34,155 bases of DNA from Sedimenticola sp. GTDB lineage: Bacteria; Pseudomonadota; Gammaproteobacteria; Chromatiales; Chromatiaceae. A model generated the notes under the pieces. It ran no database searches. It was not told the origin of the DNA and saw nothing but the letters and a program-made list of their open reading frames with translations. Where the stretch lies: assembly GCA_027024025.1 (NCBI GenBank), contig JALVTT010000043.1, positions 1-34,155 on the forward strand. Direction: 5' to 3'. The position numbers and the translations under genes were made by a program. Positions within the stretch are counted from its first letter, which is position 1. Each line of letters starts with the position of its first letter. Below, in pieces: positions 1-34,155 of this stretch.

Positions 1-1029
1 CACCGACGCGGCGCGGTGCGCCAGCAGGGTCCGCAGGTGGCGCAGCTCGGTCTCCGCGTCCATCTGCCAGCGCGCGCGCGCCGCGTCGGTGAGGGTGCTC
101 ATGGGCACCACCACCGGCGCCTTGTTGATGTGCACCTCCTTCAGCGCCAGGCGCTCCACCCCCTCGGGCAGGTCCTCGCTGCGGGTATAGAGCCGCTCGC
201 GCAGGGTCTCGGCGTCCAGTTCCAGCAGGGGCGCGGGATCGGCGCGCAGATCGAACACGATCACGCTGTTGCGGTTGCGCGGGTGCATGGCCAGGGGCAG
301 CACCGCCGCGATGCAGCCCAGGCGCGCGGGATAGCGCGCCGAGACATGCAGCACCGGCTGCCGGGCGCCCGGATCGAGCATGGCCGCCAGGCTACGCTTG
401 TCACGGTGGCTGAACACATAGTCGAACAGGCGCGGCTGGCGCTCGCGCACCAGGCGCGCCAGGGCGATGGTGGCATGCACATCGGCCAGGGCGTCGTGCG
501 CCCCGCTGTGCTCGATGCCGTTGGCCTCGGTCAGCCGTTCCAGGCGGAAGCTGGTCACCCCCGGCTCCTTTTCCGGCCACTCGATGCCGTCGGGACGCAG
601 GGCGTGGGTCAGGCGCACCACGTCGATCAGGTCCCAGCGTGAATTGCCGTTGCGCCACTCGCGCTCATAGGGGTCGAAAAAATTGCGGTACAGCCCGTAG
701 CGGGTGACCTCGTCGTCGAAGCGGATGGTGTTGTAGCCCAGGGCGCAGGTGCCGGGCTGGCTCAGCTCGGCGTGGATGTAGCGAAAGAAGTCGGCCTCCG
801 GCATGCCCTCGGCATGGGCCTGCTGGGGCGAGATGCCGGTCACCATGCAGGCGCCCGGCTGCGGCAGCATGTCGTCGGCGGGCTGGGCGTAGATGACCAG
901 GGGCTCGCCGACCGGATTGAAATCGAGATCGGTGCGCAGACCGGCGAACTGGGCCGCCCGGTCACGCGCCGGATCGGCGCCCCAGGTCTCGTAGTCGTGC
1001 CAGTAGAAGCTTCGGGTTTTGTGGTTCAT
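1..1029 (-). CDS. sbcB: Exodeoxyribonuclease I (3' end of gene outside window)
   Basis: Exonuclease I degrades single-stranded DNA 3'-to-5' in recombination and mismatch repair. The reading frame is open from an ATG at 1029 to the window edge, giving 343 codons. The E. coli enzyme has about 475 residues, so roughly the last quarter is missing. The DEDDh exonuclease signatures are visible: the first acidic motif HDYETWG at residues 11-17, ALGYNTIRFDDE near residue 98, and GAHDALADVHAT near residue 175 with the catalytic His-x4-Asp. The following SH3-like and C-terminal domains are only partly present. The start lies 30 bases beyond the terminator of the ribosomal operon on the same strand, so the gene is probably transcribed independently, although I see no convincing -35/-10 pair in that short gap. 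Family assignment is firm. Confidence 0.95.
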   Translation of the reverse strand, partial: MNHKTRSFYWHDYETWGADPARDRAAQFAGLRTDLDFNPVGEPLVIYAQPADDMLPQPGACMVTGISPQQAHAEGMPEADFFRYIHAELSQPGTCALGYNTIRFDDEVTRYGLYRNFFDPYEREWRNGNSRWDLIDVVRLTHALRPDGIEWPEKEPGVTSFRLERLTEANGIEHSGAHDALADVHATIALARLVRERQPRLFDYVFSHRDKRSLAAMLDPGARQPVLHVSARYPARLGCIAAVLPLAMHPRNRNSVIVFDLRADPAPLLELDAETLRERLYTRSEDLPEGVERLALKEVHINKAPVVVPMSTLTDAARARWQMDAETELRHLRTLLAHRAASV

Positions 1030-1058
1030 GAGCGCATTATCACCGGCCAGACGCGCGA

Positions 1059-1089
1059 AAGGCCACCGGGCGGATCACCCGGTGGCCTT
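1059..1089 (-). terminator. Rho-independent-type terminator after rplS
   Basis: A perfect 12-bp stem (AAGGCCACCGGG paired with CCCGGTGGCCTT) encloses a 7-base loop. It sits 38 bases after the rplS stop codon. In the minus direction the stem runs into TTT then GCGCG, so the U tract is short, but the stem is very GC-rich. It most likely ends the rpsP-rimM-trmD-rplS transcript and separates it from sbcB. Confidence 0.75.
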
Positions 1090-1127
1090 CCGGCCGGGTC
1101 CGCGGGCCGGGCGGCCCGCCGCGCGGC

Positions 1128-1481
1128 TCACTTGTTGGCGATCTTTTCCTTGATGCGGGCGGCCTTGCCGGTACGACCGCGCAGGTAGTACAGCTTGGCG
1201 CGACGCACATCGCCACGACGCTTGACCTCGATGGAGGCGATCTGCGGGCTGTAGGTCTGGAACACGCGCTCCACGCCCTCGCCGTGCGAGATCTTGCGCA
1301 CCGTGAAGGCCGAATTCAGGCCACGGTTGCGCTTGGCGATGCACACGCCTTCGAATGCCTGCAGACGCTCGCGGTTGCCTTCCTTCACCTTCACCTGGAC
1401 CACCACGGTGTCGCCCGGACCGAATACGGGCACCTCTTTGTTCATCTGTTCTGCTTCGAGTTCCTGGATGATGTTGCTCAT
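1128..1481 (-). CDS. rplS: 50S ribosomal protein L19
   Basis: L19 lies at the interface of the 30S and 50S subunits. The protein has 117 residues, close to the 115 of E. coli, and matches the family along its whole length: N-terminal [11 protein letters not shown], the [16 protein letters not shown] strand, [30 protein letters not shown] and the basic C-terminal [16 protein letters not shown] chose the ATG at 1481 over an in-frame upstream ATG at 1508 because it gives the canonical N-terminus and is preceded by CCAGGAGCC, a good ribosome binding site. It is the last gene of the rpsP-rimM-trmD-rplS operon, 42 bases after trmD, and is followed by a strong hairpin terminator. Confidence 0.98.
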
Positions 1482-1523
1482 CGACCTGGCTCCTGGTTGA
1501 TGCCTCACGGCATGATCATTGGG

Positions 1524-2267
1524 TTAATCCGTTGCACCCCCGTGGGTGCGTTTGAAATCTTCGAGCAGCGCCTGCTCTTCCTCGCTGAGCCGCCGGTCCC
1601 GCAGCAGGTCCGGGCGTCGCAGCCAGGTCCGGCCCAGTGCCTGCTGCAGGCGCCAGCGCCGGATCTGTTCGTGGTTGCCCGAGGTCAGCACCTCCGGCAC
1701 CCTGCGCCCGAGCACCTCCTCGGGCCGCGTGTAATGCGGGCAGTCCAGCAGGCCCTCGGTGAAGGAATCCTGCTCGGCCGAGTCCGCGTGCCCCAGCGCG
1801 CCGGGCAGCAGGCGGATGATGGCGTCCGCCATCACCATGGCGGGCAGCTCGCCGCCGGACAGGACATAGTCGCCCACCGACCATTCCTCGTCCACCAGGG
1901 CCTCGACCAGGCGTTCGTCCACGCCCTCGTAGCGTCCGGCCACCAGGATCAAGCCGGGCAGCCTTGCCATGCGCCTGGCCGCCTGCTGATCGAAGCGCCG
2001 GCCCTGCGGGCTCAGGTAGATCACCCGGCTGTCCGGGGCCGCCGCGCGCGCCGCCTCTATGGCCGCCTGCAGCGGCTCGACCTTCATGACCATGCCCGGG
2101 CCGCCGCCGTAGGGCCGGTCGTCCACCGTGCGGTGCGCATCGTGCGTGTAATCCCGCGGATTCCACAGCACCAGCTCCGCCAGGCCCTGTTCCAGGGCGC
2201 GCCCGGGGATCCCCTCGCGCAGCGCCTCGAACATGCCGGGAAACAGGCTGACGATATCGAAACGCAT
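1524..2267 (-). CDS. trmD: tRNA (guanine-N1-)-methyltransferase TrmD
   Basis: TrmD methylates G37 of tRNAs with S-adenosylmethionine and so prevents +1 frameshifting. The protein has 247 residues, near the usual 250. It starts [13 protein letters not shown] and carries the SPOUT trefoil-knot motifs: [38 protein letters not shown] and the [14 protein letters not shown] segment containing the catalytic aspartate. The C-terminal helical domain has [20 protein letters not shown]. The frame stays open upstream through rimM in another phase, but the ATG at 2267 gives the family N-terminus. It is 11 bases downstream of rimM and is cotranscribed with it. Confidence 0.98.
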
Positions 2268-2278
2268 GCCAGCCCCGG

Positions 2279-2827
2279 CTAGAATTCCGGATCCCAGTCC
2301 ACCCGCATCACGCCGGCGTCCAGATCCACCTCGCGCACCACCTGCTCCCAGACATAGGGGATCAGGCGTTCGCGTTCTCCCTGCACCACCATGACATCGT
2401 TGGCCCCTGTCTCGAACAGGTGGTCCAGCCGTCCCAGCGGCGTGCCGTCCAGGGTCTCGACCCGCAGGCCCTGGAGGTCCGTCCAGTAATACTCGCCCGG
2501 CGTCTCCAGCTCGGGCAGCTGCCCGCGCTCGATGGCGATCTGCGCGCCGATCAGGGATTCGGCCCGGTCGCGATCGTTGCAGCCCTTGAGCTTGAGGACC
2601 ACATAGCGCCCCTGACGCCGGCCACTGGCCAGCTTCCAGCGTTGCCAGCCGCCCTCCAGCCGCAGCCACAGGTGGGCATAGCTGGCGATGTTCTCGCGGG
2701 GCGAGGTGTCGGAATAGACCTTGATCCATCCCTGCAGACCGTGCGCCCCGGTAACGCGACCGAGGGTGACAAGCGCTGTGCCGTCACCCCCGGTACCCTG
2801 CCTTCGTTGTTCGCCCGTTCCGCTCAT
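2279..2827 (-). CDS. rimM: Ribosome maturation factor RimM
   Basis: RimM assists late 30S assembly around S19 and the 16S rRNA 3' domain. The protein has 182 residues and two domains. The N-terminal RimM domain begins at [22 protein letters not shown] (residues 20-41). The C-terminal PRC-barrel runs from about residue 103 ([18 protein letters not shown]) to a terminal RVDWDPEF, which matches the conserved end of the family. The first 17 residues are polar and Gly/Thr-rich and are probably disordered. The gene sits between rpsP (34 bases upstream) and trmD (11 bases downstream), the standard operon order. Confidence 0.97.
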
Positions 2828-2861
2828 GCGGGAAAGATTCGGGCCCCGAACGCCTGCGCGA

Positions 2862-3119
2862 TCAGGCTGCGCTGGCTTCCTTGCGATAGGAATCGACCAG
2901 CTTGGTGGCGCGATCGGTCAGCTTGGCGCCCACCGACACCCAGTAGTCCACGCGCTCCAGGTCGATACGCAGGCCCTCTTCACCCTCGACAGCGATGGGG
3001 TTGTAGAAGCCCAGACGCTCGATGTAGCGGCCACCGCGTGCCCGGCGCGAGTCGGCCGCGACGATGTGATAGAAAGGACGCTTCTTGGCGCCACTTCTGG
3101 CAAGACGAATCGAAACCAT
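2862..3119 (-). CDS. rpsP: 30S ribosomal protein S16
   Basis: S16 is an early-binding 30S assembly protein. The protein has 85 residues against about 82 in E. coli. It begins [20 protein letters not shown] and includes the conserved [21 protein letters not shown] stretch, followed by the [17 protein letters not shown] helix region. It is the first gene of the rpsP-rimM-trmD-rplS operon. A plausible sigma-70 promoter lies about 100 bases upstream (3220-3247). Confidence 0.98.
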
Positions 3120-3219
3120 GTCTATATCAGCCTGTTAGTTCGTTACCGTATCCGCGAAGGGCCCGCCGGCCGCGGCGCACGCGCAGCCGCCGGACGGACC
3201 CCCACGAAGGAAACCGCGT

Positions 3220-3247
3220 ATTCTACGCATATTCTCGGGTTTGTGAA
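3220..3247 (-). promoter_or_regulatory. Probable sigma-70 promoter of the rpsP operon
   Basis: On the minus strand a TTCACA -35 box (3242-3247) and a TAGAAT -10 box (3220-3225) are separated by 16 bases. Each differs from consensus at one position. Local AT content is higher than in the surrounding GC-rich DNA. The -10 box is 100 bases upstream of the rpsP ATG, leaving a leader of roughly 95 bases. Confidence 0.6.
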
Positions 3248-3261
3248 GCCCCAATTCGCTC

Positions 3262-3285
3262 CCGGCCCAGACGACCCGGGGCCGG
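3262..3285 (-). terminator. GC-rich hairpin after the 80-residue gene
   Basis: CCGGCCC (3262-3268) pairs with GGGCCGG (3279-3285) around a 10-base loop, a few bases after the stop codon at 3293. No U tract follows, so it could be a weak or Rho-assisted terminator separating the ffh-side genes from the rpsP promoter. Assignment by position only. Confidence 0.35.
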
Positions 3286-3292
3286 GGCGGCC

Positions 3293-3535
3293 TCAGGCGG
3301 CCTGGTCGCCGTCCTCGAAGCGCTCCGCCCGGCGGCGCACGCGCACCGCCATGTCGGAGATCTCGTCCGCCACCACCTCCAGCTGGTCGAGCACCGCGGT
3401 GCTGATCGCCGACTCGACCATCATGGCCAGCTGTTCCAGCGCCTCGCCGCCGAGGCACTCGCGCGCGGGCTCATCGAGCAGTTCCACGAAGCCCTGGACC
3501 ACGGCCCGGGCACGCTGTTCGTAATGCTGGGTCAT
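3293..3535 (-). CDS. Small conserved-looking hypothetical protein (80 aa)
   Basis: I do not recognise this family. The predicted protein has 80 residues and is strongly acidic and helical. It begins MTQHYEQRARAVVQGFVELLDE and has long amphipathic stretches with a repeated hydrophobic spacing (LEQLAMMVESAISTAVLDQL, then ADEISDMAVRVRRRAERFED). There is no signal peptide or membrane segment. I chose the ATG at 3535 because it follows AAGGGGGAG at good spacing and avoids overlapping ppk2. An upstream in-frame start at 3559 would overlap ppk2 by 11 bases. It follows ppk2 by 13 bases on the same strand and is probably cotranscribed. The good ribosome binding site and operon position argue for a real gene, but its function cannot be inferred. 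Confidence 0.6.
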   Translation of the reverse strand: MTQHYEQRARAVVQGFVELLDEPARECLGGEALEQLAMMVESAISTAVLDQLEVVADEISDMAVRVRRRAERFEDGDQAA

Positions 3536-3548
3536 TTCCCGCTCCCCC

Positions 3549-4508
3549 TTACTGGGCACGCAGACTGGAAGGCACCGAGGCCATGGTGTGCTCGCCCTCC
3601 TCGTAGATGTCCGAGGCGCTGCCCACGATCAGCGGGTCCGGCTCGCCCACCACCTCGTGATCCTTGTTCGGGTAGGGCATCTGCGACAGCAGGAAGCGCA
3701 TGGCGTTGATGCGGGCCCGCTTCTTGTCGTCGGACTTGATCACCGTCCAGGGCGCGTCGGCGGTATCGGTATGGAAGAACATGGCCTCCTTGGCCTCGGT
3801 GTAGTCGTCCCACTTGTCCAGCGAGGCCAGGTCGATGGGGCTGAGCTTCCACTGCTTGAGCGGATCGTGCTCGCGCGCCTTGAAACGCCGCAGCTGCTCG
3901 CCCCGGCTGACCGAGAACCAGAGCTTGAACAGACGGATGCCGCTGCGCACCAGCATGCGCTCGACCTCCGGGGCCTGGCGCAGGAACTCCAGGTATTCGG
4001 TGGCGGAGCAGAAACCCATCACCCGCTCCACCCCGGCCCGGTTGTACCAGGAGCGGTCGAACAGCACGATCTCGCCGGCGCTGGGCAGGTTTTCGATATA
4101 GCGCTGGAAGTACCACTGGCCGCGCTCGCGCTCGGAGGGCTTCTCCAGGGCCACCACCCGGGCGCCACGGGGGTTGAGATGCTCCATGATGCGCTTGATG
4201 GTGCCGCCCTTGCCGGCCGCGTCGCGTCCCTCGAACAGGATCACCACCCGCTCGCCGGTCTCCTTGACCCAGCTCTGCAGCTTGAGCAGCTCGATCTGCA
4301 GCTTGTACTTCTCGGCCTCGTACTCCTTGCGCTTCATCTTCTTCTTGTACGGATAGATGTTGCGCTTGAACAGCTCCTTCAGCGAGGTGCTGGCCAGCTC
4401 GGCCGGGATCCTGACCCCGTTGCGCTTGCCGTTCTTTTTCGCCTTGGCGGACTTGTGCCCCTTCTTCTTTTTCCCTTCATCAACCACTGCGCTGATCGCT
4501 TCCGACAT
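3549..4508 (-). CDS. ppk2: Polyphosphate kinase 2 family protein (PPK2)
   Basis: PPK2 enzymes transfer phosphate between polyphosphate and nucleoside di- or monophosphates. The product has 319 residues. A Lys-rich, probably disordered N-terminus (residues 11-32) precedes the P-loop kinase core: Walker A EGRDAAGKGG at residues 93-102, the lid region KPSERERGQWYFQRY, and Walker B LFDRSWYNRAG near 149-159. The single-domain length and these motifs fit class I PPK2 (ADP or GDP phosphorylation), though the class is inferred. I chose ATG 4508 over an upstream TTG at 4529 because GGGAGC precedes it at suitable spacing. An exopolyphosphatase gene (ppx) also occurs in the window, 23 kb away. The 15-residue tail after the catalytic core is not recognisable. 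Confidence 0.93.
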   Translation of the reverse strand: MSEAISAVVDEGKKKKGHKSAKAKKNGKRNGVRIPAELASTSLKELFKRNIYPYKKKMKRKEYEAEKYKLQIELLKLQSWVKETGERVVILFEGRDAAGKGGTIKRIMEHLNPRGARVVALEKPSERERGQWYFQRYIENLPSAGEIVLFDRSWYNRAGVERVMGFCSATEYLEFLRQAPEVERMLVRSGIRLFKLWFSVSRGEQLRRFKAREHDPLKQWKLSPIDLASLDKWDDYTEAKEAMFFHTDTADAPWTVIKSDDKKRARINAMRFLLSQMPYPNKDHEVVGEPDPLIVGSASDIYEEGEHTMASVPSSLRAQ

Positions 4509-4573
4509 CGTTTTGCTCCCATGAATCAAGGTTCGACCAATCCTTTAAGTATGGTCCAGGATCGGGAAATCTG

Positions 4574-4589
4574 TTTGACGAGCGTCAAA
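4574..4589. promoter_or_regulatory. 16-bp palindrome upstream of ppk2
   Basis: TTTGACG and CGTCAAA are perfect 7-base arms around AG. The site lies between ompA-like and ppk2, 66 bases upstream of the ppk2 ATG. It could be a regulator-binding site or a hairpin in the intergenic transcript. No U tract follows on the minus strand, so terminator function is unlikely. Confidence 0.35.
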
Positions 4590-4620
4590 AAGCCTGTCGT
4601 TGAGGCGGCGCGGGGTCCGC

Positions 4621-5340
4621 TCAGTCCCCGGGGAACTCGAGATGCAGCTCGATGCGGCGGTCACGCCGGTAGTCGGCCCGGCTGCTGCCCGGGGCACGCG
4701 GCACGGTATCGGCCAGGGCGACCGCCTCCAGGCGCTGTCCCGGGAGGCCGTGGCGGCGCAGGTAGCGCAGCACCGCGGTGGCGCGCGCCGCCGACAGCTC
4801 CCAGTTGGTGGGGAACTCACGGGTGTCCTTGAGCGGGCGGGGATCGGTGTGACCCTCGATGCGCAGGCGCCAACCCAAATCGGCCGGCAGCGCCTCCAGG
4901 GCCGCGCGCAGGCCCCGCGCCAAACCGGCCAGGCGCGCCTCGCCCTCGGCCCCCAGGCGCGCCTTGGAGAAGATGAACACCAGATCGGCGGGCACCACCA
5001 CCCGGTCCCGCTCCACCCGGTACACCGGCGAGGCGGGCAGCCGCCGCGCCAGATCCTGGAAGAAGGCCTGGCGGACCTGCCGCTGTTGCCTGGCGCAGGC
5101 GGCGCGCTGCTTGAGCGTCGCCTCCAGGCGGTCGATCAGCCGTGACTGCAGCCGGTTGCGCCGCTCCGCCTCGCCGAGGTCGGCCTGCAGACGCTTGACC
5201 TGCTCGCTGACCTGGGCCAGATAGCCGCGCAGCTTGTGCAGCTCGTCCTGCTGCGCGGCCAGGCCGTCCGGGGCGGCGCAGACCAGCGCGGGCAGGACCA
5301 GCAGCGGGATCAGGCAACAAGAAAGGACACGGCGAATCAA
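4621..5340 (-). CDS. OmpA/MotB-like peptidoglycan-binding protein
   Basis: The 239-residue protein has an N-terminal signal-like hydrophobic segment (about residues 4-22, ending LVCAAP), then a coiled-coil region (about 28-90, rich in Gln, Arg and Leu). The C-terminal OmpA-like domain includes LRIEGHTDPRPL and FPTNWELSAARATAVLRYL, the wording typical of MotB C-termini, and ends RRIELHLEF. It probably sits in the periplasm or outer membrane facing peptidoglycan. It is unlikely to be a stator subunit, because the N-terminal segment looks cleavable and lacks the MotB transmembrane Asp. The apparent start is TTG at 5340, overlapping the ffh stop (TTGA), with GGTGGAGG about nine bases upstream, which suggests translational coupling to ffh. 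Confidence 0.85.
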   Translation of the reverse strand: MIRRVLSCCLIPLLVLPALVCAAPDGLAAQQDELHKLRGYLAQVSEQVKRLQADLGEAERRNRLQSRLIDRLEATLKQRAACARQQRQVRQAFFQDLARRLPASPVYRVERDRVVVPADLVFIFSKARLGAEGEARLAGLARGLRAALEALPADLGWRLRIEGHTDPRPLKDTREFPTNWELSAARATAVLRYLRRHGLPGQRLEAVALADTVPRAPGSSRADYRRDRRIELHLEFPGD

Positions 5341-6707
5341 AAAGGCAGGCCTCCACCCGGCATCCCGGGGAAGCGGCCCTTCATGCCGCGCATCATCTTT
5401 TCCAGGCCGCCGCCCTTCATCTTCTTCATCATCTTCTGCATCTGCATGAACTGCTTGAGCAGCTTGTTGACATCCTGCACCTGGGTGCCGGAACCGGCGG
5501 CGATGCGCTTCTTGCGCGAGCCCTTGATGATGCCGGGAAACTCCCGCTCCTTGGGCGTCATCGAGTTGATAATGGCGATCAGACGGCGGGTCTCGCGGTC
5601 GCCCATCTGGGCCTTGACCGCGTCGGGCACCTTGTTCATCCCCGGCAGCTTGTCCATCAGGCTGGCCATGCCGCCCATGCGCTGCATCTGTTCCATCTGT
5701 TCCTTGAAGTCCTCCAGGGTGAAGCCCTGCCCCTTCTGCAGCTTTTTCGCCAGCCTTTCGGCCTTCTTCCGGTCGACCTTCTGCGTGACCTCCTCGACCA
5801 GGCTGAGCACATCCCCCATGCCGAGGATGCGCGAGGCCACCCGGTCCGGGTGGAAGGGCTCGAGCGCATCGGTCTTTTCGCCCACCCCGAGGAACTTGAT
5901 CGGCTTGCCGGTGATCTGGCGGATGGAGAGCGCGGCGCCGCCGCGCGCGTCGCCGTCGGTCTTGGTCAGGATCACGCCGGTCAGCGGCAGGGCCTGGTCG
6001 AAGGCGCGCGCGGTGTTGGCGGCGTCCTGGCCGGTCATGGCGTCGACCACGAACAGGGTCTCGACCGGCCTGACCGCGGCATGCAGCTCGCGGATCTCGT
6101 CCATCATCTGCTCGTCCACGTGCAGCCGGCCGGCGGTGTCCACCAGCAGGACATCGTAGAAGCCCTTGCGCGCGGCCTCCAGCGCGCCCTGGGCGATCGC
6201 CACCGGCCTCTGCATGGCGTTGGAGGGATGGAAATCCACGCCGACCCCTGCCGCCAGGGTCTTGAGCTGGTCGATGGCGGCGGGGCGGTACACGTCGCAG
6301 CTCACCACCATGACCTTCTTGCGGTCGCGCTCCTTGAGCAGGCGCGCCAGCTTGGCCACGCTGGTGGTCTTGCCCGAGCCCTGCAGGCCGGCGACCATGA
6401 CCACCGCCGGCGGCTGGGCGGCCAGATCGAGACCCTCGTTGGCCTCGCCCATGACCGCCACCAGCTCGTCGTGGACGATCTTGACCAGGGCCTGCCCCGG
6501 GGTGAGGCTTTTCATGACCGCCTCGCCCAGGGCCTTTTCGCGCACCTGGTCCACGAAGGTCTTGACCACCGGCAGGGCCACATCGGCCTCCAGCAGGGCC
6601 ATGCGCACCTCGCGCAGGGTCTCCTTGACGTTGGCCTCGGTTATCCTCCCCTGGCCACGCACCTTGTGCAGTACGTCACCCAGTCTGTCCGAAAGATTCT
6701 GAAACAT
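5337..6707 (-). CDS. ffh: Signal recognition particle protein Ffh
   Basis: Ffh binds 4.5S RNA and targets signal-anchor proteins to FtsY and the Sec translocon. The protein has 456 residues. The N domain starts MFQNLSDRLGDVLHKVRG. The G domain has the P loop GLQGSGKTTSVAKLA (about 105-119), DTAGRLHVD and TKTDGDARGGAALS. The C-terminal M domain is methionine-rich (MEQMQRMGGMASLMDKLPGM). A GTG- or ATG-led extension upstream to 6806 exists in frame, but ATG 6707 gives the family N-terminus. The tail ends in a Gly/Met/Pro-rich segment as usual. A -10-like TATAAT lies 32 bases upstream. The divergent ypjD-type gene is the common gammaproteobacterial neighbour. Confidence 0.98.
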   Translation of the reverse strand: MFQNLSDRLGDVLHKVRGQGRITEANVKETLREVRMALLEADVALPVVKTFVDQVREKALGEAVMKSLTPGQALVKIVHDELVAVMGEANEGLDLAAQPPAVVMVAGLQGSGKTTSVAKLARLLKERDRKKVMVVSCDVYRPAAIDQLKTLAAGVGVDFHPSNAMQRPVAIAQGALEAARKGFYDVLLVDTAGRLHVDEQMMDEIRELHAAVRPVETLFVVDAMTGQDAANTARAFDQALPLTGVILTKTDGDARGGAALSIRQITGKPIKFLGVGEKTDALEPFHPDRVASRILGMGDVLSLVEEVTQKVDRKKAERLAKKLQKGQGFTLEDFKEQMEQMQRMGGMASLMDKLPGMNKVPDAVKAQMGDRETRRLIAIINSMTPKEREFPGIIKGSRKKRIAAGSGTQVQDVNKLLKQFMQMQKMMKKMKGGGLEKMMRGMKGRFPGMPGGGLPF

Positions 6708-6738
6708 GTTGCGCTCACGAAGCGTTGATGTGGCAGCC

Positions 6739-6744
6739 ATTATA
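6739..6744 (-). promoter_or_regulatory. Perfect TATAAT -10 element upstream of ffh
   Basis: A perfect TATAAT hexamer on the minus strand lies 32 bases before the ffh ATG. No acceptable -35 hexamer is present at 16-18 bases upstream, where the sequence is GC-rich, so it may depend on an activator or be fortuitous. Confidence 0.45.
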
Positions 6745-6855
6745 GTGCCTGCGGCTCCGGGCCGGGGGATAAGATGGGCCACCCGGGACGGCCTTATCGG
6801 AGACACCGCAGGCTGACAAGGGGTTCTTGAACCTCGATCTTGCCAGGGATGTCTC

Positions 6856-6906
6856 TGGGAGCGCCGGCGTCCCGCCGGCCGGGCCGCCAGGATGGCGGCG
6901 CTCCCA
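6856..6906. repeat. REP-like element able to fold as a three-way junction
   Basis: This 51-base segment has a nested inverted-repeat design. Outer arms TGGGAGC (6856-6862) and GCTCCCA (6900-6906) enclose two perfect hairpins. The first is GCCGGC-GTCCC-GCCGGC (6863-6879). The second is GCCGCCA-GGA-TGGCGGC (6883-6899). It lies in the intergenic region between the divergent ffh and ypjD-type genes. The layout resembles bacterial REP/BIME-type dispersed repeats, but copy number cannot be judged because no second copy is visible in this window. Confidence 0.65.
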
Positions 6907-6990
6907 CTCCCGGGAGGTTGCCGACACCCGGGGCACGGCGTGATCGCCGCCGCTGCATTGCGGCCCGGTCTGTGCCATCATTCGCAGGCC

Positions 6991-7800
6991 ATGAACGAGA
7001 CATTCCTGACCATCGCCGCCACTGCCCTCTATCTGGGGGCCACTGTGCTGATCGTGCTCCAGCTGTACCGAGGCAGCGAGTACGCGGGCGGCCAGCGCCC
7101 CGCCATCCTGGCAGCCGGATTCGCCGCGCTGGCGCTGCATGGTCTACTCCTGTACAGCGAGCTGTTGACCGCGCAGGGGATCAACCTCAGCTTCTTCAAC
7201 GCCGCCTCGCTCACGGCCTGGATGATCAGCGCCCTGCTGCTGGTGTCCGCCCTGGGCAAGCCGGTCGAGACGCTGGGCCTGGTGGTCTTCCCCCTGGCCT
7301 GCGCCTCGATGCTGGCCGACCTGGGCTTTCCCGGGCGCCACATGCTGGCCGACGAGGCCAACTGGGAGCTGCGCCTGCATGTGACGGTCAGCATCCTCGC
7401 CTATGCCATGCTCACCCTGGCCTCGGTGCAGGCCCTGCTGCTGGCCTTCCAGGACCGCAAGCTGCGCTCCCATCATCCGGGCGGCGTGGCGCGCGCCCTG
7501 CCGCCGCTGCAGACCATGGAATCGCTGCTGTTCGAGATGATCGGCCTGGGCTTCGTGCTGCTGTCGCTGTCGCTGCTCAGCGGCTTTCTCTATCTGGACG
7601 ACATGTTCGCCCAGCATGTGGCGCACAAGACCCTGCTCTCGATCATCGCCTGGATCGTGTTCGCCGCCCTGCTGTGGGGACGCTACCGCTTCGGCTGGCG
7701 CGGCGCCACCGCGATCCGCTGGACCCTGAGCGGCTTCGTGCTGCTGATGCTGGCTTATTTCGGCAGCAAGGCCATCCTGGAACTGGTGCTGCACCGCTGA
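6991..7800 (+). CDS. ypjD: CcsA/YpjD-family inner membrane protein
   Basis: The 269-residue protein is almost entirely hydrophobic, with about eight predicted membrane helices (for example residues 4-22, 34-54, 66-86, 127-150, 178-200, 214-231, 246-262). It resembles the CcmC/CycK/CcsA cytochrome c assembly family as found in YpjD. Conserved histidines appear in ANWELRLHVTVSILAYAML and QHVAHKTLLSIIAWIVF, where family members coordinate heme. The tryptophan-rich WWD motif of true heme exporters is not evident, so a general role in heme handling or membrane biology is safer than a specific cytochrome maturation claim. I chose the ATG at 6991 because it gives a membrane-helix start. The frame extends upstream through the repeat element. 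It is divergent from ffh, as in many gammaproteobacteria. Confidence 0.85.
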   Translation: MNETFLTIAATALYLGATVLIVLQLYRGSEYAGGQRPAILAAGFAALALHGLLLYSELLTAQGINLSFFNAASLTAWMISALLLVSALGKPVETLGLVVFPLACASMLADLGFPGRHMLADEANWELRLHVTVSILAYAMLTLASVQALLLAFQDRKLRSHHPGGVARALPPLQTMESLLFEMIGLGFVLLSLSLLSGFLYLDDMFAQHVAHKTLLSIIAWIVFAALLWGRYRFGWRGATAIRWTLSGFVLLMLAYFGSKAILELVLHR

Positions 7801-7807
7801 GCCGGCC

Positions 7808-8146
7808 ATGGATCAGGACGACGCCCCCGCCTGTCCCCTGCCCCGGCCACCGGACCTCTCGGGCATCGAACAGATCGCGCTGCATCCCCAGCCCGCGCCC
7901 GCCGACTATATGGAGGCCATGCAACTGGCCGACCAGGAGGCCGACAGACGCTTAGGCGACGACTGGATGCGCCTGTCGTGGTACGACCGGGACCGGGACT
8001 TCGAGTCCCCGCAGCACAGCAGCGAATGCCACGCCGACAGCGCGGTACCCGGTTATGTGGACTATGGCATCAACCACGGGGCGCGGCTGAAGGTCGATAT
8101 CGAAGACGGCCGTTTCGTGTTCTTCTACGCGCCGGTCTCGCTCTAA
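7808..8146 (+). CDS. Small soluble protein resembling the AF1514 family
   Basis: The product has 112 residues with a proline-rich N-terminal 35 residues. A compact acidic domain follows: YMEAMQLADQEADRRLGDDWM, then LSWYDRDRDFESPQHSSECH, then PGYVDYGINHGARLKVDIEDG and FVFFYAPVSL. The SWYDR, SECH and PGYVDY segments are what I associate with the AF1514-like small-protein family (function unknown), but I recall this rather than having checked it. There is no signal or membrane segment. It starts 7 bases after the ypjD-type gene and is probably cotranscribed with it. It ends 8 bases before the convergent fliT. Confidence 0.75.
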   Translation: MDQDDAPACPLPRPPDLSGIEQIALHPQPAPADYMEAMQLADQEADRRLGDDWMRLSWYDRDRDFESPQHSSECHADSAVPGYVDYGINHGARLKVDIEDGRFVFFYAPVSL

Positions 8147-8154
8147 CGCGATGT

Positions 8155-8466
8155 TCAGGCCATGTTGGCCTGGTAGGCGTGATTGGCGCGGTTGCCGCGG
8201 TTGATCTGTTCCAGGGCCTCGCCCAGCTGGTCACGGACCCGGGTGCTGGCCTCGATCAGGCCCTTGTCCAGCGCCAGGATGCGGCGCACCTGCTCCGCCT
8301 GTGCCTCGTTGAGCGGTTCCATGCTGGCGAAGGCCTGTTCCAGAACGCCGCGCCGCCGCGCCTCCAGGCCGATGACCTCCTGCCACTGGTCCTGCTCGGC
8401 GAGCGCCAGCATGCGGCAGGTCATGTCCAGGGCCTGCTCCAGCAGCGCGTCGCGTCCACCGTCCAT
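8155..8466 (-). CDS. fliT: Flagellar protein FliT-like
   Basis: FliT is the export chaperone of the filament cap protein FliD and can modulate FlhDC. The product has 103 residues and is all helical. It runs from MDGGRDALLEQALDMTCRMLALAEQDQWQEV through LEARRRGVLEQAF to a C-terminal helix ending HAYQANMA. Sequence conservation in this family is low, so the call rests on size, helical pattern and position directly after fliS with a TGA/ATG four-base overlap. The last codons contain a perfect 7-bp inverted repeat (8156-8172) facing the convergent gene, possibly a shared 3'-end hairpin. Confidence 0.8.
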   Translation of the reverse strand: MDGGRDALLEQALDMTCRMLALAEQDQWQEVIGLEARRRGVLEQAFASMEPLNEAQAEQVRRILALDKGLIEASTRVRDQLGEALEQINRGNRANHAYQANMA

Positions 8467-8888
8467 CAGGCCCCGGCCTCCGCGGCGGGCGCGCTGCGGA
8501 CATGCTCCGGCATGGCGTCCCAGGCGCTCTTGATCTCGCCCATCAGGCCGGCCACCTCGTCCAGAGGCTCGACCGCGTTCTCGACATTGGCGTCGATCAG
8601 GCGTTGCAGCATATAGCTGTAGAGGTCGTCGAGGTTGGCCGCGATCTCCCCGCCCTGCTCCAGGTCGATACTGGCGCGCAGGCCGTTGAGGATGGAACTG
8701 GCCCAGGTGATCTGCTGGCTCTTGCCGGCAAGATCCTGCCGCTGGATACAGCCCTTTGCCGTCGCCACCTTGTCCAGCACCCCTTCCATGAGCATCTGGA
8801 CCAGGCGGTGCGGAGAGGCGTATTCGCCCTCGGACTGGGCGGCCACCTTGCCATAACTGGAGAGCGCGCGCTTGTTGGGATAGGTCAT
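8466..8888 (-). CDS. fliS: Flagellin export chaperone FliS
   Basis: FliS binds the disordered C-terminus of flagellin and prevents premature polymerisation in the cytoplasm. The 140-residue protein shows the family pattern: an N-terminal YPNKRALSSYGKV, ASPHRLVQMLMEGVLDKVATAKG, then WASSILNGLRASIDLEQGGEIAANLDDLYSYMLQRLIDAN, ending in a low-complexity Ala/Glu tail. It starts at ATG 8888 with a sigma-28-like promoter 39-65 bases upstream, and overlaps fliT by four bases. Confidence 0.96.
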   Translation of the reverse strand: MTYPNKRALSSYGKVAAQSEGEYASPHRLVQMLMEGVLDKVATAKGCIQRQDLAGKSQQITWASSILNGLRASIDLEQGGEIAANLDDLYSYMLQRLIDANVENAVEPLDEVAGLMGEIKSAWDAMPEHVRSAPAAEAGA

Positions 8889-8926
8889 GCTTTGTGTCCC
8901 GGCCTGTTGATTTGGATGTACCTTCT

Positions 8927-8953
8927 GTATCGACGGAAGGCCGATTTTCTTTA
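8927..8953 (-). promoter_or_regulatory. Sigma-28 (FliA)-type promoter of fliS-fliT
   Basis: On the minus strand TAAA (8950-8953) is followed by exactly 15 bases and GTCGATAC (8927-8934), a 6-of-8 match to the FliA -10 GCCGATAA. It lies between fliD and fliS, 38 bases before the fliS ATG. It would allow fliS-fliT to be expressed with flagellin independently of fliD. Confidence 0.6.
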
Positions 8954-8975
8954 AGCCTTTAAAGCATCAAAACGG

Positions 8976-10319
8976 CTATTTCGATGAGGAGAAGAAGCGC
9001 GAATTGAGGAACTGGGAGGTCGAATTGAGGCTGCCCACCAGGGCGTCCATGGCGGCGTATTTGGCGCGCAGCGATTTCTCTTTGAGCACCAAATTAGCCT
9101 CCATTGAGGATTGCTGATCCTGATAGTGCCGCACCCGCGTGTTGAGGGTATCGACCCGGCTGCTCAACAGCCCGTTGTTGGCCAACATACTGTCAGCCAC
9201 GCTGATAAAACGGGTGGAATAACCGCTGGTGGCGTCCGTAAACACCGATGATACTGCCGTGAAATCGGTATTCAAGGCATTGCTGAAACGGGTGGCATCG
9301 AGTTGCAGATGCCCCGTATCCTTGTTGGTGGTGATCCCCAGTTCCGACAAACTGCTGAAGCTGCCAGTCAGTCCGCTGACAGGCGTATTCAATACCGAGC
9401 GGAGCTGGCTCACGACGCTGCGCAAGGTACTGTCATTTCCGATACTGCCATTTTTGAGTTCATCCACTTTCTTCAGCACGGCGTTGTACGCATCGACGAA
9501 TGCCTGTGCCGATGATTGGATGGCCGAGGTATCACGCGAGACCGTCAGCGTACTTACGCCCACACTCTTCAGGTCAAAGGTCAGGCCATCCACGACGCCA
9601 CTGGCCTGATTGCTGGCCGAAGTGACCGCGATTCCATCCACGCTGAACGCAGCGTCCAGTTGGGTCAGATCGGTTATGGTTGCCCCAGTCCCATCCTGGT
9701 TCAAGGTACCGAATCCAAAGGTCGTGGCCGTTATGGCGCCTCCGTAGGCGAGCTGAATCCGTTGCTTATAACCCGAATCATTGGCGGTCAGAATCAGATG
9801 TTCGTTGGTCCCATCATTGACGATAGTTGCGGTCACGCCCGGATTATCCGCCGCGTTGTTAATGGCATCGCGCACGCCCGCCAGATCCTTGGCAGTAGAT
9901 AGATCTATAGTCGAGGAGGCCCCGTTTACGGTGAGGGTCAGGCTATCCCCGACTGCCCCACCAAAGGTAGCGGCTGGCGCGATCGCGGTGCTGCCCATTT
10001 TGTGATGCTGCGCCAAACGCTGCACATCCACCTTATAGCTACCACCCGCTGCCTGACTAGTAGTTGTTGCCGTCAGAACCGCGCTATCGCTGGATGTGGA
10101 CTTAAAGATCTGAAACTTATCCGCCGTACTCAGCTTGACCATAGCATCCTTAAAAGCGGACACCGCGCTCTTGAGCGCGCCGAAGTCGCTGATCTGCGCC
10201 TTGGCCTCGGCCTCTTTATGCTGGAGCTTGACCAGTGGCCGGCGCTCCAACGACATAAGCTGGGTCACGATATTCTCGATATCGAGCCCAGAACCCACAC
10301 CTGATGCCGTAATAGGCAT
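8976..10319 (-). CDS. fliD: Flagellar filament capping protein FliD (HAP2)
   Basis: FliD caps the growing filament and folds exported flagellin. The product has 447 residues. The N-terminal D0/D1 segment is ITASGVGSGLDIENIVTQLMSLERRPL. A central Thr/Asn/Gly-rich variable region is typical of surface-exposed FliD domains. The C-terminal coiled-coil segment includes SSRVDTLNTRVRHYQDQQSSMEANL and ends with Leu/Asn/Ser-rich residues. A strong AAGGAGG ribosome binding site lies just upstream of ATG 10319. GC content of the middle of the gene is lower than the surrounding chromosome, as often seen in variable flagellar genes. Confidence 0.97.
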   Translation of the reverse strand: MPITASGVGSGLDIENIVTQLMSLERRPLVKLQHKEAEAKAQISDFGALKSAVSAFKDAMVKLSTADKFQIFKSTSSDSAVLTATTTSQAAGGSYKVDVQRLAQHHKMGSTAIAPAATFGGAVGDSLTLTVNGASSTIDLSTAKDLAGVRDAINNAADNPGVTATIVNDGTNEHLILTANDSGYKQRIQLAYGGAITATTFGFGTLNQDGTGATITDLTQLDAAFSVDGIAVTSASNQASGVVDGLTFDLKSVGVSTLTVSRDTSAIQSSAQAFVDAYNAVLKKVDELKNGSIGNDSTLRSVVSQLRSVLNTPVSGLTGSFSSLSELGITTNKDTGHLQLDATRFSNALNTDFTAVSSVFTDATSGYSTRFISVADSMLANNGLLSSRVDTLNTRVRHYQDQQSSMEANLVLKEKSLRAKYAAMDALVGSLNSTSQFLNSRFFSSSK

Positions 10320-10344
10320 ATTGCCTCCTTCGGAGCCGCTTACA

Positions 10345-10713
10345 TCAGACGGCGCCCTCGAACAACACCCCAGCAGCCTCCTTCAGGCGCTGGCGCAACT
10401 TGATAACCTCTTCGGACGGTATCTGGCGCACCACCTTTTGGGTCTCGCTGTCAATGACCTTGATGATGGTCTCGCCGCTCTTGTCGTCCACCGAGAACTG
10501 CAGATTCCTATGCAGGTTCTGTACCATTTTGTTCAGCCCGGAGACCACGTCACCCAGAGCCTCGGGCTGGGCGGCGCCAGCGGTGGCGCCCGGTTTCGGC
10601 GGATCCGCGCCTTCGACAGTGCTTACCGGACGAGCACCCATCTTAAAAGACGCCTCTACCCGTCCCGGCCCACGCATGCCGCCTGGACGTATCGTGCTGA
10701 TATCATTAGCCAT
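10345..10713 (-). CDS. flaG: FlaG family flagellar protein
   Basis: FlaG proteins influence filament length and are typical of polarly flagellated bacteria. The 122-residue product has a disordered Gly/Pro/Ala-rich N-terminal half. The C-terminal FlaG domain includes LQFSVDDKSGETIIKVIDSE and VVRQIPSEEVIKLRQRLKE. I prefer ATG 10713, because AAGGTGA lies just before it; an in-frame GTG at 10722 would be inside that ribosome binding site. It sits between flagellin 1 and fliD, its usual neighbours, and is separated from flagellin 1 by two hairpins. Confidence 0.92.
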   Translation of the reverse strand: MANDISTIRPGGMRGPGRVEASFKMGARPVSTVEGADPPKPGATAGAAQPEALGDVVSGLNKMVQNLHRNLQFSVDDKSGETIIKVIDSETQKVVRQIPSEEVIKLRQRLKEAAGVLFEGAV

Positions 10714-10742
10714 TTTCGTCACCTTGCTGCGTCCTGGACGAA

Positions 10743-10761
10743 GGCCGTGATGATCACGGCC
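10743..10761 (-). terminator. Second hairpin between flagellin 1 and flaG
   Basis: GGCCGTGA and TCACGGCC form a perfect 8-bp stem with a 3-base loop, 14 bases downstream of the first hairpin. It has no U tract (the minus strand continues TTCGTCC). It may act as a processing or attenuation structure that lowers flaG-fliD expression relative to flagellin. Confidence 0.4.
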
Positions 10762-10774
10762 CCCGCCCAGTTAA

Positions 10775-10793
10775 TCCGCCCACCCTGGGCGGA
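10775..10793 (-). terminator. Hairpin terminator after flagellin 1
   Basis: On the minus strand TCCGCCCA-GGG-TGGGCGGA is a perfect 8-bp stem with a triloop starting 12 bases after the flagellin stop, followed by TTAACT. This fits a transcription terminator or mRNA 3'-end stabiliser for the abundant flagellin transcript. Confidence 0.6.
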
Positions 10794-10805
10794 CACTCTC
10801 ACCGA

Positions 10806-11645
10806 TTACCGGAGGAGCGCCAGGACGTTTTGCGGCAACTGGTTGGCCTGCGCCAACATCGCCGTGCCGGCCTGTTGCAGGATCTTGGTGCGGGTCAGGT
10901 TGGCAGTCTCGGCCGCGAAATCGGCATCGCGGATCCGCGAACGGGCCGCGCTCTGGTTCTCGATGGCATTAGCGTTGGCGCGCACGGTGGCCTCGAGACG
11001 GTTCTGCTTGGCACCGAACTCGGCACGCTTGGACGAGACCGTGTCGATCGCCGTATCCAGCATGGTCAGCGCGCTGCCTGCGCCGGCCACGGTACTGATC
11101 GTGGTTGTGGTCGAAAGCACGCTTCCAATACCACCGGCAGCGGCCTGCCCCATGCTCGCGGCAGACACGGAAATGGTGTAGTTGGCGCCGTTCTTGAAAC
11201 CAACCTGGAAGGAGATACTCGCGCCACCGGACAGCAGTTTGGTGCCGTTAAATTCCGCCGTGTTGTTGATCCGCGTAATCTCGGACTTCAGTTGCTGGAA
11301 TTCCTTGTTCAGCGAGGCCTTGTCAGAGGCACTTACGGTGCCGTTCTTGGCCTGCACCGCCAGCTCGCGCATGCGCTGCAGCATGTTGCCGACCTCGTCC
11401 AGCGCGCCTTCTGCGGTCTGCATCAGGGATATGCCGTCATTGGCGTTGCGGTTGGCCTGCTCCAGACCGCGGATCTGCGCGGTCAGGCGTTCGGAGATGG
11501 CCAGACCGGCGGCATCGTCCTTGGCGCTGTTGATGCGCAGGCCGGAAGACAGACGCTGCAGCGAGACTTGCATGCTCATCTGCGAACGGTTCAGCGCGCG
11601 CTGGGAGTTCAGGGAGAAAACATTGGTGTTGATTACCTGTGCCAT
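10806..11645 (-). CDS. fliC: Flagellin 1
   Basis: Structural subunit of the flagellar filament. It has 279 residues, which is short: conserved N-terminal D0/D1 (MAQVINTNVFSLNSQRALNR) and C-terminal D1/D0 (RSRIRDADFAAETANLTRTK to the final LPQNVLALLR) are joined by only about 60 variable residues, so large outer domains are absent. A Ser/Thr cluster STTTTIST (178-185) near the surface-exposed part is shared with flagellin 2 and is a candidate O-glycosylation site. The ATG at 11645 has AGGAG upstream. A longer frame to 11729 is not needed. Flagellin 2, divergent across the 339-base gap, is 89% identical by direct alignment (30 differences in 279). Confidence 0.98.
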   Translation of the reverse strand: MAQVINTNVFSLNSQRALNRSQMSMQVSLQRLSSGLRINSAKDDAAGLAISERLTAQIRGLEQANRNANDGISLMQTAEGALDEVGNMLQRMRELAVQAKNGTVSASDKASLNKEFQQLKSEITRINNTAEFNGTKLLSGGASISFQVGFKNGANYTISVSAASMGQAAAGGIGSVLSTTTTISTVAGAGSALTMLDTAIDTVSSKRAEFGAKQNRLEATVRANANAIENQSAARSRIRDADFAAETANLTRTKILQQAGTAMLAQANQLPQNVLALLR

Positions 11646-11747
11646 TTTATAGCTCCTCGCAACGGGCCGGGCGCCACGCACCCTTGCGTTGCCTTGTCTT
11701 GAGCGGATATGCCGGGCCCATCCCTGCATTTACCGCTTTCACGTGCT

Positions 11748-11774
11748 GTTTCGGCCCCGTATCAGAAACCTTTA
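11748..11774 (-). promoter_or_regulatory. Sigma-28 (FliA)-type promoter of flagellin 1
   Basis: On the minus strand TAAA (11771-11774) is followed by 15 bases and GCCGAAAC (11748-11755), which matches the FliA -10 element GCCGATAA at 6 of 8 positions. The leader to the ATG at 11645 would be about 95 bases. This is the expected class of promoter for a late flagellin gene. Confidence 0.7.
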
Positions 11775-11893
11775 ATACTTAAAGTACTGACTTGGCAAAG
11801 CCTTGCCGCCCAGGTGGCATGACACGACGAGTACTTGCCGCCGTTTCATCGGCATTTATCGCAAGTTCTTGAATCCATAAGCCCATTCAAGCT

Positions 11894-11910
11894 TTGGCAC
11901 GCCTACTGCA
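11894..11910 (+). promoter_or_regulatory. Sigma-54 (RpoN)-type promoter upstream of fliW-flagellin 2
   Basis: TTGGCAC-GCCTA-CTGCA keeps the -24 GG and -12 GC dinucleotides at the required spacing and matches TGGCAC-N5-TTGCA with one mismatch. It lies 75 bases upstream of the fliW ATG. No sigma-28 motif was found on this strand in the gap or between fliW and flagellin 2, so this would be the main promoter of both genes. Confidence 0.6.
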
Positions 11911-11984
11911 TATAGCAGAGCGACAGCAAGGCACAGCTCGAGCTGTGGCACTTTCAACCCGGTAAGCAACTGGAGAAAACATCA

Positions 11985-12443
11985 ATGGCTATGCAAGCAC
12001 AACAAATCCAAGACCAAGGCCGGGTAGAAGTCCGTACGCGTTTCGGTACTCTGCCCGTCAACAAGGAGAACCTGCTGGACTTCCCCGAAGGCCTGCCGGG
12101 TTTCGAAGACCTGCACCGGTTCGTCCTGCTGCACGATGAAGGCAACGAGAGCATTTTCTATCTGCAATCGCTGGACGATCCCGGTATCCGACTACCGGTC
12201 ACCAGCCCACACTGGTTCCGCGTGGACTACGAAATCGAGCTAGATGATAAAGAGCTGGAGACCCTGCAACTGGACCACGCCAGTGATACCGTTGTCCTGG
12301 TGACGCTCGCCGATGACGAGGCCTCGCCGGTCGGCTATAAGGTCAACTTTCATGGCCCCATCATCTTGAACAGCGAGAAACGCATCGGCATTCAGAAACC
12401 GATGCCCGACGCACAAAGCTCGCTGCTCATCCGATCCCACTGA
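11985..12443 (+). CDS. fliW: Flagellar assembly factor FliW
   Basis: FliW binds flagellin and antagonises the translational repressor CsrA, coupling flagellin synthesis to its export. The product has 152 residues: VRTRFGTLPVNKENLLDFPEGLPGFEDLHRFVLL near the N-terminus, IFYLQSLDDPGIRLPVTSP, and a C-terminal VNFHGPIILNSEKRIGIQ, all characteristic of the family. A GGAG site lies before ATG 11985. It ends 37 bases before flagellin 2 and is probably cotranscribed with it. Its presence predicts CsrA control of at least one of the two flagellin mRNAs; the 5' leader of flagellin 2 contains AGAGGGA, a possible overlap of Shine-Dalgarno and CsrA site. Confidence 0.95.
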   Translation: MAMQAQQIQDQGRVEVRTRFGTLPVNKENLLDFPEGLPGFEDLHRFVLLHDEGNESIFYLQSLDDPGIRLPVTSPHWFRVDYEIELDDKELETLQLDHASDTVVLVTLADDEASPVGYKVNFHGPIILNSEKRIGIQKPMPDAQSSLLIRSH

Positions 12444-12480
12444 CCCCGACCCGGGTCCAAGAGACGAGAGGGAAAACACA

Positions 12481-13320
12481 ATGCCACAGATTATCAACAC
12501 CAATATGATGTCGCTGAACTCCCAGCGCGCGCTGAACCGTTCGCAGATGAGCATGCAAGTCTCGCTGCAGCGTCTGTCTTCCGGCCTGCGCATCAACAGC
12601 GCCAAGGACGATGCCGCCGGTCTGGCCATCTCCGAACGCCTGACCGCGCAGATCCGCGGTTTGGAGCAGGCCAACCGCAACGCCAATGACGGTATATCCC
12701 TGATGCAGACCGCAGAAGGCGCGCTGGACGAGGTCACGAACATGCTGCAGCGTATGCGCGAGCTGGCGGTGCAGGCCAAGAACGGCACCGTGAGCGCCGC
12801 TGACAAGGTCTCGCTGAACAAGGAATTCCAGCAACTGAAGTCCGAGATTACGCGGATCAACAACACGGCGGAATTTAACGGCACCAAGCTGCTGTCCGGC
12901 GGCACCAAGCTCACCTTTCAAGTCGGTTTCAAGAACGGCACTAACTATCAGGTCAGCGTTTCAGCCGCCAGTATGGGCGCGGCCGGCACAACGGGCATTG
13001 GCAGCGTGCTTTCGACCACAACCACGATCAGTACCGTGGCCGGCGCCGGCAGCGTCATGAGCATGATCGACAACGCCATCGATGTGGTTACTTCCAAACG
13101 CGCTGAATTCGGCGCCAAGCAAAACCGTCTCGAGGCCGTGGTGCGCGCCAACGCCAACGCCATCGAGAACCAGAGCGCGGCCCGTTCGCGGATCCGCGAT
13201 GCCGACTTTGCGGCGGAGACCGCCAACCTGACACGGACCCGAATCCTGCAGCAGGCGGGCACGGCGATGCTAGCGCAGGCCAACCAATTGCCTCAGAACA
13301 TCCTCAAGCTACTGCAATAA
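12481..13320 (+). CDS. fliC: Flagellin 2
   Basis: Second filament subunit, 279 residues, same length as flagellin 1 and differing at 30 positions. Differences are concentrated at residues 2-10, 142-175 and 191-205. The conserved terminal D0/D1 helices and the STTTTIST cluster are retained. It starts MPQIINTNMMSLNSQ and ends LPQNILKLLQ. The AGAGGGA ribosome binding site is well placed. It probably shares a transcript with fliW, and the glycosyltransferase Maf follows 85 bases downstream on the same strand. The divergent arrangement of the two copies points to an inverted duplication of a flagellin gene. Confidence 0.98.
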   Translation: MPQIINTNMMSLNSQRALNRSQMSMQVSLQRLSSGLRINSAKDDAAGLAISERLTAQIRGLEQANRNANDGISLMQTAEGALDEVTNMLQRMRELAVQAKNGTVSAADKVSLNKEFQQLKSEITRINNTAEFNGTKLLSGGTKLTFQVGFKNGTNYQVSVSAASMGAAGTTGIGSVLSTTTTISTVAGAGSVMSMIDNAIDVVTSKRAEFGAKQNRLEAVVRANANAIENQSAARSRIRDADFAAETANLTRTRILQQAGTAMLAQANQLPQNILKLLQ

Positions 13321-13329
13321 TCCCCATCG

Positions 13330-13360
13330 CTCGCGCCGGTCCATGCGGGATCGGCGTGAG
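13330..13360 (+). terminator. Hairpin between flagellin 2 and maf
   Basis: CTCGCGCCG (13330-13338) pairs with CGGCGTGAG (13352-13360), nine pairs including one G-T, ten bases after the flagellin 2 stop. No U tract follows, so it may only partly terminate and allow lower readthrough into maf. Confidence 0.4.
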
Positions 13361-13405
13361 CATGGATAAGATGGCATACCAGGCAGCAATGCCGGACACC
13401 AAATA

Positions 13406-15910
13406 ATGAACACCAGCCGACTATTGAGTAACGAATTTGGTGACCGCTACCTGTATGAGGTCAACCGAAATACCTTTGCACGCATTGGCGCCAACAGCCA
13501 GTTTCAGCGCGCCTTCGGCGAATCCTTTACCACCCCGGATACCCTGCACATCATCGTCGGCACCGACTCCGGCCTGCTGACACGCTTCGTGCATGGACTG
13601 GATCGCCCCGAAGGCAGCAAATATCTGTTCATCGAACTACCCGACCTGATCCCAATAATCCGGCCACTGATCGAAAAGTTCGTGGATGACGAACATATCG
13701 TGCTGTCTACTCCCGAACAGTGGCAGACCGATCTGCAGCGTCTGAATGTCGCAGACTATGTTCATAACAACTCGTTACGGGTACATGCATCCCTGGGGGT
13801 TGCCGATGGTTTTTTGGAGGACTACCAAGCACTGAAAAACTCAGTGCAACAGACACTCGATGGCATCGTATGGTCGCTGCAACAACGCCTGGGACATCCG
13901 GTATTCATTGCCACCCAGATCCAAAACCTGGTCTATAACCGCACACCAGCCATTCGCCTGCGCGACAGCTTTGCCGGCAAGACCGCCGTGGTGCTCGGAG
14001 GCGGCCCTTCCCTGGACGAATTCCTGCCCTGGGTCTCCCGGCACCGGGAGCAACTATTAGTGATCGCGGTCTCACGCGTCAGCCGGCGCCTGGTTGAGGC
14101 CGGCATCTATCCACATATCGTGGTGACTGTTGATCCTAGCCAAATGAGCTTCGAGGTCAGCCGCGAGATGCTCACACTGCCCCCCGATACCCTACTGGTC
14201 AACGCCTACCATGCCTCGCCAAAACTACTGGGGCAATGGCCGGGACGTAGCGTGTATCTAGGTAAGCGCTATCCATGGAAAGACCGCAAGGAGGTAGAGA
14301 ACGCCGCCGCGGTCGGTCCAACCGTCACCAATGCCGCAATCGAGACCGCGGTACTGCTCGGTGTTCGTCATATCATTCTTGGGGGCGTCGACCTGTGCCA
14401 TGATCGGCACGGCTATACCCATGCCAAGGGCAGCGTCGAACACGAACTCGGCCCCCGGCCCGCTAGCCTTGACATCGAAATACCCACTAACGACGGTGGG
14501 ACCGCGACCACCACGCCCGACTTCTACAACGCAATGTTGAGTATACAAGGCCAAGCGCGTCAGGCGGCCGCCCTGGGCGTGGAAATACTTAACCCGGCTC
14601 CCGGGGCGGCCCATATGGAGGCCGTTCGTCATGTGGCAATGGACGCGCTTCCCCTGACCAGCTTAGAGCGGCCGGCTACGGAAATCATCGCCGAGCACCT
14701 CGGAAAAGAAACCTCTGCCGAACGGCTCGCCGACTATCAGAACTTGACGCAATCCCTGGCCCGCGTCAACGGACGTATCCGCGCTATGATCAAGCTGGCC
14801 GAGGACGCACTGGATTGCAACGCCAGACTGTTTGGTCGCAAGGGCAAGCCCGCCGACTTTCGTTACAAGAAACGCATGGACAAAATCGAACGCCAACTTG
14901 ATCGCAAATACAAGGATCTAGCTGGGCTGGTTAAGCTATTCAGCGCCCGCGCCTTTCTTCGCATGCCACCTTCTGACCGAGAGTGGAGCAACGAAGAACT
15001 CGAACAGGCTGGCATCACCTACTACACCGCCTACCGGGACAATGCCAGAAATCTACTCGCGCTGTTCGAGGCAGCCCAAGAATATGTGACCTTCGCCATC
15101 GCCGAAGAATCCGACCGACCCGACATGGCAGCACTGGCGAAACATTGGCTTGAGCATGACATACCCGGGCGGGCGCGTGTCTGGAGGCGGCTACATCCCG
15201 ATACCGATGAGCGCCTCGACCAACGTGCTCGAGCCGAACTGGACCGCCTGGACGCGGCATTCCAAACCCAGCTCCTGGAACAGGACACGCTACACCGGAA
15301 ACAGCTCGCGCAAAGCTTCGACCTGAGCGGCATCCGCGCGCGCCTACATCTGCTCCACACGCGCCAGGATCTGCAAGGCCTCGAGCGACTTCGGCGGCAG
15401 CTGACACCCCTGGACGGTCCTCAAGCCAAGGAGTTGGCGGTACTGGCCTCCGGCTATATCGCCTTGCTCAGGGACACCAGGGAGACGGCCTTTACCCAGT
15501 TCGCCCAACTCATCGATTTGGCACAGCAAAACATGGGCGAAGACGCGCCCAACCCCCGCTTGGAAGACGCCCTGTGCAATATGGCGACCATCGCATTGGA
15601 TCTAGGTCAGAACGAACAGGCACTGCTGATCCTAGAAACCCTCAACGAGCTCTCGCCCAATTACCTGCCGCAATTCGGCGAGCTGCTGCGCCTGACGGGC
15701 CACATCCCCGAGGCCGAGACGCTGTACAGCGAGCATCTGGAAAACCACCCGGACGACGCCGTGACCATGTTGGCATTGGGCCGGCTCTATCAGGAACAGG
15801 GCGCCCAGGAATCGGCACGCATGGCTTTTCAACATATACTAGCAAGAGATCCAGCCAACGAGGATGCCCGGACACTGCTCGGCCAAATGGAGTCTTCTTC
15901 GAGCCCATGA
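13406..15910 (+). CDS. maf: Motility accessory factor (Maf) nonulosonate glycosyltransferase
   Basis: Maf proteins transfer pseudaminic or legionaminic acid from the CMP-sugar to Ser/Thr of flagellin in the cytoplasm before export. The product has 834 residues. An N-terminal domain (about 1-180) precedes the MAF_flag10/DUF115 core. Its signatures are TAVVLGGGPSLDEFLPWV (about 193-210), VSRVSRRLVEAGIYPHIVVTVDP and HIILGGVDLCHDRHGYTHA. A long helical region is followed by TPR-like repeats (about 665-830, for example ALLILETLNELSPNYLPQFGEL), which may bind flagellin. The ribosome binding site is weak. The gene overlaps legB by four bases (ATGA) and lies directly behind flagellin 2. This places the sugar pathway and its transferase in one operon. 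Confidence 0.93.
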   Translation: MNTSRLLSNEFGDRYLYEVNRNTFARIGANSQFQRAFGESFTTPDTLHIIVGTDSGLLTRFVHGLDRPEGSKYLFIELPDLIPIIRPLIEKFVDDEHIVLSTPEQWQTDLQRLNVADYVHNNSLRVHASLGVADGFLEDYQALKNSVQQTLDGIVWSLQQRLGHPVFIATQIQNLVYNRTPAIRLRDSFAGKTAVVLGGGPSLDEFLPWVSRHREQLLVIAVSRVSRRLVEAGIYPHIVVTVDPSQMSFEVSREMLTLPPDTLLVNAYHASPKLLGQWPGRSVYLGKRYPWKDRKEVENAAAVGPTVTNAAIETAVLLGVRHIILGGVDLCHDRHGYTHAKGSVEHELGPRPASLDIEIPTNDGGTATTTPDFYNAMLSIQGQARQAAALGVEILNPAPGAAHMEAVRHVAMDALPLTSLERPATEIIAEHLGKETSAERLADYQNLTQSLARVNGRIRAMIKLAEDALDCNARLFGRKGKPADFRYKKRMDKIERQLDRKYKDLAGLVKLFSARAFLRMPPSDREWSNEELEQAGITYYTAYRDNARNLLALFEAAQEYVTFAIAEESDRPDMAALAKHWLEHDIPGRARVWRRLHPDTDERLDQRARAELDRLDAAFQTQLLEQDTLHRKQLAQSFDLSGIRARLHLLHTRQDLQGLERLRRQLTPLDGPQAKELAVLASGYIALLRDTRETAFTQFAQLIDLAQQNMGEDAPNPRLEDALCNMATIALDLGQNEQALLILETLNELSPNYLPQFGELLRLTGHIPEAETLYSEHLENHPDDAVTMLALGRLYQEQGAQESARMAFQHILARDPANEDARTLLGQMESSSSP

Positions 15911-16905
15911 AAAAAATACTCGTCACCGGCGCGGACGGCTTCATCGGCTCGCATCTCACCGAGGCGCTGGTGCGGCGCGGCCACGAGGTGCGCGCCTTCG
16001 TGTACTACAACAGCTTCGGCCATCGCGGCTGGCTAGACAGCAGCCCGCCCGAGATCCAGGACGCGCTGGACTTTTTCGCCGGCGACATCCGCGACCCGCA
16101 TGGCGTGCGCACCGCCATGCAGGGCTGCGACACCGTGCTGCACCTGGCCGCGCTGATCGGCATCCCCTATTCCTATCACTCGCCCGACGCCTATGTGGAC
16201 ACCAATGTGCGCGGCACCCTCAACGTGGTGCAGGCCGCGCGCGATCTGGACGTGGAAAAGGTGGTGCATACCTCCACCAGCGAGGTCTATGGCACGGCGC
16301 AATACGTGCCCATCGACGAGAAACATCCGTTGCAGGGCCAGTCGCCCTACTCGGCGACCAAGATCGGGGCCGACCAGATCGCGCTGTCCTTCTACCGCGC
16401 CTTCGACACTCCGGTCACCGTGGCCCGTCCCTTCAACACCTTCGGCCCGCGCCAGTCCGCGCGCGCCGTGATCCCGACCGTGATCACCCAGATCGCCAAC
16501 GGCGAGCACGCCCTCAAGCTGGGCGCGCTGCACCCGACCCGCGACTTCAACTATGTGAAGGACACGGTCGCGGGCTTCATCGCCATGGCCGAATCGGACC
16601 GGGTGCTGGGCGAGGAGGTCAACCTGGGCAGCAACTACGAGATCAGCATCGGCGACACGGTACGGCTGATCGCCGAGGTGATGGACGCCGAGATCACCAT
16701 CGAGACCGACGCGCAGCGCCTGCGCCCGGAAAAGAGCGAGGTCGAGCGACTCTGGGCCGACAACCGCAAGGCCCTGGAACTGCTCGACTGGGCCCCCGCG
16801 TACGGCAGCCGCGAGGGCCTGCGCCGCGCCCTGCGGGAGACCGTGGCCTGGTTCACCGAGCCCGCCAACCTCGGGCGTTACCGGCACGGCGTCTACAACA
16901 TCTGA
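15907..16905 (+). CDS. legB: NAD-dependent 4,6-dehydratase LegB
   Basis: LegB converts GDP-GlcNAc to the 4-keto-6-deoxy sugar, the first committed step of legionaminic acid synthesis. The product has 332 residues with the extended SDR signatures: nucleotide-binding TGADGFIGSH (7-16), LHLAALIGIPYSY, the TSTSEVYGTAQ serine region, the catalytic YSATK tetrad element, and RPFNTFGPRQSARAVIPT. The start at 15907 overlaps the maf stop. GC content is high, like the chromosome and unlike the module that follows legC. Related dehydratases acting on UDP-sugars look similar; the leg assignment rests on the neighbours legC, legI, legF and ptmE. Confidence 0.92.
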   Translation: MKKILVTGADGFIGSHLTEALVRRGHEVRAFVYYNSFGHRGWLDSSPPEIQDALDFFAGDIRDPHGVRTAMQGCDTVLHLAALIGIPYSYHSPDAYVDTNVRGTLNVVQAARDLDVEKVVHTSTSEVYGTAQYVPIDEKHPLQGQSPYSATKIGADQIALSFYRAFDTPVTVARPFNTFGPRQSARAVIPTVITQIANGEHALKLGALHPTRDFNYVKDTVAGFIAMAESDRVLGEEVNLGSNYEISIGDTVRLIAEVMDAEITIETDAQRLRPEKSEVERLWADNRKALELLDWAPAYGSREGLRRALRETVAWFTEPANLGRYRHGVYNI

Positions 16906-16911
16906 ATCGTC

Positions 16912-18141
16912 ATGGACAGCGCAGCCGAGAGCACAGCGGACGGAATCGCGGAGCGGATCGTGGAGATGCTGGACCGGGCGCTGCCGGGCGAGCGCCCGAT
17001 CGCCCTGCACGAACCCGCCTTCCAGGGCGGCGAGTGGGACCGGGTGCGCGACTGCCTGGACTCCGGCTGGGTCTCCTCGGTCGGCGGCCATGTGGACGGC
17101 TTCGAACAGGCCCTGGCGGCCTATACCGGCATCCCGCACGCCCTGGCCACGGTCAACGGCACCGCGGCCCTGCACAGCTGCCTGGTGCTGGCCGGGGTCC
17201 AGCCCGGGGACGAGGTCCTGCTGCCGGCGCTGACCTTCGTCGGCACCGCCAATCCGGTGGCCCATCTCGGCGCCACGCCGCATTTCGTCGACACCGACCG
17301 CGCCACCCTGGGCGTGGACCCGCTGGCCCTGGACGACTACCTCTCCGACATCGCCCGGCTGCGCGGGAACACCTGCTACAACCGCCACAGCGACCGCCCT
17401 CTCCGCGCCCTGGTGGCGGTGCACGTGCTGGGGCATATCGGCGACATGGACGCGCTGCTGGCGGTGCTCGAACGCTACCGCATCGGGCTGATCGAGGACG
17501 CGGCCGAGGCCCTGGGCTCCTGGCGCGAGGGCCGTCACGCGGGCGGCTGGGCGCGCCTCGCCGCCCTGAGCTTCAACGGCAACAAGATCATCACCACCGG
17601 CGGCGGCGGGGCCATCCTGACCCGCGATCCCGATCTGGCCCGGCAGGCGCGCCATCTGACCACCACGGCCAAGCGCCCCCATCCCTGGGCCTTCGAACAC
17701 GACCAGGTCGGCTACAACCACCGCATGCCCAATCTCAACGCCGCCCTGGGCGAGGCCCAGCTGGAAGGCATCGAGACCCTGCTGCGGGCCAAGCGCGCGC
17801 TGGCCGAACGCTACCAGGCCCTGTTCGACGGGCAGGCCGGTGTCGAACTGTTCCGCGAGCCCGCGGGCTGCCGCAGCAACCACTGGCTCAACCTGCTGCT
17901 GCTCGACGATCCGGCGCAACGCGATCCGCTGCTGCGGCGCGCGCACGAGCAGGGCCTGCAGCTGCGTCCCTTCTGGACCCCGCTGAACCGCCTGCCCATG
18001 TATCGCGACTGCCCGGCCATGCCGCTGCCGGCGACATCCACACTATTCGAGCGCGGGGTCTGCCTACCAAGCTCCGCCACACTTGAACTGCAACAGGACT
18101 TGGCACATGAAAAATATCCTGATCATTGCCCCTCATCCTGA
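16912..18141 (+). CDS. legC: LegC-family PLP aminotransferase
   Basis: LegC transfers an amino group to C4 of the keto-sugar made by LegB. The product has 409 residues and belongs to the DegT/DnrJ/EryC1/StrS fold. It shows SGWVSSVGGHVDGFEQALAAYTG, VNGTAALHSCLVLAGV, LIEDAAEALGS and the PLP lysine in SFNGNKIITTGGGGA (K225). It lies six bases after legB. The C-terminus is odd: after LPSSATL the final 18 residues use lower-GC DNA and overlap the next gene by 35 bases, suggesting that the native 3' end was replaced when the downstream module was inserted. The catalytic core is intact. Confidence 0.92.
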   Translation: MDSAAESTADGIAERIVEMLDRALPGERPIALHEPAFQGGEWDRVRDCLDSGWVSSVGGHVDGFEQALAAYTGIPHALATVNGTAALHSCLVLAGVQPGDEVLLPALTFVGTANPVAHLGATPHFVDTDRATLGVDPLALDDYLSDIARLRGNTCYNRHSDRPLRALVAVHVLGHIGDMDALLAVLERYRIGLIEDAAEALGSWREGRHAGGWARLAALSFNGNKIITTGGGGAILTRDPDLARQARHLTTTAKRPHPWAFEHDQVGYNHRMPNLNAALGEAQLEGIETLLRAKRALAERYQALFDGQAGVELFREPAGCRSNHWLNLLLLDDPAQRDPLLRRAHEQGLQLRPFWTPLNRLPMYRDCPAMPLPATSTLFERGVCLPSSATLELQQDLAHEKYPDHCPSS

Positions 18142-18775
18142 CGACGAACTACTGGGCTGTGGTGGAACCTTACTGCGCCATCTTGCGGCGGGCAATCAGG
18201 TACATTGGCTGATTGTCAGCAAGATGCACTCTCGAGCTGGCTACAGCCGGGAACAAATCAAAGCCCAAGAACGCCTTATCCAGCGAGTAAGCAATGCCAT
18301 CGGCTTCAGTTCCGTACGGCAGCTAAACTTTCCAACAACCCAGCTCGACACAGTGCCCTTGTCAGAGATTGCCTCATCCATAGGCCAGATGACACGCGAC
18401 AGCCAAGCCGACACCCTTTATCTGCCCAGCCCTAATGATATCCATACCGACCATTCGGTGGTATTCAACGCCGCCAAAGGATGCGCCAAATGGTTTCGTT
18501 ATCCAGAAGTACAGCGGGTCTATGCCTATGAAACGTTGTCGGAAACAGATTTTTCACTGAGCACTGATGGACCTGCCATTCGCATCAACCACTATGTGGA
18601 TATCAGCGAACAATTGCCGCGCAAGCTAGAACTGCTGGATCTCTATCGGGCTGAATGCGACGAATTTCCTTTCCCTCGCAGCGAAAAGGCCGTTGAGGCC
18701 CTAGCCCGACTCCGCGGCGCAGCCTGCGGCTGCAGGGCCGCCGAGGCCTTCCAACTATTAAAGGAAGTCGTATAG
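18107..18775 (+). CDS. PIG-L family N-deacetylase
   Basis: PIG-L (LmbE-like) enzymes are zinc-dependent deacetylases of N-acetylated sugars. The product has 222 residues and starts MKNILIIAPHPDDELLGCGG, containing the AHPDDE-type zinc and catalytic motif (here PHPDDE). A second metal ligand motif SPNDIHTDHSVVF appears near residue 113. I chose the ATG at 18107; an in-frame start at 18083 adds eight residues without a better ribosome site. GC content drops to about half here. It overlaps the legC end and is convergent with the NeuC-like gene six bases away. The substrate is unknown; deacetylation of an acetamido group on the nonulosonate or a precursor is the simplest idea from context. Confidence 0.88.
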   Translation: MKNILIIAPHPDDELLGCGGTLLRHLAAGNQVHWLIVSKMHSRAGYSREQIKAQERLIQRVSNAIGFSSVRQLNFPTTQLDTVPLSEIASSIGQMTRDSQADTLYLPSPNDIHTDHSVVFNAAKGCAKWFRYPEVQRVYAYETLSETDFSLSTDGPAIRINHYVDISEQLPRKLELLDLYRAECDEFPFPRSEKAVEALARLRGAACGCRAAEAFQLLKEVV

Positions 18776-18781
18776 CGGTCT

Positions 18782-19972
18782 TCAATAGGTCAGTTTCTTG
18801 GCCAACAGACGAGGCTTGGGAGGCAGGTTCTTCAGGATCTGCAAGGACCGCTGCGCCATGTATCCATCACCATATAGGGACTTGCCGATCTGCAGACCGT
18901 CACGATAGGCCGGTTCAAGGGCACGCCGCAAAGCAGCCATGACAGGGGCAGGCGCGGCATCCACGAACTGAACATTAGGGCCAGCCAGACGGCCCCGCTG
19001 ACGCTCTCCAACATTGATGACCGGAAGGCCAAGGTATTCCGCCTCATGTAGGCCCAATGATGAATTACCTAACAAACAGGCCGCATATTTCAACAATCCA
19101 GCAAAGACATCCCGCTCAAGATTCCGGTACACATGAATCCCGGGCCTATCTTGATATTCCCGGATCGCATCGACCACCCCTTGCGATCCTGGATCACTGT
19201 TGGGCGCACCCACGAAAACCGGCAACCCAAGCTGCTGACATTGATCAAGAATCACCCTTACCTCATCCCCACTCTGACGTGGTTTACATCCAAGTGGATG
19301 ATGAATCAACACGAAATAAGGCCCCTTTACATCATCACCCAATAGGTCTGCTAATGCACCCCTCGATAAGCCAGGCCTAATCCGAAGGCGATCAACCCCT
19401 CCGCTGCCCACGGTAAAGACTCGCCAAGACTCCTCGCCAAGCTTAAGAACTCGCTCACTATGGGCTTCAGCCATGGTCAAATGCACATGACTCAGCTTGG
19501 TGGTGGCATGCCTCACCTCTTCATCAACATTACCGCCGACAGGATGTGTATGATCGCCACCAGCCAAATGGACCACCGGCACCCCGACATATGTACCGGC
19601 AAGCGCGCCAATGACCGATTCCTCGCGGTCACCAAGCACGATCAAGAGATCAGGATCCTCTCGTTCCAAAACCGATGGCAAAGACGTGAGCAAGATTCCC
19701 GCCGACCGCGCCTTGCTTTGTGGAGTATCTGAAAAAAGGAGGTTTTCAATCCGCTCGACAATACGAAAACCATCTTTCTCAATAGCACGGACCGAATAAT
19801 CATGTAGGGGCGACAGATGCGCCCCGCAGACGATCACGCCAAGATCGAAGTCGTCATCTTGCTCCAGCGCCTTCATCAAGGGAAACAGCAAATCATATTC
19901 AGAACGTATGCCAGTCAGCACCAAAGTCTTAATACAGCCGCCACATGCATTCAACAGGACATCATTTTTCAT
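18782..19972 (-). CDS. legG: Hydrolysing UDP/GDP-GlcNAc 2-epimerase (NeuC/LegG family)
   Basis: This family removes the nucleotide and inverts C2 to give the free hexose consumed by LegI. The product has 396 residues. Family signatures include LVLTGIRSEYDLLFPLMKAL, VLGDREESVIGALAGTYVGVPVVHLAGGD, GNVDEEVRHATTKLSHVHL and GNSSLGLHEAEYLGLPVINVGERQ. The first 14 residues (KNDVLLNACGGCI) look like an extension relative to typical family starts. It is on the opposite strand to legB, legC, legF and legI, in DNA near 50% GC. It overlaps the upstream methyltransferase by 11 bases. The reaction choice (legionaminic versus sialic precursor) follows from the presence of legB, legC and ptmE. Confidence 0.9.
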   Translation of the reverse strand: MKNDVLLNACGGCIKTLVLTGIRSEYDLLFPLMKALEQDDDFDLGVIVCGAHLSPLHDYSVRAIEKDGFRIVERIENLLFSDTPQSKARSAGILLTSLPSVLEREDPDLLIVLGDREESVIGALAGTYVGVPVVHLAGGDHTHPVGGNVDEEVRHATTKLSHVHLTMAEAHSERVLKLGEESWRVFTVGSGGVDRLRIRPGLSRGALADLLGDDVKGPYFVLIHHPLGCKPRQSGDEVRVILDQCQQLGLPVFVGAPNSDPGSQGVVDAIREYQDRPGIHVYRNLERDVFAGLLKYAACLLGNSSLGLHEAEYLGLPVINVGERQRGRLAGPNVQFVDAAPAPVMAALRRALEPAYRDGLQIGKSLYGDGYMAQRSLQILKNLPPKPRLLAKKLTY

Positions 19973-20609
19973 AGTGAACTATCCAGTGACGCGAACAAAT
20001 CCCCAAAAACTCATGTGAAAACGACCCAATCTCACATTCTGAACAATCGAAGTAACTGGATAATTCCCGTTCCTCCAACACCCTCAACACAGCCCCTTCC
20101 TGGCCTTGGCAACCGATTCGAAAAACACCCTGTCCCAATACCTCCGCGCCATCTTGTCTGCTGTCTCCAGGCGCGGTAATCGCAGCAATAAACAGCCCAC
20201 CAGGGCGCAATACTCGATGCAACTCCGCCAACGCCTTTCTGAAGCCTGCGTCATCGTTGTAACAAAGCACTTGCCATGCTGTGATCGCGTCAAAGCTCGC
20301 ATCTTTGAACGGCAGCTTCCCATCCATGCATATATGTAAATCCGCATCCAAGCCGGCACTGTAGAGGCGTTCCGAGGTCACTGCCAGTGCGCTATGACTG
20401 ACCTCCACCCCTGTCATACTGAATCCTCTACGGCAAAGATGCATCAAATTCTCTCCACTTCCGAAGCCGTAATCCAAAACTCTTGGATGACGCCGCACAT
20501 CCAACAATCGATACGTTACTCTCACAAACATATCTGAGGGATAATCCAGACGATGTCCTCGACTATAGAGCGATTCCCATACCTCATGATTCACGGTTGC
20601 TTCGAACAT
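19962..20609 (-). CDS. Class I SAM-dependent methyltransferase
   Basis: The 215-residue product has the Rossmann methyltransferase core: motif I VLDYGFGSGENLMHLCRRG, an acidic residue at the end of strand 2 (TGVEVS), LPFKDASFDAITAWQVLCYN and LHRVLRPGGLFIAAIT. I chose ATG 20609, which is preceded by GGAGGGGG; an in-frame upstream start at 20651 lies deeper in the WbqC-like gene. It overlaps WbqC-like by 26 bases and the NeuC-like gene by 11 bases, so the four minus-strand genes form a tightly coupled operon. The target is unknown. O- or N-methylation of the flagellar sugar is a reasonable inference, since methylated nonulosonates are known from flagellins. Confidence 0.85.
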   Translation of the reverse strand: MFEATVNHEVWESLYSRGHRLDYPSDMFVRVTYRLLDVRRHPRVLDYGFGSGENLMHLCRRGFSMTGVEVSHSALAVTSERLYSAGLDADLHICMDGKLPFKDASFDAITAWQVLCYNDDAGFRKALAELHRVLRPGGLFIAAITAPGDSRQDGAEVLGQGVFRIGCQGQEGAVLRVLEERELSSYFDCSECEIGSFSHEFLGICSRHWIVHYEK

Positions 20610-21285
20610 TGCCCCCTCCAAGATAAGCGATTGCCTGTTCAGGCCCTGCATGCATTAACATGTCGATCATCGACAAGCCAGGAATGAAATCATCGTAAGG
20701 CTGCTCATAGACTGGCGGCTGCGACGCCATATACTCGATCCGTATTCCGGCCTGTTCAAAGCTTTCCGGTTCCAGATACGCACTGGCCCCACGCCCGCTG
20801 AGATAGATATCCGCGCCGAGATGCCGGCAGATATTGAGTACACGCTCTGACTTTTGCCCAAGCACACCCAGCGTCGATAGCCGTACTATTGGGGTCGAGA
20901 TCTCCAGCGCCTGAAAAAAAAATTTGAGGAATCGCTCATTGGCTTGACCTAGAGTGCCATATCCGTCCTGGTATAAAGCAGCCAAACCATCCGCGTATTT
21001 AGACCAATATTTAGATCTCCCATAAGCAGCTTGGATTGATTTCCAGTGTTTTACACGCCAGCGCGTGCCCGCGCAGACCTTCTCACTGATAGAATCCGCG
21101 AGTGAACCGCTTACTGGGATAGTCAACCAAAACGCACCCTGACGGTTACGTATTCGGTTACGGTTTTGTACACCATTTTTCTGGTACTGAACATCGTCCA
21201 TCAGGACGAAACAATCGGCCTGCGCAATCTTTCGGAAATACGGAGGCCACGGCAAATATTGACTCTGATGGATGGCCACCTTCAT
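20584..21285 (-). CDS. WbqC-family protein
   Basis: WbqC-like proteins occur in surface polysaccharide and flagellar sugar clusters and have no settled reaction. The 233-residue product starts MKVAIHQSQYLPWPPYFRKI and contains FVLMDDVQYQKNGVQNRNRI and WLTIPVS. A C-terminal block includes LGADIYLSGRGASAYLEPE, FEQAGIRIEY and LSMIDMLMHAGPE. All are hallmarks of the family. No signal or membrane segment is visible. It overlaps the aminotransferase upstream by four bases and the methyltransferase downstream by 26 bases. Coupling to an aminotransferase suggests that it acts on the amino group introduced by that enzyme, but this is inference. Confidence 0.9.
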   Translation of the reverse strand: MKVAIHQSQYLPWPPYFRKIAQADCFVLMDDVQYQKNGVQNRNRIRNRQGAFWLTIPVSGSLADSISEKVCAGTRWRVKHWKSIQAAYGRSKYWSKYADGLAALYQDGYGTLGQANERFLKFFFQALEISTPIVRLSTLGVLGQKSERVLNICRHLGADIYLSGRGASAYLEPESFEQAGIRIEYMASQPPVYEQPYDDFIPGLSMIDMLMHAGPEQAIAYLGGGNVRSNRES

Positions 21286-22334
21286 GCACTCACCTCCTGA
21301 TAACAGCTGAACACACGCTGCAATTGCCGCTCGTCCAGGCCCTCATGCAAAGGCAGAGACAGCAGCTGATGCCGCCATCGCTCGGCATTTGGGTATTCGC
21401 CCGGAATGTTGAACACCTCGTGCAGTAGGCTCGACCCCAATGGCCAGGCCATCACCCCTCTTTCTCGCATGGCACTAGCAAACGCACGCGAATCGCGTCC
21501 GGGTTCTAGTATCAACTGATATCGAAAAGGTACTACCGGATGCATTCTATCGGGCTCACCCAATAGCTGATCATACCGCTCCATCCATTTATGCCGCAGT
21601 CTCAGGGTTTGCGGATACCGCCTCAGTTGTTCATTGAGCATTGCGCATTGAAAATCGGAAACCGGCGCATGCAGCCGGAATGGCAACCCCTCGATACACT
21701 GTACCGCCTCATCCGCTTCCAACAAGTGCTGCATCCGCGCATGTAAAACGGGATCGTCGGTTACCACGGCACCAGCGTAACCGATTGTCTGGAGTTTGGT
21801 TGGGGAGAATGAAAATACCGAGAGTTGAGCTGCACTATCACATAATGGGCGCTGCGCCTGGGCACAATCCTCGATCACCCGATATCCTGAGTCGATCAAT
21901 GGCGCTAGATCCCTGACCAAGCCGAACATATGCGGCACAATTACATGACGTATCCGATCTGGAGATGGCAAATCGGCAGCTAGCAAGGGTATGTCCGCAG
22001 CCACATCCAATACCACGGGCTCAGCTCCCACGCTTTTCACTGCATGAAACACACTTGGGCAGGTTACCGTGGGCACAATCACCGGGACTCCCGCTTGGAC
22101 CCCCGAGGCCAGCAATGCACACTGCAGCGCCTGAAAGCCACTGCCCACCAAGTGAGCGTACATACGTCCCGAGAAGTCGGCCAAGGCCGCCTCTGCCGCC
22201 AGTTTGTATTCGCCATGCGACAGACAATTCTGGCGCAATGCCAAGACCGCAGCGCCGATTACCGATTCGTCAAGCACCGGGTAGCCATGAGGCACATCAG
22301 GTTCGTTCGTTTCCTTTTCTAATCGCGCCTTCAA
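21282..22334 (-). CDS. DegT/DnrJ/EryC1/StrS sugar aminotransferase
   Basis: PLP-dependent aminotransferase of nucleotide sugars, 350 residues. It shows LRQNCLSHGEYKLAAEAALADFSG, VGSGFQALQCALLASGVQAG, VIEDCAQAQ and the PLP lysine in SFSPTKLQTIGYAG (K180). It is distinct in sequence from LegC and belongs to a different subgroup. The annotated start is TTG at 22334, with no strong ribosome site. An in-frame GTG at 22295 is an alternative that keeps the conserved HGYPVLDE start. A short upstream frame ends in TGA overlapping the TTG. It is the first gene of the inverted four-gene operon. Its substrate is unknown and must differ from the LegC step or act in a parallel sugar branch. Confidence 0.88.
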   Translation of the reverse strand: MKARLEKETNEPDVPHGYPVLDESVIGAAVLALRQNCLSHGEYKLAAEAALADFSGRMYAHLVGSGFQALQCALLASGVQAGVPVIVPTVTCPSVFHAVKSVGAEPVVLDVAADIPLLAADLPSPDRIRHVIVPHMFGLVRDLAPLIDSGYRVIEDCAQAQRPLCDSAAQLSVFSFSPTKLQTIGYAGAVVTDDPVLHARMQHLLEADEAVQCIEGLPFRLHAPVSDFQCAMLNEQLRRYPQTLRLRHKWMERYDQLLGEPDRMHPVVPFRYQLILEPGRDSRAFASAMRERGVMAWPLGSSLLHEVFNIPGEYPNAERWRHQLLSLPLHEGLDERQLQRVFSCYQEVSA

Positions 22335-22584
22335 TGCGACACCACTGGATCGTTCATGAGTTGAGAAATTGACATCACTGGATAAGAAGCAGATTCCATG
22401 CCACCCGCATCTCTGTATCTCCCCAACACGCGACTATTCAGTCAATGACTCGTAACCCTTTGTATTGACGGCAAGACGAACACCTTGGATAGCCGACACA
22501 TCATTCACTATAGCGTGATGGGAATTAATGGCCCATTCCTTGCTTATCAGTAGACAGACCCGATAACCATGAACAAAGACCGTC

Positions 22585-23559
22585 ATGAATACCGTTTTAC
22601 CATCCGTACCTCTGATCCATATCGGTCTACCCAAAACCGCCACTACTTTCTTGCAGACCCTATGGCTCAATGATCCCGGGATCTGTCTGTTGAAGAACGG
22701 CCTGCTACCCCTGATCCACGCGGCGCGCCAGGACGGGTTGAAGGACACGCCGGTTCCACGGACCCGGCACCCATCCGCGTTCGAATTCGATACGCCACCA
22801 CAAGCCGGGCAAAAACTGCTGGCCAGCAATGAGGCGCTCTCGACCGCCTACATCAACCGGCGGGCCAGCGCCTCGCAGATCCAGCGCTTTCAGCAGCACG
22901 CGGCCGTGGCCATGAAGGCCCTGATCCCGAAATCCAAGGTTTTGATCGTGGTAAGAGAGCCCGCCGCATGGATCCTGTCGATCTACAACCAAGCCGTGAA
23001 GGAAGGGGGCAGCGACACATTTCGGCAGTTCCTCAATCGCGAACGCGACTATGTTCTGCAATCGCTCAATATGCGCGACCTGTTTGTCACCTGGCGGCAG
23101 CATTACGGGAACGGCAACATCCTAATCCTGCCCCTGGAACTGTTGCGCGACCGTCTCGACACCTTCCATGCGGAACTGAGCCGCTTCAGCGGCATACCCA
23201 GATCACCAGAGATCACGCCCGAACAGACCATCAACCCGTCTCTCAAGCACGGCCATCTGGATGTGATGCGCCAATTCAACAAATGGGTCGAATTGTTCCG
23301 GCGGCACGGCCGGCAGCAGATGCAAACACCGCTGGAGCTAGAGCAGATGCTCCGGCATATCCGCTTTGCTACCCGTTACATGCTCGAATCACCGAGCCCG
23401 GATCTGGAACGCCGCCTACGCCTGTACGAACGGGGCATGCGCCTACAACGCCCGGACAAAACTGACATCCCGCGCGAGCTGCTTAAAGCCATCCGCTCCA
23501 ATAACAAAAAGCAACTGAAAAAGGACACCTTCTTTGGATACCGCGACCTCTACATCTGA
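22585..23559 (+). CDS. P-loop sulfotransferase family protein
   Basis: The 324-residue product carries the two PAPS-binding signatures of sulfotransferases: an N-terminal 5'-phosphosulfate loop HIGLPKTATTFLQ (12-24) and a 3'-phosphate binding segment VLIVVREPAAWILSIYNQ with the Arg and Ser in the expected spacing. The C-terminal region is basic and helical. It is divergent from the aminotransferase across a 250-base gap in which I find no convincing promoter, and it overlaps legF by 26 bases. The 5' end is lower in GC than the rest. Sulfation of a flagellar or surface glycan is the context-based guess; the acceptor is not known. Confidence 0.8.
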   Translation: MNTVLPSVPLIHIGLPKTATTFLQTLWLNDPGICLLKNGLLPLIHAARQDGLKDTPVPRTRHPSAFEFDTPPQAGQKLLASNEALSTAYINRRASASQIQRFQQHAAVAMKALIPKSKVLIVVREPAAWILSIYNQAVKEGGSDTFRQFLNRERDYVLQSLNMRDLFVTWRQHYGNGNILILPLELLRDRLDTFHAELSRFSGIPRSPEITPEQTINPSLKHGHLDVMRQFNKWVELFRRHGRQQMQTPLELEQMLRHIRFATRYMLESPSPDLERRLRLYERGMRLQRPDKTDIPRELLKAIRSNNKKQLKKDTFFGYRDLYI

Positions 23560-24274
23560 TACCAGGACACCGCGCATCCTGGGTCTGATTGCGGCACGCG
23601 GCGGCAGCAAACGCCTGCCGCGCAAGAATATCCGCCACCTAGGAGGCAAACCGTTGATTGTCTGGACCATCGAAGCCGCGCGCGCCAGCAGCCGCATCGA
23701 TGACCTGATCGTTTCGACAGATGATCCGGAGATCGCCGAGATCAGCCATCGCCACGGCGCCGATATCCCCTTTATGCGTCCTTCCGAGCTGGCCAGCCAT
23801 ACCGCCAGTAGTACGGCTGTCATCCTGCACGCCCTCGATACGCTGGGCGCCCGGGGACAATACTACGATTATCTGGTGGAATTGCAGCCCACCTCGCCGC
23901 TGCGCGGCGCGGCGGACATCGACGGCGCGATCAATCTGGCTCTGGAACGCAAGGCCGACGCCGTGATATCGGTCTGCAAAACCGACCATCCGCCCGAGTG
24001 GAGCAACACCCTGCCGGCCGACCGCTCCATGAAGGACTTCTTCCGGCCCGGCGTAAAAGAGACCCGATCCCAGGATCTCCCGGTCAGTTACCGTCTCAAT
24101 GGCGCCATCTATGTCTTCAACTGCCGGCGGCTTCTGGCACAACGCAATCTGGATATGGACGACAACGCCTACGCCTACATCATGCCGCGCGAACGCTCGA
24201 TCGACATCGACACCCGGCTGGATCTGCGCATCGCCGAGGCCATCCTGGCGCACGGCGGGGAGGCGCGCCCATGA
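23534..24274 (+). CDS. legF: CMP-nonulosonate cytidylyltransferase (LegF/NeuA family)
   Basis: LegF activates legionaminic acid with CTP to give the CMP-sugar used by Maf. The product has 246 residues. It shows the nucleotide-binding motif LIAARGGSKRLPRKNIRHLGGKP (about 18-40 in total), LIVSTDDPEIAEIS, LVELQPTSPLRGAADID, and a C-terminal GAIYVFNCRRLL and SIDIDTRLDLRIAEAIL. The start appears to be TTG at 23534, preceded by AAGGAC at seven bases, because no ATG or GTG occurs before the conserved core. It overlaps the sulfotransferase end and shares ATGA with legI. Distinguishing Leg from sialic or pseudaminic acid synthetase rests on the neighbouring legB, legC and ptmE. Confidence 0.9.
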   Translation: MDTATSTSDTRTPRILGLIAARGGSKRLPRKNIRHLGGKPLIVWTIEAARASSRIDDLIVSTDDPEIAEISHRHGADIPFMRPSELASHTASSTAVILHALDTLGARGQYYDYLVELQPTSPLRGAADIDGAINLALERKADAVISVCKTDHPPEWSNTLPADRSMKDFFRPGVKETRSQDLPVSYRLNGAIYVFNCRRLLAQRNLDMDDNAYAYIMPRERSIDIDTRLDLRIAEAILAHGGEARP

Positions 24275-25347
24275 GCCGGCCGGTGTATCTCATCGCCGAG
24301 GCCGGGGTGAACCACAACGGAGACCCGGAACGCGCCCTGGCCATGGTGGACGCCGCGGCCGAGGCCGGCGCCGACGCGGTCAAGTTCCAGACCTTCGACC
24401 CGGCGGCCCTGGTCACCCGCGACGCGCCCCGGGCCGAGTACCAGCGGCGCAACGACGGCGACCACGGCGGCCAGCTCGCAATGCTGCGCGGCCTGGCCCT
24501 GCCCCCGGAGACCCACCGGCGGCTGGCGGCGCGCTGCGCCGAGCGCGGCATCGATTTTCTCTCCTCGCCCTTCGATCCCGACAGCGCCCGCTTCCTGATC
24601 GAGGAAATGGCGCTGCCGCGCATCAAGCTCGGCTCGGGCGAGCTGACCAACGGGCCGCTGCTGTGGCAGCTCGGCCGGACCGGCCGCAGGCTGATCCTGT
24701 CCACCGGCATGGCCGGACTGGACGAGATCGGCGAGACCCTGGGCCTGCTGGCGGCGGCCTTTCTGGGCCACGCCTCGCCGCCGCCGCGCAGCGCGCTCGG
24801 GGCGCTCTGGCAACAGCCCGAGGCCCACGCCCTGCTGCGCGAGCGGGTCGCGCTGCTGCACTGCACCACCGAGTACCCCTGTCCCCTGGACCAGGTCAAT
24901 CTGCGCGCCATGGACACCCTGCGCGAGACCTTCGGCCTGGAGACCGGATACTCCGATCACACCCCGGGCATCGAGGTCTCGCTGCTCGCGGCGGCACGCG
25001 GGGCGCGAATCATCGAGAAACACTTCACCCTGGACCGCGGCCTGCCCGGACCCGACCACGCCGCCTCGATCGAGCCGGATGCGCTGAAGGCACTGGCCGA
25101 GGGCCTGCGGCGGGTGGCGACGGTGCTGGGATCGCCCGAGAAACGCCTCGCGCCCGTGGAAGAAGGCAACCGCGCGGTGGCGCGCAAGAGCCTGGTGGCG
25201 CTGCGGCCGATCGCGCGCGGCGAGCCCTTCACCGCGGACAATCTGGGCTGCAAGCGCCCCGGCACAGGACGCTCGCCCATGGACTACTGGGCCCTGCTGG
25301 GCCAGCCGGCGGAACGGGCCTACCAGGCCGACGAGGTGATCGAATGA
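24271..25347 (+). CDS. legI: Nonulosonic acid synthase (LegI/NeuB family)
   Basis: LegI condenses the 2,4-diacetamido-6-deoxymannose-type hexose with phosphoenolpyruvate. The product has 358 residues. The TIM-barrel part includes YLIAEAGVNHNGDPERAL, AVKFQTFDP, IDFLSSPFD, IKLGSGELTN, LILSTGMA, LLHCTTEYPCP and GYSDHTPGIEVSLLAAARGARIIEKHFTLD. The C-terminal antifreeze-like SAF domain is RKSLVALRPIARGEPFTADN. The start at 24271 (ATGA with the legF stop) gives the canonical N-terminus. GC content is high, as in legB and legC, supporting common ancestry of these parts of the operon. Confidence 0.95.
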   Translation: MSRPVYLIAEAGVNHNGDPERALAMVDAAAEAGADAVKFQTFDPAALVTRDAPRAEYQRRNDGDHGGQLAMLRGLALPPETHRRLAARCAERGIDFLSSPFDPDSARFLIEEMALPRIKLGSGELTNGPLLWQLGRTGRRLILSTGMAGLDEIGETLGLLAAAFLGHASPPPRSALGALWQQPEAHALLRERVALLHCTTEYPCPLDQVNLRAMDTLRETFGLETGYSDHTPGIEVSLLAAARGARIIEKHFTLDRGLPGPDHAASIEPDALKALAEGLRRVATVLGSPEKRLAPVEEGNRAVARKSLVALRPIARGEPFTADNLGCKRPGTGRSPMDYWALLGQPAERAYQADEVIE

Positions 25348-25985
25348 GCCGGCCGGTGATCATTCTCGGCGGCGGCGGGCACGCGCGCGTGCTGGCCGAG
25401 CTGCTGGTCGGCGGCGGCACCCCGGTGCTGGGCTATACCGCGCCGGAGGACGGCGGCGCGCTGGCCCCCGGGGTGGGGTGGCTGGGCGACGACCGGCGAC
25501 TGGCCGACTATCCCCCGGAGCGGGGCGGCCTGGTCAACGGCATCGGCTCGGTCGGCGATACCGCGGCCCGCCGGCGGCTGTTCGATCGACTGCGCGGGCA
25601 GGGCTACACCTTTCCGCTGCTGTGTCACCCCTCGGCCATGCGCTCGCCCAGCGCCGAGTGCGGCCAGGGCTGCCAGCTGATGGCCGGCGCCATCCTCCAG
25701 GCCGGCGCCCGCCTGGGCGACAACGTGCTGCTCAACAGCCGCGCCCTGGTCGAGCACGGCTGCCGCATCGGCCGCCATACCCATATCGCCAGCGGGGCCG
25801 TGGTCTGCGGCGACTGCGAGATCGGCGAAGGCTGTCACATCGGCGCCGGGGCGGTGCTGATACAGGGCCTTCGGGTTGGGAATGGCGCGATTATTGCTGC
25901 GGGTGCGGTAGTCACGCAAAACGTCAAGCCGATGACGCTGGTAGCCGGCGTCCCGGCCGAGGTCAAACGCCAATGGACGCAGTAA
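25344..25985 (+). CDS. legH: Sugar O/N-acetyltransferase (LegH/NeuD/PglD family)
   Basis: This family acetylates the 4-amino group of the nucleotide sugar made by LegC. The product has 213 residues. An N-terminal Rossmann-like part begins PVIILGGGGHARVLAELL, and the left-handed beta-helix has hexapeptide repeats (GCQLMAGAILQAGARLGDNV, IGRHTHIASGAVVCGDCEIG, VGNGAIIAAGAVVTQNV). It ends MTLVAGVPAEVKRQW, the usual family ending. It overlaps legI by four bases and ptmE by 13 bases. NeuD-type O-acetyltransferases share this fold, so either N-acetylation in the pathway or O-acetylation of the product is possible; the first is favoured because a complete pathway needs it. Confidence 0.9.
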   Translation: MSRPVIILGGGGHARVLAELLVGGGTPVLGYTAPEDGGALAPGVGWLGDDRRLADYPPERGGLVNGIGSVGDTAARRRLFDRLRGQGYTFPLLCHPSAMRSPSAECGQGCQLMAGAILQAGARLGDNVLLNSRALVEHGCRIGRHTHIASGAVVCGDCEIGEGCHIGAGAVLIQGLRVGNGAIIAAGAVVTQNVKPMTLVAGVPAEVKRQWTQ

Positions 25986-27040
25986 GCCCTTCCGAGCGCT
26001 GGAAAGAGATCGCCATCCCGCCCACCGCCACGGTGCGCGAGGCCCTGGAGACCATCGACCGCGGGGCGCGCCAGATCGCCCTGGTGGTGGCCGACGCCTG
26101 CCATCTCGAAGGCACCGTGACCGATGGCGACATCCGCCGCGCCCTGCTGCGCGGGCGCGACATGCAGACCCCGGTCTCCGAGGTCATGAACCCCAATCCG
26201 GTGACCGGCCTGCTGGAGGAGGACAACCGGATCTGGCAGCGCACCATGCAGCGCCATTCGCTGCGCCACCTGCCCATACTGGACACCCGCGGCTGTGTGA
26301 TCGACCTGGTGGAATACCAGATCCCCAGCGAGCCCAGCCGCAGCACCCCGGTGGTCATCATGGCCGGCGGCCTGGGCACCCGCCTGCGCCCGCTGACCGA
26401 GGAGATCCCCAAGCCGCTGATCCCGGTCGGCCCCAAGCCGGTGCTCGAGACCATCATCGAGAACTTCGCCTCGCAGGGCTTCGAGAACCTCTTTCTGTGC
26501 CTCAACTACAAGGGCCAGATGATCCGCGACTACTTCGGCGACGGCGCGCATCTGGGGGTGGGCATACGCTATATCACCGAGGACCGCCGCCTGGGCACCG
26601 CGGGCGCGCTCAGCCTGCTGCCGGAGCCGCCGGACGAGCCCATCATCGTGATGAACGGCGATCTGCTGACCAAGGTCGATTTCGTGCGCCTGCTGGAATT
26701 CCACAACCGGCAGGGCTTCGTCGCCACCATGGCGATGCGCGAATACAGCCACCAGGTGCCCTATGGCGTGCTGCAGGTCGGCGAGGGCTACCGCATCGAG
26801 CAGCTGACCGAGAAGCCGGTGCAGCGGCACTATGTCAACGCCGGCATCTATGTGCTCTCGCCCGAGGCCCTGGCCCTGGTGCCGGAGCAGAAGTTCTACG
26901 ACATGCCCAGCCTGTTCCAGCGCCTGATGGGCATGCGGCGGCCGGTGGGCAGCTTTCCGCTGCGTGACTACTGGATCGACATCGGGCACATCGAGGATCT
27001 GGAGCGCGCCTCCCTGGAATTCGCCGAGATATTTGGTTAA
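25973..27040 (+). CDS. ptmE: CBS-domain glucosamine-1-phosphate guanylyltransferase (PtmE-like)
   Basis: PtmE makes GDP-glucosamine, the entry to the GDP-linked legionaminic acid pathway of Campylobacter. The product has 355 residues. An N-terminal pair of CBS motifs (about 12-115, including VTDGDIRRALLRGRD, VSEVMNPNPVT and LRHLPILDTRG) precedes a nucleotidyltransferase domain. That domain carries PVVIMAGGLGTRLRPLTEEIPKP (about 123-145), GTAGALSLL, IIVMNGDLLTKVDF, QLTEKPV and YWIDIGHIEDLERA. CBS plus NTP_transferase order is the PtmE layout; generic sugar nucleotidyltransferases lack the CBS pair. It overlaps legH and ends three bases from the convergent Nudix gene. Confidence 0.9.
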   Translation: MDAVSPSERWKEIAIPPTATVREALETIDRGARQIALVVADACHLEGTVTDGDIRRALLRGRDMQTPVSEVMNPNPVTGLLEEDNRIWQRTMQRHSLRHLPILDTRGCVIDLVEYQIPSEPSRSTPVVIMAGGLGTRLRPLTEEIPKPLIPVGPKPVLETIIENFASQGFENLFLCLNYKGQMIRDYFGDGAHLGVGIRYITEDRRLGTAGALSLLPEPPDEPIIVMNGDLLTKVDFVRLLEFHNRQGFVATMAMREYSHQVPYGVLQVGEGYRIEQLTEKPVQRHYVNAGIYVLSPEALALVPEQKFYDMPSLFQRLMGMRRPVGSFPLRDYWIDIGHIEDLERASLEFAEIFG

Positions 27041-27043
27041 TTG

Positions 27044-27628
27044 TCAGGCATCTTGGAAGGAGACCACCCTGTAGCCACGCGGCTGGTCCGGGTCGCGCAC
27101 GATATCGGCCATGCGCACCGGAAAACGGCCCGCCCGCCGGTCCTCGAAATAGCGCCGCAGGACCAGCTCGACGGTGGCGAAGGCCAGCCGCCCCCAGGGC
27201 AGATCGGACTCACGGAACAGGGCGACCTCCAGGCTCTCCTCGCCGGGCGAGAAGTCCAGGTCCAGCAGACGCGCGCGGAACAGCATATAGACCTGGTCGA
27301 TATGCGGCAGATTGACGGTCAGATACAGCCCCTGGATCTCGACCCGCGCGTTGGCCTCCTCCAGGGTCTCGCGCGCCGCGCCGGCGTAGGTGGTCTCGCC
27401 GTTTTCCATGAAGCCGGCGGGCACCGTCCACAGCCCGCGCCGGGGCTCGATGGCGCGCCGGCACAACAGCACCTGGTCCTCCCAGGCGGGGATGCAGCCG
27501 GTCACGATCTTCGGGTTCTGGTAATGCACCACCCGGCAGGCGTCGCAGATGTGGCGCTCGCGGTTGTCCCCCTCGGGGACGCCCAGGCGCAGCGGGCCAC
27601 CGCAGTGTGTGCAGAATCTGGCTTCCAT
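27044..27628 (-). CDS. Zinc-ribbon Nudix hydrolase
   Basis: Nudix enzymes hydrolyse nucleoside diphosphates linked to other groups. The 194-residue product has an N-terminal zinc ribbon (CTHCGG at 5-10, CDAC near 28-31) and a Nudix domain. The Nudix box is visible as GFMENGETTYAGAARETLEEANA (GX5EX7REXXEE pattern). The C-terminal part is YFEDRRAGRFPVRMADIVRD. The architecture is like small NudC-related proteins, but the C-terminal SQPWPFP motif of NADH pyrophosphatase is absent, so the substrate is open. I chose ATG 27628 because it starts right before the zinc ribbon; the longer in-frame start at 27703 adds 25 unlike residues. Confidence 0.88.
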   Translation of the reverse strand: MEARFCTHCGGPLRLGVPEGDNRERHICDACRVVHYQNPKIVTGCIPAWEDQVLLCRRAIEPRRGLWTVPAGFMENGETTYAGAARETLEEANARVEIQGLYLTVNLPHIDQVYMLFRARLLDLDFSPGEESLEVALFRESDLPWGRLAFATVELVLRRYFEDRRAGRFPVRMADIVRDPDQPRGYRVVSFQDA

Positions 27629-27737
27629 CCGGGCATCATACTGCCCTCCCCCCGCGGCGCAAATCGGAATGAAGCGGCGCGGGAAAAAAGGTAGCATGGG
27701 CACTCAGTGTCCACCTGGCCGGGAACCTTCCGGGGCT

Positions 27738-29252
27738 ATGAGCAGCAGTACACCTGAGCACACCACCGAGGCGAGCTACGCCGCCATCGACCTGGGTTCG
27801 AACAGCTTCCACATGGTGGTCGGCCGCCTCGACAAAGAACGCCTGGTGATGGTCGACCGCCTGCGCGACCCGGTACGCCTGGGCGAGGGCCTGCAACCCG
27901 ACAAATCCCTCGACCCGGTGGTGGCGCAGCGCGCCCTGGAATGTCTGGAACGCTTCGGCCAGCGCCTGCGCGGCATCCCGCGCGAGCGCATCCGCGCGGT
28001 CGGCACCAACACCATGCGCCAGATCAACGACGGCGGCGCCTTCCTGCGCGGCGCCGAGCAGGCGCTCGGCCACCCCATCGAGATCATCTCCGGCAACGAG
28101 GAGGCGCGCCTGGTCTATCTCGGCGTGGCGCACGGCCTGGCCGCCGGCCACGAGAAACGCCTGGTGATCGACATCGGCGGCGGCAGCACCGAGATCATCC
28201 TCGGCCAGGGCATGGAACCGGGCCAGCGGGACAGCCTCTACATGGGCTGCGTGAGCATGAGCCGGCTGATGTTCAGCGACGGGCGCATCAGCAAGGACAC
28301 CATGTCCTCGGCCATGCTGCGCGCGGCCCTGGAGGTGCGCCCGGTGCGCCAGCTGTACAACGCCGGCCACTGGCAGCGCGCGGTGGGCAGCTCCGGCACC
28401 ATCCGCGCCATCCGTTCGGTGGTCAAGGCCAACGGCTGGAGCGAGGAGGGCGTCACCGCGGCCAGCCTCAAGAAACTGCGCAAGAAGCTGATCAAGGCCG
28501 GGCATGTGGACAAGATCGAGCTGGACGGCCTCGCGGACGACCGCCGCCCGGTGTTCGCCGGCGGCGTGGCGGTGCTCAGCGCCCTGTTCGACAGCCTGGC
28601 GATCGAGAAGATGCAGGTCTCGGACATGGCCCTGCGCGAGGGCCTGCTGTACGAGCTGATCGGCTACTCCCGTCACGAGGACGTGCGCGGTCGCACCGTG
28701 CAGTCCATGGGCGTGCGCTTCGGCGTGGACAAGGCCCAGGCCCAGCGTGTCGAGATGACCGCCACCGCCCTGCTCAGCCAGGTGGCGCGCGCCTGGGATC
28801 TGACCGGCAGCGAATACGCGCACATGCTGGGCTGGGCCTGCCAGCTGCACGAGATCGGCCTGAGCATCTCGCACAGCGGCTTCCACAAGCACGGCGCCTA
28901 CATCCTGGCCAACGCCGACCTGCCCGGCTTCTCGCGCCCGCAACAGGCCATGCTGGCCGCGCTGGTGTACAACCACCGGCGCAAGTTCGCCGACGCGCCC
29001 CTGCGCAACCTGCCCGATTATCTGCAACGCCCCACCCGCCTGCTGACCGTGCTGCTGCGGCTCTCGGTCCTGCTGCACCGCGGCCGCTCGCCCGACAGCA
29101 AGCCCATGTTTTACCTGGACGTGGACCACGAGCCGGATCATCTGCAGGTCGGCTTCCCCGATGCCTGGCTGGACGACCACCCCCTGACCCGCGCCGAGCT
29201 GGAACAGGAGGCCAGCTATCTGGCCAATGCCGGCATCCGCCTGAGGTTCTGA
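27738..29252 (+). CDS. ppx: Exopolyphosphatase (Ppx/GppA family)
   Basis: Ppx removes terminal phosphate from polyphosphate and related enzymes hydrolyse pppGpp. The product has 504 residues. The ASKHA phosphatase domain has AAIDLGSNSFHMVVGRL, RAVGTNTMRQIND, ISGNEEARLVYLG, VIDIGGGSTEIILG and AVGSSGTIRAI. The C-terminal HD-like domain includes LGWACQLHEIGLSISHSGFHKHGAYIL and ALVYNHRRKF. ATG 27738 gives a length like E. coli Ppx. An in-frame ATG at 27696 with AAAAGG upstream would add 14 residues and cannot be excluded. It is divergent from the Nudix gene and four bases upstream of the next gene. With ppk2 in this window it forms the polyphosphate pair, though not in one operon. Confidence 0.95.
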   Translation: MSSSTPEHTTEASYAAIDLGSNSFHMVVGRLDKERLVMVDRLRDPVRLGEGLQPDKSLDPVVAQRALECLERFGQRLRGIPRERIRAVGTNTMRQINDGGAFLRGAEQALGHPIEIISGNEEARLVYLGVAHGLAAGHEKRLVIDIGGGSTEIILGQGMEPGQRDSLYMGCVSMSRLMFSDGRISKDTMSSAMLRAALEVRPVRQLYNAGHWQRAVGSSGTIRAIRSVVKANGWSEEGVTAASLKKLRKKLIKAGHVDKIELDGLADDRRPVFAGGVAVLSALFDSLAIEKMQVSDMALREGLLYELIGYSRHEDVRGRTVQSMGVRFGVDKAQAQRVEMTATALLSQVARAWDLTGSEYAHMLGWACQLHEIGLSISHSGFHKHGAYILANADLPGFSRPQQAMLAALVYNHRRKFADAPLRNLPDYLQRPTRLLTVLLRLSVLLHRGRSPDSKPMFYLDVDHEPDHLQVGFPDAWLDDHPLTRAELEQEASYLANAGIRLRF

Positions 29253-29256
29253 GCCC

Positions 29257-30534
29257 ATGAACGACGACGCCCTGATCGGCTTCGGCATCAGCGACGGCGA
29301 CGACGCGCCCAGCGCGGGCCCGCCGCTGGAACGCAGCAACGGCCACGCCCTGGCCCGCATCGCCTTCACCCTGGAATGGCAGTGCGAAAACGCGCGCCAC
29401 CGCGACACCCTGGTGATGCCGCGCTTCAATTTCTGGCGCGACATCCTGCCGCCCGAGCTGGAGGCCGGGCTGCTGGACCAGCCCCGGGGCCATCGGGCGC
29501 GGCACCGCTTCGCTCCCGGCGAGCTGATCGAGAACCCCGCCCCGGACGCGCGCCGCCGCCTGCCCGCGCGCGCCTTCAACCGGCGCTATCGCAAGGGCAG
29601 CTTCGTCGAGCCCCGCGCCGGCCGCTTCTACCCGCGCGGCTTCATCGCCGGCACCGCCGGGATCTACCCCGGGGATGTCCGCCCCTTCCGGGTCACCGGG
29701 GTCGGCGAGGACGCGCTGGAGATCGACCTGTCCCACCCCCTGGCCGGGCGCTCGCTGTCGCTGGAGGCCCGTCTGGAGGCCATCTGGGCCGCCGGCGAGG
29801 AGCACGGCGGCCGCTGCGAGGACGTGGTCGAGCGGGTCTGCGGCAACGGCCCCGGGATGCAGGCGCGCTGGCGCAACCAGCCCACCGACTTCTTCAGCGA
29901 CCTGCCCTTCACGCGCCTGGCCCCCGAACCGGACGCCGCCTTCTACGCCCTGCCGCGCCACACAGAACTGATCGACGCCCAGGCCTCGGCGCAGATCGCG
30001 GACCTGCACCGGCGCCTGCTGCCGGCGCAGGGGCACATCCTCGACCTCGGCGCCGGGGCCCATTCCCGCCTGCCTTCCGACACCCGGCTGCGGGTCAGCG
30101 GCCTGGGCATGAACGCCGCCGAGATGGCGGCCAACCCGGCGCTCGACGGGCACCAGGTCCAGGATCTCAACCTGGACCCCCACCTGCCCTGGGACGACGC
30201 CCATTTCGATGGCGCCATCTGCTGCCTGAGCGTGGAATACCTGACCCGGCCCTTCGAGGTGTTTGCCGAACTGGCCCGGGTGCTGCGGCCCGGCAGTCCG
30301 CTGGTGATCAGCTTTTCCGAGCACTGGCACGCGCCCAAGGTGGTGCGCGTGTGGGAGGGCGCGCATCCCTTCGAGCGGCCGGGCATCGTCCTCGAATATC
30401 TGCTGCGCGAGGGTCTGTTCCGCGACCTGGAGACCTGCTCGCTGCGCGGCCTGCCGCGCGCGCCGGACGATCCGGGCCATGCCCTGTGCGCCACCGCCGA
30501 TCCCGTGTACGCGGTCTGGGGCCACCGCCGCTGA
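29257..30534 (+). CDS. FKBP/SlyD-like domain fused to a SAM methyltransferase
   Basis: The 425-residue product has two parts. The N-terminal half (about 100-185) resembles a SlyD-like FKBP prolyl isomerase: PRAGRFYPRGFIAGTAGIYPGD, RPFRVTGVGEDALEID and LSHPLAGRSLSLEARLEAI, where FKBPs of this type have D-x-NHPLAG. The C-terminal part (about 240-425) is a class I methyltransferase: HILDLGAGAHSRLPSD, LPWDDAHFDGAICCLSVEYLTRP, ELARVLRPGSPLVISFS and VLEYLLREGLFRDLE. No signal peptide is visible. The reading frame is continuous with no sign of frameshift. It starts four bases after ppx and ends two bases before the next gene. The target of methylation is unknown. Confidence 0.78.
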   Translation: MNDDALIGFGISDGDDAPSAGPPLERSNGHALARIAFTLEWQCENARHRDTLVMPRFNFWRDILPPELEAGLLDQPRGHRARHRFAPGELIENPAPDARRRLPARAFNRRYRKGSFVEPRAGRFYPRGFIAGTAGIYPGDVRPFRVTGVGEDALEIDLSHPLAGRSLSLEARLEAIWAAGEEHGGRCEDVVERVCGNGPGMQARWRNQPTDFFSDLPFTRLAPEPDAAFYALPRHTELIDAQASAQIADLHRRLLPAQGHILDLGAGAHSRLPSDTRLRVSGLGMNAAEMAANPALDGHQVQDLNLDPHLPWDDAHFDGAICCLSVEYLTRPFEVFAELARVLRPGSPLVISFSEHWHAPKVVRVWEGAHPFERPGIVLEYLLREGLFRDLETCSLRGLPRAPDDPGHALCATADPVYAVWGHRR

Positions 30535-30536
30535 AC

Positions 30537-31421
30537 ATGCCGGCCTACGCCCTGCGCCAGCTCAACCCCTACGCCGGCGTGCTGCAGGTGGTCGAGACCG
30601 ACAGGGGCCGCGCCTTCAGCAGCAATGGCCGGGTCTGGCGCCTGCAGATCCTGGCCGAGCGCCCGGACCATACCTGGCGCAGCGGCGGACCACGGGTGCA
30701 GCGCCAGTTCTTCAACTGGGCGCTGTGGTCGCAACAGGAGGGCCTGCACAAGGTCAGCGCCAACCCCCTGCTCGACATCGGCGCCATGCAGCGCGCCGGC
30801 GAGGCGCTGGTCGAGGCCCTGCGGGAACACCTGGCCGAGCTGCCCTTCGCCCTCGCCGACCGCTTCGAATACTGGGCCTGCGACTACCACGGCCGGCCGG
30901 TGGCCCTGATCGCCAGCACCCGTCACGCCGAACTGGCCAACGGCACCCCGGACACCGCCTGGCACGCCAGCCGCCTGGCCGACCACAGCTTCGAGTCCCC
31001 GGCGCTGAGCGCGGCGGGCATCCCCAACCACAACGACTACGGCCCGCGCGCCCATGCCAGCCGCCTGGAGTCGGAGGTGCGCCACCGCGCCCAGTCACGC
31101 TTCTGGTTCGAACGCCTGCCCGATGGCAGCGGCCGACGCCTGGACCGGGACCAGCGCCTGGCGGCCGCCGAGTTCCCGCGCTTCGGCATCGCCACCGAAT
31201 GGGAACAGCCGCTGAGCCGGCACCTGGTCCGCGACTATCTGGACTGGCTCTCGCCCCAGTTGCTGCTGCTGACCATGCCCGAGGCCCAGCGGCGGCACCT
31301 GGAACAACAGGCCCGGGCGCACGCCGAGCGGGTCGCCGAACTGTTCCGCCTGTATCCGGTCATACTCCAGCCCGAACTCATCGAACAGGCGCGGGTGGAG
31401 GCCCGCCTGCGCCGCGCCTGA
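30537..31421 (+). CDS. Uncharacterised protein upstream of hemH
   Basis: I do not recognise the family. The product has 294 residues, soluble, without signal or membrane segments. The N-terminal part is rich in beta-like residues (YAGVLQVVETDRGRAFSSNG, WRLQILAERPDHTW). A middle segment (residues 110-185) contains FEYWACDYHGRPVALIAS and NHNDYGPRAHASRLE. The C-terminus is helical and charged (PEAQRRHLEQQARAHAERVAELFRLYP). Codon use and GC content are those of the neighbouring genes, and the spacing of two bases to the preceding gene and 41 to hemH supports a real coding region in the same transcript. Confidence 0.8.
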   Translation: MPAYALRQLNPYAGVLQVVETDRGRAFSSNGRVWRLQILAERPDHTWRSGGPRVQRQFFNWALWSQQEGLHKVSANPLLDIGAMQRAGEALVEALREHLAELPFALADRFEYWACDYHGRPVALIASTRHAELANGTPDTAWHASRLADHSFESPALSAAGIPNHNDYGPRAHASRLESEVRHRAQSRFWFERLPDGSGRRLDRDQRLAAAEFPRFGIATEWEQPLSRHLVRDYLDWLSPQLLLLTMPEAQRRHLEQQARAHAERVAELFRLYPVILQPELIEQARVEARLRRA

Positions 31422-31462
31422 TAGACTTGCACCCATCATCGAACAGCGAGCGGAAACGCCCC

Positions 31463-32527
31463 ATGTCTTTCTCTCACGATCAAGCCGACCGCACCGGTAT
31501 CCTGCTGGTCAACCTGGGCACGCCCGACGCCCCCGACCGCGCATCGGTGCGCCGCTACCTAAAGGAGTTCCTGTGGGATCCGAGGGTGGTGGAAGGCTCC
31601 CGCATCGCCTGGTGGCTGGTGCTGAACCTGGTCATCCTCAACACCCGTCCGGGCAAGAGCGCACGCGCCTACCAGAAGATCTGGACCGAGCAGGGCTCGC
31701 CCCTGCTGCTGATCTCGCGCGAACAGGAACAGGCCCTGGCCCGGCGCCTGGCCGCAGCGGACGGCCAGGGCCCCGTGGTGGCACTGGGGATGCGCTATGG
31801 CGCGCCCTCCATCGCCGAGGGCCTGCGCCAACTGCGCGAGGCCGGGGCGCGACGGATCCTGGTGCTGCCGCTCTACCCGCAGTATTCGGCCACCACCACC
31901 GCCTCGATCTTCGACGCGGTGACCCGGGAACTGCGCGCCTGGCGCTGGCTGCCGGAACTGCGCTTCATCAACCACTATCACGACGAGCCGGCCTACATCG
32001 CGGCCCTGGCGGACAGCATCCGCGACTGGCAACAGACCCACGGCGCGGCCGAACACCTGCTGATGTCCTTTCACGGCATCCCGCAGGAATACTTCGACAA
32101 GGGCGACCCCTACTACTGCGAATGCCAAAAGACCGGCCGCCTGCTGGCCGAGGCCCTGGCGCTGGACAACGCCGAATGGACCCTGAGCTTCCAGTCGCGC
32201 CTCGGCCCGCGCCAGTGGCTGCAACCCTATACCGACAAGACCCTGCAGACGTTGGCCGCCCGCGGCGTCGAATCGGTCCAGGTGCTGTGCCCCGGCTTCG
32301 CCGCCGACTGCCTTGAGACCCTGGAAGAGATCGCCATGGAAAACCGCGAGGTGTTCCTGGCCGCCGGTGGGGAACGCTACGAGTACATCCCCTGTCTCAA
32401 CGCCCAGGACGCGCACATCGAAATGCTCGCCGGCCTGGTGCGGCGTCACCTCGCCGGCTGGCCCGAAACCACGGAAGACCCGGCCGCGGTAGCCGCGCGC
32501 GCACGCGCAATGGGAGCCGAATGCTGA
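31463..32527 (+). CDS. hemH: Ferrochelatase
   Basis: Ferrochelatase inserts ferrous iron into protoporphyrin IX, the last step of heme synthesis. The product has 354 residues. Family signatures are GILLVNLGTPDAP near the N-terminus, PLYPQYSATTTAS, the LLMSFHGIPQEYFDKGDPYYCEC block with the catalytic His at residue 204, TLSFQSRLGPRQWLQPYTDKTL, and CPGFAADCLETLEEIAMENRE with the conserved Glu near 285. Start ATG 31463 has a weak GAGCGGA ribosome site. It overlaps the following membrane methyltransferase gene by seven bases. No heme-related gene other than the YpjD-type protein is nearby. Confidence 0.97.
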   Translation: MSFSHDQADRTGILLVNLGTPDAPDRASVRRYLKEFLWDPRVVEGSRIAWWLVLNLVILNTRPGKSARAYQKIWTEQGSPLLLISREQEQALARRLAAADGQGPVVALGMRYGAPSIAEGLRQLREAGARRILVLPLYPQYSATTTASIFDAVTRELRAWRWLPELRFINHYHDEPAYIAALADSIRDWQQTHGAAEHLLMSFHGIPQEYFDKGDPYYCECQKTGRLLAEALALDNAEWTLSFQSRLGPRQWLQPYTDKTLQTLAARGVESVQVLCPGFAADCLETLEEIAMENREVFLAAGGERYEYIPCLNAQDAHIEMLAGLVRRHLAGWPETTEDPAAVAARARAMGAEC

Positions 32528-32967
32528 TGCAAAGACCGACCACGAGCCACCTGCTGGTGGCGCTGCAATTCCTCTCCATCGGCGTCGGACTGGTGCCCTG
32601 GCAGGGCACGCTCGGCTCGCCTTGGTGGCTGACCGCCTCGGCCCTGGGCGCACTGGTCGGCCTCTACACCCTGCTGCACAACCGCCCGGGCAACTTCGCG
32701 GTCTATCCCGAACCCCTGGAACAGGCCCGCCTGGTGACCAGCGGCCCCTACCGCTGGGTCCGCCACCCCATGTACCTGGCCGTGCTCCTGTTCATGCTCG
32801 GCATCGCCATGTACAACGGCGGCCTGTGGAACCAACTGTCCCTGCTCACCCTGCTGCTCGCCATCCTCGGCAAGATGCAGCGCGAAGAACGCTACCTGCA
32901 CGCCCGCTTCGCCGAATACCCCGAATACGCCTGCCGCTGCAAACGCCTGATCCCCTTCATCTACTGA
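32521..32967 (+). CDS. Isoprenylcysteine methyltransferase (ICMT/PEMT)-like membrane protein
   Basis: The 148-residue product has about four membrane helices (roughly 10-27, 34-52, 84-101 and 105-118). It carries the signature of small ICMT/PEMT-type methyltransferases: TSGPYRWVRHPMYLAVLLFMLG, then EERYLHARFAEYPEYACRCKRLIPFIY at the C-terminus (24-28 residues in all). These use S-adenosylmethionine on lipids or prenylated substrates; the bacterial substrate is mostly unknown. Start codons at 32521 and 32527 are both possible, the second giving a TGATG overlap with hemH. It is the last gene of the ppx-to-hemH transcript. Confidence 0.88.
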   Translation: MLMQRPTTSHLLVALQFLSIGVGLVPWQGTLGSPWWLTASALGALVGLYTLLHNRPGNFAVYPEPLEQARLVTSGPYRWVRHPMYLAVLLFMLGIAMYNGGLWNQLSLLTLLLAILGKMQREERYLHARFAEYPEYACRCKRLIPFIY

Positions 32968-33111
32968 CCGGCCACCACCCACAAACCAGCGCTGACCGAC
33001 GCCCCCAAGGTAACGGTCGCCCTGGCCGGGGAAGGGATCTGCGTTCGGATCACCGCTCGGCTAGCCTCGGATCAGCGCTTCAGCCAGAAGCCGCCCCGAT
33101 CTACCGTCATC

Positions 33112-33148
33112 ATCCTTAAATCGTTGCCGAACTGGCAGCGATTAGGAT
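33112..33148. repeat. Imperfect inverted repeat
   Basis: AATCGTTGCC (33119-33128) pairs with GGCAGCGATT (33134-33143), nine Watson-Crick pairs plus one G-T, around GAACT. Flanking ATCCT and AGGAT extend the stem with a small bulge. It could be a bidirectional 3'-end hairpin for the two convergent genes or an insertion-element remnant. Confidence 0.45.
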
Positions 33149-33334
33149 AGGCTGGATCGAGGGCAGCAACCCTCGCCACTAGGCAATGGAAAGGCGAGGT
33201 TAGACAGAATATTCGACCCTTGAATTCACAGAATAACCGCAACGCCTGGAGCTGAAGAGGGGGTCAGTTGCCGCCTGGAATGGGTGGCTCTGACACCAAC
33301 ACCATACAGGCATGCACATGGGGCTCTGGACCAG

Positions 33335-33420
33335 GCGCCAAGCACTATCAGCCGGGAGCTGACATCCCATCCCACTCCGGAATGCAACACCACCCGGCTC
33401 AACGGCAGGCCGCGGTGCAG
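33335..33420 (+). pseudogene. Decayed IS30-family-like transposase fragment
   Basis: One frame reads APSTISREL (33335-33361), the helix-turn-helix wording of IS30 transposases (normally ...GRAPSTISREL). Shortly after, another frame reads HHPAQRQAAVQ (33388-33420), resembling the following AQR-rich segment of the same family, so a frameshift separates them. No intact transposase frame, inverted ends or target duplication can be identified. The fragment is short, so coincidence is possible. Confidence 0.4.
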
Positions 33421-33452
33421 TGCACGGCCGTGGATGACCCCGCGTTGTGGTC

Positions 33453-34155
33453 TTAGCGCAGGAAGTTGAACAGATTCAGGTCCTGGATCTTCATGAAGCT
33501 CTGCTGCGAGGCCTGCAGCGCCGCGAGCTGCTGATTGAAGCGGCTGACCGCCTTGGCGTAGTCCAGATCCTCGAGGTTGGAGCGTACCTGCTCGACCGCC
33601 ACGCCGAAGGCCTCGTTGGCGGTCTTCTGCTCGTCGATGGCGTTGAGGCGCGCGCCCACCGAGGAGCGGGTCAGGGAGATGCGGTCGATGGCCTGGTCGA
33701 TATCGCCCAGGGCATTGGGATCGGTATTGCCCGCCTCGAAGGCGCTGGCCACGCGATAGAGGATGGCGCCGATATCGGTGGTTCCTCCGGCCCCGGCCGG
33801 AATGTCCATGAAGATGCTGCCCGGGTCGCCGGTGGCCACCTGGCGCGCGCCACCTATCTTGAGCACACGCTGTCCCTGATCGCCCTGGTAGCTGAAGCCG
33901 CCCACCCCGTCATGCGCCAGCGGCGGGGTGTCGCTGCGATACCCGGCGAACAGGTATTCGCCATTCGCGTCGCGGGTATTGGCCAGTTGCAGAAAGTTTT
34001 CCATCTGCTGCCGGATCTCGTTGCCGATTGCCGCCCGGTCGGCCTTGCTCAGGGTGCCGTTGTTGCCCTGCACCGTCAGTTCGCGCACCCGCTGCAAGAG
34101 GTTGCCGATCCCGGTGAGGGCGACATCTTCCTGATTCAGCCGGGCGCTGGCGGCC
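33453..34155 (-). CDS. flgL: Flagellar hook-associated protein 3 (5' end outside window)
   Basis: FlgL joins the hook to the filament. The frame is open to the window edge and gives the C-terminal 234 codons. The first visible residues include ARLNQEDVALTGIGNLLQRVRELTVQ, a flagellin-like D1 helix. FlgL-specific YLFAGYRSDTPP follows, and the C-terminal helices include SSVGARLNAIDEQ and end MKIQDLNLFNFLR, typical of the family. About 60-80 N-terminal residues should lie beyond the window, probably with flgK next. The gene ends in the gene-free gap with the transposon remnant. Confidence 0.95.
   Translation of the reverse strand, partial: AASARLNQEDVALTGIGNLLQRVRELTVQGNNGTLSKADRAAIGNEIRQQMENFLQLANTRDANGEYLFAGYRSDTPPLAHDGVGGFSYQGDQGQRVLKIGGARQVATGDPGSIFMDIPAGAGGTTDIGAILYRVASAFEAGNTDPNALGDIDQAIDRISLTRSSVGARLNAIDEQKTANEAFGVAVEQVRSNLEDLDYAKAVSRFNQQLAALQASQQSFMKIQDLNLFNFLR

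Follow-up and report, generated by a model that had tools for sequence, protein, structure and literature searches.

A low-GC cassette inside the flagellin legionaminic acid operon of a Sedimenticola strain may be an exchangeable N-acyl-tailoring unit

The whole stretch of Sedimenticola sp. DNA analysed (34,155 nt, contig JALVTT010000043.1; referred to as the window) carries legionaminic acid (Leg) genes beside flagellins and a Maf-type transferase. The features considered here, each with the match on which its assignment rests, were as follows:

13406–15910, plus strand: Maf-type flagellin glycosyltransferase (MptE-like plus TPR), backbone; PF01973, 5e-39; a homologue precedes legB in six relatives
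15874–16905 (start approximate), plus strand: legB, 4,6-dehydratase, backbone; TIGR04180, 527 bits (cut-off 475)
16912–18141, plus strand: legC, aminotransferase, backbone; TIGR04181, 485 bits (cut-off 420)
17998–18105: left composition boundary (3-lnL range), best at 18,034 or 18,079
18107–18775, plus strand: PIG-L family N-deacetylase, cassette; PF02585, 9e-22
18782–19972, minus strand: neuC-type hydrolysing 2-epimerase, cassette; TIGR03568, 332 bits (cut-off 235.9)
about 19962–20609 (ORF extendable to 20,651), minus strand: SAM-dependent methyltransferase (MT), cassette; PF13649, 5e-19
20584–21285, minus strand: WbqC-like protein, proposed amide ligase, cassette; PF08889, 9e-71, 238.6 bits (gathering threshold 21.3)
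21282–22334, minus strand: DegT-type PLP aminotransferase, cassette; PF01041, 3e-37
22335–22584: divergent degT/sulf intergenic region, 0.47 GC
22585–23559, plus strand: sulfotransferase (sulf), intermediate GC; PF00685, 1e-7
23534–24274, plus strand: legF-type CMP-nonulosonate synthetase, intermediate GC; PF02348 and tree
24155–24254: right composition boundary, larger step (3-lnL range), best at 24,213, the end of legF
24271–25347, plus strand: legI, nonulosonate synthase, backbone; TIGR03569 (NeuB), 426.5 bits (cut-off 399.65)
25344–25985, plus strand: legH-type hexapeptide acetyltransferase, backbone; PF00132, 4e-27
25985–27040, plus strand: ptmE-type nucleotidyltransferase with CBS domain, backbone; PF00483, 2e-42, and PF00571, 4e-10

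LegB, LegC and the NeuC-type epimerase all scored above the cut-offs of their curated families, while the best model for legF was PseF, with a score below the PseF cut-off. PIG-L family proteins are marked by the motifs HPDD and HxDH, and the window protein keeps both (HPDD at residue 10, HTDH at residue 113); its best NCBIfam model was BshB1 (TIGR04001), at 40 bits against a cut-off of 182.5, which leaves it outside that family. This plus-strand gene lies in the low-GC block and was not named in the first-pass annotation of the window. DegT has both the SFSPTK lysine and EDCAQ. Compared with solved structures, PIG-L and DegT gave remote matches only (deacetylases; sugar aminotransferases). 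The intergenic region between degT and sulf is expected, from the divergent arrangement, to drive both genes; it showed no conservation with the corresponding region of a congener (genome G004). A promoter scan gave one sigma-70-like site against 4.3 expected, and three terminators against 5.5.

Maximum-likelihood segmentation placed a drop in GC from 0.70 to 0.52 at position 18,079 (0.699 over 15,926–18,078; 0.524 over 18,079–22,697) and a stepwise climb back, to 0.60 from 22,698 and to 0.70 from 24,213 (0.603 over 22,698–24,212; 0.702 over 24,213–32,769). The first two of these steps lie close to 18060 and 22650, the limits that the first-pass annotation had given to a low-GC module in the leg operon. 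Its estimate of about 50% GC held for the block up to 22,697, but the larger right-hand step proved to lie at the end of legF, sulf and legF being intermediate. The check on codon usage that it had proposed showed the same steps: GC3 was 0.50–0.58 in PIG-L, neuC, MT, wbqC and degT, as against 0.87–0.93 in ten backbone genes, with sulf (0.73) and legF (0.76) in between. Since these two genes are intermediate in composition, import may have proceeded in steps. As had also been described, neuC, MT, wbqC and degT form a minus-strand block overlapping end to end. This block is opposed to the leg genes, but not to everything around it, ffh, fliD, one flagellin and a nudix gene of the window also being on the minus strand. 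At the left edge, legC runs for 20 residues beyond its conserved LPSSA ending, entering the low-GC DNA and overlapping the start of PIG-L, whereas in eight relatives the stop comes only 3–9 residues past LPSSA. The window contained no tRNA gene and no repeats at the two cassette edges, so mobile-element edges were rejected for this cassette. The flagellar stretch 8,848–15,925 is also lower in GC (0.583; GC3 0.67–0.81); its dip looks common to relatives, since in six relatives with the same backbone the homologues mostly do not exceed the leg genes in GC.

The order Maf-legB-legC is kept in six relatives and the genes downstream differ. Ordinary legG and then legF follow legC in three of them (G002, G003 and G057); where these carry legG, the window carries PIG-L, the minus-strand neuC-MT-wbqC-degT block and sulf. 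In G061 legC is followed by legI and in G006 directly by legF (locus L037: legC stop at 8506, legF match from 8512), a formyltransferase/PIG-L version, with the two genes adjoining, lying farther downstream in G006. G004 has the same cassette set at the same place and in the same orientation, with a host-like high GC and an IS4 element inside; the transposase is at a contig end (L048, 5454–6155), and the element was placed between MT and neuC by its end CACTAGTGTCCGGAA, present on both contigs (presumed join). Among the loci compared, sulf has a close homologue only in G004 (55%), L068 and L069 giving weak 26% matches. The slot thus has flagellar flanks and holds different gene sets among relatives, as a cassette-exchange island does, and exchange inside a conserved leg operon, which the first-pass annotation had suggested, is supported. 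Its own test, that relatives might all share one order and composition, came out otherwise (legG-legF, a high-GC cassette, legF or legI follows legC), and the direct legC-legF junction it anticipated in some strains was seen in G006, with other contents elsewhere. Its claim that four genes are inverted fared less well: degT-wbqC-MT-neuC is also divergent from legF-legI in three gammaproteobacterial loci of about 50% GC (L053, L054 and L070), and because these and G004 show the same arrangement, the orientation probably belongs to the cassette and does not reflect a flip in place. The claim that legG lies on foreign-looking DNA stood in part. The cassette neuC is the only NeuC-family match in the window's genome (E ≤ 1e-20), which places the hydrolysing epimerase step on such DNA; the gene is not, however, an ordinary legG, being 31–36% identical to those of G002, G003, G006 and G057.

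Two peptide patterns yielded 91 relatives of this NeuC, and the gene neighbourhood was examined in the best 80 of them, a sample that leans to this clade, whose loci are not independent and from which the HMM seeds were drawn. PIG-L was found within 7 kb of neuC in 62 of these best 80 loci (within 1.6 kb in 55), and 59 of the 62 also had ATP-grasp, WbqC or GNAT: 25 had ATP-grasp without WbqC (several ATP-grasp matches being weak, the lowest 71 bits), 21 WbqC without ATP-grasp, 12 GNAT (counted at any distance; in one, L128, it was 7 kb from neuC on the opposite strand) and one both WbqC and ATP-grasp, leaving three with none, two of which (L084 and L120) had less than 1.7 kb of sequence upstream of neuC. 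The exclusion between WbqC and ATP-grasp gave p values of 4e-6 (62 loci) and 2e-5 (the best 80), with kinship ignored. Twelve of the 18 loci in this sample without PIG-L within 7 kb had neither WbqC nor ATP-grasp, and six had one of them: L053, L054, L070 (PIG-L elsewhere in the genome), L083, L096 and L114. The acylating enzymes are not all mutually exclusive, since a formyltransferase accompanies WbqC in L059 and L122, and ATP-grasp in L113. DegT is absent from L057 and L059, and a flavoprotein absent from the window and G004 adjoins degT in seven other loci. In Magnetococcales, SapC adjoins neuC.

All 61 parsed PIG-L loci (of the 62 in the best 80 of 91) have the loop motif G[N/D]xD in NeuC, versus GAFD in the legG of G002, G003 and G057; an exception is G006, where PIG-L occurs with an ordinary LegG (GLID). 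In the window the motif is GGNVD with a three-residue insert, and the high identity and GAFD/GLID of an ordinary LegG were not found. The loop motif may be merely a clade marker. Judged by its sequence, the window 'legG' is a member of a NeuC clade mostly accompanied by PIG-L, not an ordinary legG. Both kinds, a PIG-L-side NeuC and an ordinary LegG, occur on one contig in G132, and the Helicobacter loci L103, L110 and L113 have at least two NeuC matches each. In the Brevibacillus locus L055, legB, legC, legI, legH, a ptmE-type gene and legF surround a single NeuC-PIG-L, the cassette genes being co-directional with legB-legC and legI-legH.

The codon usage of the cassette is unlike that of the host backbone and resembles that of a gammaproteobacterium of about 50% GC: the five cassette genes lay at a distance of 0.20 from ten host backbone genes and 0.037 from the D100SM cassette, a match that any genome of about 50% GC would give. 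The G004 cassette was 0.045 from the window backbone genes, and the window flagellar genes fell in between (0.077 to host, 0.054 to cassette). The cassette proteins formed a 100/100 clade with those of G004 and the three gammaproteobacteria of about 50% GC, window and G004 being possible sisters with weak support (86/89; alternatives p-AU 0.22 and 0.10). The nearest relatives by legI (G003, G057 and G002) lack the cassette; in that tree the window grouped with the congener G003 (89/87). The legC tree did not separate the window from D96SM/D100SM, all lying in one 100/100 clade, and breakpoint mapping in legF by sliding identity was uninformative. The closest relative of the cassette NeuC was that of G004 (68% identity). 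None closer was found in 210 genomes of the family (the only other match at E ≤ 1e-85 being G132, 43%), in the order search (also 210 genomes), in 369 genomes sampled from the class or in the best 80 of 91 NeuC loci (top 66%), and these searches yielded no close-identity donor for the cassette.

In the synthesis of bacillithiol, the PIG-L enzyme BshB acts as deacetylase, followed by the ligase BshC, the substrate being a glucosamine-type amine. BshC (4wbd) was also the best Foldseek match (E 6e-4, probability 1.00) of an AF2 model of the window WbqC (pLDDT 93.5), in a loose superposition (TM 0.47, rmsd 9.1); alignment by VIA gave Z 14.6 and rmsd 3.2 over 222 of 233 residues, and the next-best fold matches were class I aminoacyl-tRNA synthetases. 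On this predicted model WbqC shares the HUP-type fold of BshC, a likeness that by itself shows no function. Sequence homology between the two was not detectable (hhalign probability 0.2%), the best match of the WbqC profile among PDB sequences had E 0.081, and the BshC family model TIGR03998 had no match in the window's genome (G000), which leaves WbqC outside the BshC family (TIGR03998/PF10079) by sequence. The window WbqC has 233 aa, as against 528 in Brevibacillus BshC, and lacks the coiled-coil domain of the latter. Six of 11 relatives with WbqC had no legC match (E ≤ 1e-60), so WbqC is not specific to the Leg pathway. Searches of open-licence papers found no functional study of the WbqC family by title, and no paper linking legionaminic acid to PIG-L beyond mentions in a reference and a table. 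N-methyl-bacillithiol is produced by BshB and BshC together with the N-methyltransferase NmbA (PMC12719100). In this kind of synthesis a PIG-L deacetylase, a HUP-fold ligase and a SAM methyltransferase act in turn, and the window has all three kinds, the ligase by predicted fold.

PtmE belongs to the Leg pathway of Campylobacter jejuni. The other enzymes named for it in PMC13317340 are LegB, LegC, LegH, LegG, LegI and LegF. Each of these steps has a window counterpart by family or domain, beside flagellins and a Maf transferase; the window differs in having LegG replaced by a NeuC whose active-site loop carries another motif, and in adding PIG-L, WbqC, DegT, a methyltransferase and a sulfotransferase. 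The Clostridium flagellar glycosylation islands and hypervariable regions outlined in PMC13317340 likewise have exchangeable sugar genes in a conserved flagellar neighbourhood, whereas in the window the exchange affects the interval from legC to legF in the operon of the pathway itself and includes one core enzyme. The flagellin of C. botulinum carries an N-methyl-glutamyl legionaminic acid, whose position is named differently (Leg5Ac7NMeGlu versus Leg5GluNMe7Ac) in two reports (PMC2674064, PMC13317340). A Leg derivative of this type, one amine of which bears an N-methylated amino acid, is the kind of product proposed below for the cassette, the likeness being one of products.

We consider it rather probable that the stretch is an imported, exchangeable N-acyl-tailoring cassette within the flagellin Leg operon. 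Import would have occurred by recombination between the conserved legC and legF/legI ends, from a lower-GC bacterial source and with orientation retained. LegB and LegC would yield the GDP-4-amino sugar and LegH would acetylate the 4-amine as usual. From gene content and the predicted fold we infer that N-deacetylation, WbqC-catalysed (amino)acylation and methylation of a Leg precursor would then take place: PIG-L would remove the 2-N-acetyl group, WbqC, as a BshC-like HUP-fold ligase, would use ATP to couple the exposed amine to a carboxylic acid, for instance an amino acid, and MT would methylate the newly attached group. As a guess, DegT might supply or modify the acyl donor. The cassette NeuC would take the sugar with its new 2-N-acyl group as substrate, and this would account for the joint travel of epimerase and tailoring genes. 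LegI and LegF would convert the product into a CMP-legionaminic acid whose N-5 group is unusual, perhaps with sulfation, and Maf would transfer the modified sugar onto flagellin. A wider proposal is offered tentatively, at somewhat short of even chances: PF08889 (WbqC) would be a BshC-like ATP-dependent amide ligase; PIG-L, WbqC and MT would form a bacillithiol-style module that exchanges the N-acetyl group of Leg for a different acyl group, such as an N-methylated amino acid; one and the same slot would be filled alternatively by WbqC, ATP-grasp or GNAT; and the matching NeuC clade would be swapped along as one unit between distant bacteria.

The cassette might instead make or tailor a second sugar, with PIG-L and WbqC outside the Leg pathway. 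The pairing of both NeuC kinds in G132, the multiple NeuC matches in the three Helicobacter loci and the six WbqC-bearing relatives without legC point that way; we regard it as unlikely, as the cassette NeuC stands alone in the window's genome and as a set of leg genes encloses a single NeuC-PIG-L in clusters like that of L055. A chimera of assembly or binning, bringing in the low-GC stretch from another organism, is scarcely credible: although the genome assembly is in 200 contigs, the left edge is inside legC, both edges lie within the operon and far from contig ends, the cassette genes complete the pathway, and their order recurs in G004.

That recurrence would also fit an old cassette, inherited vertically in the genus, whose low GC arose in this strain by drift or under relaxed selection. 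Window and G004 share gene order and a sulf for which the compared loci offer no further close homologue, their cassettes are weakly sisters, and these have diverged by 0.91 changes per column, not above legC (about 1.2 when added up along the tree). Against this, GC3 of the same genes is 0.78–0.87 in G004 versus 0.50–0.58 in the window, composition steps occur at both cassette edges, with neighbours at GC3 0.91, and the cassette NeuC is present in just two of eight genomes of the genus, which makes vertical inheritance with drift quite unlikely. An older shared arrangement with later re-import fits the facts on both sides. A flip of the four genes in place, within an originally co-directional operon of the window's genome, would agree with the co-directional arrangement in L055; the identical orientation in G004 already disfavours it, as do the divergent blocks of L053, L054 and L070 and the lack of inverted repeats flanking the block, and we hold it to be very improbable.

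If the stretch is an imported tailoring cassette, a core pathway enzyme has been exchanged jointly with tailoring genes whose products may change the sugar on which it acts, and variation in flagellar sugars can spread as ready-made units. The proposal gives the WbqC family a function that can be tested and suggests a rule by which PIG-L, an acylating enzyme and a matching NeuC would predict non-acetyl legionaminic acids from genomes.

The window, the first 34,155 bases of a contig of 46,391 bases (C43) in a 2.46 Mb genome of 200 contigs, contains a flagellin glycosylation locus with the following gene order:

fliD
flagellin
fliW
flagellin
Maf-type transferase (domains MptE-like plus TPR)
legB
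legC
18,079–22,697, low-GC block, 0.52 GC: PIG-L (plus strand); neuC, methyltransferase, wbqC and degT (minus strand)
22,698–24,212, low-GC block, 0.60 GC: most of the sulfotransferase gene, and legF
legI
legH
ptmE-type
nudix
ppx

GC segmentation bounded the low-GC block at 18,079 and 24,212 and placed a further step inside it at 22,698. The low-GC module described in the first-pass annotation, including its four minus-strand genes, is real. None of the seven reading frames from PIG-L through legF contained internal stops. A sigma-54-like site (TGGCCCATTCCTTGCT, 22529–22544) lies in the cassette intergenic region upstream of the sulfotransferase gene and legF; several patterns were tried, and this was the sole hit. 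A further GC dip (0.583; 8848–15925) spans fliD, the two flagellin genes, fliW and maf, the homologues of which in six relatives had a GC content mostly equal to or below that of the leg genes. After ppx, a 425-residue protein is encoded (29257–30534); its C-terminal half appeared methyltransferase-like by eye, and an NCBIfam search at E ≤ 1e-20 returned no match.

LegC was detected (E ≤ 1e-60) in 15 of the 112 genomes compared, the window's own counted, and in five of the eight genomes of the genus. The arrangement Maf-legB-legC was common to seven loci: the window and relatives G002, G003, G004, G006, G057 and G061. What follows legC differs. In G002, G003 and G057 it is an ordinary, co-directional legG and then legF; in G006, legF follows directly, and then an ordinary legG, a formyltransferase gene, PIG-L and legI; in G061, legI comes after legC. 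In the congener G004, legC is followed by PIG-L and minus-strand neuC, while a second contig carries the methyltransferase gene, wbqC, degT, the sulfotransferase gene, legF and legI in the order and orientation of the window; the six cassette proteins are 48–68% identical between G004 and the window. These varying contents indicate that the slot is exchanged among relatives, in agreement with the modular cassette exchange proposed from the sequence, and we consider such exchange likely. The G004 cassette is interrupted between the methyltransferase gene and neuC, at an assembly break, by an IS4-family element (contig stretches L048, 5415–6155, and L036, 8447–8678). One of the two contigs has a DDE transposase following the methyltransferase gene (NF033592 at 189 bits against a cut-off of 115), the other a transposase-type N-terminus ahead of neuC (a DUF4372 match scoring under its cut-off), and both carry an identical 15-base end.

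The GC3 of PIG-L, neuC, the methyltransferase gene, wbqC and degT was 0.50–0.58 in the window versus 0.78–0.87 in G004; that of the window's legB, legC, legI, legH and ptmE was 0.87–0.92. In codon usage (Jensen-Shannon), the distance of the window cassette was 0.20 to ten host backbone genes and 0.037 to the MAG D100SM.bin.11 cassette; the G004 cassette was at 0.045 from the window's backbone genes. The match to D100SM.bin.11 is no proof of a particular donor, as any genome of ∼50% GC would score alike and the window's flagellar genes were themselves intermediate (0.077 to backbone, 0.054 to cassette). Three loci of 0.50–0.51 GC (L053 from D96SM.bin.23, L054 from D100SM.bin.11 and L070 from a Chromatiales MAG) contain degT-wbqC-methyltransferase-neuC directed away from legF. 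All three genomes carry PIG-L at another site, and in D96SM.bin.23 and D100SM.bin.11 Maf-legB-legC adjoins flagellins. The joined tree of five cassette proteins united the window, G004 and this ∼50% GC group (100/100), the sister order within the clade being unsettled. The legI tree paired the window with congener G003 (89/87). In the legC tree the nearest rows were G002, G057 and G003, with unsettled branching and with D96SM and D100SM inside the same 100/100 clade, and legF leaned, not strongly, toward the ∼50% GC group (83/77). The trees thus back exchange in part only, and composition and slot contents are its main support. Most likely, the window copy is a recent import from a lower-GC relative of these lineages, the G004 copy has resided longer in a high-GC host, and the minus-strand orientation predates the import. 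At the left junction, the window LegC extends 20 residues beyond the conserved ending CLPSSA, overlapping the PIG-L start, while LegC of eight relatives ends 3–9 residues after this motif. The left composition step (range 17,998–18,105) coincides with the extension. A join within the conserved legC 3′ end would produce both, although the extra residues could alternatively be the donor's own LegC end.

The cassette neuC is the only NeuC-family match in the window's genome, which bears out the suggestion that the legG-type step is carried on foreign-looking DNA; G004 has its cassette copy plus one weak match below the family cut-off. The cassette NeuC contains the loop motif GGDHTHPVGGNVD, versus GG[DE]xxEGAFD in legG of G002, G003 and G057 and GGEATEGLID in G006. 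Among the best 80 of 91 NeuC relatives, a G[N/D]xD loop was present in all 61 parsable of 62 PIG-L loci; 12 loci lacking PIG-L, WbqC and ATP-grasp had GAID/GAMD (four), GCPD/GCAD (six) or GNPD (two). G006, with PIG-L and a GLID loop, is an exception, and the motif may be a clade marker only. Six Magnetococcales loci (L056, L058, L060, L061, L066 and L067) carry a SapC-family gene (PF07277; one assigned by Pfam, the others by our own HMM) and, ∼1 kb away, a relative of the window's neuC; the NeuC loop there is GCPD/GCAD, and PIG-L is absent nearby. More than one NeuC-type gene was present in L145 (genome G132, where one of them scores as an ordinary LegG) and in Helicobacter L103, L110 and L113.

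In the same best 80 of 91 relatives, PIG-L lay within 7 kb of neuC in 62 loci and within 1.6 kb in 55. The partners in these 62 loci were ATP-grasp (25; PylC-like in the one tested), WbqC (21), GNAT (12; Acetyltransf_9 in the two tested), WbqC plus ATP-grasp (one) or none (three). A formyltransferase occurs in G006 and, besides WbqC or ATP-grasp, in L059, L122 and L113. Unrelated kinds of N-acylating enzyme therefore take each other's place beside the deacetylase, and most loci have just one of them. A plain reading of these partnerships, which we moderately favour, is that PIG-L would free an amine to which the partner would attach another group. The PIG-L enzymes whose function is known target 2-acetamido groups on GlcNAc-type sugars, and the 4-amine is acetylated by LegH, whose gene lies outside the cassette; the amine freed is therefore probably the future N-5 of legionaminic acid. 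An amine-oxidase-like flavoprotein of ∼450 residues is encoded at the cassette in L053, L054, L055, L062, L064, L068, L069 and L070, adjoining degT in every locus but L062; it is absent from the window and from G004, both of which retain degT.

WbqC matched no NCBIfam model and is only ‘WbqC-like’ in Pfam; before structure prediction, its N-terminal start (HQPQYLPW) had led to the guess of a HUP-type amide ligase. The AlphaFold2 model (23 sequences; mean pLDDT 93.5) gave BshC (4wbd) as best Foldseek match in the PDB (E 6e-4, TM 0.47, rmsd 9.1), the only one below 0.001 among 807 at E ≤ 10. In VIA-align, BshC ranked first (Z 14.6, with 222 of 233 residues aligned), ahead of class I lysyl-tRNA synthetase at 12.4 and glutamyl-tRNA synthetases at about 9. 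By hhalign, WbqC and BshC showed no detectable sequence homology; their likeness is therefore one of predicted fold and of gene partnership, not of family membership. A legC match was missing in 6 of 11 relatives with WbqC, which must thus serve elsewhere too. We put the chance that WbqC is the ligase attaching the new group at about even.

In bacillithiol synthesis, the PIG-L enzyme BshB frees an amine, and BshC attaches cysteine to it. According to PMC12719100, NmbA then methylates the cysteine nitrogen, yielding N-methyl-bacillithiol; the cassette holds the same three kinds of protein (PIG-L, WbqC and a methyltransferase). Two papers describe Clostridium botulinum flagellin with legionaminic acid bearing an N-methyl-glutamyl group, at N-5 or N-7 depending on the paper (PMC2674064, PMC13317340). 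A deacetylase acting together with a ligase and an N-methyltransferase would be expected to give this type of product. In Shewanella oneidensis, according to PMC3765264, the flagellin is decorated with a putative nonulosonic acid bearing a methylatable moiety, and the modification operon includes an ATP-grasp gene. The likely function of the cassette is N-acyl replacement on legionaminic acid.
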